Both the position numbers and the translations under genes were made by a program. From positions 1 to 51,902 of IMG/VR virus record IMGVR_UViG_3300046516_001081: a stretch of DNA of 51,902 nucleotides; one strand, written 5' to 3'. Source of the stretch: a virus. The notes under the pieces are model-generated. The model saw only the letters and a list, made by a program, of their open reading frames with translations, was not told the DNA's origin and did no database searches. Of the stretch, positions 1-51,902 are shown in pieces (within the stretch, counting starts at the first letter, position 1; every line of letters begins with the position of its first letter).

Positions 1-2
1 GG

Positions 3-977
3 CGGTCCCGCACCCTCTCGACACGCACCCAGGACCGCGCCGAAGCCCAGCGCGAGTTAGACCATTTCCTTGACAAGGCGATCGAGAAATCCCAACCCAC
101 GGTCCCGCAGGACCAGCTAACCGTCGAAGAGCTGTGCCAGGACTATCTGGCGCACCAGCCGCGGCAGCGCATTGTGCTGGCGCCGGTGCGCGTGCACCTT
201 GGGACGGTGCGGGTAAAGGACCTGAACCTGGATTTGATACGCAACTACCGCACGGCGCACTCCGAATACAAAGACAGTTCGATGCGGCGCCGGCTGGGGG
301 CGCTCAAGACCGTGCTCAACCACGCGTGGCGAACAGGACGGTTGACGGCGGTGCCCTACATCGAGTTGCCGGCGCCCGGGGCACCACGCGTGCGGTGGCT
401 CACGCCTGAGCAGCTGGAAATGGTGCAGGACAAAGTGTTCGAGAACGAAATCCGCAACCCCGGTCCCGCGGCGCATGCCCTCACGATGTTTGTGTTTCTC
501 GCCTCGACGTTCGGCGCGCGGCGCGAAGCCATCCGGGACCTCACCTGGGACCGGGTGGACTTTGCGGGGCGCACGGTAAACTTCCAGGTCCCCGGGCGCG
601 CCGTGACTAAAAAACGCCGCGCGACTGCCCCGATGAGCGACGACGCGTTTGCGTTTTTGCGAGAGGCGCATCTCAAGGCGGGACAGCCGGCGACAGGCAA
701 AGTGGTCGACATCCGCGACAACGCCCTGAAGTATCAATATCAAAAGTTTTTCAAGTCCATAGGCTTCGAGTGGTGCACTTCGCATGTGTTCAGGCACACG
801 GTCGCAACCCACATGCTGCAAGCCGACGAGAGTATTTTCAAAGTGGCGCTGGTGCTGGCCGACAGCGTGCAGACAATTCAAACGACATATGCGCACGTGC
901 CGCCGCCTGGGCTGAAACAGTTGTTTGAGAACCGAAATCTAGGTTGGTCGAAGAGGATACCGAACCATGTCTTTTGA
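3..977 (+). CDS. int: Tyrosine recombinase (integrase), copy 1, 5' end cut by window
   Basis: The reading frame is open from the first base and ends with TGA at 975-977, so the N-terminal arm domain is missing. It aligns without any indel to the complete integrase at 49785-50912 (offset 49959 up to base 947), so the family call rests on that gene as well. Visible are the core-binding region, a GARREAI segment with the first catalytic arginine, the HVFRHT segment (HxxR box) and the TTYAHV nucleophile tyrosine. The usual LGH box before the tyrosine reads LAD. The C-terminus is eight residues longer than in copy 2 and overlaps the next gene by 11 bp. It should cut and join attachment sites. Whether it is intact upstream cannot be seen. 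Confidence 0.9.
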   Translation, partial: RSRTLSTRTQDRAEAQRELDHFLDKAIEKSQPTVPQDQLTVEELCQDYLAHQPRQRIVLAPVRVHLGTVRVKDLNLDLIRNYRTAHSEYKDSSMRRRLGALKTVLNHAWRTGRLTAVPYIELPAPGAPRVRWLTPEQLEMVQDKVFENEIRNPGPAAHALTMFVFLASTFGARREAIRDLTWDRVDFAGRTVNFQVPGRAVTKKRRATAPMSDDAFAFLREAHLKAGQPATGKVVDIRDNALKYQYQKFFKSIGFEWCTSHVFRHTVATHMLQADESIFKVALVLADSVQTIQTTYAHVPPPGLKQLFENRNLGWSKRIPNHVF

Positions 978-1173
978 CGGCACACCTGACGGCACACCCC
1001 CGGTCCCGATCGTGCGCATAGCGCCTTGTGGCGATGGAAACTTTCTTTTGCTGATACACGTCAAACTAAGCCCCGAGGCAATCGCAAAGATCGTCGTCGC
1101 GCTGGAAGACACGGCCGCCGCCCGAATACTGCGAGAAGCCAAAAAGAGAGATGGGCATGAACAGGAACCATGA
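967..1173 (+). CDS. Small hypothetical protein, 68 aa
   Basis: ATG at 967 overlaps the 3' end of integrase copy 1 in another frame; a GAAGAGGA Shine-Dalgarno sequence lies just upstream, which supports this start. The first 15 residues are rich in Gly, Pro, Asp and Thr. The rest alternates hydrophobic and charged residues (FLLLIHVKLSPEAIAKIV) and looks like one strand followed by helices. I do not recognise the family. It overlaps the next gene, as expected in a compact phage operon transcribed with the integrase. Confidence 0.6.
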   Translation: MSFDGTPDGTPPVPIVRIAPCGDGNFLLLIHVKLSPEAIAKIVVALEDTAAARILREAKKRDGHEQEP

Positions 1174-1486
1174 CGACGATGAGCTGCTGTTTGACGAACG
1201 TCAAGACGTGACGCCGCGCGAGGAAGCCCCGATGACACCCCCCGTGCGCGCGGCGGCGGGGCGCGCCCTGGCCGTGGTCGCGCACCAGCGACCGGGACCG
1301 GGACCGGGCCGGCCAGCCAACGGCGGCGGGGGTGATGTTTTTTCCTTCCGGGTGGCCGCCAACGGCATGGCGCGGATCACGCTGGACGTGGAACTCGAAC
1401 TCACCCGGGCGACGCCTCTGTTTCGCATGTTGATGGACGCGGGGCTGGTCCTGGGACCCGCCGCCGGCGATGAGACCCCAGCATGA
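1151..1486 (+). CDS. Hypothetical acidic/Gly-rich protein, 111 aa
   Basis: Two ATG codons are possible (1151 and 1157); AAAGAGAG just upstream acts as ribosome-binding site. The protein begins with an acidic stretch (DDDELLFDE), has a Pro/Gly-rich middle (PGPGPGRP then GGGGD), and ends with a hydrophobic part that could be a small beta/helix domain. No family recognised. It overlaps the preceding gene and shares an ATGA with the next one, so the three small genes after integrase copy 1 probably make one translationally coupled unit. Confidence 0.55.
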   Translation: MGMNRNHDDDELLFDERQDVTPREEAPMTPPVRAAAGRALAVVAHQRPGPGPGRPANGGGGDVFSFRVAANGMARITLDVELELTRATPLFRMLMDAGLVLGPAAGDETPA

Positions 1487-1698
1487 CCAAATCGCTTCCT
1501 CACGCCATCGCGTCGAGCACCTTCACCATCTGGGGCGTCAAGCTGCGTTGCCACGTGCTCGACAATGGCCAGCGCGTGATCGATGCCAGGGATGCGCGCC
1601 GGTTTTTCGAGGAGATGCAGGGACGCGGCAATCCCGACAATGACGACGCCGAGGTGCAGGCGCTCACCGACTGGCTGGTAGGGAAGACGACGCCTTGA
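1483..1698 (+). CDS. Small hypothetical protein, 71 aa
   Basis: Starts at the ATG of an ATGA overlap with the preceding stop, a classic coupling arrangement. It has a compact N-terminal half (FTIWGVKLRCHVLDNGQRVIDARDA is the core, two short strands then a helix) and an acidic helix afterwards. It reads like a small phage accessory protein. The phrase on a local name followed by residues acting on itself is not informative enough to assign a function. It is the last gene before a 432-bp gap. Confidence 0.55.
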   Translation: MTKSLPHAIASSTFTIWGVKLRCHVLDNGQRVIDARDARRFFEEMQGRGNPDNDDAEVQALTDWLVGKTTP

Positions 1699-1824
1699 AG
1701 GCGTTCTTCCGCTGGCTGCGCCGAGTAGGAAGGCCGTCAGGAAGCCCGTAGAGGGCGGTAGGGCGGCAGAGCGGCGGGAAGGCGGGGGACGAAGGGCAGG
1801 GGCCTGTAGGGCCTCCTGAAGGCC

Positions 1825-1860
1825 GCGGGGCCGGGGCGCTGTCACCCGCCCCGGCCCCGC
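1825..1860 (+). terminator. Strong GC hairpin, terminator-like
   Basis: A perfect 14-bp stem (1825-1838 with 1847-1860) encloses the 8-nt loop CTGTCACC. It follows the small-gene operon. There is no T-run after it, so it is not a textbook intrinsic terminator; it could instead be an origin structure or an RNA-end stabiliser. Confidence 0.45.
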
Positions 1861-1946
1861 CAATTCCTGCTGGCGCGTGCGCGCTTCGTCAGGAACCGCC
1901 GGCGGCGCAGGACGCCCGTCCGCGCGCCGGCTTAAGGCACAACATA

Positions 1947-1960
1947 TCGCTGGTATGCCG
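1947..1960 (+). repeat. Repeated box TCGCYGGTATGCYG, copy 1 (promoter-like)
   Basis: This 14-nt box recurs at 4549-4562 and 5070-5083. TGGTATGCC looks like an extended -10 element. It sits 171 bp upstream of the primase gene, three bases after a CACAACA motif. Promoter function is inferred. Confidence 0.35.
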
Positions 1961-2130
1961 AGGGGTTCAAGGGGCGCCCCAGGTTGTGAGCCTTGACGGC
2001 GCAGCGGCGGGGCGTGCAGCGTCGCGTCGTCTGTCCCGCGACTGTCACACGACGACGGCACGACACGCAACGCCTGGTTACCCCGACCGCCGCCCGACAG
2101 CAGAAAATTTGAACTGGGAGCAGGAAGCTG

Positions 2131-2676
2131 ATGAGCAGCGCATCCGGTGACGGGCCTTCTTTGCCAACCGCATGGCCGATCAACAACGAAACCTTTTTGC
2201 GGTTCATCTTCGGGGACCGATGGGAGGACGCGCACGTCTGCGCCGTCGCCGGCGACCCCCTGCGGGCCGACGCGGCAGCCTGGGCCGGCGGCAAGGCCCG
2301 TGCGTGGGTGCGGCACCTGGGGCCGACAACCAACAATTACTTCGCGGTTTCGCTGTTCAAGGGCGACCGGCGGATCGAAGCCGACTTTGAGGGACTCTGG
2401 GTGGTAGGGCTGGATGATGTCGGCCCTAAGATCGAGGCCCACAAGGCGCTGAGCCTGCTGGGCGAGCCGACCTACCGGATCGAGACATCACCGGGCAACG
2501 AGCAGTGGGGCTACCGGCTGGATGTCCCGGCAACCCACGTGCGCCGGGTGAAGGCGCTGCAACACGCGATCCGCGTCAAACTGACCGGCGTAGACGGCAG
2601 GGACCCCGGGCAAGAAGGGGTCACCCGATACATGCGCCTGCCCTACGGGGTGAATTTGAAGGGGACCAACCTGTGA
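2131..2676 (+). CDS. RepB-like archaeo-eukaryotic-type primase
   Basis: 181 aa. ATG with GGAAG upstream. The pattern fits the RepB primase domain: a hydrophobic strand ending in paired acidic residues (GLDD, Asp95-Asp96) as metal ligands, then ETSPGNEQW, which matches the family's TSPGN-Q-W segment, and the C-terminal MRLPYGVNLKG, which matches the R-P-G-N-K basic motif. It should make primers for replication initiation. In many relatives the primase is fused to a RecA-fold helicase. Here the helicase follows in a separate frame with a 4-bp overlap, so the two products are probably made in step and work together. A full RepB protein would be longer, so this is a split or minimal version. Confidence 0.75.
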   Translation: MSSASGDGPSLPTAWPINNETFLRFIFGDRWEDAHVCAVAGDPLRADAAAWAGGKARAWVRHLGPTTNNYFAVSLFKGDRRIEADFEGLWVVGLDDVGPKIEAHKALSLLGEPTYRIETSPGNEQWGYRLDVPATHVRRVKALQHAIRVKLTGVDGRDPGQEGVTRYMRLPYGVNLKGTNL

Positions 2677-4385
2677 GCGCCCCGGCAGCGGCCCGGGGTT
2701 TTGCCTCGAAGATCACGAACTGGTCGGGCGCGAGGAAAATCGAACCGGACGAGCTGCGGGATTTGGGTGAACGGCTCTCTGTCCCGGGACCGGACGATCC
2801 GTCCTGGGACAACGTGGTTGGCGGTAAACTGCATCGCCTGGCTGCAAGTTTACCAGGCGGGCCAGGTCGACCAGGTGACGCGGCGCTCGAAGAAGACCTG
2901 CTGCTGCGGGCGATGCGGGAACTCGACCTGGTGCTCGGCCAGGCCCGCGACAGCGCGATGGGGACCGGGTTCGATGTGCGCTGTCCCTGGGGACACGAGC
3001 ATACCGATCGCGGGGACACGGGGACGTTCTTCGCGCCCGGACGCGGGTTCCGCTGCCATCACGGGCACTGCGACGGCAAGGGCATCCCCGATCTGCCGGG
3101 GCGATTAGACGAGATGCTGCGGGAGGACAGCGGCGGGCTGGTATGCCTGGGGGCGCTGGATTTCGACGAGGTCGATCCGGCGTCGGTCCCGGTGATGCGG
3201 GTGGCGCCGCCCACCAAGGCAGAGCCGGTGCGGGCAGCGTTCAGGCTGGGGCAGACCGCGCGGACGCACCAGCCGCGTGACTGGATCGCCAGAGGATTAT
3301 TACTGCGTGGTGCCGTGAGCATGCTCTTTGGCCCGGCCAATCAGGGCAAATCCCTGATGCTCACGATGTGGTCGGTGGCGCTGGCAACAGGCACGGCCTG
3401 GGGAACGCTCCAACCGGCGCGCAAGTACCGGGTGCTCACGCTGTTCAGCGAGGAGGACAACGAGGAGCAGAGCCGCCGCGTCGGGGCGGCCGCGCAGGAA
3501 CTGTTCGTGGACCTGGACGACGTGGATGCGCAGCTTGATCGGCTGGAATGCCTAGGGGTGGCGGCGCTGTTCGCGGCAGACCAGGATCGTACGCTGGTCC
3601 CAACGAAGGCGTGGGGACAGTTGGTGCAAGTCATCAGGGAGCGGCGGCCCGACGTGCTGATCCTCGACCCGCTGATCGAACTGCACAACGTCGAGGAGAA
3701 TGACAACACACTGCTCAAGGGCGTGCTCGCGCGGCTGCGGGCGTTGGCGCAACATTTCGGCCTCGCAGTGCTCCTGTCCCACCACTCGCGCAAAGCATAC
3801 GGCGAGGGCGGTGGCATCGCCGGAGTGATCGACGCAGCACGGGGAGCATCGGCGATCGGGGGCGCTGTGCGCATCGCGCATACACTGGTCGAGATGACGG
3901 AACAGGAAGCGGGCGGCCTGGGCATCCCCGTCGACCGCCGGCGGTATTACGTGCGACTGGATGAGGCCCGGAACACGTTCACGCCTCCCGCCAGGGTCGC
4001 CGACTGGTTCGAGAAGGTGAGTCACGTGCTGCCGGGATCGGGGACCGAAACCTCACCGGCGCTGCGGTGCTGGGCGGCCTCGCCGGCCGTCGCGCCCAAC
4101 GCCTCGGTGCTGAGTGCCCTCGTGCAGGGGATCGCGGCAGGCTGTCCTGCGGCCAGGGGGATGCCGTGGTCCCCGGTGCTCAGGCCCAGCGAGCCGCGGT
4201 CGGTCGTGCACCTGCTGCGTGCGCACGGGGTCGAAGTCGTCAGCGACCGGGTCACGCTCGATGCGCTCTTTCAGGCGGGGGTGGTGGCGGGGACGTTCAG
4301 CCACCCCTTGCATCGGCATCCGACTAACGGACTGCGCACGGCGCATCAGGGGCCTGCGGGTGTGGTTTGGACTGATCCAACATAA
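2673..4385 (+). CDS. RepA/SF4-type AAA (RecA-fold) replicative helicase with zinc motif
   Basis: 570 aa from GTG at 2673, which forms GTGA with the primase stop and has GAAGGGGA upstream. The reading frame is open further back to 2505, but that part overlaps the primase and is not needed. A Cys/His cluster (RCPWGHEHT, then RCHHGHC) around residues 100-130 looks like the zinc ribbon found in phage primase-helicases. Walker A is GPANQGKS (residues 220-227), Walker B ends at Asp332 in LILDP, and LLSHHSR around 370 is a sensor-like segment. The last about 120 residues look like a helical accessory domain. Role: ring ATPase unwinding DNA, probably with the upstream primase. Confidence 0.8.
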   Translation: MSAPAAARGFASKITNWSGARKIEPDELRDLGERLSVPGPDDPSWDNVVGGKLHRLAASLPGGPGRPGDAALEEDLLLRAMRELDLVLGQARDSAMGTGFDVRCPWGHEHTDRGDTGTFFAPGRGFRCHHGHCDGKGIPDLPGRLDEMLREDSGGLVCLGALDFDEVDPASVPVMRVAPPTKAEPVRAAFRLGQTARTHQPRDWIARGLLLRGAVSMLFGPANQGKSLMLTMWSVALATGTAWGTLQPARKYRVLTLFSEEDNEEQSRRVGAAAQELFVDLDDVDAQLDRLECLGVAALFAADQDRTLVPTKAWGQLVQVIRERRPDVLILDPLIELHNVEENDNTLLKGVLARLRALAQHFGLAVLLSHHSRKAYGEGGGIAGVIDAARGASAIGGAVRIAHTLVEMTEQEAGGLGIPVDRRRYYVRLDEARNTFTPPARVADWFEKVSHVLPGSGTETSPALRCWAASPAVAPNASVLSALVQGIAAGCPAARGMPWSPVLRPSEPRSVVHLLRAHGVEVVSDRVTLDALFQAGVVAGTFSHPLHRHPTNGLRTAHQGPAGVVWTDPT

Positions 4386-4429
4386 TGTTGCGCATGGTCT
4401 GCTGCGGCGGCGCGGCGGTGCGTGCGTCA

Positions 4430-4457
4430 GGGGTCCCCCTAAAGGGGGGGGGACCCC
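4430..4457 (+). terminator. GC hairpin after the helicase gene
   Basis: GGGGTCCCCC pairs with GGGGGACCCC around an 8-nt loop. It lies 45 bp after the helicase stop. No T-run follows, so termination is only possible, not shown. Confidence 0.4.
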
Positions 4458-4548
4458 CGCCGCACGCCCACACACGCTCACATGCGTGACACTGCGGCGG
4501 TGGTCTCTTAGACACCCACGCAACGGTTTGTTGGTTTTAGTGTGTGGA

Positions 4549-4562
4549 TCGCCGGTATGCTG
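4549..4562 (+). promoter_or_regulatory. Repeated box TCGCYGGTATGCYG, copy 2
   Basis: Same box as at 1947 and 5070, here with CGGTATGCT as -10-like core, 28 bp upstream of the ATG at 4590. TTGGTTTTAG upstream could supply a weak -35. The resulting leader would contain the 11-G run at 4572-4582. Promoter function is inferred. Confidence 0.4.
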
Positions 4563-4571
4563 AATGTTAGT

Positions 4572-4582
4572 GGGGGGGGGGG
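4572..4582 (+). repeat. Homopolymeric tract of 11 G
   Basis: Eleven consecutive G lie 8 bp before the ATG at 4590. Such runs are prone to slippage, in cells and in sequencing. The run could change leader strength, or fuse or unfuse the longer frame that starts at 4542. Confidence 0.9.
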
Positions 4583-4589
4583 CCGGCGG

Positions 4590-5066
4590 ATGACGGGGAC
4601 GGGTAAATGGCGCACCACCGGTGTCCCGCATAAGGGCTGGTCCTGTACTGGCATGGAGGACCTTGGCGCCCCCGGGCACGTTTGCGAGATGTGCGAGGCC
4701 CAGGTGGTTCGCTACGTGCATACGATGGCGCACCCGGATGTGTCGTTCACGCTCGACGTGGGTTGCATGTGTGCCGGACACATGGAGCAGGACCGTGCTG
4801 CCGCGCACCGGCGGGAGACCGAGTTTGTGCAACGGCTGTCCCGGCGCTCGCGCTGGCTGACCCGGGAGTGGCGGCGCTCGTCGGCTGGAAACGAGTTCCT
4901 CAATACCGAGGGCTTCAACGTAGTCATCTATCGGCGCTCAGGGGCCTGGGGCGCGCGGGTTGCGAACCGGGTAACTGGCGTGGCGCAGTTCTCCCGGCGT
5001 CTTTACCCCACGGTCGACGACGCCAAGCTCGCGGCGTTCGACGCGATGCTCAGGATGAAGGGCTGA
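4590..5066 (+). CDS. Cys-rich conserved hypothetical protein, 158 aa
   Basis: ATG at 4590 is preferred over the in-frame 4542 start because the G-rich run just upstream can bind 16S rRNA and the extra residues (NVSGGGG) look non-coding. The N-terminal half holds a cysteine cluster: GWSC, then VCEMCEAQ, then GCMCAGHM, with HTMAHP between. This resembles a zinc-binding module seen in small conserved hypothetical proteins. The C-terminal half is basic and helical (SRRSRWLTREWRR), then a strand-rich end. DNA or RNA binding is a reasonable guess, no more. It lies between the replication genes and the convergent VWA gene. Confidence 0.65.
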   Translation: MTGTGKWRTTGVPHKGWSCTGMEDLGAPGHVCEMCEAQVVRYVHTMAHPDVSFTLDVGCMCAGHMEQDRAAAHRRETEFVQRLSRRSRWLTREWRRSSAGNEFLNTEGFNVVIYRRSGAWGARVANRVTGVAQFSRRLYPTVDDAKLAAFDAMLRMKG

Positions 5067-5069
5067 GTT

Positions 5070-5083
5070 TCGCTGGTATGCTG
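5070..5083 (+). repeat. Repeated box TCGCYGGTATGCYG, copy 3
   Basis: Matches copy 2 in TATGCTGAA and copy 1 in CGCTGG. It sits in the 125-bp gap between two convergent genes, pointing into the VWA gene's antisense strand. If it is a promoter it would make an antisense or small RNA; the following 100 bp can fold (GGGTCC with GGACCC). Confidence 0.4.
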
Positions 5084-5191
5084 AAGCCCGCCGCAGGGTT
5101 TGGAAAGCCGAAAGGGTCCCTGGGCGTGCACAAAGCCGCCGCGCGCGGACCCAGCATGCGCGCGGCAGGCTTCCCGGTGGTCCCGTGCGCC

Positions 5192-7273
5192 TCAGTCGGC
5201 GCCGCGGGGATTGGCGTCCTCAAGCATGCGCGTCAGAACCGCCATGCCCTTCGTGGCAAGGTGCGTCAAATCTTCGATGTTCTCAGAGTAGCCGGCCGGG
5301 AACGCGTCGACCACTTCGGTGCATGCCATGCCCAGGCCGACCGTTTCCACCCGCATGCTCGCGGCGATGTTGCACGCCGCCCGAACGGTGTCGGGACCCA
5401 GCTCACACACGCCATCAGTGACAACCAGCAGGATGTGGCGGGTAGCATTGACGTTCCGCAGATACTCGGCCGCGCCTACGATCGCTTGCGACAGGGGCGT
5501 ATAGGACGTTCCTTGCATGCTCAGGATTGGCCACGCGGCATCCTGCACGCTGTGATCCCAGTCCTTTGCCACGTGTATGTCGGCGCCCCCCATTGCCGCC
5601 CGGGCGGGTTCACTGGGCGTGTGGAAGTGCACAACGCCTACTTTGGCATTGGCGCCCTCGGCCGCGCGCGCGATGTGCCACGCCGCCACCTGCGCCATAT
5701 CCATCCGCGCAATGCCCGTAGCGTAGCTTTGCGAGATATCCGCGCACATTGATCCTGAGCCGTCGATCAATATCAGCAGTGCGGTATCAATGCCGGGAGT
5801 GTCGTCGCGTTTCGAGAATACATCCAGGGCGCCGGTCCGCATGCGTACGATCGCGCGGCGATCAAGGCGCCCGCTCGTTTCATGGTGCGTGCGGCGATGA
5901 ATTTCGCTCGACACCAGCAACCGCGAAATCTGCCCGTGCAACACGCTGTTGCCGGGTAGCTTTTCGTTCAGCTTCGCCGCGGCGCCGGCGTTGTAATGCC
6001 GGTCCTGACGCACAAGCGAAGGGTCCCGAGGTTCAATCCAGGCGCGCGCCGTGTTGAGGCGGTGGGTTTTCGTTTCCCGTGCATGCGCTGCAAGGTCCTT
6101 GATCCCCGCCCGTTCCGCGATTGCTTTGACCATGTCGGCCAAATCGCTTGCCGGGTTGATTGCCTCGCCGTGGCCATCGGCCGCTGCGCCCTCGCTGTCC
6201 TCGCCGTCCTCGCCGTCCTGGGCCTCGCCAGGGGCGCCAGGGCCGTCCTCGCCGTCCTCGCCGTCCTCGCCGTCCTGGGCCTCGCCAGGGGCGCCAGGGC
6301 CGTCCTCGCCGTCCTCGCCGTCCTCGCCGTCCTGGGCCTCGCCAGGGGCGCCAGGGCCGTCCTCGCCGTCCTCGCCGTCCTCGCCGTCCTGGGCCTCGCC
6401 AGGGGCGCCAGGGCCGTCCTCGCCGTCCTCGCCGTCCTGGGCCTCGCCAGGGGCGCCAGGGCCGTCCTCGCCGTCCTCGCCGTCCTGGGCCTCGCCGTCC
6501 TGGGCCTCGCCGTCCTGGGCCTCGCCAGGGGCGCCAGGGCCGTCCTGGGCTTTATCCCCCTGGGCGGCGTTGCCCGTATCCTGCGGCGGTTTGGCGGCTT
6601 GCGCTGCCATGCCGGCTTCCATCGCCACCAGTTCCCGCGCCAAGCGATAGACTGCGAAGGTATCCTTGCACTTTGGCAATGCCTTCAGTGCATGCTCGAC
6701 AAGCGCCCGCACGTTCCGGGACATCGCACCCGCCAGGGGTGCTGCGGTTGGTATCGAATACTTGTTGCGCACCCGGCCCAGGATGCACGCCACATATGGC
6801 GCATCCGCCACCTTGGCGCCGATCACACGCCCGATATTGCGCGCCATGATTGTAGCTTCGTAGTGTTTTTGGGAAGCCAGTCCGGCGAGCACATTGCGCA
6901 ACGCAGGGAAGGCGCCGTTCCTGATTTCCTTCGCTTCAATGCGAACGTCCTCAAGAGCGTTTACCCAGTGCTGCACTCGCGGTCCCGCGCGCACCGCGGC
7001 TTGCCAGGAACCCAGATTAGTATGCAGCACGTGGCAGCACTCGTGCGCGATGTAGGCGACAAGCCTATCCGCCTCGGCGCGCGTTATCACGCTGTCGGGC
7101 GGCAGGCTTGGTAGGTTCATTGTTACGTCAGGATGCTGCCAGGATACGCTGGCGGTTTCGCCGCCATTGCACGTGACAGCGACGCGCCACGGCGCGCGGT
7201 TGTCCGCGCGCCGTGCGAGTATCTTGGTCGCCGTTTCAGTCGCCGCGGCGACCACTTCAATATACAAGGTCAT
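5192..7273 (-). CDS. VWA-domain protein with N-terminal HExxH motif and acidic repeat linker (CobT-like)
   Basis: 693 aa. Three parts are visible. Residues 1-240 contain HECCH (77-81) and, downstream, NALEDVRIE (105-113), a zincin-like layout with a possible Glu third ligand. Residues about 240-365 are a Gly/Glu/Asp-rich linker with six copies of GPGAPGEAQDGE. The rest is a von Willebrand A domain with the MIDAS motif LIDGSGSM starting near residue 502 (Asp504). It starts 5 bp after the AAA ATPase stop, so both are one leftward operon. MoxR/VWA pairs form chaperone-like remodelling machines, and N4-like phages are known to carry an AAA/VWA pair. The substrate here is unknown. Confidence 0.8.
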   Translation of the reverse strand: MTLYIEVVAAATETATKILARRADNRAPWRVAVTCNGGETASVSWQHPDVTMNLPSLPPDSVITRAEADRLVAYIAHECCHVLHTNLGSWQAAVRAGPRVQHWVNALEDVRIEAKEIRNGAFPALRNVLAGLASQKHYEATIMARNIGRVIGAKVADAPYVACILGRVRNKYSIPTAAPLAGAMSRNVRALVEHALKALPKCKDTFAVYRLARELVAMEAGMAAQAAKPPQDTGNAAQGDKAQDGPGAPGEAQDGEAQDGEAQDGEDGEDGPGAPGEAQDGEDGEDGPGAPGEAQDGEDGEDGEDGPGAPGEAQDGEDGEDGEDGPGAPGEAQDGEDGEDGEDGPGAPGEAQDGEDGEDSEGAAADGHGEAINPASDLADMVKAIAERAGIKDLAAHARETKTHRLNTARAWIEPRDPSLVRQDRHYNAGAAAKLNEKLPGNSVLHGQISRLLVSSEIHRRTHHETSGRLDRRAIVRMRTGALDVFSKRDDTPGIDTALLILIDGSGSMCADISQSYATGIARMDMAQVAAWHIARAAEGANAKVGVVHFHTPSEPARAAMGGADIHVAKDWDHSVQDAAWPILSMQGTSYTPLSQAIVGAAEYLRNVNATRHILLVVTDGVCELGPDTVRAACNIAASMRVETVGLGMACTEVVDAFPAGYSENIEDLTHLATKGMAVLTRMLEDANPRGAD
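6189..6550 (-). repeat. In-frame coding tandem repeat (acidic linker of VWA protein)
   Basis: Six copies of a unit coding GPGAPGEAQDGE plus one to three GED/GE(A)QD triplets, built from GTCCTCGCC-type 9-mers on the + strand. All copies stay in frame. Unit length varies in steps of 9 bp, as expected from slippage. It is not a CRISPR array, because there are no unique spacers. Confidence 0.9.
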
Positions 7274-7278
7274 AGCAG

Positions 7279-8802
7279 CTAACTCCGGAACTGCGCGGCG
7301 GCGTCACGGCCGGCTGGCGTTGGGTTTGTCGCCGAGGGGTCCGCGGCCATCGGCGCGCCGTTCAGTGCCGCGGTGACCTGGGCCTTGTCGTAAGCGAGCA
7401 AACATTGCTGCCTCAGTGCCTCGCGATCCTGTTCTTCGGCGCAATTCAGAACGGCCGAAACGAACGCGTCCTCGGCTTCGACACCATCGGTCAGCAGTTC
7501 CGCCCAACTCAACAAGCGGCGAAGCCCAATCCCCGCGGTCAATTGCTGTCCCTCGGCCGCGGCCCTTGTCGTTGCTGCCGCGGCGATCAAGAGCGAAGCC
7601 AGTTCCGGCGTGCATCCGGTATAGGAAACGATGATGTCCCGTTCCTGATCGGCCGGCATATAGTCGAATTTTACGCGCACCCCGAAACGATCAAGAAACG
7701 CCAAATTCAACTTGTTGGTGTCGGTAAAGCCTCTTCTCGCACCGCCGCCAGTTCCGTTTGTGTTGTCGCCGGCGATGAAAATCACGCCTTCGGCAACTTT
7801 CACGCGCCGGCCGGTTTCGCCGACATATAAAACCCTGTTCGCCAACACATTCTGCATGACGAACAAGGCGCCCGGGCGTGCGAGTGAAGGCTCGTCGATC
7901 AGGACAACGCAACCGGGCGTCTGAATTGCGCGCGTCAGCTGGCCATCCTGCCAAGTAACCGCACCATCAGCACTCGGGACCGTCATCCCCACCAGCGTCG
8001 GGGCATCGGTGGCGCTGTCACAGGATATCAGCGCGAAGGGCCTCCCCGTCCGCGCGGCCAACTGCATTGCCCACTCGGTCTTGCCCGTGCCGGGGGGACC
8101 ATACAGGAACGCGTTCCGGCCGCGCGCGATCTGTGTCAACGCGATGGCAGTCTGCGGTTGCGGCCAGATATACCGCACGTTGATCTTGGGGGTGTCAGGG
8201 TGCGTCCCGTTCCAAAGCTTGGTGACGCGTGCGCCTAACGCGCCTTTCACGCCGCAAAGCTTCTTCCAGGTTTCTTCCTTCCCCGTGCAACGCGCGATGT
8301 GCATGGCGGTCCCTGCGGTCCCCGCGGTCCCGGTAGCGCAAGGCGCGGCAGGAACGGGAACTTCGACCGTGATGGTCACCGGCGGCTTGTTTGCCTGCGT
8401 GACCAGCTCGCGCAACCGCGCGTCAAGGGCGCCAAAGCCACCCGACACGATTAGTCCCCGCACCGCGGCAACCTGGGCTTCGATATCCTGGGCCTCGCCG
8501 GCGTCCTGCATCATGGCTTCGGCAGTAGCGTATGCGTCGGCCTCGGCCTTATCGGCTGTTGCCCCGTCCTGGGCGTCCTCGCCGTCCTCGGCGCCGGCGT
8601 CCTCGGCGGGACCGGTTTCGCGAGGGGCCGCGGCGTTCATGGTGGCGATGGCGTCAATGCCCAGGGCGCGCGCCACATCGATCAAGTCAGAAAGGCGAAG
8701 ATCATTGATCTTGCGGCCGGCCAGGATGGCAGCGGCGCCGGGGTGCGCGCGCACCGCGGCGCGCAACGCGTTGCGCCGGATGGCGCTAGGGGTATTGGTC
8801 AT
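7279..8802 (-). CDS. MoxR/CobS-like AAA+ ATPase
   Basis: 507 aa. The frame is open to 8916, but ATG at 8802 has an AAGGACG ribosome-binding site and gives a sensible N-terminus. A helical N-terminal domain (NDLRLSDLIDVARALGI) and an acidic Ala-rich linker precede the ATPase core: Walker A GPPGTGKT (235-242), Walker B VVLIDEPS near residue 300, a DNTNGTGGGARRG sensor/arginine region, and FLDRFG. The order and motifs fit the MoxR group, close in style to CobS. It is the first gene of the leftward pair with the VWA/HExxH protein and should power remodelling of its target. Confidence 0.8.
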   Translation of the reverse strand: MTNTPSAIRRNALRAAVRAHPGAAAILAGRKINDLRLSDLIDVARALGIDAIATMNAAAPRETGPAEDAGAEDGEDAQDGATADKAEADAYATAEAMMQDAGEAQDIEAQVAAVRGLIVSGGFGALDARLRELVTQANKPPVTITVEVPVPAAPCATGTAGTAGTAMHIARCTGKEETWKKLCGVKGALGARVTKLWNGTHPDTPKINVRYIWPQPQTAIALTQIARGRNAFLYGPPGTGKTEWAMQLAARTGRPFALISCDSATDAPTLVGMTVPSADGAVTWQDGQLTRAIQTPGCVVLIDEPSLARPGALFVMQNVLANRVLYVGETGRRVKVAEGVIFIAGDNTNGTGGGARRGFTDTNKLNLAFLDRFGVRVKFDYMPADQERDIIVSYTGCTPELASLLIAAAATTRAAAEGQQLTAGIGLRRLLSWAELLTDGVEAEDAFVSAVLNCAEEQDREALRQQCLLAYDKAQVTAALNGAPMAADPSATNPTPAGRDAAAQFRS

Positions 8803-8895
8803 TGGGGCGTCCTTGTGTGTAGGGTGTGACAGATCGTTCCCCGCGGCCGTGACAGACACGACGGGGACACAACAAATAGTAGGCAAGACACGAAG
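8803..8895. promoter_or_regulatory. Divergent promoter region between MoxR ATPase and TerS-like gene
   Basis: GTGACAGA occurs twice in direct orientation (8826-8833 and 8849-8856), 23 bp apart, about two helical turns, which is a typical operator layout. A CACAACA motif (8868-8874) lies 22 bp before the rightward start. No strong -35/-10 pair was seen. Confidence 0.4.
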
Positions 8896-9366
8896 ATGCA
8901 ATCCCTTCCGCTGCAAAAAGCACGCCGGTGCGCGAGCTGCGGTTCAATGGCGATCCGTGGCAGCATGTTTTGCAAGTGGCACCAGCCCGATTATGTGCGC
9001 GCCAGGGACCGGGGGCCGCGAATACGGAACCATGGCGCGGGACCGGGACCGGGCGCCCAGGGACAACAGGATTTAGGCTCGGCGGGGACAACGGGGGGCA
9101 ATACGGGTCTGCCCCGCAATGTGGTAACCGGTTATGTCAGTCCGGCGCGGCAAACCCTGCTACAAATCGCGCGCGACACTAAAGCTAGCGCCACGGCGCG
9201 GACATCAGCAGCACGCGCACTCGCTGAATTAGACGGTTATCTAGGCAAACATCAGCAGGCGCCGGACCGCACGGCAGATAGCCTGTTGTCCTCGTTGTCC
9301 CGTGCTGATTTGGTGCGCGAACTTGCGAGGCTACGTGCGCGGTCCTCTGCATCCGACAGCACGTAA
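8896..9366 (+). CDS. Putative terminase small subunit (zinc-motif HTH type)
   Basis: 156 aa. The N-terminus has RCASCGSMAIRG-FCKWH, a short C-x2-C...C-x2-H zinc knuckle like that at the start of some phage small terminases. A Gly-rich linker follows. The C-terminal half (ARDTKASATARTSAARALAELDGYLG) resembles the helical region seen in small terminase subunits before oligomerisation. It is the first gene of the rightward virion block. TerL is 7.5 kb away, with tail genes between, so the role is inferred from sequence style and position. It could also be a late-gene regulator. Confidence 0.45.
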   Translation: MQSLPLQKARRCASCGSMAIRGSMFCKWHQPDYVRARDRGPRIRNHGAGPGPGAQGQQDLGSAGTTGGNTGLPRNVVTGYVSPARQTLLQIARDTKASATARTSAARALAELDGYLGKHQQAPDRTADSLLSSLSRADLVRELARLRARSSASDST

Positions 9367-9525
9367 ACCCTTGGGGCAGTAAGCGTTTCTACATCCTGGC
9401 AGGGGACCGCATCGCGCTGTCCCTGTCCCGGGACACACGCGCGCCGCGGTCCCGGCATGGGGGCGCCCGCCCCCCGGAGGGTCCCGCGCGCGCCGCTGAT
9501 CCATATGATTGGCTAGGGGACTAAA

Positions 9526-9540
9526 TTTCAATATTTGAAA
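9526..9540. promoter_or_regulatory. Palindrome TTTCAATATTTGAAA
   Basis: Perfect 6-bp arms around TAT in an AT-rich island of an otherwise GC-rich sequence. Looks like an operator or a melting site; the ATTTGAA half repeats once more at 9542-9548. Confidence 0.5.
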
Positions 9541-9562
9541 CATTTGAATACCACTTCGTAAT

Positions 9563-9583
9563 CAAGTTTTGACCAAGTTTGAC
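9563..9583 (+). promoter_or_regulatory. Tandem direct repeat CAAGTTT(T)GAC with TTGACA
   Basis: Two nearly identical copies side by side. The second ends in TTGACA (9579-9584), a consensus -35. A matching -10 is not clear: 17 bp later lies TAACCC. An activator-dependent late promoter would explain this. Confidence 0.4.
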
Positions 9584-9812
9584 ATCTTCGGTTTCCCCCC
9601 ATAACCCCACCCTATGGGGCCTCCTGTTTCTTGAATATAGGGGGGTTTCTGCAACGTTTTGGCGGAGCTGTCTGGGGGTCTGCCTGGTAACCGCGGCGCG
9701 CGCCCCAGGGCTGCCCTGGCCCCCCTGTCAAGCCTCTCGGGCCGGCTGAGCGTTGCGTTTTTGTATTGTGTCGCGCTAGTGTCGTGCGTTCTTGTGTGGG
9801 GACAGCACCCAG

Positions 9813-12800
9813 ATGGATGGCTCGTCACGCCCGCGCGCGCCCCAGCCAGCGCCACCTGACCGCGCGTTTTCCTTTACCGATTGGCAGACAAACAACCCAA
9901 CGGCGCCGCCGCCGGGGGACAAAATCGACGCCGAGTTGGATCGGACCAATCAGGCCGTCGAAGACGTCATCGAGTGGGTTTCCACGAGCCTGAACTCGGA
10001 TGGGTCGCTGGTCGAGCCGCCCGGGACCGATCCCCCGCCCCCGACCGGGGCCGTCGCCGAGGCTGAAGAGTGGGCTGTTGTGTCCCAGGCGTGGGCTGAG
10101 CACATGCCGGACACCATTCCACCCAACATTCTGGCGGAAATGGCGATCACCGGCGAGCATTGGTCGGCGCGCTGGTGGGCCAAGCAGGCGGCAGATCAGG
10201 TGCAGAACCCTGACGCCCCCGACGATGGGTTCACCTACGGGCGGATGGCGCATCACTGGGAGCAGGTGCTGCCCCTTACCGGCGGGACCATCGACGGCAC
10301 TTTGACCGTCCTCGGGACCCCCTCCGATGGGGCGATGCACGTGCGTTCGGCGGCGGAATGGCCTGGGACCGTCTACCACATCGACAACGACACCGGTGGC
10401 GCTTTCCTGCGCAGCAACCGTGAAGGTCTCGCCCGCTGGCTCGTCTACCTGGGGGACGATGCCCCCGAGACGGGCGGCAATCAGGGCACGAACTTCAAGA
10501 TCAGCCGCGCCGACGATGCCGGGAACGAAATCGACTTCCCGATCCAGATCGACCGTGCCACCGGGCAGGTGCTGATCAATGGTGTCGCCGGCGGCAGCGG
10601 GGGCAGCGGGCTGACGCCGCAACAGATCAGCGCGCTCACCTACGGGGTGAAGTCCGATTATCAGGTCCTGCCCGGTGCGGTCAGCTGGAACGGGACAACG
10701 GTGACCGTCGCCGGGGCGAATTTCACTATCGCTCCTGGCCCGAACAACCCTTACCTGATCATGCCCGCCGGCGGCCCTGGCGGTGGTCCTCAGATCGTGC
10801 GGATCGTCAGTGCCTCGGGCACCACGGCGACGGTGGATGCCTCACCGGCCATAGCGGCGATCGGCGGCTCGATCAGCGGCACCACCCTCACCGTCACCAG
10901 CACCCCGCCGCTGCGCACCGTGATGCCAGGGGCTGTCCTGTCCGGGACCGGCGTCACCCCCGGCACGGTGATTGTCGCGCAGCTCACCAGCAACACCGGC
11001 AACCCCAGTGACGTGGGCGGTGACGGCACCTACCAGGTGAGCGTTTCGCAAACGGTCGCCTTGACCACGCTGGCCCTCTCCTACGCGTTCAGCGGTCTTG
11101 CGTTTACCTTCGGCGGCCCCGGCCTGTCCCCGAACAACATCACGATCACCAACCCCGGCGCGACGGATGCGCGCGTCGGCGATGTGCTAACGGCGTTGGG
11201 CGGCGACGTGATCCGTGCCGGCACTTTCTATGTGTCCCAGACCAAAGTCATGTCAGCGAGCGTTGCGGCCGCAGGCAGCGGTGGCGCCCCTGGCCCCGTC
11301 TACCTGCGCGGCACCACCGGCCACGGGCGGCGGGTGATCCTGCTCGGCAACGTGCTGCCTGATGGCACGCTCGATCCAGCCAGCCTGTCGGTCTACGACG
11401 CAGGCGCCTACTGGCAAAATATCGCCGCGCTGGAAACCGGCGCACCAACAACTAACGAGCCGCTGTCGGCAGCACCTTTTGCAACAACAATGCCAGGGAG
11501 TTGGGTTGATAACGGTTCAACCATCACCATTGGCCTCGTGCATCCATCGGTGCTGCCTTACATCCATCTGGGCGCGAGCGTCACCGCATCATCGGACACA
11601 GCGGGAGTTGTCGGCATCACCGCGCAGTCCGTGGTTACGGCGATCGATAGCACGGGCACTGTCATCACCATCAACCCCCCGGCGGTTGGTGCTGGGACCG
11701 GGAACAATGTCACCTTCACCGATAACCTGCATCCGATTGGGTTCTCGGTGACGTTTGCGAATAATTCAACAACCATAACGGCTACCGCACCGCTACCCGC
11801 CAACGTGACGGTGGGACAGGCAATCTCCGGTCCTGGCCTGTCCGGCATCGGCGATCCGACCGACCCAAATTCGACCTACATCACTGCCATCGCGGGCGAT
11901 GGTGTGACGATCACTATATCGAACGAAACCAACGAAGCAACAGTACAACCGGTGCATTGCAGCGCCGTGCCCTATCTCCAGGGTGTTACTGTAAACTTAA
12001 ATTTCGGCGTGTCGGTGGTGTCCTATAAAGACTGGGGTGCGTATCGCGCGCCACCTGCCGGCAGCCCGCCAGCTTTCGATACCACCGGCGTGCATCTTGA
12101 TGGCACTGCGCTCGCTACAACGGTGTCTTTGAAAGCATCGGGCACTGCAACATCTGGGCAAGCCTATGTCCACTACGGCACCGACAACACAGCGGCGATC
12201 AATGCATGGCTCGCGGCGGTGCGCGCGGCGTCCGATACCAGAGGCGTGCGCGCTATTGAAGCAATCGGCATTGAGGCGGTTCTCCCGGCGGGATGTTACC
12301 TGACGCTCGGTAGCGTTGACGCGCGCAACATCTATTATGGCAACGGGCTAAAGTTTCGTTTCCCTGGTGTCGTCATCCACTCTGCGGCAGAGAATGCAAA
12401 CGCCTGGAATGCGGTGGGCGCGCGCTTATACACAATGGAGGGGCCGCTTCAAATTCAGGGAAACAATTGGTTTTCGCCTGATATCGGGTTTTTGCTCGGT
12501 TATCCTGACACGATCCATTTATGTTCCGGCCTGTCATTCACTAACATTGGGGTGGGAGGTCATTTTAAGTTTGCGGCGCGTGTGCTCGGCAATGTGGAAG
12601 TAAGCACATTCATTAACACTCAAAGTAGTAACGCGCGCCCGCCGATTAGTGCGCTCGTTCCCAACTATGCCAGCATGTATGACAGTGACAATCTGTTTAG
12701 CAAATTCCCCACCCCGCAGGGAAATAAAGGATCGTTTGAGGGAACGATTGAGTTCAACCTATCGTCAGTGCATAGCGGGGGCGGAGTGCCGTACTATTTC

Positions 12801-14159
12801 CACGGCACAGGGGCGATGTATGTGCTGCGCGGTTACGCCGCATCGTGGGCAATGCCGTCGATGTTTGTGGCAGGAAACGCCAATCCATATTTGGATATCC
12901 ATTGTGAAGCGAGCCTTCCTGGCCTGCATCTGACGGGACTGAGCGATACGCTGTTCGTGATTGCACCCATCGATCCTACGACGGGCACGGGCAATCCTTC
13001 GTCTGGCTTTAGTGGCACTTTCATCGACGCGGGATTGTTCGCCACCAATTCGCTGTTTGCCTTCGACACTGAGGGTCACTACGGCGCACCAGTAGCCGCG
13101 TGGGGTGCAAGTAATGCGAAGGTTGAAATCAATCCGCAAGCGCGTTCGATGGAGCTGTTCGATGCGACACCTCCAGGAACAATGGTTGGCGGCATCAACT
13201 ATAACGGTGACATCTTCGTCGGATCGGTCCTCTATACAGCGTCAACGCATTACCATAACAGGCTGGGCACCCGCACTGGCAGGCTGATGCTGGGTGATAC
13301 TTCAACCAATTACAGTGCCGATAGCGTCAATACCAAGAGCGTGGTAGCGTCAGACCAGCTTATTGCAGGGAACAATGTTCAGTCGCAGCGCGGCGCAATG
13401 CTGTCGTCACTTGGTTTTCAAGTTACCGATGGCGCTGGAATGCTGCCGGTCTATGCTAGCTTGGTGCGCGGTTCAGTATCGCTTGGCGCAGTGGGAGCCG
13501 CAGGAACCCCAGGCACATCAATCCCGTTCGTTGCATTCCACGGTCCTGGCAACACCAGTGGGACGCCAACACACAAGATTGTCGAACTGACCGCTGGCAC
13601 GCTCGATGTGCAGGGCAACGGAACAAACAACGCTTATGTGCGCGTCGATGGCACGCTCTCGATAGTCGCGCCGCTTACTCTACCGAATGGTTCCGTCGCG
13701 GTGACGCAGGCTCCCGGCGACAACGACACCAGCGTTGCTACCACGGCGTTCGTCCAGGCGGCGGCGACCGCCGCGGCGGGCGCGATCGTCCTTCCCGCAC
13801 CCGCGACCACGATACCCCTGGTGGAGGGCATCGGCGCCCCTGGCACGCTCACCACCTACGCGCGCGCCGATCACGTGCACCCGGCGTCGCAGGGTGCGGT
13901 GATCAACACGCAGACCATCGCCGCCATCACGGCCAACACGATCACCGTCCCCGCCGGGACCAACCACATCGTGGTGCAGGACAGCATCAACGCGGTGAAC
14001 ACGCTCACGGTGGGCAGCGGCACGCTCGCGGATGGCTACGACATGTGGCTGCACTTCTCCAACGGCGGCAGCTTCGCGGGCGTGCCGGTGTCAGCGCACG
14101 GCAACCTCACCCTCAAGGTGTTTGCCGGCGGCTGGTCGATCCTGGCGAAGTTCGGATAG
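9813..14159 (+). CDS. Tailspike / tail fibre with beta-helix-like region
   Basis: 1448 aa. ATG at 9813 is preferred over TTG at 9792; GGGGACA lies 10 bp upstream. The N-terminal segment (FSFTDWQTNNP, DAELDRTNQAVED) resembles particle-binding heads of podovirus fibres. The middle has SGTTLTV/SGTGVTPGT modules that recur in fibre proteins. Around residue 790 YGTDNTAAINAWL then VLPAGCYL match the start of pectate-lyase-like beta-helix tailspikes. The end carries ATTAFVQ and ARADHVHP, both common in tail fibres. Codon use becomes AT-richer between about 11.9 and 13.4 kb, a hint of exchange of the receptor-binding part. Enzyme activity on host polysaccharide is likely but unproven. Confidence 0.85.
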   Translation: MDGSSRPRAPQPAPPDRAFSFTDWQTNNPTAPPPGDKIDAELDRTNQAVEDVIEWVSTSLNSDGSLVEPPGTDPPPPTGAVAEAEEWAVVSQAWAEHMPDTIPPNILAEMAITGEHWSARWWAKQAADQVQNPDAPDDGFTYGRMAHHWEQVLPLTGGTIDGTLTVLGTPSDGAMHVRSAAEWPGTVYHIDNDTGGAFLRSNREGLARWLVYLGDDAPETGGNQGTNFKISRADDAGNEIDFPIQIDRATGQVLINGVAGGSGGSGLTPQQISALTYGVKSDYQVLPGAVSWNGTTVTVAGANFTIAPGPNNPYLIMPAGGPGGGPQIVRIVSASGTTATVDASPAIAAIGGSISGTTLTVTSTPPLRTVMPGAVLSGTGVTPGTVIVAQLTSNTGNPSDVGGDGTYQVSVSQTVALTTLALSYAFSGLAFTFGGPGLSPNNITITNPGATDARVGDVLTALGGDVIRAGTFYVSQTKVMSASVAAAGSGGAPGPVYLRGTTGHGRRVILLGNVLPDGTLDPASLSVYDAGAYWQNIAALETGAPTTNEPLSAAPFATTMPGSWVDNGSTITIGLVHPSVLPYIHLGASVTASSDTAGVVGITAQSVVTAIDSTGTVITINPPAVGAGTGNNVTFTDNLHPIGFSVTFANNSTTITATAPLPANVTVGQAISGPGLSGIGDPTDPNSTYITAIAGDGVTITISNETNEATVQPVHCSAVPYLQGVTVNLNFGVSVVSYKDWGAYRAPPAGSPPAFDTTGVHLDGTALATTVSLKASGTATSGQAYVHYGTDNTAAINAWLAAVRAASDTRGVRAIEAIGIEAVLPAGCYLTLGSVDARNIYYGNGLKFRFPGVVIHSAAENANAWNAVGARLYTMEGPLQIQGNNWFSPDIGFLLGYPDTIHLCSGLSFTNIGVGGHFKFAARVLGNVEVSTFINTQSSNARPPISALVPNYASMYDSDNLFSKFPTPQGNKGSFEGTIEFNLSSVHSGGGVPYYFHGTGAMYVLRGYAASWAMPSMFVAGNANPYLDIHCEASLPGLHLTGLSDTLFVIAPIDPTTGTGNPSSGFSGTFIDAGLFATNSLFAFDTEGHYGAPVAAWGASNAKVEINPQARSMELFDATPPGTMVGGINYNGDIFVGSVLYTASTHYHNRLGTRTGRLMLGDTSTNYSADSVNTKSVVASDQLIAGNNVQSQRGAMLSSLGFQVTDGAGMLPVYASLVRGSVSLGAVGAAGTPGTSIPFVAFHGPGNTSGTPTHKIVELTAGTLDVQGNGTNNAYVRVDGTLSIVAPLTLPNGSVAVTQAPGDNDTSVATTAFVQAAATAAAGAIVLPAPATTIPLVEGIGAPGTLTTYARADHVHPASQGAVINTQTIAAITANTITVPAGTNHIVVQDSINAVNTLTVGSGTLADGYDMWLHFSNGGSFAGVPVSAHGNLTLKVFAGGWSILAKFG

Positions 14160-14164
14160 CCACC

Positions 14165-16039
14165 ATGACCGCAATCAATCCAATCCCCCTACATGTCAGC
14201 GCCATCGGTGCTGGCCCCGACACCGGGCAGAACGATCTGATCCCCGCGCTGCACCTGAGCCGCTGGGCCACCTCCGGCGTCAAGACGGTCGATATCATCG
14301 GTGACAGCACCGGGACTGATCTGCCGGGACCGAACTATGCCTGGGACCCGACGCAAACGATCTGGGGTGCGCTCAAAGCGGAAATCACGCGACGCAATCC
14401 ACAGCTGAAATTCAACTTCATCAACCGTGCCATCTCATCGACCAACTGGGCTAACCCGGTGATGACCGCAAACCAGCGTGGTGACGCCATTACTGCGCCT
14501 GCTCCTGATTGGTATGTGGATCGCGACAAGGTCTGGCTCGACTATGTGCGCGACGATCAACCCGACACGCTGATCTGGGTTATGGGGACTAACGCACCGC
14601 AATCAGGACAAGACCCATTTCCTGGTGCCACTGTTGCAAACTTCATCAACGACAGTTTCACCCGCATCAATGGTTGGGTGAAAGTGCCTGATATCGTGAT
14701 CTGCACGACGAAGATCGGCAATGCGGCCTTTGGCCCCCCTGGCGATACGCAGGAAGCATTCAAGGCGATGGCGGCGTTCCTGCGCACCTTCGCTCGCAGC
14801 AACCGGAACGGATACGCCGCATTTCCGCGCATAAAATACATCGGCTTGATCGACCTGGGTCGGCAATATGCGGCGCGTGCACTCGGCAAAGACCTCGCTC
14901 ACCAATTTATGTCGCGCGTCCGAAGTGCGATCGTCAGCGGCTACACGCTGACTGGGCCTTACCCCACAGTCAACACTCTCGGCACGACCACTGACGGCGA
15001 CCTGAGCCTGACGCTTTTGTTCCACAATGCTGGTGGAACAAATATGTATAATGCAATCGGCGTAGGTTTTTACATTGCCTTTTCCGGCTTCTCTGCTAAC
15101 CGCATTCACGTCACGCTCCAGAATACAGGAGTGTGGGTGGTCCGCTATCAGTTCATCGGCACCGACACTGATCCGGTCATCACCGGCTTGAACTACAGCC
15201 CACCTGCGGGTGATGTCATAATGACCATCACTCTCAAGGGCGAGGTCATCCGTGTTTCGCTCAACGGCGTCTATGTCATCGACACAGCAGTAGCACGCTT
15301 AATCCAAAATGGTATAGTGCGCATCTTCACAACAACTGCTCCGACCAGTGCCATCGTCTTCGATGTGACCGAATTTCTCGAAGGCATCGGATCGCCTGTG
15401 GTGCAGACGCTTGATCCGACGACCGCATTCGGTGGTCTGACTGGCGGGAATGTAGCAGGTAACAATGTCAATCATCCCTCAAGCACAACTGTGGCGTTGA
15501 TTGATTACTCGACCATTGCTGCATCGAACTTCTCGGCGCCGCTGCCGACAGCAGCACAACTCAGGGATGACAAGATGCAAATCTACTCCGACATGACCTC
15601 GACATCGAACACGGCAATAACTACGGAGGAAATTCTCAAGACCGCGCCGATCCAGGCCAATCAGCTGCAAAACACTGGCGACACGCTGGAAATCGAGGCG
15701 TGGGGCACGCTGGCTGCCACGACCGACAGCAAGACCGTGCGGCTGCGTTGGAACGGTATTGCCGGTGCATCGCTTGTGTCCCCGTTCACGGTGTCAGCTG
15801 CCGGCAATAAGTGGCGCATCATGGGCACGGTCGTGAAAAGTGCAGTCAATGTGCAGCAGCTCAGCGGGCAGGGCATAATCTCCAACACGAATTATGCAAC
15901 CAGCAGCATCTCGTCAGGGGTGGCCGACGCCGCGCCGACGACGCTGGTGGTCACATCGCAGAACGCCACGACCGCCGCCGCCGGCTCCATCACCTGCGAT
16001 GGGTTCCGCGTCAGCTACATCAAAGCGCCTGGCACCTGA
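14165..16039 (+). CDS. SGNH/GDSL-type hydrolase, tail-associated
   Basis: 624 aa from ATG at 14165, 5 bp after the tailspike stop; the longer open frame overlaps that gene. SGNH blocks can be traced: IIGDST with Ser48, a possible Gly/Asn block, VMGTNA with Asn143, and GKDLAHQ giving Asp243-x-x-His246. This would be the Ser-Asn-Asp-His set of an esterase or deacetylase. The second half (residues 260-624) is beta-rich without obvious catalytic motifs, like a carbohydrate-binding or trimerisation module. Next to the tailspike it may remove acyl groups from capsule or O-antigen. It might also be a structural protein with a dead hydrolase fold. Confidence 0.65.
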   Translation: MTAINPIPLHVSAIGAGPDTGQNDLIPALHLSRWATSGVKTVDIIGDSTGTDLPGPNYAWDPTQTIWGALKAEITRRNPQLKFNFINRAISSTNWANPVMTANQRGDAITAPAPDWYVDRDKVWLDYVRDDQPDTLIWVMGTNAPQSGQDPFPGATVANFINDSFTRINGWVKVPDIVICTTKIGNAAFGPPGDTQEAFKAMAAFLRTFARSNRNGYAAFPRIKYIGLIDLGRQYAARALGKDLAHQFMSRVRSAIVSGYTLTGPYPTVNTLGTTTDGDLSLTLLFHNAGGTNMYNAIGVGFYIAFSGFSANRIHVTLQNTGVWVVRYQFIGTDTDPVITGLNYSPPAGDVIMTITLKGEVIRVSLNGVYVIDTAVARLIQNGIVRIFTTTAPTSAIVFDVTEFLEGIGSPVVQTLDPTTAFGGLTGGNVAGNNVNHPSSTTVALIDYSTIAASNFSAPLPTAAQLRDDKMQIYSDMTSTSNTAITTEEILKTAPIQANQLQNTGDTLEIEAWGTLAATTDSKTVRLRWNGIAGASLVSPFTVSAAGNKWRIMGTVVKSAVNVQQLSGQGIISNTNYATSSISSGVADAAPTTLVVTSQNATTAAAGSITCDGFRVSYIKAPGT

Positions 16040-16064
16040 TAACCACTAGTAAGGAACTCTAACC

Positions 16065-16610
16065 ATGACCTTTGATCCGGAAACCGTCACCACGCTACCT
16101 GGATACCGCGTTGGTCTACGAACGCCCAAGGACGGCAGTCTGGCGGCGGGCGAGATATATGTGGAGCTGTCCGCCCCACCCCGGTTGTGGATCGGCGGTC
16201 CCGAGGGCACCGTCGCGCTCCTGGTGGCGACGCCGCCGGTGACGGCACCGATCAACACCGACGTGCCCTACGTGTTCCAGGAAGGGGACCTCCTCACCTG
16301 CACCATGGGCACCTGGACCGGCGAGCCGACCGCCTATGCCTATCAGTGGGCGCTCAACGGGACCGCGACCGGCGATGGCTCTGAAACGCTCACGGTCACG
16401 GTCGATGATGTTGGCCGCACCGCGACCTGCGTGGTGTCGGCCACCAACGACCTCGGCACCACCGAGGCGCCACCCTCCAACGCGCACATTGTCACGGACG
16501 TTGCGGCGCGCACGACCGTCGACCTGCCGTTTTCACCAGACGACGTGAAATCCGGAAGGGTTGCGGAGTTCGAGAACGAGCAGGAAGAGGGGGGTGGGTA
16601 TCGGCGATGA
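16065..16610 (+). CDS. Ig-like domain protein, 181 aa
   Basis: An N-terminal beta segment (LAAGEIYVELSAPPRLWIGG) is followed by an Ig-like domain, recognisable by YQWALNG, then VDDVGRTATCVVSATNDLG with the conserved Tyr/Trp and Cys strands. Such domains decorate phage heads and tails and bind surface sugars weakly. It lies between the SGNH hydrolase and a small gene before TerL, so it is probably a tail or fibre accessory. ATG at 16065 follows AAGGAACTC. Confidence 0.65.
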   Translation: MTFDPETVTTLPGYRVGLRTPKDGSLAAGEIYVELSAPPRLWIGGPEGTVALLVATPPVTAPINTDVPYVFQEGDLLTCTMGTWTGEPTAYAYQWALNGTATGDGSETLTVTVDDVGRTATCVVSATNDLGTTEAPPSNAHIVTDVAARTTVDLPFSPDDVKSGRVAEFENEQEEGGGYRR

Positions 16611-16846
16611 CCCGCCACGCCCAACAACATGGCAGCGACGGGCGTTTCATGGCCGCGGCTGCGGCTTCAGTTGCGGACGAAGCGCCTGAGCTTCAAGTGG
16701 CGCCGCCGAAGCCGTTCACCACTCCGGTCCTGCGCGTGCAGAAGCAGGATTACCGCGACTGGATTGCGGCCACCGGCACGCCACCGATCTACGGAACCTT
16801 CACGGTCTCGGGCGGCATCATCACCAGCACGGGCGGGCAGGTGTGA
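16607..16846 (+). CDS. Hypothetical protein, 79 aa
   Basis: Starts in an ATGA overlap with the Ig-like gene and ends in GTGTGA, overlapping the TerL GTG start. The N-terminus is Ala-rich; the C-terminus (YRDWIAATGTPPIYGTFTVSGGI) looks like a short beta unit. Function unknown. The tight coupling to both neighbours supports a real gene. Confidence 0.6.
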   Translation: MTRHAQQHGSDGRFMAAAAASVADEAPELQVAPPKPFTTPVLRVQKQDYRDWIAATGTPPIYGTFTVSGGIITSTGGQV

Positions 16847-18414
16847 CCCCTGACGAACAACGCTACGAGCTTTGTCTCAAGCGGCTGATCGCCATCCTCG
16901 ACGCCGAGAAGGCGATGCTCGCCTTCACGCGGCTGATGAAGCCGACGCCGGATGACCCCGACGATCCCGACTGCACCCGCTACGAGGCGCAGAAATTCCA
17001 CAAGGTCATCTGCGCGGCGATCGAGGAACTTGAAGCCGGCCGCATCAGGCGGCTGATCATCAGCCTGCCGCCGCGGCACGGGAAAACTGAGCTTGCCTCG
17101 AAGATGTTTCCGGCCTGGTTTTCGGGCCGGAACCCGCATCTGAGTCTGATCTTCGGCACCTACAACGAGAAATTCTCCCAGGACATCGGTCGCGCGGTCC
17201 GGGACATCATGCTGTCCCCGTCCTACGCCCAGGTGTTCCCGGACACGATCCTGAAAGGCGACAGCAAAGCCTCGGACCGCCTGCAAACCACCAAGGGCGG
17301 CATCCTCGCCTTCGTCGGCCGCGGCGGCACCACCACCGGCCGCGGTGGTGATGTGCTGATCATCGACGACCCGCTCAAGGATCGCCAGGAGGCCGACAGC
17401 CCGACCATCCGCGACACGCTCTGGACGTGGTTCAGCCAGGTGATTTCCACCCGCCTGATGGACGAAACCGGACGGATCATGCTGATCCAGACGCGCTGGC
17501 ACCAGGACGACCTCGTCGGCCGGCTGACCGACCCGATGAACTCGCACTACGACGTCGACGAGGCGAAGCAGTGGAGCATCATCGACCTGCCGGCGCTGGC
17601 GATTGATCCCGATCACGATCCCCTCAAGCGCAAGCCCGGTGAAGCTCTCTGGCCCGGGCGTTTCGGGACCGAATACCTGCTTGGCGTGCAGCGCCGCGAT
17701 GCGCGCGGTTTCTCGGCACTCTACCAGGGCCGTCCCTCGCCCGCCGGCGGCACGTTCTTCAGTGCCAAGTGGCTGAAGACCTACAAGCCTGCCGACCTGC
17801 CCAGCAACCTGCGCTACTACGGCGCGTCCGACCACGCGGTCAGCCTCAAGCAATACGCCGACAAGACGTGCCTGCTGCTGGTCGGCCTCGATGCCGAAGA
17901 GAATATCTACGTGCTGCCGGACCTCGTCTGGCGGTCGATGACCGCGGAGCAGTGCGTCGAGGCGATGCTGCGCATGATGCGCGGCTACAAGCCCATGTTC
18001 TGGTGGGCCGAACGCAGCATGATCAGTAAGTCGATCGGCCCCTTCCTGCGCAAGCGAATGCTGGAGACCCAGACCTTCTGTTCGGTGATCGAAATGCAGC
18101 CGATCGCCGACAAGCAGACCCGCGCCCAGTCGATCCAGGGGCGCATGTCGATGGAGAAGGTGCTGTTCCCGGAGCGCGCGCCCTGGTGGCCCGCGGCGCG
18201 GGACCAGCTGCTCAAGTTTCCGCACGACCAGCACGACGATTTCGTCGATGCGCTCGCCTACGTGGGCCTTGGCCTGACGCTTCAGGTGGGCGCCGGTGTG
18301 CGGGCCGAAAAGAAGCCCGACAACGCCGAGGGCACGTTCGGCTGGATGATCGATCAGCGGCGTCTTGCCGAGAAATCCGTGCGTCTCGGCTTCGGCGGGA
18401 CAGGGGGCTGGTAA
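16843..18414 (+). CDS. terL: Terminase large subunit
   Basis: 523 aa from GTG. The ATPase half has Walker A PPRHGKT (76-82) and Walker B VLIIDDP with the two acids at 175-176, followed by a TRWHQDDL segment typical of the coupling region. The C-terminal half fits the RNase H-like nuclease: YYGASDHA with an early Asp, and HDQHDDFVDALAY near the end with acidic residues for metal binding. It packages DNA into the prohead and cuts the concatemer. The length is usual. It precedes the portal gene directly. Confidence 0.93.
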   Translation: MTPDEQRYELCLKRLIAILDAEKAMLAFTRLMKPTPDDPDDPDCTRYEAQKFHKVICAAIEELEAGRIRRLIISLPPRHGKTELASKMFPAWFSGRNPHLSLIFGTYNEKFSQDIGRAVRDIMLSPSYAQVFPDTILKGDSKASDRLQTTKGGILAFVGRGGTTTGRGGDVLIIDDPLKDRQEADSPTIRDTLWTWFSQVISTRLMDETGRIMLIQTRWHQDDLVGRLTDPMNSHYDVDEAKQWSIIDLPALAIDPDHDPLKRKPGEALWPGRFGTEYLLGVQRRDARGFSALYQGRPSPAGGTFFSAKWLKTYKPADLPSNLRYYGASDHAVSLKQYADKTCLLLVGLDAEENIYVLPDLVWRSMTAEQCVEAMLRMMRGYKPMFWWAERSMISKSIGPFLRKRMLETQTFCSVIEMQPIADKQTRAQSIQGRMSMEKVLFPERAPWWPAARDQLLKFPHDQHDDFVDALAYVGLGLTLQVGAGVRAEKKPDNAEGTFGWMIDQRRLAEKSVRLGFGGTGGW

Positions 18415-18418
18415 GTTT

Positions 18419-20782
18419 ATGTCCGGGACAAACCTTCCCATGGGGACGATGCCTGGCACGCTTGCCGGGGACACGTCCTATGCGCCCACTGGTCCCAGCC
18501 AGGGACCTGTCCCGCCGGGGACAGGTCCCCCCGACCCGACCGCCGACAACAAATTCATCAACCGTGAGCGTCCTGAACCCGAAGAACCCCGCCGTAAGCT
18601 GGTCAAACGGTGGACCGACCGCGTGCAGCGCGCCAAGAAACACTGGCAGAACGACTTCAAGCGCATGCGGGAGAACGAAAACTTCGTCGAGGGGCGGCAA
18701 TGGCCGGACATGCCCGCCCCGGAGACCCAGGTGGTGCGGGACGATCGCTACATCGCCAATATCTGCATCCGGCACGTGATCCAGCGCACGGCGGAACTCT
18801 ACCCCAACAACCCGACCATGCAGGCCAAGCGCGCGCCGCGGCTGATGGCGACCACCTGGGACGGGACCGGCCAGCAGTTGCAGCAGGCGCAGCAATCCAT
18901 GCTGATGGCGGCTCAGCACGGCATGCCGCCCGACCCGCACGCGCTGATGGTGCTGCAAGACGCGCAGACGGTGCAGCAGTTCGACCAGCTTATGGAGCGC
19001 GTCGGCACGACGTTGCGGATGCTTTACGACTACAACGTCCGCGAGCAGACGCATTCGTTCAAGAACTGCATGAAGATGACCGTGCGCCGCGGCATCATCA
19101 CCGCGGTCGGCTACGTGAAAGTGGGCTTCCAGCGGGCGATGCGCATGCGCCCGGAAATTGAGGCCCGCATCGCCGACATGTCGGAGCGTCTGGCCCATAT
19201 CGAACGGCTGGCGGCGGACATGGCCGACAGCGAAATCCAGTCCGACAGCGCCGAAGCCGAGGAGTTGAAGCTCGCCATCCAGTCGCTGATGCAGGAAGAG
19301 CAGATCATCGTCCGCGAAGGGCTGACCTTCGACTATCCCGACAGCACCGCGATCATCCCGGACCCGAAATGCCGGTCCCTGCGCGGGTTCCTGGGTGCCG
19401 ACTGGGTGGCGCAGGAATTTTTACTTTCACCGGAGCAGATCGAAGAAATCTACATGGTCGACGTGGGGACCAGCTACACCGCTTACACCGCGGACGGGCT
19501 GTCCCAGGGTTTCGAGAGCGCACGGCTCGACAACCATTCGGCCGGTGGCCGCGACGACGAGTTTTCACCCGACACGCAGGCGTGCGTCTGGGAAATCTAT
19601 CATCGCAAGGACGGCCTGGTTTACGTCGTCTGCGACGGCTACCCGGATTTTCTGCAAGAGCCGGCGTCGCCTGACACCGAGTTCTCCCGCTTCTGGCCCT
19701 GGTTCGCCTTCGTGTTCAACGAGGGCTATGCGCAGCGCGGCCTTTATCCGCAGTCGGACATCGATCTGATGCGCGACATGCAGCTTGAGCTGAACCGCGC
19801 GCGGCAGGGGCTGCGCGAGCACCGGCGCGCCAACCGGCCGAAGACGGCGGTCGCCGCGGGGCTGCTCGAAGAAGCCGACATGAACAAGTTGCGCACGCAT
19901 CCGGCGAATGCGCTCTTAGAACTGAACGGGCTGGCCCCGGGACAGAAGATCGTGGACGTGTTGCAGGTCATCGAGATGCCGCCGATCGACCCGCATGTTT
20001 ACGACACCGCACCGGTGTTCGAGGACGTGCTGCGCGTGCTGGGTTCGGATCAGGCCGACCAGGGCACCACGTCGGGGGACGCGACCGCGACCGAGGTTTC
20101 CGTCGCCCAGTTCAGCCAGAACACCGACACGCTCAGCCTCGTCGACGACATCAACGACACTATGAGCGAGATGGCGCGCACGGCGTCGGAAATCCTGGTG
20201 CTGAACGTGACCCCGGACACCGTGCAGAAAGTGGTTGGCCCAGGCGCTGCGTGGCCGCAGCTCGATCGCCAGACGGTCGCCGAAAACGTGTTTCTCATGG
20301 TCGATGAAGGCGCCAACGGTCCCGTCGATCGCCAGCAGGAAGTGCAGACGCTGGTGCAGCTTGTGCCCCTTCTCCAACGGGTCCCCGGTATCTCCCCCGA
20401 GTGGCTGGCGCGGCAGCTTATCCGCCGCATGGGCGACGACATCGACGTGACCGAGGCTTTCAGCGAGGGACTGCCGTCGATGGAAGCCCTGAACCAACTC
20501 ATGGGGCGCCCGCCCGCTGCCCCAGGAGCCGGCCCCGGCGCTGCGCCTCCCAGTGGCGCCGGGAAAGGCCCGCCACGACCTCCCGGGGCCGGCCAGGACC
20601 CGAATGCGCAGGGACCGGCCGGCGGCACCGGCACTCCGGCCCCGCCCGGGGTGACGCCCTCCGGGCGCATGGGTGCCTTCACCCCGCCCTTGCAGGTCTA
20701 CGGGGCCAACGGCAACCGCCCGGGCACCGGCGGCGGCATGCCGCGGATCGCGCCCTCGTCGCAGGGCATGCCGACGCCATGA
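18419..20782 (+). CDS. Portal protein
   Basis: 787 aa. ATG at 18419 was chosen because the longer frame overlaps TerL. Features: a Pro/Gly-rich N-terminus, the RRKLVKRWTDRVQRAKKHWQNDF helix, FVEGRQWPD, a long central helix-rich part, and a disordered Pro/Gly/Ala-rich tail of about 90 residues. The size and position between TerL and scaffold fit the P22-like podovirus portal, the dodecameric DNA channel at one vertex. The first 120 bp have eight GGGAC/GTCCC words. Confidence 0.85.
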   Translation: MSGTNLPMGTMPGTLAGDTSYAPTGPSQGPVPPGTGPPDPTADNKFINRERPEPEEPRRKLVKRWTDRVQRAKKHWQNDFKRMRENENFVEGRQWPDMPAPETQVVRDDRYIANICIRHVIQRTAELYPNNPTMQAKRAPRLMATTWDGTGQQLQQAQQSMLMAAQHGMPPDPHALMVLQDAQTVQQFDQLMERVGTTLRMLYDYNVREQTHSFKNCMKMTVRRGIITAVGYVKVGFQRAMRMRPEIEARIADMSERLAHIERLAADMADSEIQSDSAEAEELKLAIQSLMQEEQIIVREGLTFDYPDSTAIIPDPKCRSLRGFLGADWVAQEFLLSPEQIEEIYMVDVGTSYTAYTADGLSQGFESARLDNHSAGGRDDEFSPDTQACVWEIYHRKDGLVYVVCDGYPDFLQEPASPDTEFSRFWPWFAFVFNEGYAQRGLYPQSDIDLMRDMQLELNRARQGLREHRRANRPKTAVAAGLLEEADMNKLRTHPANALLELNGLAPGQKIVDVLQVIEMPPIDPHVYDTAPVFEDVLRVLGSDQADQGTTSGDATATEVSVAQFSQNTDTLSLVDDINDTMSEMARTASEILVLNVTPDTVQKVVGPGAAWPQLDRQTVAENVFLMVDEGANGPVDRQQEVQTLVQLVPLLQRVPGISPEWLARQLIRRMGDDIDVTEAFSEGLPSMEALNQLMGRPPAAPGAGPGAAPPSGAGKGPPRPPGAGQDPNAQGPAGGTGTPAPPGVTPSGRMGAFTPPLQVYGANGNRPGTGGGMPRIAPSSQGMPTP

Positions 20783-20991
20783 CCGACGCTCCGTCGCCTC
20801 CGGGCGCGAGCGTCCTCGTCTCGATCAGCGAGCGGCTGATCCGCGTTCTGCCGCCGGCCTTTCTCCTGCTCATCGTCATGAATTGCATGTTTCTCGGCGT
20901 GATGGCCTGGACCTTCGACCACAACGCCGACACGCGGAACGTGATGCTGACGAAAATCATCGAACAGTGCTTGCTTCGGCAGCAGCCCTGA
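20779..20991 (+). CDS. Small single-span membrane protein, 70 aa
   Basis: ATG overlaps the portal stop as ATGA. One hydrophobic segment spans about residues 23-46 (VLPPAFLLLIVMNCMFLGVM), with a short polar N-terminus and a C-terminal amphipathic helix that carries two Cys/charged residues. The family is not recognised. Candidates are a holin, a membrane protein of infection, or a minor virion component. It could also be made only because of coupling to portal. Confidence 0.6.
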   Translation: MTDAPSPPGASVLVSISERLIRVLPPAFLLLIVMNCMFLGVMAWTFDHNADTRNVMLTKIIEQCLLRQQP

Positions 20992-20996
20992 CGCGA

Positions 20997-21016
20997 CACA
21001 ACACTAGACACAACAC
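20997..21016. repeat. Two CACAACAC motifs, 12 bp apart
   Basis: CACAACAC at 20997-21004 and 21009-21016 precede the scaffold ribosome-binding-site hairpin. They belong to the intergenic motif family described in the findings. Confidence 0.6.
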
Positions 21017-21030
21017 CAACAAAACAACTA

Positions 21031-21050
21031 CGGTTCTCCTTGGAGAACCG
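21031..21050 (+). promoter_or_regulatory. Hairpin covering the scaffold Shine-Dalgarno sequence
   Basis: CGGTTCTCC and GGAGAACCG form a perfect 9-bp stem with a TT loop. The 3' arm contains GGAG, 9 bp before the GTG at 21056, so the stem would hide the ribosome-binding site. Suggests translational control of scaffold, by readthrough ribosomes, protein binding or temperature. Confidence 0.6.
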
Positions 21051-21055
21051 AAAAA

Positions 21056-22198
21056 GTGTCGGAAACGACATCGATCCCCTCGGACAGCACGACCACCGCG
21101 GCGCCTTCGTCCAGCGCCGACGCCACCAGTGCGGCTTCACCAGCCGCGCCGGCCCCCGACGCACCGTCGCCCTCGTCAGGCACCGACAGCCCTTCGCCCT
21201 CGTCAGGCGACAGCCGCCGATCCGACCGTGAGGAACTGCTCTCCGCGGTTCTCAAGGTCGTGCCCACCAAGCCCGAGACCTCTGCGCTCCCCACCGAGGG
21301 TGACCCCTCCGTCGCGGAGCAAAAGGACGCGGGCAAAGCGGGACCGGATCAGGTCGCGGCTAAGGACACGGGTCAGGGACAGACCCCCGCCCCGGAGACT
21401 TCCCAGGACAAGGACGCCGAGGCCGATCCGAGCGAGGGCGAGCTGCGCAAGCTCCGTCCCGAAACCCGGCGCCGGTTCGAGCGCCTTCTTGGCCAGCGAA
21501 ACGAAGCCCGTCAGGCGTTTGACGCCGTGCAACCGGAGCTGACAGCGCACCGGCAACTGCAAGGCTATCTCGCTGAGAACCAGCTTGCGGCTGACGATGT
21601 CAACCGTTTGTTGGGCATTGGCTCTGCCCTGCGTCGCGGCGATTACCGTGCGTTCCTGGAAGGCGTCACCCCTTACGTTCTGGTGGCCCAGGAAGCGGTC
21701 GGCGCGCGCATCGCGCCCGATCTGCAAAAGCAGGTCGAGGACGGCACGCTGAACGAGGACGCGGCGCGGGAGTTGACCCGCACGCGGCACCAGGCACGGC
21801 GGGCCGAGAGCGAATTGACGGCGACGCGGCAGCAGCAAACCGCGGAGACGCAGACGCGAAACGTCGGCGCTATCCGTGACGCGGTTGACGCATGGGAAGC
21901 CGACCTCCGGACCAGGGACCCCGACTACGCCCGCAAGTCGGTTGCCGTGCGTCGCTTCTCCCAGGCTCTGATGCAGGAGCGCGGCTTGCCCGCGTCCCCT
22001 GCCGCAGCGGTGGCGCTTGTGAAAGCGGCCTATGACGAGGCCACACGCGAATTGCTGAAGGGACAGCCTGTCCCGCAGGCAACGCGCCGCACCCCGTCCG
22101 GCATCCAAACGACAACCACAGGGTCCGTCGTTCGGGAGCCAGCCAGTATGAAGGATGCAGTTCTTCAGGCACTCGCCGGGATGCGACGGGCCTCCTGA
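21056..22198 (+). CDS. Scaffolding protein
   Basis: 380 aa from GTG. A long Ser/Thr/Ala/Pro-rich, disordered N-terminal third is followed by a coiled, highly charged helical region (RPETRRRFERLLGQRNEARQAF and more, residues 130-300) and a basic, flexible C-terminus ending in VLQALAGMRRAS. That layout, just before the major capsid gene, fits a podovirus scaffold whose C-terminus docks to coat protein and is removed later. Sequence alone does not prove it. Start is set by the GGAG in the hairpin upstream. Confidence 0.8.
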   Translation: MSETTSIPSDSTTTAAPSSSADATSAASPAAPAPDAPSPSSGTDSPSPSSGDSRRSDREELLSAVLKVVPTKPETSALPTEGDPSVAEQKDAGKAGPDQVAAKDTGQGQTPAPETSQDKDAEADPSEGELRKLRPETRRRFERLLGQRNEARQAFDAVQPELTAHRQLQGYLAENQLAADDVNRLLGIGSALRRGDYRAFLEGVTPYVLVAQEAVGARIAPDLQKQVEDGTLNEDAARELTRTRHQARRAESELTATRQQQTAETQTRNVGAIRDAVDAWEADLRTRDPDYARKSVAVRRFSQALMQERGLPASPAAAVALVKAAYDEATRELLKGQPVPQATRRTPSGIQTTTTGSVVREPASMKDAVLQALAGMRRAS

Positions 22199-22215
22199 TC
22201 CCAGGGGCCTGATCA

Positions 22216-23298
22216 ATGGCGTTCACAGCAGGAGAAATCACCAACATCGCGAATGCGTCGTTGGATTTCTATCTCAACAAGGGCGACACGTTTAAGCAGT
22301 CCATCCAGGCAAAACCGTTGCTGCGCCTGATGGAGGGGAGCGCGAAATCGTTCCCCGGCGGCAAGGGAAACATTTCCCTGGCCGTGAAAGGCACCTACGG
22401 TGCCGGCGGCGTCAACGACCACATCGTCGGCTACACGCACAACGACAGCGTGAGCTTCTACACGCCCGCCAATATCATGCGTTGTAACTTCCCGTGGCGC
22501 GAGCACCACATCGGCCTGACGCTCACGCACACCGAACTGAAGATCGACGGCATCTCGGTCACCGACGACGCCGGCGACGGTTCGAGCACGTCTAACCACT
22601 CCGACCGCGAGGTCACCGTCCTCGTCAATCTGATGGCCGACAAGCTGGAGGATTTCGGCGAGCAATACGCGCGCGGCATGAACGGCCTGCTCTGGGGGGA
22701 CGGCACCGCCGACCCGAAGGCGCTGGCCGGCCTTCAGTCGATCATCATCGACGTGCCCAACACGGGGACCACCGGGGGCCTGTCCCGCAGCGCCAACACG
22801 TGGTGGCAGAACCGTTCTGCGTGCGCAGCGTACGGCACTGCCGGCGGGCGCGGCGCGATCACCTCGGCGACCACCAACGGCGGCGCGCTGTGGACGTTCT
22901 TGCAGCAGGAAAAGCGCCAGTTGATCCGTTACGGCGGGCGTCCGACCAAGTTCCTGGCGGGATCGGATTTCATTTCGGCACTCGAAACCGAAATCCGCGC
23001 CAACGGGAACTATTCGATGACCGGCTACACCGGCACCCAGGACGGCTCCATGGGGCAGGTGAAGTTCGGCGATTGCACCATCGAATACGATCCGACGCTG
23101 GATAACCTCGGCCGCAACAAATACGGCTACTGGTGGGACCCGCGTCACATCTACCTGATGAAGCAGGACGGCGAGTGGGATCACCGTTTTACGCCCGCAC
23201 GACCCTACAACCAGTTCGTTCTTTACAAGTCAATGACGCACACGGGGCAGATGGTTGCGCAGCAGCTCAACTCCTCGCTCGTGGTGGCCATCGCCTAA
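22216..23298 (+). CDS. Major capsid protein
   Basis: 360 aa. ATG after CCAGGGG. It begins with helix and an extended segment (KGDTFKQSIQAKPLLRLMEG), consistent with an N-arm, then mixed alpha/beta sequence with YWWDPRHIYLMKQDGEW near the C-terminus. The position after scaffold, the size and the good codon use make it the HK97-fold coat protein. It is followed by a 13-bp hairpin terminator, as often seen for the most strongly expressed late gene. Confidence 0.85.
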   Translation: MAFTAGEITNIANASLDFYLNKGDTFKQSIQAKPLLRLMEGSAKSFPGGKGNISLAVKGTYGAGGVNDHIVGYTHNDSVSFYTPANIMRCNFPWREHHIGLTLTHTELKIDGISVTDDAGDGSSTSNHSDREVTVLVNLMADKLEDFGEQYARGMNGLLWGDGTADPKALAGLQSIIIDVPNTGTTGGLSRSANTWWQNRSACAAYGTAGGRGAITSATTNGGALWTFLQQEKRQLIRYGGRPTKFLAGSDFISALETEIRANGNYSMTGYTGTQDGSMGQVKFGDCTIEYDPTLDNLGRNKYGYWWDPRHIYLMKQDGEWDHRFTPARPYNQFVLYKSMTHTGQMVAQQLNSSLVVAIA

Positions 23299-23306
23299 CA
23301 AACAAT

Positions 23307-23342
23307 CACGGACCCGCTGCCCCTCGGGACAGCGGGTCCGTG
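23307..23342 (+). terminator. Perfect 13-bp hairpin after the capsid gene
   Basis: CACGGACCCGCTG pairs with CAGCGGGTCCGTG around a 10-nt loop. It lies 8 bp after the capsid stop and is followed by TGCGTTTC. Only a short T-run exists, so termination may be partial, lowering expression of later virion genes. Confidence 0.65.
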
Positions 23343-23370
23343 TGCGTTTCAACCGAGGAGAAGTTTTCTT

Positions 23371-24099
23371 ATGGCGACCTACCAGCTTTTGCGCTGCCTG
23401 ATCGCGCTGGCCGGGGACAAGGACAACGTCGTGTCCCGGGACCGCGGGCGTCCCGTCACCTACCCCGAACTGCCGATCCTGCTCCACCTGCACGGCGAGG
23501 ACGCGGTGGCCGACATCGCCGTGGTCGGCATGTGCGAGATGTCCGGCGACGAGATGCTGATGCGGGTGCGCCAAATCTACGGCGACGATGCGGTCAAAGC
23601 CGTCTATCCTGGCACGCGCCCGCGGCTGCCCGTGGGCGACCCCGGCCTGCCGCTGTGCACGCGTCCCGTCTTCGTGGCGCCGCCCACCCGGCCGGCGAAC
23701 CCCGACCCGGTCCTGCGCCCGCTCGACGCGCTGACGCCGATCCCGGGGACCGAAATCATCCAGCGCGAACTGGCGGCGGAAAGCGAACCCACCGACGAGG
23801 AAATCCTCCGCAACATCCAGGCCGATCCGGACGCGGACCTGCTCGACGAGTTTGAGTTGCCCAGCGAGAACGACGACCGCGTCGACCTGGCTGCTGCGTT
23901 GCGGTCTGCGGTTCCCCCGGGTGCCCCCGGTCCCGGGACACGCCCGAAGGTGAGCGACCAGCCGCAGACGCGCGTGGATTTCCGGGGACAGGCACGCCAG
24001 GCGCGTGAGCCGCTTGCGCACCTGCCCGACGTGTCGGGCGACAAGGTGCGACAGCCGACGCGGCAAGGCGGCCACGACCATGACCGGGCGCGCGGGTAG
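23371..24099 (+). CDS. Hypothetical virion-region protein, 242 aa
   Basis: Strong GAGGAGAAG ribosome-binding site. The first 80 residues are compact (TYQLLRCLIALAGDKDNV, then alternating strands and helices). A Pro-rich linker and a long, charged, poorly ordered second half (LLDEFELPSENDDRVD) follow. It sits between the capsid and the adaptor gene, where head-completion or decoration proteins lie. Family not recognised. Confidence 0.6.
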   Translation: MATYQLLRCLIALAGDKDNVVSRDRGRPVTYPELPILLHLHGEDAVADIAVVGMCEMSGDEMLMRVRQIYGDDAVKAVYPGTRPRLPVGDPGLPLCTRPVFVAPPTRPANPDPVLRPLDALTPIPGTEIIQRELAAESEPTDEEILRNIQADPDADLLDEFELPSENDDRVDLAAALRSAVPPGAPGPGTRPKVSDQPQTRVDFRGQARQAREPLAHLPDVSGDKVRQPTRQGGHDHDRARG

Positions 24100-24107
24100 G
24101 GCCATCC

Positions 24108-24857
24108 ATGCCCAAGCAGCTGCGTGAATTGCTGAGCGACCTGCGGTCCGAGCTGGGGCACTCGACCAATGTCGCGTTCGGCATCAACGATCGCGACACG
24201 CTGCTTTACTACCTGAACCGCACGCAGCAGGACCTGTATCGGGACTACGACTGGCCGCAACTCATCGTTGACCGCGACGTTCATCTGGCCGATGGCCAGC
24301 GTTATTATCCCTATCCTGTCGATCTCGCGTTCGAGGACATCGGCAACATCTGGGTGCTGATCAACACCGTCTACAATGAACTGAGCTATGGCATCGGCCC
24401 CTACGAGATGGTGCTGTGGAACTCGGACACCGGGTTCAAATCCTGGCCCACCCAGAAATGGATGCACCACGCCGACGACAACACGTTCGAGTTGTGGCCG
24501 ATCCCTGACGGCAACGCCGCCTCCACCAACGCGATCGTGCGGCTGCGGGGGACCAAGACCGTGCCCTGGATGGTCAACGACAGCGATGTGTGCGTGCTGC
24601 CCGACCATTTGATCGTCATCTACTCCGCGGTCGAGCTGCTGCGGCGGGACAACGCGAAGGACGCCGACGCCAAACAGCTTCGCGCGGCCGAACTGATGCG
24701 CCGGCACCGGGTGCGGCAGTCGACGCACAAGCGCACGCGGCCGATGGCGATCGGCGCCGGCGGCGGCGACGCGCAGAGCCGTCCCGGCGCGCAGCCCGTG
24801 CTGGGCCTCGACTACGTGCCTCCCGGATATGGCAGCGGCCCTAACAGGGGGCCGTGA
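24108..24857 (+). CDS. Head-tail adaptor protein (tail tubular A-like)
   Basis: 249 aa. It starts with helices (PKQLRELLSDLRSELGHS, then DTLLYYLNRTQQDLYRDYDWPQL), a beta domain follows, and later LPDHLIVIYSAVELLRR gives further helices. Helix-strand-helix with the YRDYDWP segment resembles podovirus gatekeeper/adaptor proteins (T7 gp11 or P22 gp4 role) that dock to the portal. Position after the capsid and before the nozzle gene agrees. The tail from residue 215 is Gly/Pro-rich and disordered. Overlaps the next start as TGATG. Confidence 0.7.
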   Translation: MPKQLRELLSDLRSELGHSTNVAFGINDRDTLLYYLNRTQQDLYRDYDWPQLIVDRDVHLADGQRYYPYPVDLAFEDIGNIWVLINTVYNELSYGIGPYEMVLWNSDTGFKSWPTQKWMHHADDNTFELWPIPDGNAASTNAIVRLRGTKTVPWMVNDSDVCVLPDHLIVIYSAVELLRRDNAKDADAKQLRAAELMRRHRVRQSTHKRTRPMAIGAGGGDAQSRPGAQPVLGLDYVPPGYGSGPNRGP

Positions 24858-26284
24858 TGCCCGATGCCGGCGTCTTCACGATCAGCGACTTCCTGGGTGG
24901 GCTGGACACGCGCAAGACTGCGCTGACGGCGCCATCGGGCACGTTGCGCATTCTTGAGAACGCCGTGCTCAACCCCGGCGGCGAAATCGAGAAGCGGCTG
25001 GCGTTCGTGCCGGTGGCGACGCTCACTTTCGACCAGTATATTTTCGGGCAGGGGGACAGCCTGCATACGTTCCGCTGGGAACTGGCCCCCGCCATCACGC
25101 CCGGGACATGTCCCGTGCCGATCGTCGGGCACACGCTTACCGGCGCGCTGGGCGGTGATCCCGTCATCCAGGATGTCGAAGCCTACACCGGCAGGTTCCA
25201 GGTCTCGATGGTCGACGGGGTGACCGGCGAGAGCGCCGTGTTCTGGGACGGGTTCCGGCTGGTCGACACCGGCTCCGGGGGTCTCCCCGCCTTCGGCAGC
25301 TACTCGCGCACGTTCCGTTCCAAGATGTATCGCATCGACGGCGAGTTCCTGCGCTTCTCGGGCATCGGCGATCCCGGCGTGCTCGATCCGGCCGCGCCCG
25401 CGCCGAACAACGGCGCCGGCTTCATCAACATCGCCGAGCAGGACCCTGATGCCGAGGAGCTTCAGGGGATGGAACTATACTACAACAGCATGGCGATCCT
25501 TTCGCGCCTGCAAACCACGATCTGGACGCTCGATCCTGATCCGGTGAAATCAGCGATCCAGCAGACCTTGCGCATCGGCACCGTGGCCCCGCACTCGATC
25601 CTGCAATTCGGGACCGGCGACGTGCTGTTCCTGTCCGACAGCGGCGTGCGCAGCCTGCACGCGCAGACGATGAACCTCTCGGCGTCGGTCACGGACGTCG
25701 GTTCGGCGATTGACCCGATTTTGATCCCGATCATCCGCGACAACCCGGTCCTGGCCGCGAAGGCGCGGGCCACCATCCAGCCGGTCAACGGACGCTACTG
25801 GCTGCATCTGGCCGGCAAGATTTATGTCCTGTCCTACTTCCCGTCCTCGAAGATCACCGCGTGGAGCGTGTTCGATCCGGGCTTCGAGGTGCAGGAGTTC
25901 GCGGTCGTGCAGAACCGGGTTTTCGCGCGCGGTCCCGATGGCACGGTCTATCTCTACGGCGGTCCCACGCTCAAGGAATATGATAGCTGCAAGGTAACAG
26001 TGCGCACGCCGCATCTGGCGATCGAAAGCCCCACCACTACCAAACGGCTCAAGTCGCTGGACGTGATGTGCGAGGGCAACTGGTCGCTCGCTGTCGGCAT
26101 GCTGCCGAACAACCTCGAAGCGTTCGAGTTGGTGGCCAACCTCGCGGACAACACCTACGGCGAAAAGTCGATCCCCTTCGCCGGCGTCGGTTCGCACATC
26201 GCCATGCACATGGAGCATCAGGCACCGGGGCCGGCCAAGCTCGCCGCCATCCACGTCAACCCTCAATTAGGCTGGACGAAGTAA
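24857..26284 (+). CDS. Tail nozzle / stabilisation protein (beta-propeller-like, tail tubular B role)
   Basis: 475 aa. The start is ATG 24857; GTG at 24854 is the only other nearby start. Nearly all beta strands, with repeats of W/F-G-type blades such as NGRYWLHLAGKIYVLSYFP and RTVFARGPDGTVYLYGG-like turns. This is the usual picture of podovirus nozzle proteins (T7 gp12 or P22 gp10 role). The N-terminus (GLDTRKTALTAPSGTLRILENAVLNP) matches their common opening. The last residues are GWTK; the same four codons plus stop reappear after the HNH gene. Confidence 0.75.
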   Translation: MPDAGVFTISDFLGGLDTRKTALTAPSGTLRILENAVLNPGGEIEKRLAFVPVATLTFDQYIFGQGDSLHTFRWELAPAITPGTCPVPIVGHTLTGALGGDPVIQDVEAYTGRFQVSMVDGVTGESAVFWDGFRLVDTGSGGLPAFGSYSRTFRSKMYRIDGEFLRFSGIGDPGVLDPAAPAPNNGAGFINIAEQDPDAEELQGMELYYNSMAILSRLQTTIWTLDPDPVKSAIQQTLRIGTVAPHSILQFGTGDVLFLSDSGVRSLHAQTMNLSASVTDVGSAIDPILIPIIRDNPVLAAKARATIQPVNGRYWLHLAGKIYVLSYFPSSKITAWSVFDPGFEVQEFAVVQNRVFARGPDGTVYLYGGPTLKEYDSCKVTVRTPHLAIESPTTTKRLKSLDVMCEGNWSLAVGMLPNNLEAFELVANLADNTYGEKSIPFAGVGSHIAMHMEHQAPGPAKLAAIHVNPQLGWTK

Positions 26285-26286
26285 CG

Positions 26287-26754
26287 ATGTCGAAACGAAC
26301 AGGACCCGTTCCGCATCACTGGTCGCACTGGGTCATCCCTGAACCCAACAGCGGTTGCTGGTTGTGGGACGGGGATGCTGATGGCCGGTATGGGCGGGCC
26401 ATGCTTGCCCGTCATGTTGGCGGTAAACGCCGCCGGCTGACGGTTGCGCGCATGGTGTGGGAAGAAACTAACGGACCCATCCCGTCCGATAAATGGGTGC
26501 TGCATCGCTGCAACGTCGCGGCCTGTGTCAACCCGGAACATCTCTATCTTGGCACGCACAAAGAGAACATGCAGGACATGGCGCGTTCCGGTGTCAAAAA
26601 GCGTGTCTACCGCACGCATTGTCCCCAGGGGCATCGTTACGACCTGCATTATTCGTATTCTTACCAGAACATCCTACAGGTGTGCTCGACCTGCAATCGA
26701 GAACGGTGCCTGAGCTACTACTACACGCGCAAGGCTGAGAGGGTTGCGACATGA
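26287..26754 (+). CDS. HNH homing endonuclease, free-standing
   Basis: 155 aa. ATG 3 bp after the nozzle-gene stop. The HNH core is clear: WVLHRCNVAACVNPEHLYLG (the His-Asn-His set with typical NPEHL), then THKENMQDM. An N-terminal strand region has PNSGCWLWDG, standard for the family, and a C-terminal CPQGH...CSTCNRE zinc pair likely aids DNA contact. It sits between virion genes and is flanked by a duplicated GWTK-stop segment, as expected for a selfish insertion. Sequence composition is slightly less GC than neighbours. Confidence 0.9.
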   Translation: MSKRTGPVPHHWSHWVIPEPNSGCWLWDGDADGRYGRAMLARHVGGKRRRLTVARMVWEETNGPIPSDKWVLHRCNVAACVNPEHLYLGTHKENMQDMARSGVKKRVYRTHCPQGHRYDLHYSYSYQNILQVCSTCNRERCLSYYYTRKAERVAT

Positions 26755-26756
26755 GT

Positions 26757-26770
26757 GGTTGGACAAAGTA
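26757..26770 (+). repeat. Duplicated 3' end of the nozzle gene (second copy)
   Basis: GGTTGGACAAAGTA repeats 26270-26283 (GGCTGGACGAAGTA) with two synonymous changes. Both encode Gly-Trp-Thr-Lys followed at once by a stop (TAA and TAG). It marks the right edge of the HNH insertion. Confidence 0.75.
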
Positions 26771-26775
26771 GGAAA

Positions 26776-26934
26776 ATGGACATGTTAGGACTGATCCTGC
26801 TCGTGTTCGCGTTCGTGCTGGCGGTGTGCGCCGCCGCAAACTGGCCCGTCACCCCCAGACCAAATCTCGGCTGGGCGGCATTTGCGTTTTTCATTGCCTA
26901 CCTGCTGTTCAGCCACGCCCCGGCCTTCAGGTAG
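26776..26934 (+). CDS. Small two-span membrane protein, 52 aa
   Basis: ATG with GGAAA upstream; stop TAG at 26932-26934. Two hydrophobic segments (LGLILLVFAFVLAVCAAA and WAAFAFFIAYLLF) are linked by a short Pro-rich turn. This is the shape of many holins and small inner-membrane phage proteins. The gene sits directly after the HNH cassette and before the GNAT-like internal protein. Function is inferred only from topology. Confidence 0.6.
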   Translation: MDMLGLILLVFAFVLAVCAAANWPVTPRPNLGWAAFAFFIAYLLFSHAPAFR

Positions 26935-26937
26935 CGA

Positions 26938-27471
26938 GTGACGAACGTGATCACCGTGAAGGGACCGCCGTTCGCCCGCGAGGAGGTCGCGCACATCGTG
27001 CGCAACCTGCGTGCACGGGACCAGGCTGAAATCTACGCCCTGCGCTGGAACAATGACCCCGACCAGCTCACCGACGAGATGCTCACCGTCGCGCACGCGA
27101 TGTGGCGCATCTTCTGTGTTGATGCCGAGCCGGTGGCGATGGCAGGCGTGATCCCGACCCGCCCCGGCGTCGTTTCCGCCGGGGCATTCGGGACCGAACT
27201 GTGGCCGCTTGTGGTGCGGCACGTCACCCGGTTTGCGCGCGACTGGTCTATCCCGCGTTTGCGCAAAGCTAACTGTCATCGGGCCGAGTGCTATGCCCTC
27301 GCCACCAACCACGACAGCCGTGGCTGGCTGATTTCGCTGGGGGCCGAAGAAGAAGCCTACCTGCGCGGCTATGGCCGCGATCAGCAGGATTTCATTCTTT
27401 ACGCGTGGAGACTGCAAGATGTGCATGGGCGGCGGCGGGAACTCGGGACCAAGCTACGGCATGTTTGCTGA
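26938..27471 (+). CDS. GNAT-fold internal virion protein (T7 gp13-like)
   Basis: 177 aa from GTG. The fold pattern is that of GNAT acetyltransferases: AEIYALRWN, then EPVAMAGVIPTRPGVVSAGAFGTE, and a helix plus RAECYALATNH, GWLISLGAEEEAYLRGYG, FILYAW. The final part matches podovirus internal protein A of the gp13 type, whose catalytic role is uncertain. It opens the internal virion protein cluster, a usual place. Overlaps the next gene by 53 bp in another frame. Confidence 0.7.
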   Translation: MTNVITVKGPPFAREEVAHIVRNLRARDQAEIYALRWNNDPDQLTDEMLTVAHAMWRIFCVDAEPVAMAGVIPTRPGVVSAGAFGTELWPLVVRHVTRFARDWSIPRLRKANCHRAECYALATNHDSRGWLISLGAEEEAYLRGYGRDQQDFILYAWRLQDVHGRRRELGTKLRHVC

Positions 27472-28336
27472 CCCGGCGGGCAACTGGCATTACGCCGAAG
27501 AAGGCATCCCCGGCGACTATCTGGCGCGCGGCGCGACCAGCGTGTCGCAGTATCAGACCATGGCCAGCCAGGACCTTTCCGACAAGCAGATCGCCGCCCA
27601 GAAGGAAATCGCCGACAAGCAGAACGCGTTCAACCAGCAGCAGTTCGACTATCAACAACAGCAGCAGGCGCTGGCGCAGAAGCAGGCCGACGAGGCGGCG
27701 GCGCGGCAGAGTGCCTACGACACCGGGCGGTCGCAGAACCTCGCCGAGGGCACCAAGTCGATCAACGACGCCTTTGCGCAGTTCAACGACAGTTATTTCA
27801 ACAAGTATGCCCAGGACTACATGTCCCAGGCCGGCGATCAGGTCGGCTACCAGAAGGACCTCGCCACCAAACAAAATACCTTCGACATGGCGCGTTCGGG
27901 GCTGACCGAAAGTCAGGCGAACGCCAACCAGTTGGGGCTGATCGAGGAGACCGCCGGCCGCACGCTCGCCGACCAGACCAAGACCGCTCAGAGCGAAGCG
28001 AACACACTGCGCACCAACGTCGCCGGCGAGAAGAACGCCTTGCTGGGACAGGTCCAGTCATCCGAGAGCCTCGGCTCGCCGATCGCCGGCAACACGATGG
28101 ACGACGTGAACCAGGCCCTGCAAACGCAAAAGAGCGCCATCTCCGGGATCAGCGGCAACGCCAACGACCTCGTGGCCTCGACCTCGGGCGTGCCGCAGGT
28201 GAGCACGCTGGGGGACATCTTCGGCGGCGTGCTGGGGAGCACCGGCAGCTATCTCGGCGGCGTGCAGGCGAACACGGCGCTGGGGCGCTACTACAGCGGG
28301 GCGGGCTTGACCGGCACCAATTCGGCCAAGTTGTGA
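27419..28336 (+). CDS. Internal virion protein, Gln/Ala-rich coiled (gp14-like)
   Basis: 305 aa. ATG at 27419 with GGAG upstream; the longer frame to 27371 lies inside the GNAT gene. The start is MCMGGGGNSG. Residues 45-110 are Gln-rich and helical (QIAAQKEIADKQNAFNQQQF), the rest is Ala/Ser/Thr-rich with repeated helical stretches and a Gly-rich end. It fits the gp14-type ejection protein that lines the trans-envelope channel. Homology cannot be proved by eye. Confidence 0.6.
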   Translation: MCMGGGGNSGPSYGMFADPAGNWHYAEEGIPGDYLARGATSVSQYQTMASQDLSDKQIAAQKEIADKQNAFNQQQFDYQQQQQALAQKQADEAAARQSAYDTGRSQNLAEGTKSINDAFAQFNDSYFNKYAQDYMSQAGDQVGYQKDLATKQNTFDMARSGLTESQANANQLGLIEETAGRTLADQTKTAQSEANTLRTNVAGEKNALLGQVQSSESLGSPIAGNTMDDVNQALQTQKSAISGISGNANDLVASTSGVPQVSTLGDIFGGVLGSTGSYLGGVQANTALGRYYSGAGLTGTNSAKL

Positions 28337-29382
28337 CGCCGTTCGTCATCCTTTCGCTGCCAAGGAGCCGGTCGCGCTGGCTGGCGTCGTTCTTGAGTTA
28401 TGGCGACTGGCAGTGCGGGCATGACGAAATCTGCCACTGCCGTTCGCTGGACGATGTCAAATCGTGGCTGGCGCAGCCCTGCACGGGCACGGTCGAGACG
28501 GCGGGCGCCGTCTTCTGGCGGCTCCTGTTGCAGTATCGGCCTGACGTGCGCGTGGTGACGATCCGCCGCCCGGTTGACGAAGTTCTGCACTCGCTCCGTG
28601 CGACCGGCGTGGTGTTCGACGACACGCTCGCGCCCCTGATGCACCGGCTCGACCGTAAGCTGGATCAGGTCGAGAAGCGTGTCCCGGGGGTGCGCTCGTT
28701 CGCCTTCGCCGACCTAAAAAGCGAGGCTTGCTGCGCCGAACTGTTCGAGCACTGCCTGCCCTACCCACACGACAACGACTGGTGGCAGCGGCTCGACCGG
28801 CTCAACCTGCAAATCAACCTTGGTCACATGATGCGGTATTTTCACGCCCACCGGCCGCAACTCGAAAAGGTCGCGAAGCAGGCGAAGCAGCGCATGCTGA
28901 GTGGCTTGCAGAAAACCCCGGAAATCGAGGGCGTCACGTTTCAAGAGGAAACGATGGCGTCCTACGATGAGGCCATCCCGCTGTTCCGGGAGCACGCGGT
29001 CATCACCGACCGCTCACCGGATGCTTACCTGTTCATCAATGTTCCCTTGCTGCGGCAGCTTGAGCGGATAGGGGCCTTGCAGATCATCACGGCCCGCAGC
29101 AACGGCAGGTTGTTCGGCTATCTGGTGTCCGTCGTCGGGCCGTCCCTGGAAGCCGAGGACAAGACGATTGCCGTGCATAGCGTGTTCTTCGCGTCACCCT
29201 CGATCCAGAACCTCGGCATGAAGCTGCAACGTGCGGCGGTAGAGACCCTGCGGGACAAGGGCGTCAGCGAGGTGCAGATGCGCGCCGGCGTGCTGGGCGC
29301 AGGGCCACGGCTGGGGGCGTTTTATCGCCGGATGGGGGCCGAGGATTTCGGCCAGCTTTACCGGCTCAGTCTGGAGCAATAG
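28333..29382 (+). CDS. Sulfotransferase-like domain fused to GNAT acetyltransferase domain
   Basis: 349 aa, GTG in a GTGA overlap. Residues 4-16 (FVILSLPRSRSRW) give a 5'-phosphosulfate-binding P-loop as in PAPS sulfotransferases, and RRPVDEVLHSL (78-88) fits their 3'-phosphate segment with Arg and Ser. A helical stretch follows. From about residue 215 the sequence fits GNAT: GALQIITARSNGRLFGYLVSV, then TIAVHSVFFASPS, NLGMKLQRAAVETL, and AFYRRMGAEDFGQLY. Both domains look complete. It sits inside the ejection-protein cluster. Substrate unknown; it may modify cell-envelope sugars or host proteins after injection. Confidence 0.7.
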   Translation: MTPFVILSLPRSRSRWLASFLSYGDWQCGHDEICHCRSLDDVKSWLAQPCTGTVETAGAVFWRLLLQYRPDVRVVTIRRPVDEVLHSLRATGVVFDDTLAPLMHRLDRKLDQVEKRVPGVRSFAFADLKSEACCAELFEHCLPYPHDNDWWQRLDRLNLQINLGHMMRYFHAHRPQLEKVAKQAKQRMLSGLQKTPEIEGVTFQEETMASYDEAIPLFREHAVITDRSPDAYLFINVPLLRQLERIGALQIITARSNGRLFGYLVSVVGPSLEAEDKTIAVHSVFFASPSIQNLGMKLQRAAVETLRDKGVSEVQMRAGVLGAGPRLGAFYRRMGAEDFGQLYRLSLEQ

Positions 29383-29387
29383 GGGCC

Positions 29388-30446
29388 ATGGGTATCTCCG
29401 CAGGAGCAGCTTCCGCCATCGCTGCCGGCGTCAGCGCCGCGACCGCTGTGGGCGGGACCGTCATGTCCTCGCAGGCATCGGCTAGGAACGCGGCGACGAT
29501 TGCCAACCAAAACCGAGCCATGGAGACCGCCCAGAACCAGGGCTTCATGCAGCGCATGCTGGCCTCGAATGCGCAGACCGAAGCGCAGCGCGCGACGATG
29601 GACCAGACCATGCAGGACAGGAACGCCGCCTTCACGCAGATGCGTGAGGGGCAGATGGGGGCGATGAAACGCCAACAGGACGTGCTCTCCGCGGAGAACA
29701 CGCAGGAGGACGCGCTCCGGGCCACGGGCGATCAGGCGGGACAACAGTTGCTGACGAGCACGAGCGGTCCCACGCTCGCCGCGGCGCAGGACAACTCCCG
29801 GGCGCAGGCGGCGGCGCTTCTCTCCAGCGCCACCGCGCCGCCGATCCCGGGACCGACAGGGACCGATCCCAACGCCGGGCAAGCCGAAACCAAGCAGGCC
29901 ACCGCGCGCCGGCTGGCCGAGGCGGCCACCAACATCCGCACCTACGGCGGCAAGGTCGCCAACGTGGAGAGCTATGCCCAGCCGGGACAGACGGTGTCGG
30001 ATGCGATTGCCGCCAACCGGTTCGGTATCATGCCGGCGCAGACCGCTGAGGCGCTGCTCAAGAGCGGATCGGGGGTGCGCCTCCTGCCCTCGCAGATCGA
30101 ATACCAGGGCGCCACCAACGCCGGGACCGCGACCGACGCGCTGATCCAGTCGCGGGGACAAAGCGGCCTGGATGCTGCCGCGCTCTCCTATGGCAACGCC
30201 GTCGACATCGCCAACCTGGGACAGCAGGACGCCAGCACGATCGCCGCCAACCGGGCGAAGCAGCAGGAAGCCGACGCGGCCTATCAGGCGAGCCTGGGGA
30301 ATTTGGTCACGGGTGTGGGCAACCTCGGTCTCTACGGGACCGGGTATCTCAGTGGTGGTCCCGACTGGCTGAAGAAGCTCCTGCCGGGGGGCAGCGGCGG
30401 GACCGGCAACCCCGCGGACATGGCGGCGACTAACATCAAGCTTTAA
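29388..30446 (+). CDS. Internal virion protein, Ala/Gln-rich
   Basis: 352 aa. ATG after AGGGG, 5 bp from the previous stop. It opens with a hydrophobic glycine-rich helix (GAASAIAAGVSAATAVGG), then a long Gln/Met-rich helical region (MQRMLASNAQTEAQRATM), and ends with Gly-rich turns and DWLKKLLPGG. The style matches podovirus ejection proteins of moderate size. It lies in one transcriptional block with neighbours. Exact role unknown. Confidence 0.55.
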   Translation: MGISAGAASAIAAGVSAATAVGGTVMSSQASARNAATIANQNRAMETAQNQGFMQRMLASNAQTEAQRATMDQTMQDRNAAFTQMREGQMGAMKRQQDVLSAENTQEDALRATGDQAGQQLLTSTSGPTLAAAQDNSRAQAAALLSSATAPPIPGPTGTDPNAGQAETKQATARRLAEAATNIRTYGGKVANVESYAQPGQTVSDAIAANRFGIMPAQTAEALLKSGSGVRLLPSQIEYQGATNAGTATDALIQSRGQSGLDAAALSYGNAVDIANLGQQDASTIAANRAKQQEADAAYQASLGNLVTGVGNLGLYGTGYLSGGPDWLKKLLPGGSGGTGNPADMAATNIKL

Positions 30447-30461
30447 CAAGGGACGCTAACC

Positions 30462-32576
30462 ATGCCCTACACGCCCTTTGCCAACACCGACCAGGGTCTC
30501 GCTACTCTCGGCAAGGCGTTGTTCCCCGATCCCGCGGTGATCGCGCAGACCGGCTATTACGGCGCCGCGCAGCGCGAGAAGATGCTCTCGGGCAACAAGA
30601 TCATGGGGGAGCAGGCGCTAACCAACAACTGGATACACAGGATCGACAGAAACGGCACGGTCCACTTCATGCCCGCGCCTCGTGGCTCGCCGGTCGGGGC
30701 GCCGCCGATCCCGGCGACCGACGAGGGCACGCCCATGGTGGGCGGCGGGACCTATGGAGCTTCACCGGGGGCATACGGTGCGCCCCCGCCCCCGCCCGCG
30801 CCTTCCCTGTCCGCAACGGTCACCCCCCAGGCGCCGCCATCGGGCGCGGCGGTGTCCGACTATATGAATACGCACCCGAACCCGGTGACCTCGGCGACGC
30901 CGCCCCCGCAGTCGTCCCCCGCACCGAACTCGGGAGCGCCGCCGGCGCCGAACACGACCGGATCGGACGGCAGTGTGCCGAACAACGACGCCGGCAGCGC
31001 GGTCATCCATCCCGGCACCTTCCAGGCCCCCGGCGGCGGCATAAAGATGGCGCCCCCTGCGCAGGCGGATGGCTCGCCGGCCCCGCTCGCGTTCAACCCG
31101 ACGCTGATATCGGCGCTGGGTGCGGCAGGAGGCGTCAACCCTAATGCGCTGAACAGCACGATGGCCGCCTATGTCGAGCAGGAAGGCAGAAAGAGTGGTG
31201 TGATCGACGACAAGACTGCTGACAACTTGTCGAGCGCGTTCGGCAACACGCAACCGCTGGCGTCGGCGACGACGATCAGGACCACCGGCATGAACAACGC
31301 GACGACGCTTGCGCAAACGAATATCCAGGAGGCGGGGAGCGACCGCCGCAAGCAGATGGATATTGCCGCTGCCGTGGCGGCTGCGCGTGCCGTGCCGTTC
31401 AAATCCCAGCCGGGCGGTCCCGGCACGCAGGTCATCACGACGACGACCGGGGAAGCCGTCGACAAAGGCTTACAGCCGTTCGACCAGGCGTCGGACACCG
31501 CGGCCAGGAACCTGACGTCGATCGCAGAACCAGGGACCGAGCGCGAACTGAAGGTCCCGGTGTCCTCGGTCCCGCCCGCAGGCACTCGTGCTTACTCGCC
31601 GACGCGCGAAGCGGCGGCCAATACCTACGTGCAAGTCGTCGACAAGCAGACCGGCGCGCGGGGCCGCATATCGTTGGCGGATTTCAACGCAGACGGTGGT
31701 CGCAAATGGATGGAGGACAAGGTCGCTCCAATCCCAACCCTCGAAATGGCCTCGGCGCAGACGGCGGTGGATGCGGTGCAAAAGAATATCTACGTCCCGC
31801 CGCCGGCCACAATCCAGGAGATGAAAACAAGCGATCTGGCGCCGCCACGTCATTACGCTGACGGCAATACACAGTTGGTGATGCGCACGGCCCAACTCTA
31901 CAAAACCGATGATCAGACGCACGGCGACTGGGCTGCTTCAGCCACCAAAGCCACGCAGCAGCTTATTGCCGCGGGTGTGCTGATGGACCCGAAAGATGCT
32001 GCGGCTGACAGGCAGAGTTGGTTCGGGCAGCCCGAGGCCACGAAGCCGCATCGCTTGCAGATGCAGGACCCGACCGGCACCAAAACGGTAACCTATCACC
32101 TGATCGATCCGCCGAAACTCGGGACGGCGGTGACGACCCCGTCGCCGGGGACGACCGCGGCACAACCTGGGGCGACCGCGGCCCCCGCGGCTTCCACGTC
32201 GAGCGCGCCGACATCTTCCGCGAACCTGCCCGCTTATGCGTCCCCGGCTCCGGGGACTGCCCCGGAGACCGGTGGTCTCGGGGCGACGGTGATAACCCCC
32301 GCTCCCGTGGCGCCCCCCGCGGTCAGCCACCCGTCGCAGCCGCCTCCGGCCGCGCCAGCGCCTCCTGTTGTTCTCTCTAACCGGGCGCCACCACGTGCGC
32401 CGCTTCGCCCCGCGGCGGGTTTCGGGGTGCCCCAGCCGCTGCCCCCTGGTGCGATTGCCGTGGCGCCGCAGGGCGCACCGGAAGGCGCGGTTACCCGGGC
32501 CAGCGACGGGACCATGGTCGTTGCCCGCGGCGGCTTCGTCTACCCCGCTCAACCCTCACCCGAGATGGGACGGTAA
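30462..32576 (+). CDS. Low-complexity internal virion protein, 704 aa
   Basis: AAGGGAC precedes the ATG. Residues 1-85 look folded (GLATLGKALFPDP, EKMLSGNKI, HRIDRNGTVHFMP). From there to about 180 and again after 550 the sequence is dominated by Pro, Ala, Ser and Gly (APPPPPAPSLS, TAAQPGATAAPAAS). A central helical part (residues 200-540) contains SGVIDDKTADNLSSAFG. Long disordered arms are usual for proteins that leave the capsid unfolded during ejection. No enzyme motif was seen. Confidence 0.55.
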   Translation: MPYTPFANTDQGLATLGKALFPDPAVIAQTGYYGAAQREKMLSGNKIMGEQALTNNWIHRIDRNGTVHFMPAPRGSPVGAPPIPATDEGTPMVGGGTYGASPGAYGAPPPPPAPSLSATVTPQAPPSGAAVSDYMNTHPNPVTSATPPPQSSPAPNSGAPPAPNTTGSDGSVPNNDAGSAVIHPGTFQAPGGGIKMAPPAQADGSPAPLAFNPTLISALGAAGGVNPNALNSTMAAYVEQEGRKSGVIDDKTADNLSSAFGNTQPLASATTIRTTGMNNATTLAQTNIQEAGSDRRKQMDIAAAVAAARAVPFKSQPGGPGTQVITTTTGEAVDKGLQPFDQASDTAARNLTSIAEPGTERELKVPVSSVPPAGTRAYSPTREAAANTYVQVVDKQTGARGRISLADFNADGGRKWMEDKVAPIPTLEMASAQTAVDAVQKNIYVPPPATIQEMKTSDLAPPRHYADGNTQLVMRTAQLYKTDDQTHGDWAASATKATQQLIAAGVLMDPKDAAADRQSWFGQPEATKPHRLQMQDPTGTKTVTYHLIDPPKLGTAVTTPSPGTTAAQPGATAAPAASTSSAPTSSANLPAYASPAPGTAPETGGLGATVITPAPVAPPAVSHPSQPPPAAPAPPVVLSNRAPPRAPLRPAAGFGVPQPLPPGAIAVAPQGAPEGAVTRASDGTMVVARGGFVYPAQPSPEMGR

Positions 32577-32579
32577 GCC

Positions 32580-33200
32580 ATGGCCAGCACTCTCTCGGCC
32601 ACTATTGCGCCGCAACCCGAGGGCATAACGGCTCCCGGTTTCCGCGGCGAACTGATCAACGCTGAAAGCAGCGGTCAGAATGTGACTAACCAGGCCGAAG
32701 GTGCCGAGGGCTTCTATCAGATCACCGGCCCCACGTGGCAGGACTTCGCGCCCCGCGCGGGGATCGACCTGAAACAGTATCCCAGCGCGATCAGCGCGCC
32801 TTACGATGTCCAGAGCAAGGTCGCCGACGCGATCCCGATGGGGCGGTGGGGGCCGCGGACGCAGAAAATCCTCGCCGCTAAATATGGCGTGCTCGATCCC
32901 AACCAGCCGATGGGCGTGTTCGCCCAGCGGTTTGGCGCCGCCCCCGGCAGCCCGGGCGCGCCCATGCCCACTGTCCCGGGCGCACCAGTCCCGCAAGCGG
33001 TGGTGCCCCAGCCGCCTGTCCCCGCGGCGCCTGTCCCCGCGGCGCCTGTCCCCGCGGCGCCTGTCCCAGAGGCAGCACCTGTCCCAGCGGCGCCCCTGCC
33101 CCCACCGCCGGCGGTCCCGCAAGCGTCCCTTCCCGGGGCGCCCACCAGTCTGGCTGATGCGTTCGCACAAGCGGCGCGACGGCGGCAGGCGTTCGCGTGA
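32580..33200 (+). CDS. Lytic transglycosylase-like internal protein, 206 aa
   Basis: Residues 21-60 hold the SLT pattern: FRGELINAESSG with catalytic candidate Glu29 in ESSG, and EGFYQITGPTW (43-53), the second hallmark. The length of the catalytic part is about 110 residues; the last 80 are a Pro/Ala repeat (VPAAPVPAAP). It probably cuts peptidoglycan to let the ejection channel pass, as the N-terminal domain of T7 gp16 does. It could also serve as lysis enzyme because no separate endolysin was found. It overlaps the next gene as GTGA. Confidence 0.7.
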   Translation: MASTLSATIAPQPEGITAPGFRGELINAESSGQNVTNQAEGAEGFYQITGPTWQDFAPRAGIDLKQYPSAISAPYDVQSKVADAIPMGRWGPRTQKILAAKYGVLDPNQPMGVFAQRFGAAPGSPGAPMPTVPGAPVPQAVVPQPPVPAAPVPAAPVPAAPVPEAAPVPAAPLPPPPAVPQASLPGAPTSLADAFAQAARRRQAFA

Positions 33201-36200
33201 CGCCATTCGACGATCCCACGCTGACGGGCACGCTGCCCAACGGGGCGACGTTCGACTTCGGCAAACCGGTCACTGCGCCTGCGCCCGCTCCCGCGGCACC
33301 GGCACCCGCCCCTGCGCTCGCCGGCACCTTGCCCAACGGAGCGACGTTCGATTTCGGCCAACCGGCCGCGGCGCCCGCCGCTGCGCCCGCCGCTGCGTCC
33401 GCTGCTGCGCCAGCCCCTGCGCCGACGCCGACGCCGACACCCGCGCCTGCGCTCACCGGCACCTTGCCCAACGGGGCGACGTTCGATTTCGGGGCGCCTG
33501 CTGCGGCGGCCGCCCAGCCAGCCGCGCCGGTCCCTGCGCCTACCGCGGTTCCCGCCCCTGTCCCGGCTGCGGCCCCCGCGCCGGGAGCCGACACCCCCGG
33601 GTTCTTCGGCCGCATCGGGTCAGCGTTCATGCAGGGCGTCAGTGAGCTACCCAGCGACCTGACCGTGCATCCGTTCACGCCTTCCACGGGCGACGAGCAA
33701 CCAGCACCCACTGATTTCGCCGGGGGTGCCGCCTATGGCTTGGGAAAGTCCCTGCCGGCGATCGGTGGCGGCGCGATCGGCGCGATCGGTGGCACTGCGG
33801 TTGGCGGTCCCTTGGGCGGCATCGCCGGCGCTGCTCTCGGGACCTTTGCCGGGATCGTCGCGCCGGAACTGCGGCCGGCTTACCTGGAAGGACTGAAATC
33901 CGGCCTCGACCCCGACGCGGCCGTCAACCACGCGATCACCCAGGCGCTGGCGCAGGGCACGTTCGGCGCGATCACCACGCCCTTGTTCGCGTTTTCGCCC
34001 TTCAAGAGTTTGGTCGGGCGGATGCTGTTCGGCGCGACCGTGACCGGCCCCGCCGTGGGCACCGTTGGCCGCGTTGCGGTCCCGGCCGTCACGGGACAAC
34101 CGCTGCCTTCAGCCGAGGACCTGCTCAAAGGGGCGGCGACCGACGTGGTCACCGGTGCCGTGCTCGCCCCGGCGATGGAGGGCGTGCACGTTACGGCGCA
34201 ACGCGCGGGATTGCTGCCGGAAGAGTCCCCGGCCCTGACCCCAAAGCCGAAGCCGGGGGTCCCAGAGCCGACGCCGGGGGTCCCAGAGCCGACGCCGGGG
34301 GTCCCAGAGCCGACGCTGGTGGCCCCAGAGACGAAGGGGGTGGCCCCAGAGCCGACGCCGGTGGTCCCAGAGCCGACGCCGGTGGTCCCAGGGGTCCAGG
34401 CGACAGAACCGACGCAGCCAGAAGGACAACCGCCAGCGCCGGGAGCACCCGGCACATGGATGTGGAAGTCGAAAGACTACGACCTGCCGGTAACACCAAC
34501 CGGCGAAGAACACCCCGGGCCGGATGGTCGGATTTACGTGCGCGTGCAGGCATCGGACGGCAGCGATACTTTCGTGCCAAAAGACGAGCTTATCTTCACT
34601 CCTGCGACGCCGCAACCGTCCGGGGCAGAGCCGCTTCCAGAGCCGCCACCCGGGCCTGGAGCCGTTCCACCTCCGTCTGAAAACCGTCCTGGCGAGACTG
34701 GAACCGGAGAAGCAACCCCTCCACCCGGCGAAGCCCCGACCACCCTGTCCGCTGGCGTTGATACCGGCGTTGGTGCCGGCGCTGGTGCCAGTCGCGACGC
34801 AGCCGTGCGCCCAGGTGAAACCCCCGCTGCCACCAGTGAGACCACCAACCAGGGAACCCTGGGCGCTGAGCCTCCACCGACATCGTCTGTCTCTCCTCCT
34901 GAACAAAGGACGCCCGTCGATGATCATACACCACCCGTGTCAAATGCTCCTGCCCCTGGACCTGCCAATGTCCCCGCCGGTGAGCGCGTGGTCCCGGGGA
35001 CCGATACCGTCACCCAAACCGGCACGCAGGCCCAACCTGCCGTTGGTGTCGAGGCAGGGCGTGTTGACGCTGGTCAGACTGGCGTCCCAGCCCCTGGGGG
35101 TGAAGCTGGCGGCGGATTAACTCCTGAGACCCGTGCTCGCGTCGACACGCTTGACGGGCAGATCGACCGGCTGAACGCGACGATCGCCGCGTTACCGGCG
35201 GATGCGCCAACCCGGGCCACGCAGGAGGACCAACTCGCCAAGCTGCGCGCGGAGCGGGACCGGCTAGCCGGCACCCCGTCGCCCTCGCTCGCCGTGGCGG
35301 CGGAGCGTCAGACCCCCGCCGAGAAGGAAGCCGTGCAGCGTGCCGCGGCGGGCGTGTCCGAGACAGCCACCGACGCGCCAACCCATCCGCCAACGCCCGA
35401 ACTCGACGCGCGTATCGCCAAGGCGCAGGCGGCGCTCGACAGCACGCCGCGTACGGACGCGATGCACTGGACGCACCTGCGCGACCTGACGCGCCTGGAA
35501 CAGTCCCGGGAGCAGGCCCGCGCGATCGGCCGCGGCGAAGCGGTCGACCCTGCGCTGGCGCTGAACCCCGACCAGCAGGCACGGGTCAACAAGCTCAACA
35601 AACAGATCACCCCGCTTGATGAGCGCGTGCGCGCGCTGGGGGACCTCGAAACCCGCACCCCCGTCCAGGAGCGCGAGTTCGCGGCCAGGCAGGACCAGCT
35701 TGCCAAGCTGCGCCGCGCGCGCGACGCGCTCGTGGGACAGCCGGACGCCGAGAAGATCGCTTCACGGTTCTGGCGCCCCAAACCCAAACCCTTCGTGCCC
35801 CCCAAAGAGCCAACGGGCGAGAAGACGTTCGGGGACTACCAATTCCAGAACGGGGCCAGCGTCTACACCAAGGCGTTCGCCGATGCCGGCTACGACCCGC
35901 GCCTCGCCACCAGCCTGCCTTTGAAAAAGCAGATAGACATTCTGACGCGCCAGATGGGCGACCAGTTCGGGTTCAGGACCGTCAAGATCGCCGCCGATCA
36001 TCCCGGCGGCTACACGGTGATGAACCAGATGCTGAACACCTACCGCGCCATGCACGACATGATGGCGTCGCTCAAGCTGCCGCTGGATCAGGCGAGCCTG
36101 GGGGGCAGGCTGGCGCTGCATATAGAGCCGATGCGCGAGGCCAAGAAAGGCGGCGGGTATTTCGGCATGTACGACCCCAACACCCACTCGCTCCATCTCG

Positions 36201-39200
36201 CTGACGGCGCCAACTCGTTCGCGCACGAGTGGGTGCACGCGCTCGACCACCAGCTCACCACGATAATGGGCACCGACCCTCACATGGAGCACATGTTTTC
36301 CACGTTCACGCGCGTGCGCGGCCTCGACCCGAAAGACGATGTCAACGCCCGCTTCGCCAAGCTCTTGAACACGATCTTCTATGACGAGGGCGCGCTCGCG
36401 CAGCGGAAGATGCAGTTGGACCTGGATGCGCAAAAGGTCGACGCCAAGGGCAAGCCAACCCGAGCCGCGCTGGATGCGCAAGAACGCTTGCGCGCGATCG
36501 AAAGCGGTGCCGACAGCAAGGCGCACATCAAGAGCAGTGAATACCGCAAGATGGCCGAGAGTATCCCCGACCCCTACTGGCGCAGCGAACGGGAATTACT
36601 GGCCCGGGCCGGCGAGGCGTGGGTGGCGCGGCAGATGGAGGTCAACGGCGTCAACCCCCGCGGCGTGGCGATGCCGGACGAAGCCTACGCGCGTGGGCTG
36701 GCCCGGCGGCTACGGGTGACGTTTCCCAAGAACGACGAGCGGGTCGCCATCCATCAGGCGTTCAGCGATCTGTTCGAGGCGCTGCGTGCGCAGCAGATTT
36801 TCGGCTCGCCCGAGGCAGCCCTGTCCCATGATTACGGCCTGTCCGACCCGGCCGGCTACATGCGCGCGGCACGGCTCGCCGGCGGTGCACCGGCGACGCG
36901 CAGCCTCGCCGTGCGGTTCATGGACGTGGGCAACAATTTCCGCAAACTGCAAAGCAGCATGCGGGAGAACGCAATCTATGATCGCGCCCGCCCGGTGTCT
37001 TCGCGGCCCTGGTCGAAGCGCACCGCGCTCACGATCGGGCACATCTTCAACGCCAAGCTGACGGATTTCGACAGCATCATCAAAGCCAACAACCCAGCCG
37101 TGCAGCGGGTATTGCAGAAGCTGCGGGACAAGTTCGGGACCCCGCACGGCAGCGACCATTACGCCGGCGGTGAAGGCTTCGAGCAGGCGTCCCGTGCGCA
37201 GAAAACCAAGTGGGATAACAGGCTGGCGGCGCTCCTGGAGCGGAACGGTCTCCTGGAGAAGATGACCGACCTCGAAAGCGCCATGATCCACCACGGGCTG
37301 ACCACGGGACAGGGGACCTACCAGGGACAGACCATCCCCGCCAACGTGCGCGCGGCGATCGGGGACATAAGGCTGCTGCACAACCAGGTTTTCGACGCAG
37401 CAAAGGGTGCCAAGCTCGATATCGAATACATCGCGCAGCACTTCCCGCGTTTCTACGACCAAGCCAAGATCACCGCGAACCAGGCTAACCGGGCCGGGTT
37501 CGTGCGCGATGCCCATCGCCTCTATCGCTTCATGTTCGACAAGGAGGTCGGTGCCCCCGGGGACAACCCGGACGCGCTGTTGAAGCGATACCGGCAAATG
37601 CCGAAAGCCGAAAAGGGCGTCATCGAGGGTAACAACCCGGGCGTGAACGCGGGCATGAAAAGGCTGGGCAAGAACCTCGCCGAACAGCGCCGGATCGAGG
37701 AGCAACTACGACAAGGCGCGCCCAACGCGGCAGGGCTGCAAGCACGGCTGGCCACGCTGCAAGCCGAAGCCGAGCAACTTGCCCAGACGCACCACGATGC
37801 GATCGGGGACCACGTTGCCGGCGTGGCCAGCAACGACTGGTATGCGCGCGTGCAGATGGGCTACCCCGGTGACTTCGAGAAGATCGGTCCCTCGGGACGC
37901 TTCCTCAACCACCGTTCGCTGCCGCCCGAAGCCGACCAGATCATGAAGAACTGGATGCAGACCGACATCCGCACGGCGCTGCCGGACTACTACAAACAGG
38001 TGGCGCGCAAGGTTGCCTACGCGGAACGCCTCGGCGCCAAGGGCGAGTTCATCGAGGAACAACTCCGACAAGCCGTCGACGCCGGCCTGCACCAGCAGGA
38101 CGCCAACTACATCCGCGGGATCATCCAGCAGATCACCGGCTACGGCGAGAACGGCAACTCCACCCACCGGAGGCTCAGCCCGGTGATGAACGGCCTCAAC
38201 GCCTACGGCGCCACCATGCTGATGCCGCGCTCGATGTGGACCAGCCTGCACGAGTTCGCGGTCCCCGGCCTCGTCACCGGGGACGTGCGCGTTGCCATGA
38301 AGGCGTTCGGCAACCTCGTCGGTGGCATCCTGAAAACCGAGGACGCGCACGGTCGCGCCGAGCTAGCCGACCTGGTGGGGGTGACCAACTCGAAACTGGC
38401 GGAAAGCCTATGGACTTCACGTGTGGGCGATGATTATTCCGACACGCCGAAGATCGCGCACTTCATGCAGCGTTTTTACCGCATGATCGGGCTGAACGCG
38501 CTCACCACCGCGATCCGCCGTGCCAATTTCGGCGCGCTCGACTGGCATTTGGGACAGGTGTCGCGGCACCTCTTGAGCACGGAGCAGGGGCCGATCTGGG
38601 ACCTGCGCCGGGACCGTGCGCGGCGGTTGTTCAACGAGTTGGGTATCTCGCCGCAGATGCATGATCAGTTCGCGCAGTGGAAAGCCGCGCAGGACGGCAT
38701 GCCCGAGTTCAGCGACCTCGCCGATCCGACCAACGGCAACGCGGTCCTCTATGGGCGCGCCATGCGCACGCTGTCCGACTGGTCCTCGCAGTCGCCCTAC
38801 AAGGGCGATGTCCCTGCCGCCGTGGAGAACCCCTGGGGCCGGATGATCTTCCAGCTTCAGCACTACAATTACGCATTCATGCGCAACGTGCTCGATCCGG
38901 CGGTCGCGAACATGGAGCGGGATTACAAGTTCATGCGCGACCGCGCCGCGGGACAGGGCGCGGGCTGGCTGTCCCAGCGCATGCACGGGATCGGCGGCCT
39001 CGCATACTCGGGCGCGGGCTTCGCCTCCGCGGCAGGCGGGCTGCTCATGTCCTCGCTGGCGACCTCGATGATCCGCGAAGCTCTCTTCAACGGGGACAAG
39101 TGGGACGAGCACAAGGAGAAGGGCGATTTCGGTGATTGGCTTCAGGGGCTGGCGATGCAGCGATCGGGCCTCACCGGCACGCTCGATCCGATCGTGCAGC

Positions 39201-39871
39201 TGGTGAACAATCTCCGCTACAACGCCGACCTCGCCACGCTCACGTCGGGCGCGTCGATTTCCTTCATCGGCAATCAGGTGGTGGACCTGCTGCGCGCCAC
39301 GGCGAACGCCTTCGACCCGGAGGCCCCGGAGACGAACACCAAGGCGCACGACGCGACCAAGAGTTTTTACAATCTGTTCGGCATCCCGGCGATGGCCTAC
39401 ATGGCCAACGGCGTGACCCTTGCCGGCGTGCCTTTGGTCTCGCCGGCGGCGAGTTTCGCGTTCCAGAAACTAACGACGGCACAGACTGCAAACCGGTTCG
39501 CCGATGTGGTGACGGGCAAGAAGGGGACCAAGCTGCCGGCGCCTGAACCGGAGGGCGCACTCGGTCCCAGCAAGGCGGAACTCAGTGGCGGTGATGACCT
39601 CGAACTCGGCCCCAGCGCAGAGGAGCTAAGCGGCACTCCCAGCGACAAAGAGAAGACCGGCGGCATTGTCGGCGGCAGCGTGCCCTGGGGGCTGCTCGAC
39701 GATTTCATCGCCCCGGGGTGGAAGGTTATGCAGCCCGCGCTGGGATCGCTGCCCGGTCCCCTGAAACTTGGTGCCGTTGGCGCCGCCGGCGTTGCCGCGG
39801 CGGGCAAGTTCCTGTCCAATATGGCGCCCTACCGCAACGCGCCCCCGCCGGCCAAGAAAGCCGCGCCGTAG
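33197..39871 (+). CDS. Giant internal virion / polyvalent-type protein with zincin motif, 2224 aa
   Basis: GTG start overlapping the transglycosylase stop. The N-terminus has three copies of L(T/A)GTLPNGATFDFG (near residues 9-22, 41-54, 86-99) separated by Ala/Pro linkers. A Gly/Ala-rich hydrophobic region (about 180-225) may touch membranes. VPEPTPG repeats follow. Around residue 1010 SFAHEWVHALDHQ contains HExxH (1010-1014), as in metallopeptidase domains of large polyvalent phage proteins. The rest is mostly helical, with another hydrophobic Gly-rich stretch near 1935. It is the end of the virion block and probably the main ejection protein. Confidence 0.7.
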   Translation: MTPFDDPTLTGTLPNGATFDFGKPVTAPAPAPAAPAPAPALAGTLPNGATFDFGQPAAAPAAAPAAASAAAPAPAPTPTPTPAPALTGTLPNGATFDFGAPAAAAAQPAAPVPAPTAVPAPVPAAAPAPGADTPGFFGRIGSAFMQGVSELPSDLTVHPFTPSTGDEQPAPTDFAGGAAYGLGKSLPAIGGGAIGAIGGTAVGGPLGGIAGAALGTFAGIVAPELRPAYLEGLKSGLDPDAAVNHAITQALAQGTFGAITTPLFAFSPFKSLVGRMLFGATVTGPAVGTVGRVAVPAVTGQPLPSAEDLLKGAATDVVTGAVLAPAMEGVHVTAQRAGLLPEESPALTPKPKPGVPEPTPGVPEPTPGVPEPTLVAPETKGVAPEPTPVVPEPTPVVPGVQATEPTQPEGQPPAPGAPGTWMWKSKDYDLPVTPTGEEHPGPDGRIYVRVQASDGSDTFVPKDELIFTPATPQPSGAEPLPEPPPGPGAVPPPSENRPGETGTGEATPPPGEAPTTLSAGVDTGVGAGAGASRDAAVRPGETPAATSETTNQGTLGAEPPPTSSVSPPEQRTPVDDHTPPVSNAPAPGPANVPAGERVVPGTDTVTQTGTQAQPAVGVEAGRVDAGQTGVPAPGGEAGGGLTPETRARVDTLDGQIDRLNATIAALPADAPTRATQEDQLAKLRAERDRLAGTPSPSLAVAAERQTPAEKEAVQRAAAGVSETATDAPTHPPTPELDARIAKAQAALDSTPRTDAMHWTHLRDLTRLEQSREQARAIGRGEAVDPALALNPDQQARVNKLNKQITPLDERVRALGDLETRTPVQEREFAARQDQLAKLRRARDALVGQPDAEKIASRFWRPKPKPFVPPKEPTGEKTFGDYQFQNGASVYTKAFADAGYDPRLATSLPLKKQIDILTRQMGDQFGFRTVKIAADHPGGYTVMNQMLNTYRAMHDMMASLKLPLDQASLGGRLALHIEPMREAKKGGGYFGMYDPNTHSLHLADGANSFAHEWVHALDHQLTTIMGTDPHMEHMFSTFTRVRGLDPKDDVNARFAKLLNTIFYDEGALAQRKMQLDLDAQKVDAKGKPTRAALDAQERLRAIESGADSKAHIKSSEYRKMAESIPDPYWRSERELLARAGEAWVARQMEVNGVNPRGVAMPDEAYARGLARRLRVTFPKNDERVAIHQAFSDLFEALRAQQIFGSPEAALSHDYGLSDPAGYMRAARLAGGAPATRSLAVRFMDVGNNFRKLQSSMRENAIYDRARPVSSRPWSKRTALTIGHIFNAKLTDFDSIIKANNPAVQRVLQKLRDKFGTPHGSDHYAGGEGFEQASRAQKTKWDNRLAALLERNGLLEKMTDLESAMIHHGLTTGQGTYQGQTIPANVRAAIGDIRLLHNQVFDAAKGAKLDIEYIAQHFPRFYDQAKITANQANRAGFVRDAHRLYRFMFDKEVGAPGDNPDALLKRYRQMPKAEKGVIEGNNPGVNAGMKRLGKNLAEQRRIEEQLRQGAPNAAGLQARLATLQAEAEQLAQTHHDAIGDHVAGVASNDWYARVQMGYPGDFEKIGPSGRFLNHRSLPPEADQIMKNWMQTDIRTALPDYYKQVARKVAYAERLGAKGEFIEEQLRQAVDAGLHQQDANYIRGIIQQITGYGENGNSTHRRLSPVMNGLNAYGATMLMPRSMWTSLHEFAVPGLVTGDVRVAMKAFGNLVGGILKTEDAHGRAELADLVGVTNSKLAESLWTSRVGDDYSDTPKIAHFMQRFYRMIGLNALTTAIRRANFGALDWHLGQVSRHLLSTEQGPIWDLRRDRARRLFNELGISPQMHDQFAQWKAAQDGMPEFSDLADPTNGNAVLYGRAMRTLSDWSSQSPYKGDVPAAVENPWGRMIFQLQHYNYAFMRNVLDPAVANMERDYKFMRDRAAGQGAGWLSQRMHGIGGLAYSGAGFASAAGGLLMSSLATSMIREALFNGDKWDEHKEKGDFGDWLQGLAMQRSGLTGTLDPIVQLVNNLRYNADLATLTSGASISFIGNQVVDLLRATANAFDPEAPETNTKAHDATKSFYNLFGIPAMAYMANGVTLAGVPLVSPAASFAFQKLTTAQTANRFADVVTGKKGTKLPAPEPEGALGPSKAELSGGDDLELGPSAEELSGTPSDKEKTGGIVGGSVPWGLLDDFIAPGWKVMQPALGSLPGPLKLGAVGAAGVAAAGKFLSNMAPYRNAPPPAKKAAP

Positions 39872-40173
39872 GCGCACAAAACGGCCCTGCGGGCGGCGAT
39901 TGCAGGTGTGCCGCATTGACGCACTGGCCCAACGGACAACAGTATGCGCATCAAGGGCTTGCGAGATGTGCAATTACCTTAGCGGGGTCGAGCGCACAAC
40001 ACCGCCGACAAAGCGAAAAATCCCTTGTTTCATTGGGTTTTTGCCCTCTTTCCCTCAAGTTTGAACTGCCCATTGTTGTGCATTGTTGTGCATGTCAAGC
40101 CGGTATTTTGCCGCACAACACGAACAAAAACCGGGCCGCGGCACCCGTGCCGACGCGATCTTTCCAGTGGGCA
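39872..40173. other. 302-bp gap between converging blocks
   Basis: No convincing gene. It contains CACAACA motifs: 39995-40002, two on the minus strand inside a perfect tandem repeat of CATTGTTGTG (40071-40090), and 40114-40121. AT-richer than its surroundings around 40010-40080. No strong terminator hairpin was recognised. Confidence 0.6.
40071..40090 (+). repeat. Tandem 10-bp repeat CATTGTTGTG x2
   Basis: Two adjacent identical decamers, facing an inverted GCACAACA at 40113-40120 across 22 bp. The arrangement looks like a protein-binding cluster. Confidence 0.8.
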
Positions 40174-40440
40174 TCAGGGTTTTTGTCCCTCTGCGCGGTC
40201 TGCGGCACCGGTCCCGGGACGACGCGACACACCCCGTCCCCAGCGTTTGCGCCGCGGCAGGTCCAGCTTGGTCACGAGGTGCTTCACCCCTGACTCTGGC
40301 CGGCCCATGCGCGCGGCGATTGCGGCGTTACGCATCCCCGTGGCGCGCAGGTCGCGCACGATCTGACACTCCTCCTCGGTGAACCACGCCGCATAGCGGG
40401 AATAGCGATTATGCGAACGGTCCTTGCGTTGCGTCGTCAT
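40174..40440 (-). CDS. Small HTH (Myb/GcrA-like) protein, 88 aa
   Basis: FTEEECQIVRDLRATGMRNAAIAARMGRPESGVKHL is the helix-turn-helix part, with the acidic FTEEE start of Myb/SANT-like domains and IAARMGR-SGVK as recognition helix. A basic Arg-rich tail follows. It starts 3 bp after the DNA polymerase stop, as last gene of the leftward operon. It may be a regulator of early or late promoters. Confidence 0.6.
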   Translation of the reverse strand: MTTQRKDRSHNRYSRYAAWFTEEECQIVRDLRATGMRNAAIAARMGRPESGVKHLVTKLDLPRRKRWGRGVSRRPGTGAADRAEGQKP

Positions 40441-40443
40441 CGA

Positions 40444-42384
40444 TCATCCCTTTTGATACCGCTGCGCCACGAAACCCGCCGCCCCCATCGGCAGCCCCTG
40501 CGCCCAGAAGGGCGTGCTCGCCATCACCCGCTGCATCTCGGCATAGGTCGCATCGGCATCGGCGTCCGGGACATCGGCGATCAGTTCGTCATGCACGGTC
40601 GCGGTGAGCGGGATGCCCTGCGCGTCTAACTCGATCATCGCGTCGGCCATGACATCGCGCGCGGTGGCCTGCACGATGTTCTCGACCAGCTTCCCGGGCC
40701 AGGACCGCAACCGCGTCCAGCCGCTGCCGCCGCCGGCCGGTCCCATGTAGGTGAATTCCTCGTGCCCGTTGTCGGGGTTGGGATCGATGCGCGGATGCCG
40801 ATAGACGAGGTGCCGCCCCGAAGGCAGGCGCACGGTCAGCATGCGCGGGTGGCGGGCGAACACGATCCGGCCGACGCGCTCCATCCCCCCGTGCTTGGTG
40901 ATGCGCATCAGGACGCGGTGCGTCGCCCACCAGAAGTCCACGATGCGCTTGTTGGTCTCGCGCCACGCAGCGACGAGGTCGATGCACTCGGACAGGCCCA
41001 GCACGAGGCCGAAGCCGGCGGCGGTTTCCTGGAACCGCAGCGGCCCCATACCGAAGCCGCAGGCAAGCACTAACACTTTCCCTAACTGCCGCGAGTTTGA
41101 ATTCACCTTGCGGGCGGTGGCAACATAGATGTCCTCGCCGGCGGCGAAGACCGCGAGCACGTCCGACTGTCCCGCCAGCCACGCGAGGACCCGCGCCTCG
41201 ATCTGGGACAGGTCCACCACCACCAGCTTGTGTCCCGGACGGGCCATGATGGTGGACCGCATGAGGCTCGCCACCACCCCCATCGGGCTGTCCCCGAAGA
41301 GCAACCCCAGGTCGGCGACCGTGGCGTCGTGCTTCAGGATCGCCACCAGCGCGTCGTTGACCTGGGCTGGCGAGATGCTGCCGCGGAACAGGTTCTGCGG
41401 CTGCAAGCGCCGCCCCGCCCACCTTCCCGTCCTGCCCGCCCCATAATACTGAAAGCAGCCCCGCACAGCGCCGTCCGTGGAGCGTGCCATGAGGATGGCG
41501 TCCAGCTTGGCGACCGATGAGCGGCTGGCGTCCAGGCGCGCCTGTAGCGCCTTCCTGGGGCCGTCTGGCAGGGCACCCGTCAAGAGGGTCCGCGCGACGG
41601 TGGCACGGCGCAGGTCCGGGAGGTCCACACCCATGCCGGCCAGCCACTCGCGCAGCTTGGCCACCTGATTGGGCGTGCTCACCTGCCCGTTGGTGATGCG
41701 CACGAGGTCGCCGGCGAGTTTCCGCTTGGCCTGTCCCGCGAGCGTATGCAGCTTGCCCACCAGCGTGGTGTCGACGTTGAGACCCCGCTGGTTGATGCGA
41801 TGATCGCACTCGAAAATCTTGCGCTCGCGCGGGGACAGCTCCGGGACCGCGCGATCCAACTCCCGTTCGGCCTTCACGTCGTTGACACAGTAAGCGACCA
41901 GCCGGGTGAAATGCTCGACGCTGGTTTCGTGCCACCACGTCACCGCGGGTTCTGTCGTCCGCGGCCGTGCCATACGCAGCATCAGGTCCCGGGCACCCTT
42001 GTCCTTGGGGATGTTGAGCTTGGCGGCGACGCTCACCTGTTCGAGCGACGCCGGGTATCCCGCCACCAGTGCGCGCGCCATCGTGCAGGACCATTTCGAC
42101 AAGTGGATCGGCGGCCAGCCGTCGAGGATGCGCGCCCTGAGCTTGCGCTCGTAGAGGTTGAACTCAAAAAGGTAATTGTGCGCCACCACGACGGCACCTG
42201 CGCGGATTGCGTTGCTGAACTCTTTGGGACAGGGACCGCCCACCCAGGTCTGCACGTCCCCGTCGTCGATCGCGAAAGCGAGCACCGTGATGCGGGTGTC
42301 AGGATGCTGGGCGTAGACCTGCGCCCCCGTTCGCCGCAGGTCGACGGTGGAGGACGTTTCAACATCCACCACAACACGGGTCAT
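40444..42384 (-). CDS. polA-like: Family A DNA polymerase with 3'-5' exonuclease
   Basis: 646 aa. ATG at 42384 overlaps the previous stop as ATGA; the longer frame to 42471 lies in that gene. Exonuclease residues: DVET (Asp7, Glu9), HNYLFEFN for exo II, and YCVND (Tyr165, Asp169) for exo III. Polymerase motif A is VVDLSQIEAR with Asp391, motif B lies in GKVLVLACGFG, motif C is VHDE (598-600). There is no 5'-3' exonuclease, as in T7-type phage enzymes. It replicates the phage genome, probably with the DUF2815 and SNF2 proteins upstream in the operon and the helicase at 2673. Confidence 0.93.
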   Translation of the reverse strand: MTRVVVDVETSSTVDLRRTGAQVYAQHPDTRITVLAFAIDDGDVQTWVGGPCPKEFSNAIRAGAVVVAHNYLFEFNLYERKLRARILDGWPPIHLSKWSCTMARALVAGYPASLEQVSVAAKLNIPKDKGARDLMLRMARPRTTEPAVTWWHETSVEHFTRLVAYCVNDVKAERELDRAVPELSPRERKIFECDHRINQRGLNVDTTLVGKLHTLAGQAKRKLAGDLVRITNGQVSTPNQVAKLREWLAGMGVDLPDLRRATVARTLLTGALPDGPRKALQARLDASRSSVAKLDAILMARSTDGAVRGCFQYYGAGRTGRWAGRRLQPQNLFRGSISPAQVNDALVAILKHDATVADLGLLFGDSPMGVVASLMRSTIMARPGHKLVVVDLSQIEARVLAWLAGQSDVLAVFAAGEDIYVATARKVNSNSRQLGKVLVLACGFGMGPLRFQETAAGFGLVLGLSECIDLVAAWRETNKRIVDFWWATHRVLMRITKHGGMERVGRIVFARHPRMLTVRLPSGRHLVYRHPRIDPNPDNGHEEFTYMGPAGGGSGWTRLRSWPGKLVENIVQATARDVMADAMIELDAQGIPLTATVHDELIADVPDADADATYAEMQRVMASTPFWAQGLPMGAAGFVAQRYQKG

Positions 42385-42578
42385 TTGATCAGCGGCACGC
42401 CCAGACGTTTGCGCAGCACAGCCTGCTGGTCGGGCGGCACGACCTCCCTGATCCACAGGCAGTCGGTGCACAGATCGATGTCCGGGTGCGGCTCGGGGCC
42501 GAACAAAACGATGAGCCTCCCGCAGTCGGTGCAGGTGAACTCGCGCGGCGGCTCGGTCTCGTTGGTGAAGTATGGCAC
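42381..42578 (-). CDS. Zinc-ribbon small protein, 65 aa
   Basis: GTG start after GAGGG. FTCTDCGRLIVLFG and DLCTDCLW give two C-x2-C pairs 22 residues apart, a zinc ribbon. It ends in the ATGA that starts the polymerase, so it is coupled to it. It might help the polymerase or transcription; function unknown. Confidence 0.65.
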   Translation of the reverse strand: MPYFTNETEPPREFTCTDCGRLIVLFGPEPHPDIDLCTDCLWIREVVPPDQQAVLRKRLGVPLIK

Positions 42579-42619
42579 TGGGTCAGCCCTCTTTGTTCAA
42601 CGCTCAACCACGAGGCGCA

Positions 42620-43054
42620 CTAAAGGGCATACCGTCCTTTTGAATAAGTCTTAGGCTTCAGCCCTAGCGCAGCGAGCGAGGCAGTCTTTTCACGGCGAGC
42701 CTTGTTGACTTGATTTTTGCGAGCATCGTCAACCGGGGTGATCGGCCGGATGTGCGACCGATGCAGGCTGAAAGGGATCGGCTTCACAGGTTTGTGGGCG
42801 TCCATATCACGAACTACACGCGCCGCACTCTCGGGGTGTTGATAGTGATGACGATGATTACCTTGGGCGATAGACACCCCAGCGGCCGTGACCCGCACGC
42901 GCCCGATCGGAATATTCAACTGACGATAGATCGTCTGTGCAATGGCGCAATGCTGCCGTGAATTACAGATTGCAGTGTCTATGTCACACTGTTCCATGCG
43001 CAGTCTGATTGTCTTCGGCAGTTTCTTCAGTGTATCTGAACTTGGTGATTTCAT
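42620..43054 (-). CDS. Conserved phage hypothetical, 144 aa
   Basis: A strong AAGGAGAAAG ribosome-binding site sets the start at 43054, though it overlaps the upstream gene by 71 bp. The recognisable pattern DIDTAICNSRQHCAIAQTIYRQL, with RVRVTAAGVSI and PFSLHRSHI, occurs in a family of small phage proteins of unknown role. Basic C-terminus (KARREKTASLAALGLKPKTYSKG). It may bind DNA. Confidence 0.6.
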   Translation of the reverse strand: MKSPSSDTLKKLPKTIRLRMEQCDIDTAICNSRQHCAIAQTIYRQLNIPIGRVRVTAAGVSIAQGNHRHHYQHPESAARVVRDMDAHKPVKPIPFSLHRSHIRPITPVDDARKNQVNKARREKTASLAALGLKPKTYSKGRYAL

Positions 43055-43583
43055 CTTGCTTTCTCCTTCTTAACCAAGCCTCCAGGTCTTTCTGGAAGTG
43101 GGGGATGATCTCGCTGATGAAGTATGCCTGCTCCAGCCTGCTGCACCGGCGCAGCGCGCTTTCAGCCGCGGACACGGTTTTGCGGAAACCAAGCGAGACC
43201 AGGGTGGCGCGGTCACGCTCATACAGGTCGCGAAGTTTCACGTGCAGTTTCACGACATTGTTCGACACGGTTTCCTCGTCAGGTTCAGTGGGAGGTGCGC
43301 CAAGTTTTCCAAAACTTGGCGCATTACGGCGTACAGCGTCAGCCGCACGCGCCTTTGCGTGCCCTTTAGGATCAAGGATGCGCCTGACGGTTGTCTCTGG
43401 GATGCCCGTAGCGAGGGCGGCCTTACGCTGCGAACCTTCCAGCCGCACGATCCCACGCAGGAACGCTGCCTCCTGCCGGCGACGTCGATCGCGCTCGGCC
43501 AGCCAGTCAGCCGCCATGGAGTCCGCTGCGGCGATCTTCGTCCTGACGGCACTCAAGGCGCGCAGCAAGGTCTCTTTGCGCAT
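42984..43583 (-). CDS. HTH DNA-binding protein, 199 aa
   Basis: ATG at 43583 follows GGAAGG and overlaps the small membrane-protein stop as ATGA. A helix-turn-helix is evident: GSQRKAALATGIPETTVRRILDP (residues about 50-75). Long helical segments rich in Arg, Lys and Glu before and after suggest dimerisation (LKLRDLYERDRATLVSLGF). It may regulate the operon or act in replication initiation. Family not identified. Confidence 0.6.
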   Translation of the reverse strand: MRKETLLRALSAVRTKIAAADSMAADWLAERDRRRRQEAAFLRGIVRLEGSQRKAALATGIPETTVRRILDPKGHAKARAADAVRRNAPSFGKLGAPPTEPDEETVSNNVVKLHVKLRDLYERDRATLVSLGFRKTVSAAESALRRCSRLEQAYFISEIIPHFQKDLEAWLRRRKQDEITKFRYTEETAEDNQTAHGTV

Positions 43584-43750
43584 CAGAAAAACCTTCCCCG
43601 ACCGAACAGGAGCATGATGACGATGATCAGCACGACCAGCCCGACACCGCCGAAACCGGCAGTCCCGTAGTAGCCGCCGCGATAGCCGTAATAACCACCG
43701 CCGAAGCCGAACAGCAGGACGATCACGACCAGCAACAGCAACAGGTCCAT
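43583..43750 (-). CDS. Small two-span Gly/Tyr-rich membrane protein, 55 aa
   Basis: ATG with GGAAAGGAT before it. The protein is MDLLLLLVVIVLLFG, then a Gly/Tyr-rich loop (GGGYYGYRGGYYG), then GLVVLIIVIMLLFGRGRFF. Two transmembrane segments are clear. It overlaps the next gene as ATGA. Such proteins occur in phage genomes near replication genes and may anchor or be holin-like; role unknown. Confidence 0.65.
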   Translation of the reverse strand: MDLLLLLVVIVLLFGFGGGYYGYRGGYYGTAGFGGVGLVVLIIVIMLLFGRGRFF

Positions 43751-43752
43751 TG

Positions 43753-43830
43753 TTATATCCTTTCCCGAATGACCCAGCCAACAATACCGCCGGATGCAAA
43801 CACTAAAAGCAGCGGCAAAAGACCGTTCAT
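43753..43830 (-). CDS. Tiny membrane peptide, 25 aa
   Basis: MNGLLPLLLVFASGGIVGWVI then RERI and TAA. One hydrophobic span. It begins 1 bp after the stop of the preceding gene and ends 2 bp before the next start, in a tightly packed operon. GCAGG lies upstream. Small size keeps confidence modest. Confidence 0.45.
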   Translation of the reverse strand: MNGLLPLLLVFASGGIVGWVIRERI

Positions 43831-43831
43831 G

Positions 43832-44110
43832 TCAGTGCGCCTGCATGCGAGTTCGTTCTGCTGCCGGCACACGCCCTAAATCTATCGCGGCGGCAGTCAT
43901 CAGCTTCATGAACTTCAACAACTCGTCTTCCAGAGGCGTGGACGGCGACCCCTCGGCGTATTGCAGCGTCAACTGGCCTGCCACCTGTGCCAGCGCGGTC
44001 ATTACCGCCGCAAAATTCGCGCCGATGTCACGGCGTTCATCCAGGTAGCCGATCAACGCAAGGAACTCGGCCTCGACCAGCGCGCCGAAATCCGGCTCAG
44101 AATGGAACAT
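43832..44110 (-). CDS. Small helical hypothetical, 92 aa
   Basis: Start ATG 44110 overlaps the SSB gene by 14 bp. FHSEPDFGALVEAEFLALIGYLDERRD and the rest are helical and acidic, with no clear motif. It lies between the ssDNA-binding protein and the membrane peptides. Unrecognised. Confidence 0.55.
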   Translation of the reverse strand: MFHSEPDFGALVEAEFLALIGYLDERRDIGANFAAVMTALAQVAGQLTLQYAEGSPSTPLEDELLKFMKLMTAAAIDLGRVPAAERTRMQAH

Positions 44111-44666
44111 CTTCGTCGACCAAGGCCGCGCCGGCGTCGCCGTAGTCGTCGAAATCATCTTCGGCCGCGATGCGCCCATCCAGCCGCTCGCCATCGGTGC
44201 GGCAGATTTGCAGGTTGTTCAGCGCGAACGAGACGCCCTTGTTGCCCGAGTTGTTGTAGGCGAAGGGCGCCACAGTGGCGCGCGCCATCTGTCCCGCCCA
44301 GACATCCTCGGGGACAACGATTTCCCGCCGGTTCGCATCGACGACCCCGGGCCGGGTCTTCGACCAGGGCGCGATGTAAATACCGCCATCGATATCGTAG
44401 CCCTTGTATTTCTTCTCACTGCACTTGCGGAATGGCAGCCGCAGGCCGGCCACGAACGCCTTGTCCTGGTGCTTGTTGGCGCCAAAGGTTTCATCGATCA
44501 TCTCGGCCACCGCGCGCCGCAACGCCGCGAACTCCGGGGTAGCCTGGGACGTGCGGTCGAACAGCAGATTGATCTGGTAGACCGGTTCACCCCCCTGGGC
44601 GCGCGGGCGTGGAGTAAACACGCGGGGGAAAGAGAGAATGCCGATCGGCGTGCGAAGACTGGACAT
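44097..44666 (-). CDS. ssDNA-binding protein, DUF2815 family
   Basis: 189 aa. The pattern PIGILSFPRVFTPR...YQINLLFDRTS, a central Lys/Gly/Tyr-rich part, PYAPWSKTRPGVV-like segment and AFAYNNSGNKGVSF fits the DUF2815 family, found in phages together with DUF2800. The C-terminal stretch is acidic and ends EDVPF, close to the DDDIPF tip used by SSB proteins to recruit partners. It probably coats single strands in replication and recombination. Confidence 0.8.
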   Translation of the reverse strand: MSSLRTPIGILSFPRVFTPRPRAQGGEPVYQINLLFDRTSQATPEFAALRRAVAEMIDETFGANKHQDKAFVAGLRLPFRKCSEKKYKGYDIDGGIYIAPWSKTRPGVVDANRREIVVPEDVWAGQMARATVAPFAYNNSGNKGVSFALNNLQICRTDGERLDGRIAAEDDFDDYGDAGAALVDEDVPF

Positions 44667-44669
44667 GGT

Positions 44670-45887
44670 TTACCCTTCCTCTGGAAAATCGGTTGCGGCG
44701 TTGGCGTGAGCGAGCTTGACGCCGGACGAATGGCTCTCGACCAGTGGCGCGAACGATTGCCGCCACAGGTCGCCCTTGCGCTTGAGTTTCTTCTCGATCT
44801 GCGCCGGCGAGCGCAGCGAGATGTCGTAGGCTTCTTCCAGCGTGAGACCTTTTTTCATCAGCAGGTCCCCGACGCGCTGCTCGTCGGTCCAGCGACGGAC
44901 CGGGCGCGTGGGTTCCAGTCCCCAGTCGGGGATGCGCACCTGGGCCTTGAGCTGTTCCACCGCGAACTCTCGCAGCGCCTTGATCCACGTTTCGGCCCGC
45001 TCGGCGGTAACCAGATACTCAGCCAATTTCGCGGGATCGCTGGGCATCGAGATGCCGTCGTCGGAAAACTCGCGCGCAGCCATCTTGTTGGCCTCCTCGG
45101 CGAGCTTGGGACAGGTGAACGCGCCGGGACAGAAGCGGCACCATGGTCCCATCACCAGGGGCGCGTCGGGCTGCGCGCAGGCGTCCACAGCAGGGATGAG
45201 TTTTTCGTCCACCCACATCAGGATATCCAGCGCATCGACGGTCCAGGAGCGGATTTTCTGAAGGGTGCGCGCATGCGGCTGCACCACGGTCATCATCACC
45301 GTTTCGATGGGAAACGGAGTTTGCAGCAGCACGCCCGCAGCATAGTAGAGCATCTGCGGGTTGTTGGTCGGATCGACCAGAATGCCACTGCCGTTCTTAT
45401 AGTCGACGATTTCGAGGAACCGCTGGGCTTCCTTGACGATAGCCAGATCGACGCGGCCGAAGAGACGGACGGGCGGGTGCCGCGAGTGGTGCTTGAAATA
45501 GGCGTCCAGCACGACCTGAAACTCGGCCCGGAATGCGGCGCCGGTCACGCGCTGGTCGACATAGTCCACCATCAGGGTCACGCCATCGATGAAATCCTGA
45601 TCGACCTCGATCGCGTGCGGCCCCACCTGCCGCACGGTCCCGACCTCGCTGTCCGGGACCGCCAGCTTGTTCACCCCCGCGCAGTAACCGTCGAGAATTT
45701 CCTGGATACAGGTGTGCGCGAGCGTGCCACGGCTGGCGTAGATCGAGGGTGGTCGCGGCGGCGCCTGCTGGGTGAGGCGGAACGAGCCGGGACAGTGCAT
45801 CCAGCGATACGCGCCCGACGCACCCAGGAGCGAGTGCGCGCCCACCCCGTCATCCAGATCGTCGAACAGGTCGACGAGGTCAGACAT
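44670..45887 (-). CDS. DUF2800 Cas4/RecB-like nuclease
   Basis: 405 aa. PD-(D/E)XK features: FGRVDLAIV with Asp147, FLEIVDYKNG with Glu159/Asp162 and Lys164. Four cysteines fit an iron-sulphur cluster as in Cas4 and AddB: Cys32 and then Cys250, Cys253, Cys259 (WCRFCPGAFTC). It acts as an exonuclease for recombination or processing of DNA ends. The next gene downstream is DUF2815, a known pairing. Confidence 0.85.
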   Translation of the reverse strand: MSDLVDLFDDLDDGVGAHSLLGASGAYRWMHCPGSFRLTQQAPPRPPSIYASRGTLAHTCIQEILDGYCAGVNKLAVPDSEVGTVRQVGPHAIEVDQDFIDGVTLMVDYVDQRVTGAAFRAEFQVVLDAYFKHHSRHPPVRLFGRVDLAIVKEAQRFLEIVDYKNGSGILVDPTNNPQMLYYAAGVLLQTPFPIETVMMTVVQPHARTLQKIRSWTVDALDILMWVDEKLIPAVDACAQPDAPLVMGPWCRFCPGAFTCPKLAEEANKMAAREFSDDGISMPSDPAKLAEYLVTAERAETWIKALREFAVEQLKAQVRIPDWGLEPTRPVRRWTDEQRVGDLLMKKGLTLEEAYDISLRSPAQIEKKLKRKGDLWRQSFAPLVESHSSGVKLAHANAATDFPEEG

Positions 45888-46362
45888 TCAAGCCGGTCTT
45901 CTCGGCCAGCGCCATGACGAGCTTGAAAAACTCGTGTCCCCGGCCGACCGGGACATCGCTAAACTTGGCCACCCCGAACGTGGTTTGCAGTTCCTTAACC
46001 TCTTTCTTGTGGCCGGCGTTGTAGATCGTCCGCACCAGCGTCAGCCCGCGGTCCAGCGCCTCGCTTTCCGACATTCCGGGTTCGCGGGTGTCGTCCTCGT
46101 CCGCAGGATCGCCGAGGCCGTCGTCGAACATGTCGTCGGGTGCAGGAGCCGGTGCCGGCGCGGGGGCCGGGGCAGGGGTGGGGGCCGGTGCGGCGGCGGC
46201 TGGGGGGCGCCCGCGGCGCGTGGCGGGCTTGTCGGTCCCGACCACCGCGACCTGCGCCGGGACAGCGAGGGCGTTAAGCCCTCTGACCAACTCGCTTAAC
46301 CCGGTGAACACTCCAAGATCGTTATCGTCAAATTGGTAATTCAAATCGATGTGCACGTTCAT
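45880..46362 (-). CDS. Hypothetical protein with Ala-Pro linker, 160 aa
   Basis: Start at ATG 46362 (AGGCGAG upstream), overlapping the helicase by 35 bp; a longer start at 46434 is possible. N-terminal part (DLNYQFDDNDLGVFTGLSELVRGLNAL), then an Ala/Pro repeat linker (PAPAPAPAPAPAP), an acidic stretch, and a C-terminal helical domain (LQTTFGVAKFSDVPVGRGHEFFKLV). It may bind recombination partners. Not recognised. Confidence 0.55.
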   Translation of the reverse strand: MNVHIDLNYQFDDNDLGVFTGLSELVRGLNALAVPAQVAVVGTDKPATRRGRPPAAAAPAPTPAPAPAPAPAPAPDDMFDDGLGDPADEDDTREPGMSESEALDRGLTLVRTIYNAGHKKEVKELQTTFGVAKFSDVPVGRGHEFFKLVMALAEKTGLNV

Positions 46363-48007
46363 TCTCGCCTGCCGAGGGAGGTCCCCTGGACTCAGGTTCA
46401 TTTTGCTGTTGGTCGGCCCGAATTGATTGTTCATAGAGGTTTTGTCCCTGTTCAAGTTCAGCAATCTCAACGGCCTTGCGGCGAAACACCGTCATGATCC
46501 GATGGTCGAGAGTTCCGGGGATGTGCAGGAAGCTGGCGAGCACGCTGTCCCGCTGTCCCAGCCGGTGCGCGCGGTCGATCGCCTGGCGGTTTTCACCAGG
46601 CACCCACGAAGGCTCCACGATCGCGACCTCGCTGGCCGCGGTCAGCGTGATCGCCGTGCCCGCTGCCAGTATCTGACCGACGAACACCCGCACCTGCGGG
46701 TGGGTCTGGAAGAGACGCACGGCGGTATCACGCGCGGTCGGGGACGTGCGGCCGGTGACCAGCACCGGCGCATATGCGGCCAGCAACTCGTGCAGGCGCT
46801 CCAGCACCTCGACGTGCCAGCCGAACACCAGCATCTTCTGAGTGCCGCAGGCCAGCCGCTCCGCGATCCACTCGGCCGCAGGCGCCACCTTGAGCAGCCC
46901 CAGTTCACGCCGCAGCGTGGTGATGGACCCTGCGACTTGGTTGGTATCGAACGCGTGGCGGTGCAACTCGGCCAGGAACTGATCGTCGGACAGGCGGCGG
47001 GTGCGGTCCCAGAGCAGGACACCGGCACGCCACGCACTCTGGTCGGTCCCAGCCGGCGACCTGGGCAGCACGAGCGGCACGTCCTGCGCGATCAGGGGCG
47101 GCAGCTCGGGCAGCACCTGCGCCTTGGTCCGCCGCAGGATGACGGAGCCGAGGCGTTCACGCAGCCAGGACTGGTTCTTGGTGCGCACGACCTGCCGGCC
47201 CCAGAGCGTGTCCCGGCAGTCGGTGACGCGCTCCTCGAACTCGGCCTGCGTCAGCGTGCGCATGGGGGGTGGTCTGGTCGAGCCGATCACAGGCAGGGCC
47301 GTGCGCGCCGGATGCGGCGGCGGATGTTTCGGATAAGCAAGCGGTGCGGGAGCCGGGACCAGCAGCGTCGCCGGCCACAGGGCGCGCATGTGTTGGTAGA
47401 GTTCCCCGGCGTGGTTGGGGGTGAGCGTCCCGGTCAGCAGCAGCACCCGCTCGCAGGCCGATTGAATGCCCTCCTCGGCGCCCCGCTGTCCGTAGACCGC
47501 GAGCGTCCGGTGCGAGGAGTTTTTGAGGTAATGCGCTTCGTCGACGATGAGCAGGTCCCAGGACCGCTGCATTAACGCCGTCGTCCAGGCGTTGCGACGG
47601 CTGTGCGCGGACAACTGGGCCAGGGTGTCATAGGCGACCAGCACGATCACCTGTTGACGGTCGAGCACCTCGCATTGTTCGCGGGCCTGCATGCCGGGTT
47701 GGACGGTGAAGACGCGGGCCGACCACTGCGGCAGCCATTTGGCGATTTCCTGCGCCCAGACCGGCCGCGCGCCGGCGGGACAGACGACGATGATGCGCAG
47801 CGCGTCGAGGGACAGGGCGATGGCGAGCGCCGACAACGTTTTGCCCAGCCCTGGTTCGTCGCACAGGCCGAGGGCGCGGACATCTGGCTCACGAAATCGT
47901 GACGTTGCCCAGGACACGCCGTCCCGTTGGTAGCGCCGTGTCTGGTTCAACAACAACAAAATGTCAACGTCAGGCGACACACGCCCGGTTGGGACCGACA
48001 CAGACAT
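46328..48007 (-). CDS. SNF2-family helicase
   Basis: 559 aa from ATG 48007 with GGGGAGGGG upstream. Walker A DEPGLGKT (residues 50-57), DEAH box (156-159), TGTLTPN motif III, RRTKAQVLPELPP in the bridge, and QAIDRAHRLGQ as motif VI. This is the SMARCAL1/HARP-like bacterial and phage SNF2 layout. It should remodel DNA structures such as forks. It follows the RuvC-like gene and precedes the nuclease/SSB genes in one operon. Confidence 0.9.
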   Translation of the reverse strand: MSVSVPTGRVSPDVDILLLLNQTRRYQRDGVSWATSRFREPDVRALGLCDEPGLGKTLSALAIALSLDALRIIVVCPAGARPVWAQEIAKWLPQWSARVFTVQPGMQAREQCEVLDRQQVIVLVAYDTLAQLSAHSRRNAWTTALMQRSWDLLIVDEAHYLKNSSHRTLAVYGQRGAEEGIQSACERVLLLTGTLTPNHAGELYQHMRALWPATLLVPAPAPLAYPKHPPPHPARTALPVIGSTRPPPMRTLTQAEFEERVTDCRDTLWGRQVVRTKNQSWLRERLGSVILRRTKAQVLPELPPLIAQDVPLVLPRSPAGTDQSAWRAGVLLWDRTRRLSDDQFLAELHRHAFDTNQVAGSITTLRRELGLLKVAPAAEWIAERLACGTQKMLVFGWHVEVLERLHELLAAYAPVLVTGRTSPTARDTAVRLFQTHPQVRVFVGQILAAGTAITLTAASEVAIVEPSWVPGENRQAIDRAHRLGQRDSVLASFLHIPGTLDHRIMTVFRRKAVEIAELEQGQNLYEQSIRADQQQNEPESRGPPSAGENERAHRFELPI

Positions 48008-48114
48008 TGCCCCTCCCCTGACTGGCAAGGGATATTCTGTGCTGTGCGTTGCATGCCCGTCAAGTTAAAAACTACAGGATGTTGCACACAACAAAACACC
48101 AGAGGGGAACACTT
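48008..48114. promoter_or_regulatory. Gap between RuvC-like and SNF2 genes
   Basis: 107 bp with a CACAACA motif at 48087-48093 (as TGTTGTG on the coding strand). AT-rich for the genome at 48061-48110. Likely holds an internal promoter for the leftward operon. No -35/-10 was clear. Confidence 0.4.
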
Positions 48115-48597
48115 TTAAAACGGCTCTTGTGCCCCGAAGAGGGCGATCAGCGCAGCTTCGGCGCGCCCTTCGTCCTTCACGCGGGCAAGCTGGTCGGCCT
48201 GCCGGGGGAACCATTCGATGGCGCGCTGACGGGCCTCGCCTTTGTCCCGGCCGAGGCGGAAAGAGGTCTTCCACTCCACCGGGGTGACGTAGAGGCGCGG
48301 GACCTTCAGCGCGGCCAGCACGCCGCGCACGAGGCCCACCGACAGGCCGAAGCTGAACATCGAGGTCACCCCCTGTCCCGGCATCGCATGCACGTTCTCG
48401 ATCCAGGCGACGTCGGGCGCGAGGCCGATGACGATTTCGGCGATGAGGGCTTCGGAGATTTCGTTTCGCGTTTTCCCGCGCCGGCGGAAGCTGACCACGG
48501 GCATGTCGCAAAAGGTTTCAACGTCGCGCAGGTTGGGGGTCACGATCAGAGCGAAGGCGCCGCTGGCGCCGGGGTCGACGCCCAGGACGCGGGTCAC
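48115..48597 (-). CDS. RuvC-like Holliday junction resolvase
   Basis: 160 aa. GTG at 48597 overlaps the upstream stop as GTGA; the frame further up is a different gene. RNase H-fold acids: LGVDPG (Asp8), DVAWIENVH (Glu67), and KDEGRAEAAL near residues 141-149 with Asp142/Glu147. The GMPGQG-like segment before the Phe-rich helix (MPGQGVTSMFSFG) is typical for phage RuvC. It should resolve branched DNA before packaging. First enzymatic gene of the operon. Confidence 0.85.
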   Translation of the reverse strand: MTRVLGVDPGASGAFALIVTPNLRDVETFCDMPVVSFRRRGKTRNEISEALIAEIVIGLAPDVAWIENVHAMPGQGVTSMFSFGLSVGLVRGVLAALKVPRLYVTPVEWKTSFRLGRDKGEARQRAIEWFPRQADQLARVKDEGRAEAALIALFGAQEPF

Positions 48598-48830
48598 GCG
48601 GCCGGCAGGGCGAGATCGGTGAAAAACAAAAGCAGGTTTTCCTCGCCCTGGCGATACATCGCGTAGAGCACCGCGGCAATCAGCCGGCCCGGAATGCTCT
48701 TGCGCTGTTGCCACATCTGCACAGTCGCGTAGGGCACACCGTGGTCCGGGACATGCCGGTCGAGGATGTTCAGCAGCCCCCGAGGCCCGCCGGCGCGCTC
48801 GAAAATGTAGGGAACGTCGATCTCGATCAT
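48594..48830 (-). CDS. Small HTH regulator, Cro-like candidate, 78 aa
   Basis: Leftward, divergent from the repressor-like gene at 49008. LLNILDRHVPDHGVPYATVQMWQQRKSIPG resembles a helix-turn-helix with the recognition helix at YATVQMWQQRKSIP. ATG at 48830 was chosen; GTG at 48842 is possible and neither has a strong ribosome site. In the divergent layout it fits the Cro position and leads the lytic operon. Confidence 0.6.
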   Translation of the reverse strand: MIEIDVPYIFERAGGPRGLLNILDRHVPDHGVPYATVQMWQQRKSIPGRLIAAVLYAMYRQGEENLLLFFTDLALPAA

Positions 48831-49007
48831 GGGTTGCAACACACAACACCAGCACGGGAAGAAGCAAGGGGGTCAGGTGAAGAAACCTCTGGAACCTACA
48901 CCACAGGTTGTCGTCTTTTGCCGGATGTAACCGGAGGTATCACACAGGTGACAACAACAAACCGCTTACTTTTCTCACTTCACGGCACAACAAGATGAGG
49001 CTACGTG
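48831..49007. promoter_or_regulatory. Divergent lysogeny control region
   Basis: AACCTCTGG and CCACAGGTT form an inverted repeat (48884-48892/48901-48909, 8 of 9). CAGGTG/CAGGTT half-sites occur at 48874, 48904 and 48945. CACAACA motifs flank the region at 48842-48849 and 48986-48992. Together this looks like operators for the two divergent HTH genes. Confidence 0.55.
48925..48954 (-). promoter_or_regulatory. Leftward promoter candidate for the lytic operon
   Basis: Reading leftward: TTGTCA (48954-48949), 18-bp spacer, TTACAT (48930-48925). This overlaps the CAGGTGAC half-site, so a bound repressor would block it. Confidence 0.45.
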
Positions 49008-49670
49008 ATGCATCAAGCTGCGGCTGCCTACCGCCCTCGGCGCCCTGTCGTCCCGGAGCGGAAAAAACAAAAGGAGGCTCCTCGTGTCGTCAAAAACGTC
49101 ACGCCCTTACCGAAGGCTAGAATTAGACCCGTGAACCATCTCGGAGACGAAGGTAACCGACCCCCCGAAGTCACACCACGACGCGGGGGCTTGCGTCCCG
49201 AGTATATGGAGTTCGCCGAACGCCTGCGCGAAGCCATGCAGAGGGAAGGTCTGAATGCGAGTGACGTCGCCCGCCGCGTGTGGGGTGAAATCCAAGACAA
49301 GCGCGGCTACTACGTGGCCCGCAACCGGGACCGGATCGGCTTCTATCTGGCGGGCGTCAGCTTTCCCGAGGACGAAAACCTGCGCAAGCTGGCCGAGGCC
49401 GTGGGCCTTTCCTACGAGGCTCTGGCGGTGACGAAACCGAGTGCCGGTCCCTCGTCGTCGTCGACCTCGGGCGTCGGCTTCGGTGGCAGCAAACGCCACG
49501 GCATGCTCGACACGCAGTTAGCAATCCTGTCGAACAAGCGTGCGGTGCTGGCGCTGAAGCGGGAAATGAAACTCGACACCGCGTTAAAAATAATCGAGTT
49601 GCTGAAAGCCGAAGATGAAGCGGAAGCGGGGGACGGCCATGACCCAGCCGCGTCTCCTCACTCAGAGTGA
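49008..49670 (+). CDS. HTH repressor-like protein (CI candidate), 220 aa
   Basis: ATG at 49008 is preferred to GTG 49005, with GAGG 7 bp upstream. A basic N-terminal part (residues 1-60) is followed by an Xre-type helix-turn-helix: FAERLREAMQREGLNASDVARRVWG, then NRDRIGFYLAGVSFPEDENLRKLAEAVGLSYEAL. A C-terminal helical region has no LexA-type protease motif, so control by RecA cleavage is unlikely. In the divergent layout it fits the lysogeny repressor. Confidence 0.7.
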   Translation: MHQAAAAYRPRRPVVPERKKQKEAPRVVKNVTPLPKARIRPVNHLGDEGNRPPEVTPRRGGLRPEYMEFAERLREAMQREGLNASDVARRVWGEIQDKRGYYVARNRDRIGFYLAGVSFPEDENLRKLAEAVGLSYEALAVTKPSAGPSSSSTSGVGFGGSKRHGMLDTQLAILSNKRAVLALKREMKLDTALKIIELLKAEDEAEAGDGHDPAASPHSE

Positions 49671-50019
49671 AGTGGCGCGGCGGCTGCGGCGATCGGTCGC
49701 CACAGTCGCGCGCCTGCGTCGCGCCGGCGCTCTTGATTGGGTGCCTGGACGTCCTGTCATGATCCCGGAAGAAAGTCTCAACCTATGGCTGTCCCGCAGT
49801 ATCGCTCACGCCCATCTGTCCTCAGTCATCGCCGCAGCCCGCAAAACAAGACGGCAATCAAAAGCAGCGATCCGGTCGTCCGAACTGCAAAACTCGTTCA
49901 GGCAGGAACGGGCTATTGGCAAATCGTCTATAGCGAGCCGCGCGCAGGCCAAAAAGGCTGGCGGTCCCGCACCCTCTCGACACGCACCCAGGACCGCGCC
50001 GAAGCCCAGCGCGAGCTAG
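49639..50019 (+). CDS. xis: Excisionase / MerR-like HTH protein, 126 aa
   Basis: LLTQSEVARRLRRSVATVARLRRAGALDWVPGRPVMIPEESLNLWL is the HTH_17 pattern of excisionases; GGGGGAC precedes the ATG. The frame continues after about residue 60 and overlaps the integrase in another frame by 235 bp. That tail is basic but looks like low-quality code. It may therefore be a real extension, or the product may be only the HTH part after an unseen change. Confidence 0.65.
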   Translation: MTQPRLLTQSEVARRLRRSVATVARLRRAGALDWVPGRPVMIPEESLNLWLSRSIAHAHLSSVIAAARKTRRQSKAAIRSSELQNSFRQERAIGKSSIASRAQAKKAGGPAPSRHAPRTAPKPSAS

Positions 50020-50912
50020 ACCATTTTCTTGACAAGGCGATCGAGAAATCCCAACCCACGGTCCCGCAGGACCAGCTAACCGTCGAAGAGCTGTGCCAGG
50101 ACTATCTGGCGCACCAGCCGCGGCAGCGCATTGTGCTGGCGCCGGTGCGCGTGCACCTGGGCGCGATGCGGGTAAAGGACCTGAACCTGGATTTGATACG
50201 CAACTACCGCGCCGCGCACTCCGAATACAAAGACAGTTCGATGCGGCGCCGGCTGGGGGCGCTCAAGACCGTGCTTAGCCACGCCTATAAAACGGGGCGG
50301 TTGACCGCGGTGCCCTATATCGAGTTGCCGCCGGTGGGGGCGCCAAGAGCGTTGTGCCTGACCCACGAGCAACTGGCGCTGGTCCGGGACAAAGTGGTCG
50401 AGAACGAAGTCCGCAACCCCGGTCCTCACGCTCACGCGCTCACGTTGTTCGTGTTTCTCGCCTCGACTTTTGGCGCGCGACGCGAAGCCATCCGGGACCT
50501 CACCTGGGACCGGGTGGATTTCACGAACCGCGTAGTGGACTTCAAAACTCCCGGTCGCATTGTAACCAAGAAACGCCGCGCGACTGTGCCGATGAGCGAC
50601 GAGGCGCTGACGTTTTTGCGCGAAGCGCATCTCAAGGCGGGGTGCCCTGCGACGGGCAGAGTGATCAACCTCCGCGACAACGCCCTGAAGTATCAGTATC
50701 AAAAGTTTTTCAAATCCATAGGCTTCGAGTGGTGCACCTCGCATGTGTTCAGGCACACGGTTGCAACCCACATGCTGCAAGCCGGCAAAAGCATTTACAA
50801 AGTGGCGTTGATGCTGGCCGACACGGTGCGGACGATCGAGACGACATATGCCCACGTGCCGCCGGCGGATTTGCGAGAGGTAGTCGAAGATCGAAAACTG
50901 GGGTGGGCGTGA
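49785..50912 (+). CDS. int: Tyrosine recombinase (integrase), copy 2, complete
   Basis: 375 aa. ATG 49785 with GAAGAAAG upstream; the longer frame to 49737 lacks support. N-terminal arm segment YWQIVYSEPRAGQKGWRSRTL, then core-binding helices, then the catalytic half with Arg232/233 (GARREAI), a TKKRRA lysine hairpin, HVFRHT (His320, Arg323), and Tyr355 in TTYAHV. The LGH box is LAD. It overlaps the excisionase and is followed by small accessory genes. It would catalyse integration together with the excisionase's control. Copy 1 at the window start is a close, diverged relative. Confidence 0.93.
   Translation: MAVPQYRSRPSVLSHRRSPQNKTAIKSSDPVVRTAKLVQAGTGYWQIVYSEPRAGQKGWRSRTLSTRTQDRAEAQRELDHFLDKAIEKSQPTVPQDQLTVEELCQDYLAHQPRQRIVLAPVRVHLGAMRVKDLNLDLIRNYRAAHSEYKDSSMRRRLGALKTVLSHAYKTGRLTAVPYIELPPVGAPRALCLTHEQLALVRDKVVENEVRNPGPHAHALTLFVFLASTFGARREAIRDLTWDRVDFTNRVVDFKTPGRIVTKKRRATVPMSDEALTFLREAHLKAGCPATGRVINLRDNALKYQYQKFFKSIGFEWCTSHVFRHTVATHMLQAGKSIYKVALMLADTVRTIETTYAHVPPADLREVVEDRKLGWA
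49960..50906 (+). repeat. Long direct repeat with 1-947 (paralogous integrase sequence)
   Basis: Bases 1-947 match 49960-50906 with no indel. The 5' 250 bp are nearly identical; the region after about 370 is patchier, with some blocks near-identical (around 721-810) and others clearly diverged. Same orientation, 49.96 kb apart. Confidence 0.9.
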
Positions 50913-51133
50913 TGGCTCGCCCCAGCACGTTTATCGACCGCTACCTCGACGATCTGTGCGCCAGGACCCACAGCCCCTCGGTGTTGAACGCTTTACACGC
51001 CTGCCGGTCGGGACATCCACTCAACAGCGAGACCCAGTGGCGGGACGCCTACGTGCTCGTGCAGCAACACACCCAAGACTTCCTCGGCGCCGATCTGGCT
51101 TGGCTGCGAGAGCGCGCATTGGAGGAGTGGTGA
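50912..51133 (+). CDS. Small hypothetical protein, 73 aa
   Basis: TGATG overlap with the integrase stop. FIDRYLDDLCARTHSPSVLNALHACRSGHPLNSETQWRDAYVLVQQHTQDFLG is helical with a short Cys-containing loop. Unrecognised. Coupled to the integrase and to the next gene. Confidence 0.6.
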   Translation: MARPSTFIDRYLDDLCARTHSPSVLNALHACRSGHPLNSETQWRDAYVLVQQHTQDFLGADLAWLRERALEEW

Positions 51134-51408
51134 GCGTGAAAAAGCAGGAAAGGACAATTGACATGATCAAGGCGATGGGCGTGCGCGACGGGCGCACGAC
51201 GCTGATGATTGGTTTGTCGTTTGGCAACCTCGACAAATTTCGCGCCGAACCGCTCGACACCTTCATTCTGATCAAAGCCGAGGATGTGGGCCTCGACCAC
51301 GACGTGATGATCTTCAGCGGACGCACGGAAGAGGACATGGCTGGCGTGATCATCCCGCACCTGACACCGGACGCGAAGACGCATGTTTCGACACGAAAAA
51401 AGAACTAA
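51130..51408 (+). CDS. Small hypothetical protein, 92 aa
   Basis: GTG 51130 overlaps the preceding stop; GGAGGAG is close upstream, and GTG 51136 is an alternative at better spacing. Alpha/beta-like sequence with GVRDGRTTLMIGLSFGNLDKF and TFILIKAEDVGLDHDVMIFSG. Unrecognised. Confidence 0.6.
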   Translation: MSVKKQERTIDMIKAMGVRDGRTTLMIGLSFGNLDKFRAEPLDTFILIKAEDVGLDHDVMIFSGRTEEDMAGVIIPHLTPDAKTHVSTRKKN

Positions 51409-51441
51409 CTGCGATCGGAAAAAAGAGAAGGACAACTAACC

Positions 51442-51735
51442 ATGTGGCTGCCCGACAACATCATCAGGGCCGTGGATCGGCACGCGAGGATTTATTACCT
51501 TGCGAAGCACGATACGCAACGCTGGAACGAAAACCGCCGCGGGCCTGAGTTAAGGATGCTCACGGGCTGGTGCTGGGTGTCCCGCGACGGCACCGGACGC
51601 TACGGCCAGGGCCTTAAAACGCAGACGGTGGCCTACCGCGAGGCATGGTATGCCCTGGTGCACAAGGCGGCGGCGCCCCTGGTGGGGCAGGAGCGGCTGA
51701 AGCTGGTTGAGACGAAGAAGGCGGCGGCAGCGTGA
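51442..51735 (+). CDS. Small hypothetical protein, 97 aa
   Basis: AGAAGGACA before the ATG supports the start. It begins MWLPDNIIRAVDRHARIYY; a middle RMLTGWCWVSRDGTGRYGQG segment is aromatic and beta-like; the C-terminus is a Lys/Ala-rich helix. No known function. Confidence 0.6.
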   Translation: MWLPDNIIRAVDRHARIYYLAKHDTQRWNENRRGPELRMLTGWCWVSRDGTGRYGQGLKTQTVAYREAWYALVHKAAAPLVGQERLKLVETKKAAAA

Positions 51736-51797
51736 CGCCCCCGCCCAACCCGCACCGGCTGGGGCACATCGCCGCGGCGGGGGACAGCGAAGCGTGA
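51732..51797 (+). CDS. Very short ORF, 21 aa
   Basis: GTG overlaps the previous stop and its own stop overlaps the next GTG, giving two GTGA couplings in a row. The product (PNPHRLGHIAAAGDSEA) is too short for any claim and may be a leader only. Confidence 0.25.
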   Translation: MTPPPNPHRLGHIAAAGDSEA

Positions 51798-51902
51798 GGC
51801 CCCTCGTTGCCGAGTTGCGGGCGCTCGTGCTGGGCGATCCTCCGGTGCGCACGATGGGGGAAGCCGGCGCGCGCCTGCACATCACCCGGTCGGCGCTGTC
51901 CA
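51794..51902 (+). CDS. HTH protein, 3' end beyond the window
   Basis: GTG 51794 overlaps a TGA. LVAELRALVLGDPPVRTMGEAGARLHITRSALS, then the window ends. MGEAGARLHITRSALS looks like a helix-turn-helix. Partial; a DNA-binding function is inferred from 36 residues only. Confidence 0.4.
   Translation, partial: MRPLVAELRALVLGDPPVRTMGEAGARLHITRSALS

Follow-up and report, generated by a model that had tools for sequence, protein, structure and literature searches.

We have analyzed a 51,902-nucleotide stretch of viral DNA (IMG/VR record IMGVR_UViG_3300046516_001081; here called the window). Its two adjacent CobS-like and CobT-like genes would, with a probability that we put at about 0.6, form an ATP-driven metallopeptidase-remodeling machine whose likeliest target lies in DNA replication, recombination or early takeover. 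The pair is more likely a phage protein-remodeling protease than a vitamin gene, since it carries a strictly preserved putative zinc-protease site that is absent from true B12 CobT.

The gene pair and its domains

The MoxR ATPase and VWA partner named by the sequence-only reading are both present as open reading frames (Table 1). The VWA gene lies downstream of the AAA gene across an intergenic gap of 5 nt (TAG-CTGCT-ATG), and each start codon follows a purine-rich sequence resembling a ribosome-binding site (AAGGA ahead of the AAA ATG, CGGAG ahead of the VWA ATG). The AAA protein matches AAA_5 (E 6.5e-19) and CbbQ_C (E 7e-9) in Pfam and PHROG 249 (E 6e-51), and its Walker A and B motifs are intact and conserved, as expected of the AAA_5-type ATPase of a MoxR AAA+/VWA pair. 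The pairing itself is conserved, with a CobS-like AAA gene adjoining the CobT-like gene in 40 of 50 loci. Identification as an anti-phage defense pair was rejected, PADLOC having yielded weak P-loop matches only.

Table 1. Positions in the window of the two genes and of their domains and motifs
Feature	Residues	Position	Strand	Basis
CobT-like metallopeptidase-VWA gene	693 aa	5192..7273	(-)	ORF, full-length AF2 model, 59-homologue alignment
N-terminal zincin-like domain	1-227	6593..7273	(-)	AF2; 94-sequence alignment
HECCH; presumed zinc ligands H77, H81, presumed catalytic E78	77-81	7031..7045	(-)	Invariant in 94 N-domains
NALEDVRIE; presumed third ligand among E108/D109/E113	105-113	6935..6961	(-)	94-N-domain alignment
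Disordered acidic linker	~228-370	6164..6592	(-)	AF2 pLDDT <50 for most of 241-366
Six GPGAPGEAQDG-type units	245-361	6191..6541	(-)	Repeat count and DNA tandem array
C-terminal region: helical/hairpin part, then VWA domain	379-690	5204..6139	(-)	Foldseek
MIDAS DGSGS	504-508	5750..5764	(-)	D504, S506, S508 invariant in 59 sequences
Distal MIDAS Asp	D620	5414-5416	(-)	Invariant in 59 sequences
MoxR/CobS-type AAA+ ATPase gene	507 aa	7279..8802	(-)	ATG at 8802, stop at 7279
Walker A GPPGTGKT of AAA protein		8077..8100	(-)	G235, G238, G240, K241, T242 invariant in AAA alignment
Walker B VVLIDE of AAA protein		7891..7908	(-)	D303, E304 invariant in AAA alignment

The 693-residue protein runs from an N-terminal domain bearing HECCH and NALEDVRIE through a disordered acidic linker to a C-terminal VWA domain. 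The VWA domain falls below the Pfam threshold (VWA_2, E 4e-4), and its assignment is confirmed by homologue alignments and by the predicted fold, with the DxSxS...D pattern of a MIDAS site present across the 59 aligned sequences. The best Foldseek matches of this region are NorD in NorQD complexes and the MIDAS of Rea1/MDN1, and we infer that the helical/hairpin part is placed like the NorD finger. Docking of the NorD and Rea1/midasin VWA domains on AAA+ rings is described in PMC13036017.

The linker is 35% Asp plus Glu and 1% Lys plus Arg. Exactly six copies of GPGAPGEAQDG, the number given by the sequence-only reading, start at residues 245, 271, 287, 306, 325 and 344, and at the DNA level they form a ~57-bp tandem array at about 6190-6516. 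A conserved functional repeat is ruled out, the linkers of close relatives being built from other units; judged by sequence comparison, the acidic repeat is a local expansion of a variable disordered linker common across the family. Eight loci recovered in a whole-protein search were discarded as low-complexity matches, in which the acidic repeat alone matched and the N-domain and VWA profiles gave no match.

Conservation of the N-terminal metal site

The HECCH and NALEDVRIE motifs occur where the sequence-only reading placed them, and its suggestion of a possible zincin is supported. The N-domain is predicted with high confidence by AF2 (pLDDT 95.9, pTM 0.91) as a helix, a three-strand sheet, a helix carrying HExxH (65-84) and then an acidic helix carrying D109 and E113 (98-119). 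This is the arrangement by which a zincin is recognized, an HExxH on a helix with a candidate acidic third ligand downstream. Only H77, E78, H81, D109 and E113 are invariant in the 94 aligned N-domains, with N105 and E108 near-invariant. Over 59 full-length proteins the invariant positions are only H77, E78, H81, E108, D109 and E113, the MIDAS residues D504, S506, S508 and D620, M509 and two glycines. In their conservation the HExxH and acidic helix thus behave like a preserved zincin site, and the survey of His/Glu conservation, which could have overturned the suggestion, found that the homologues do keep HExxH. Composition alone would give ~0.05 HExxH motifs in a 693-residue protein, against one observed; such a lone occurrence is weak evidence, and we set chance aside because the motif is invariant in 94 homologous N-domains.

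No solved structure in the PDB matches the N-domain at E<=1e-3. Zincins are enriched among the weak matches, accounting for 13 of the best 50 (M61, IrrE, jannalysin/abylysin/selecase, SprT, BlaR1 and MATCAP, all at E>1e-3). In BFVD, viral CobT/VWFA proteins are among the matches at E<=1e-3, and SprT-like and M48/M61 proteins rank below them.

Two surveys were anchored outside the N-domain. Search patterns drawn from the VWA domain only, and so blind to the N-domain, gave 86 non-redundant complete viral homologues, 85 of which have HExxH followed ~30 residues on by EDxxxE, the remaining one having HExxxH; degenerate lineages may be undersampled in this count because the patterns were derived from HExxH-bearing members. 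When the scan was instead anchored on patterns from the AAA protein only, 16 partners had a readable N-domain, and HExxH was found in 13 of these and HEAAGH in one. Two relatives (L036 and L196) have lost the motif and a third (L029) is without the N-domain, from which it follows that the machine can exist without the zincin site. HExxxH variants (L037, L193 and L275) were classed separately rather than as losses because peptidases of family M49 (DPP III) use HExxxH.

Similar sites are found in phages of other kinds. The sequence-only reading had taken the HExxH as a contrast with the AAA/VWA pairs of N4-like phages. This contrast fails because N4 gp25 itself carries the motif, as HELWH followed by WNYACDIYIN, and is annotated in Pfam as DUF2201_N 'Putative metallopeptidase domain' plus the VWA-like DUF2201. 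The N4 gp24/gp25 pair (Schitoviridae; PF13203 and PF09967) likewise consists of an AAA gene followed by a metallopeptidase-VWA gene, and in gp25 homologues the HExxH is invariant and the downstream register, with HExxH, Asn and Asp, is the same as in the window protein. At 380 aa, however, gp25 is without the long acidic linker. It was rejected as a direct profile homologue of the N-domain (probability 6.7%, not significant), having only register and architecture in common with it, and the window VWA protein gave no Pfam match to PF13203 despite the same motif register. The 'peptidase' encoded beside cobS in the T4-like cyanophage S-ShM2 has a homologous N-domain, matching in hhalign at 97.3% with HEVGH and VIEDARVE aligned to the window motifs; there the gene order is reversed and a glutaredoxin gene lies between the two. 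In Iyer et al. 2021 (PMC7824862), group 2.2 jumbo phages are described as encoding a MoxR AAA+ protein with a vWA protein fused to an N-terminal metallopeptidase. By that description the jumbo-phage pair shares with ours the gene pairing, the domain order and the prediction of a remodeling or cochaperone function; CobT is not mentioned for it in the same text.

Genomic setting and competing explanations

The PHROG-named neighbors of the cassette belong to DNA-metabolism and integration families, with one transcriptional regulator and no virion family among them. The cassette lies between gp46 and gp45/44/62 in the cyanophage S-ShM2 and ahead of the DNA polymerase and primase/helicase in Cobavirinae; a Salmonella genomic island carries it close to bet and ssb. 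Such replication- and integration-module neighborhoods are compatible with the early role in infection that had been suggested. Because of this setting we favor a target in replication or takeover over a virion protein or the B12 pathway.

The same MoxR-VWA-metallopeptidase machine might instead serve virion assembly, where it would process or fold structural proteins. That role is proposed in PMC7824862 for the group 2.2 jumbo phages, which have the same fused architecture, on the model of a MoxR-VWA pair for tail assembly in an archaeal virus, and in the group to which the window belongs the cassette also adjoins a tail-fiber-like gene. The window, however, derives from a ~52-kb integrase-bearing phage in which the cassette is transcribed against the structural module, and the S-ShM2, Cobavirinae and Salmonella island settings are of replication and recombination genes. 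We consider a virion-assembly role unlikely.

The HExxH/acidic site could also be a metal-delivery or structural site serving metal insertion by a MoxR-VWA system, rather than a peptidase. NorQD and other MoxR/VWA systems do insert metals, according to PMC13036017. NorD, which likewise has a MoxR partner (NorQ), is the closest solved fold to the VWA region. The known job of NorQ/NorD in that source is iron insertion into NO reductase, and no HExxH domain is described for them in the part consulted. Simple metal binding by two His does not need E78, yet this residue is as invariant as the ligands, and CobT, a known metal inserter, is without the HExxH site. These observations make a metal-delivery site improbable.

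There remains the published explanation, in which viral CobST work together with host CobN as cobaltochelatase subunits and raise the cobalamin supply as auxiliary metabolic genes. It was put forward for tailed viruses of archaea and bacteria (PMC8651126), where the 'peptidase' label was called mistaken, and repeated for Mae-Yong1326-1. The CobS/CobT pairs so published (Mae-Yong1326-1, CRP-810, Cobavirinae and haloarchaeal tailed viruses; PMC8651126, PMC9503304) share with ours full-length homology and the gene pairing, Mae-Yong1326-1 also a neighboring RecA-like ATPase, and the haloarchaeal virus CobT proteins the N-domain fold. The resemblance to CobS/CobT from which the sequence-only reading drew metal handling as an alternative is a true homology: cobaltochelatase CobST of Alphaproteobacteria has the same three-part architecture with an acidic linker, and both the VWA and the N-domain are homologous (hhalign 97.5%, E 7e-12 for the latter). 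True CobT differs at the site itself, with S-x-A-L-[RK] at the HExxH position and EQ at ED, the acidic-helix Asp being replaced, mostly by Gln; HExxH is found in 0 of 118 genuine cobaltochelatase CobT proteins. The window AAA protein scores 53.9 bits against CobS TIGR01650 (equivalog cut-off 558.55), and the VWA protein gives no NCBIfam match and so lies under the cut-off of CobT TIGR01651 (759.05), against which the more CobT-like CRP-810 phage protein scores 178.7 and genuine CobT 986. Across the phage record there is no match to PF06213 (CobT) or to CobN PF02514, though the host may have CobN, and the named neighbors are replication rather than cofactor genes. The homology therefore stands, whilst the metal-chelatase alternative is weakened by the missing motif in CobT and by scores under the CobS and CobT cut-offs, and a cobalamin role for the pair appears very improbable.

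Proposed mechanism and implications

In the protein-remodeling machine that we favor, the CobS-like AAA+ protein would form a MoxR-type hexamer on which the VWA domain of the CobT-like protein would dock, its finger probably in the hexamer pore by analogy with NorD on NorQ. The MIDAS metal would hold the target, and as ATP hydrolysis exerts a pull or twist on it, the zincin domain, presumably zinc-bound and tethered by the long disordered acidic linker, would cleave it. The most likely target is a protein, of host or phage, that works in DNA replication, recombination or early takeover.

The fused architecture is already known from N4 gp25 and the jumbo phages. The apparently new element is the alignment evidence for an intact candidate zincin site across the phage 'CobT' class, which speaks against the published annotation as auxiliary metabolic genes. 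Whether viral 'cobST' genes as a class are ATP-driven metalloproteases of the DNA stage, with cellular CobT a relative that has lost the protease site, is a tentative extension to which we give somewhat less than even odds. Viral cobS and cobT are counted in environmental virology as cobalamin-boosting auxiliary metabolic genes, and should the N-domain prove to be an active protease, both the counts and what has been concluded from them need revision. Such a protease would further point to one mechanism shared by unrelated viruses (N4-like phages, T4-like cyanophages, jumbo phages, haloarchaeal viruses) and integrating elements, and a metal-chelatase subunit would then be related to a protease partner and have lost its catalytic site.

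The cassette and its three-part CobT-like protein

The 51,902-base IMG/VR virus record carries a terminase, a family-A DNA polymerase, a DUF2800/Enc34-type single-strand-binding module and two integrase genes. The cassette lies on the minus strand, flanked by a replication-type module and a structural module that are both on the plus strand. The two tyrosine integrases, at opposite ends of the record, are clearly similar and non-identical.

Cassette genes and other features of the window
Feature	Position	Strand	Product	Remarks
AAA+ gene	7279-8802	-	507 aa	matches AAA_5, CbbQ_C, PHROG 249
CobT-like gene	5192-7273	-	693 aa	5 nt downstream of AAA+ gene
Tyrosine integrase	174-977	+	267 aa	looks N-terminally short
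Tyrosine integrase	49737-50912	+	391 aa	
Large polyvalent protein	33197-39871	+	2224 aa	LPD1 (PF18796); also bears a second zincin-type motif, HEWVHALDH

A full-length AlphaFold2 model of the CobT-like protein (59 homologues) is confident at both ends and disordered in the middle, with pLDDT below 50 over most of residues 241-366. The N-domain, residues 1-229, modelled alone with 94 sequences reaches a pLDDT of 95.9 and a pTM of 0.91. It is predicted to begin with a helix (4-22) and three strands (30-34, 42-46 and 49-53), followed by helix 65-84, which contains HECCH, helix 98-119, which contains NALEDVRIE, and further helices. The linker is 35% Asp and Glu and includes six GPGAPGEAQDG units. 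The MIDAS is located in the C-terminal region. Among solved structures, this region best matches NorD in NorQD complexes and the Rea1/MDN1 MIDAS domain, both VWA domains whose docking partner is an AAA+ ring. Cryo-EM of NorQD places the VWA finger inside the AAA pore, and the linker joining the VWA and N-domain is proposed to be stretched by rotation that ATP drives (PMC13036017). By transfer from NorQD, we infer that the linker here would tie an AAA-driven VWA/MIDAS clamp to the predicted zincin.

Conservation of the HExxH site

The sequence-only reading took HECCH and NALEDVRIE for a possible active zincin. The corresponding residues H77, E78, H81, E108, D109 and E113 are kept in 5/5 public homologues (window counted; 20-31% identity to the window). 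An AAA-anchored scan, using patterns from the AAA protein only, found 16 VWA partners whose N-domain could be read. Of these, 13 keep the motif and one carries HEAAGH; the motif is degenerate in locus L036 and missing from L029. Two scans using VWA-derived patterns only gave 86 complete non-redundant proteins, 85 with HExxH and EDxxxE and one with HExxxH. These three samplings concur that HExxH is constrained; the homologue-search patterns were derived from HExxH-bearing members. The sole invariant residues across 94 N-domains are H77, E78, H81, D109 and E113; across 59 full-length proteins they are the six zincin residues, D504, S506, S508, M509, D620 and two glycines. The presumed catalytic E78 is as fixed as the presumed ligands, which favours a site that does chemistry over one that stores metal. 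A minority of relatives on separate tree branches have HExxxH instead (L037, HEAAGH; L193, HEIVCH; L275, HEAGGH).

Relation to cobaltochelatase CobT and other phage pairs

HExxH is present in the N-domain of none of the 118 genuine CobT proteins tested, a sample confined to Pseudomonadota and chiefly Hyphomicrobiales. For this comparison, 80 CobT loci were retrieved with a query taken from a solved CobT chain, and PF06213 was found in 94 of 299 same-phylum genomes, with a clear E-value gap between strong and weak matches. Window-type and genuine CobT N-domains are homologous over their length by profile comparison (97.5%, E 7e-12), but genuine CobT has S-x-A-L-[RK] in place of HExxH and EQ in place of ED, whereas the viral proteins keep both. 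A VWA-only tree places 26 cellular proteins, CobT and CobT-like, in a single clade (support 100), nested in a set that also contains HExxH viral lineages (support 93), and the label 'none' needs 3 changes versus 24.5 in shuffles. Since this tree is quick and unrooted and has long branches, loss of HExxH in the cellular CobT line is its simplest reading and not a proof.

Four cellular copies with HExxH (L191, L192, L194 and L195) adjoin genes that by eye resemble those of integrating elements and a DUF3150-like gene; a Salmonella island (L012) has the same neighbourhood, its DUF3150 confirmed by profile. All five lie near ssb/bet/exonuclease-like genes, with the DUF3150 or DUF3150-like gene before. 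The cellular CobT-like protein of L186-L190 has no HExxH, is placed by the VWA tree as the sister of true CobT, and stands beside an AAA-like gene; in L188 it adjoins what looks by eye like a sulfoacetaldehyde acetyltransferase gene. The paper on phage CRP-810 (PMC11288001) presents its cobT as the lower-ligand-activating enzyme of cobamide synthesis, which is a different protein that also goes by the name CobT.

Contrary to what had been supposed, HExxH does not distinguish the window pair from N4 gp24/gp25. N4 gp25 is a PF13203 'putative metallopeptidase' with a VWA-like region, and 8 diverse homologues all keep H75, E76, H79, N97, D101 and N105. The spacing of the last three is identical to that of N105, D109 and E113 in the window; profile similarity between gp25 and the window-type N-domain is not significant, so their common descent is not established. 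Three Schitoviridae gp25 homologues (L368, L369 and L371) are labelled 'HNH endonuclease'; they align with gp25 over their full length (PF13203/PF09967) and keep the invariant HExxH. The 'peptidase' beside cobS in cyanophage S-ShM2 is a true homologue of the window N-domain, with the motif present. We suggest that peptidase is the better supported label for this domain.

Genomic setting and wider meaning

About 20 close relatives, Mae-Yong1326-1 and the distant L317 have the cassette convergent with an AAA_25/RecA-like replication ATPase; on the cassette's other side, the window group has a tail-fibre-like gene. Among 110 neighbouring proteins from 33 loci compared with PHROG, most match nothing and none matches a virion family; the named matches are a DNA-binding protein, primase/helicase, DNA polymerase, exonuclease, DnaB-like helicase, integrase and one transcriptional regulator. 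In N4 a dCTP deaminase follows gp24/25, and in S-ShM2 gp46 and gp45/44/62 surround the peptidase/cobS pair. These neighbourhoods favour a DNA-stage role for the cassette, while saying nothing direct on timing.

Jumbo phages have already been reported to carry a MoxR-vWA pair to which a metallopeptidase is fused (PMC7824862), and by its published description that pair resembles the one in the window. The architecture of the window genes is known, and they add new members to it. The class-wide point, as judged from sequence, is that phage 'CobT' keeps an HExxH site that cobaltochelatase CobT is without, and this difference makes the common AMG annotation testable.

Follow-up and report, generated by a model that had tools for sequence, protein, structure and literature searches.

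A phage-borne protein joining a sulfotransferase fold to a GNAT fold lies in the ejection slot of many uncultured phages

Results

Organization of the locus

The stretch of viral DNA analysed here, called the window below, comprises 51,902 nucleotides (IMG/VR record IMGVR_UViG_3300046516_001081, positions 1 to 51,902). It contains a cluster of genes arranged like those of T7-type internal virion proteins, in which one open reading frame codes for a two-domain protein, hereafter the fusion:

26938-27471, + strand: T7 gp13-like ORF (PHROG 308)
27371-28336, + strand: small internal-protein-like ORF in the gp14 position, preceding the fusion; no family match
28333-29382, + strand: fusion gene, 349 aa, GTG start, stop included (ORF, Pfam and PHROG matches, fold model)
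29388-30446, + strand: small internal-protein-like ORF in the gp14 position, with a hydrophobic N-terminus; no family match of its own
30462-32576, + strand: 704 aa ORF in the gp15 position; no family match
32580-33200, + strand: 206 aa transglycosylase-like ORF (PF06737, 0.00045, below cut-off)
33197-39871, + strand: 2224 aa ORF in the gp16 position, with the polyvalent-protein-associated domain LPD1 (PF18796, 1.2e-9)

The fusion gene had been delimited in a preliminary description, made from the window's letters alone, and these coordinates proved exact. The ORF before it ends 4 nt inside the fusion gene, whose GTG start is taken to be right because relatives start at the same point or within a few residues. 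The whole-length AlphaFold model of the protein has a pLDDT of 90.4 and a pTM of 0.81. The gp13-like GNAT that had been reported 0.9 kb upstream does belong to the T7 gp13 family and ends 861 nt before the fusion; its GNAT nature is hinted at by a weak match to PHROG 4470 (0.012).

Between the gene in the tail-tube position and the gp13-like ORF, positions 26068-26754 hold an ORF that we take from its motif to be HNH-like. It has no match in the relatives, except after the gp13-like ORF in two loci (L008 and L010), a distribution as for a mobile homing gene. Elsewhere in the window, a 626 aa ORF (2505-4385) carries an AAA_25 domain (2.7e-31), and five other large ORFs scanned alongside it gave no Pfam match.

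The N-terminal half has a sulfotransferase fold

Family-wide comparisons used an alignment of 55 sequences, the window's own and those of 54 out of 89 loci, hand-picked to limit near-copies and cut pieces. The features of the N-terminal half are as follows:

28333-28911, + strand: sulfotransferase-fold domain, residues 1-193 (Pfam, PHROG, fold searches, hhalign)
28360-28380, + strand: candidate PAPS 5'-phosphosulfate loop, residues 10-16 PRSRSRW; P10, R11, R13 and W16 in 55/55
28420-28428, + strand: H30-D31-E32; H30 in 55/55, E32 in 52/55 (Q in 3)
28495-28500, + strand: E55-T56, both in 55/55; E55 aligns with an Asp of the sulfotransferase SgdX2
28564-28593, + strand: candidate 3'-phosphate-binding segment, residues 78-87 RRPVDEVLHS; R78, R79 and S87 in 55/55, E/D83 in 49/55

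In the window's protein, this half matches Pfam PF17784 (Sulfotransfer_4; 26.8 bits, cut-off 22.8) and PHROG 10855 (4.7e-9). Among the 55 members, 16 match PF13469 and 13 match PF17784 (E<=0.01), and all match PHROG 10855, which is labelled "hydrolase". NCBIfam returned no family for any of them, and the best match of a PDB sequence search, a designed helix bundle with a common 21-residue motif, is taken as chance.

Folded alone, the N-domain reached a pLDDT of 93.0 and a pTM of 0.89 (AlphaFold). Foldseek returned two PDB matches below 0.001, both of them tyrosylprotein sulfotransferases. In the VIA fold comparison, the top ten rows were all sulfotransferases (Z 12.8 to 11.5), headed by the tyrosylprotein sulfotransferase 5wri (Z 12.8, 158 aligned residues, 3.2 Å); a sugar kinase came next with Z 11.5, so that the gap between the folds is only about 1.3 Z units. 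Given this small margin, sequence-profile controls were added. Against nine bacterial PF13469 sulfotransferases, the profile of the N-half family gave an hhalign probability of 93.2% (E 3e-7), with PRSR placed on PRSG and E32 on the invariant Glu of PF13469 without gaps. Against ten shikimate kinases the same profile gave 0.4% and no match, and the GNAT-half profile gave 0.1% and no match against sulfotransferases. A small-molecule kinase was also considered for this half and rejected: although kinases rank close in fold, the sequence has no GK[ST] motif and gives no match to the shikimate kinase profile. Foldseek, VIA, the PF13469 profile and the negative controls thus agree on the sulfotransferase fold, on which the preliminary description had staked its reading.

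Sulfotransferase motifs are conserved, with an unusual PAPS loop

Ten residues of the N-half are invariant in the 55 aligned members: P10, R11, R13, W16, H30, E55, T56, R78, R79 and S87; S12 is found in 54 of them. The PAPS loop reads PRSR[ST]xW. Of the PAPS-type P-loop proposed for this protein, the basic residue expected at the Lys/Arg position is there (R11), whereas the typical Gly is not: at the position where sulfotransferases usually have it stands the invariant Arg13. The 3'-phosphate segment that had been proposed was recovered as a candidate, since the RXXXDXXXS motif given in PMC11625862 fits R79-x3-E/D83-x3-S87, although hhalign sets R78 instead of R79 against the canonical Arg, so that Ser87 falls one place out of register. 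For the DKMP lysine of bacterial sulfotransferases, the PF13469 hhalign comparison showed no conserved counterpart in the fusion family.

An excerpt of PMC11625862 restricts the definition of sulfotransferases to the fold plus two residues, and here R11 and S87 provide both. The same excerpt names one exception to the usual PAPS loop, Stf0, with alanine and arginine. R78 and E99 of human TPST2 are named as catalytic in a passage of PMC5562738; their spacing of 21 residues equals that from R11 to E32 in the fusion. Judged from the alignment, the candidate catalytic bases are E32, which we presume to play this role (52/55), and H30 and E55 (both 55/55); a published passage on Asp91 of a schistosome sulfotransferase does not decide the catalytic base of the fusion. 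Three proteins (L033, L047 and L060) carry Gln at position 32 and are natural variants of the presumed catalytic Glu32.

Taken together, the N-half shares with tyrosylprotein and bacterial PF13469 sulfotransferases the fold, a PRS loop with Arg, a Glu at +21 and the Arg...Ser 3'-phosphate segment. It differs from them in being shorter, in its loop Arg, in the lack of a conserved equivalent of the DKMP lysine, in being joined to a GNAT domain and in being phage-borne.

The C-terminal half is a GNAT related to stand-alone slot proteins

Two features were assigned in the C-terminal half:

28924-29382, + strand: GNAT-fold domain, residues 198-349, stop included (model, fold search, PHROG 1249, hhalign)
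29206-29229, + strand: pyrophosphate-loop region, residues 292-299 QNLGMKLQ; G295 in 55/55, Lys/Arg at position 297 in 52/55

The GNAT fold claimed for this half was borne out: in the full-length model, residues 200-348 match 3d8p best, with a Z of 16.0 over 140 aligned residues at 2.5 Å. PHROG 1249 (acetyltransferase) matches the window's C-half weakly (0.0026), and 46 of the 55 members match it at E<=0.01. A search of phages with the window's C-half alone gave no match. The canonical GNAT pyrophosphate loop is Q/RxxGxG/A. In the fusion family it is non-canonical, with Pro at position 292 in 31/55 members and the Lys/Arg at position 297 already listed. Hence, of the two group-transfer domains announced in the preliminary description, both folds are present, whereas a canonical acetyl-CoA pyrophosphate loop is not. 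Structure prediction of the two halves, the check that had been proposed, gave a sulfotransferase fold followed by a GNAT fold. Both halves are under purifying selection, with dN/dS values of 0.08-0.28 in 9 pairs, several of which have dS near saturation.

The C-half belongs to the same family as stand-alone GNATs of PHROG 1249 (hhalign 98.5%). Four of these (L093-L096), carried by Zobellviridae Vibrio phages, a Manatee Spring phage and Rhizobium phage RHph_N65, occupy the same slot, between a head-closure or gp13-like gene and a small internal protein; unlike the fusion, they are devoid of a sulfotransferase domain. A fifth stand-alone GNAT record (L097) lies near the terminase and not in the ejection slot. 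RHph_N65 (L093, 5004-5919) encodes its slot GNAT right beside a gp13-like ORF. Because both are present there, as in the window, they are not substitutes for each other.

T7 gp13 (PF11090, PHROG 308) resembles the fusion in its position within the ejection cluster, directly before gp14. However, gp13-like proteins show no profile relation to either half: the window's gp13-like ORF family gave 0.2% against the GNAT half, so that by sequence the latter was rejected as the gp13 homologue, and the N-half profile gave 0.4% and no match. A separate gp13-like ORF upstream also makes it unlikely that the fusion is simply this phage's gp13. Against the P22 gp14 family (PF11039, PHROG 651), hhalign gave 1.0%, in a comparison with a single sequence.

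The N-domain likewise has stand-alone homologues, in PHROG 10855/38824 (Casjensviridae; Pseudomonas phages PAKlein3, Ab18 and Ab19), which have no GNAT and are annotated as hypothetical or hydrolase; the hhalign probability with the protein of Suzuki, one of these relatives, is 98.0%. In the three records examined, distant relatives from siphophages lie outside the virion module and the ejection slot. Since GNAT and N-domain relatives each stand alone, the fusion joins two independently known phage modules. Two proteins of Pseudomonas and Stenotrophomonas phages (L215, 4001-4552; L090, 7980-8558), annotated "hydrolase" or hypothetical, are probably sulfotransferase-fold proteins as well, and the "hydrolase" label of the PHROG looks misleading.

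The fusion is widespread among uncultured phages

Scanning IMG/VR with a pattern yielded 192 confirmed relatives of the fusion, of which the best 80 were kept in each of two scans, so that divergent architectures are under-sampled. Of 177 loci fetched from IMG/VR and genomes, some of them pieces of the same contig and with ten annotated phage records (L090-L099) left aside, 173 have one open frame over both halves. This single frame, together with the two predicted folds, confirms that two domain types share one polypeptide and rules out a one-off fusion or a frame artefact. The 173 loci encode 94 distinct proteins, which group into 73 clusters at 90% identity, with a lowest pairwise identity of 35%. 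The search in other phages that had been suggested therefore found the fusion in at least 73 protein clusters (90%).

Two of the four remaining loci are cut by contig ends, and the other two (L024 and L100, one contig) have an intact N-domain alone. In L024, this lone sulfotransferase domain (5986-6573) occupies the ejection slot; the gene upstream of it is tail-fibre-like and the one downstream gp14-like. The N-domain tree, whose outgroup branch is very long, places it beside the fusion protein L037 (support 96/89) within a set of nine (90/85), which suggests that L024 lost the GNAT half. L004, whose first residues are in another frame, was scored as a fusion by its remaining part; this near-identical contig (3112-3285) changes frame after 57 residues, either through a genuine mutation or through an error in sequencing or assembly.

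Outside viral contigs, a scan of genome contigs (84,980 species, one genome each) found three copies, in a Nevskia MAG, in Azospirillum rugosum and in a Beijerinckiaceae MAG. Profile searches detected the fusion in one of 385 alphaproteobacterial genomes and in two of 82 from Azospirillaceae. The Azospirillum rugosum strain with the gene is IMMIB AFH-6, where it lies in a prophage-like region (locus L088). No cultured-phage record (n=50,697) has the fusion over 80% of its length. Searches of phages with the full-length Azospirillum copy and with the Beijerinckiaceae N-half gave no match, nor did a search of plasmids.

The slot is kept while the neighbouring genes diverge

When twelve proteins of the window's cluster and its flanks were compared with the loci by tblastn, only the fusion matched in 77/89. 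The proteins encoded directly downstream were examined in a set of 55, made of the window's gene and 54 of 83 genes delimited by a greedy ORF picker that merges some genes. In this set, 35 match PHROG 598 (DNA ejection) and two match another ejection family, which upholds the placement of the fusion in the ejection cluster. Single-linkage grouping puts the genes directly downstream of the fusion in 56/83 loci into one family. In one phage with such an ejection-family gene, two of the upstream genes encode the head closure protein Hc3 and the major head protein. Conservation over 367 pairs (400 drawn, those with fusion identity <90% kept) was 58.2% for the fusion, higher than for the head closure (42.5%) and ejection (40.3%) proteins. 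According to an excerpt of PMC8954989, the gene of the gp14-like factor (P22 gp7), described as an outer-membrane pore, adjoins gp15 and gp16 in such operons.

Discussion

Phages carry the fusion as an accessory of the ejection slot. A GNAT in the podovirus ejection slot is already known; its fusion with a sulfotransferase sets the window's protein apart. PMC6775973 reports GNATs adjacent to internal virion proteins and compares them, as to morphogenesis, with T7 gp13, and an excerpt of PMC10580990 calls the function of sulfotransferases in OM43 phages unclear. The literature searched, with subscription journals and preprints mostly outside its coverage, holds no description of a sulfotransferase-GNAT fusion. 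Phage sulfotransferases are annotated now and then; here, one has a fixed place and shares a frame with the slot GNAT.

Judged from its motifs and predicted structure, the protein is most likely a working sulfotransferase carried on the slot GNAT, the C-half being the GNAT that other podoviruses keep alone in the slot and the PAPS-type domain standing in front of it. Its conservation in this slot points to a conserved chemical function linked with the ejection module. As to catalysis, the PRSR loop (Arg11), together with Arg78/79 and Ser87, would hold PAPS, and Glu32, or possibly Glu55 or His30, would deprotonate the acceptor, to which the sulfate would then be transferred. The GNAT half would mainly dock on the ejection module and may still acylate. 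As to acceptor and timing, we favour, with a probability of roughly 40%, modification of a part of the ejection apparatus during particle assembly in the infected cell. Gene position alone gives no proof that the substrate is an ejection protein.

The labels of model-phage proteins bear on this point. T7 gp13 is a "probable scaffold protein" and P22 gp14 a "virion stability factor", which raises both modification during assembly and a purely structural role. By the same token, these slot neighbours in model phages, being assembly or stability factors, speak against a protein packaged with the internal proteins and delivered to the new host, where it would modify host proteins or small molecules early. 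Such an ejected effector is unlikely, but it is in keeping with the ejection slot and gains from the presence of LPD1 in the 2224 aa protein nearby in this cluster. Indeed, passages of PMC5512222 predict that polyvalent proteins are delivered with the DNA and count GNATs among their protein-modifying domains. The fusion resembles these proteins in that enzyme domains are joined in one protein near delivered proteins. It differs from large polyvalent proteins in having two domains only and in that its delivery is putative; the word "sulfotransferase" is absent from the main text of that paper.

In a purely structural role, the protein would be a catalytically dead assembly factor in which both folds persist to bind a partner such as the pore protein or the portal, as suggested for T7 gp13. 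The non-canonical CoA loop, the Arg in place of Gly in the PAPS loop, the three Gln32 proteins and the likening of GNAT-type neighbours of internal virion proteins to T7 gp13 all point this way. Nevertheless, the residues that hardly vary lie together in the motifs expected for cofactor and base, and the window already has a gp13-like ORF; we regard a dead protein as quite improbable. Least plausible is a late envelope modifier that would sulfate or acylate host surface sugars or lipids to prevent re-adsorption of progeny or exclude other phages: bacterial sulfotransferases, NodH (PF13469) among them, do act on glycolipids and surface sugars (an excerpt of PMC11625862), but the fusion has neither a signal nor a membrane segment (its hydropathy over 19 residues peaks at 0.89), and a constant place beside ejection genes in unrelated phages is unexpected for a cargo gene.

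Modification of an ejection component thus remains our preferred reading. Put more broadly, and as a doubtful proposal, podoviruses may possess a sulfotransferase-acyltransferase dedicated to chemical modification of the ejection pore or its partners, or one that is ejected itself. The fixed place of the domain, in phages whose surrounding genes are mostly unrelated, gives a hypothesis on the ejection machinery that can be tested, for which specific residues and an Azospirillum strain can be named. That many uncultured phages, otherwise unrelated, have this two-domain protein at one and the same position hints at an unrecognised chemical step in assembly or entry. If the proposal is true, sulfation would be an unrecognised step of phage DNA delivery, common to many unrelated uncultured phages.
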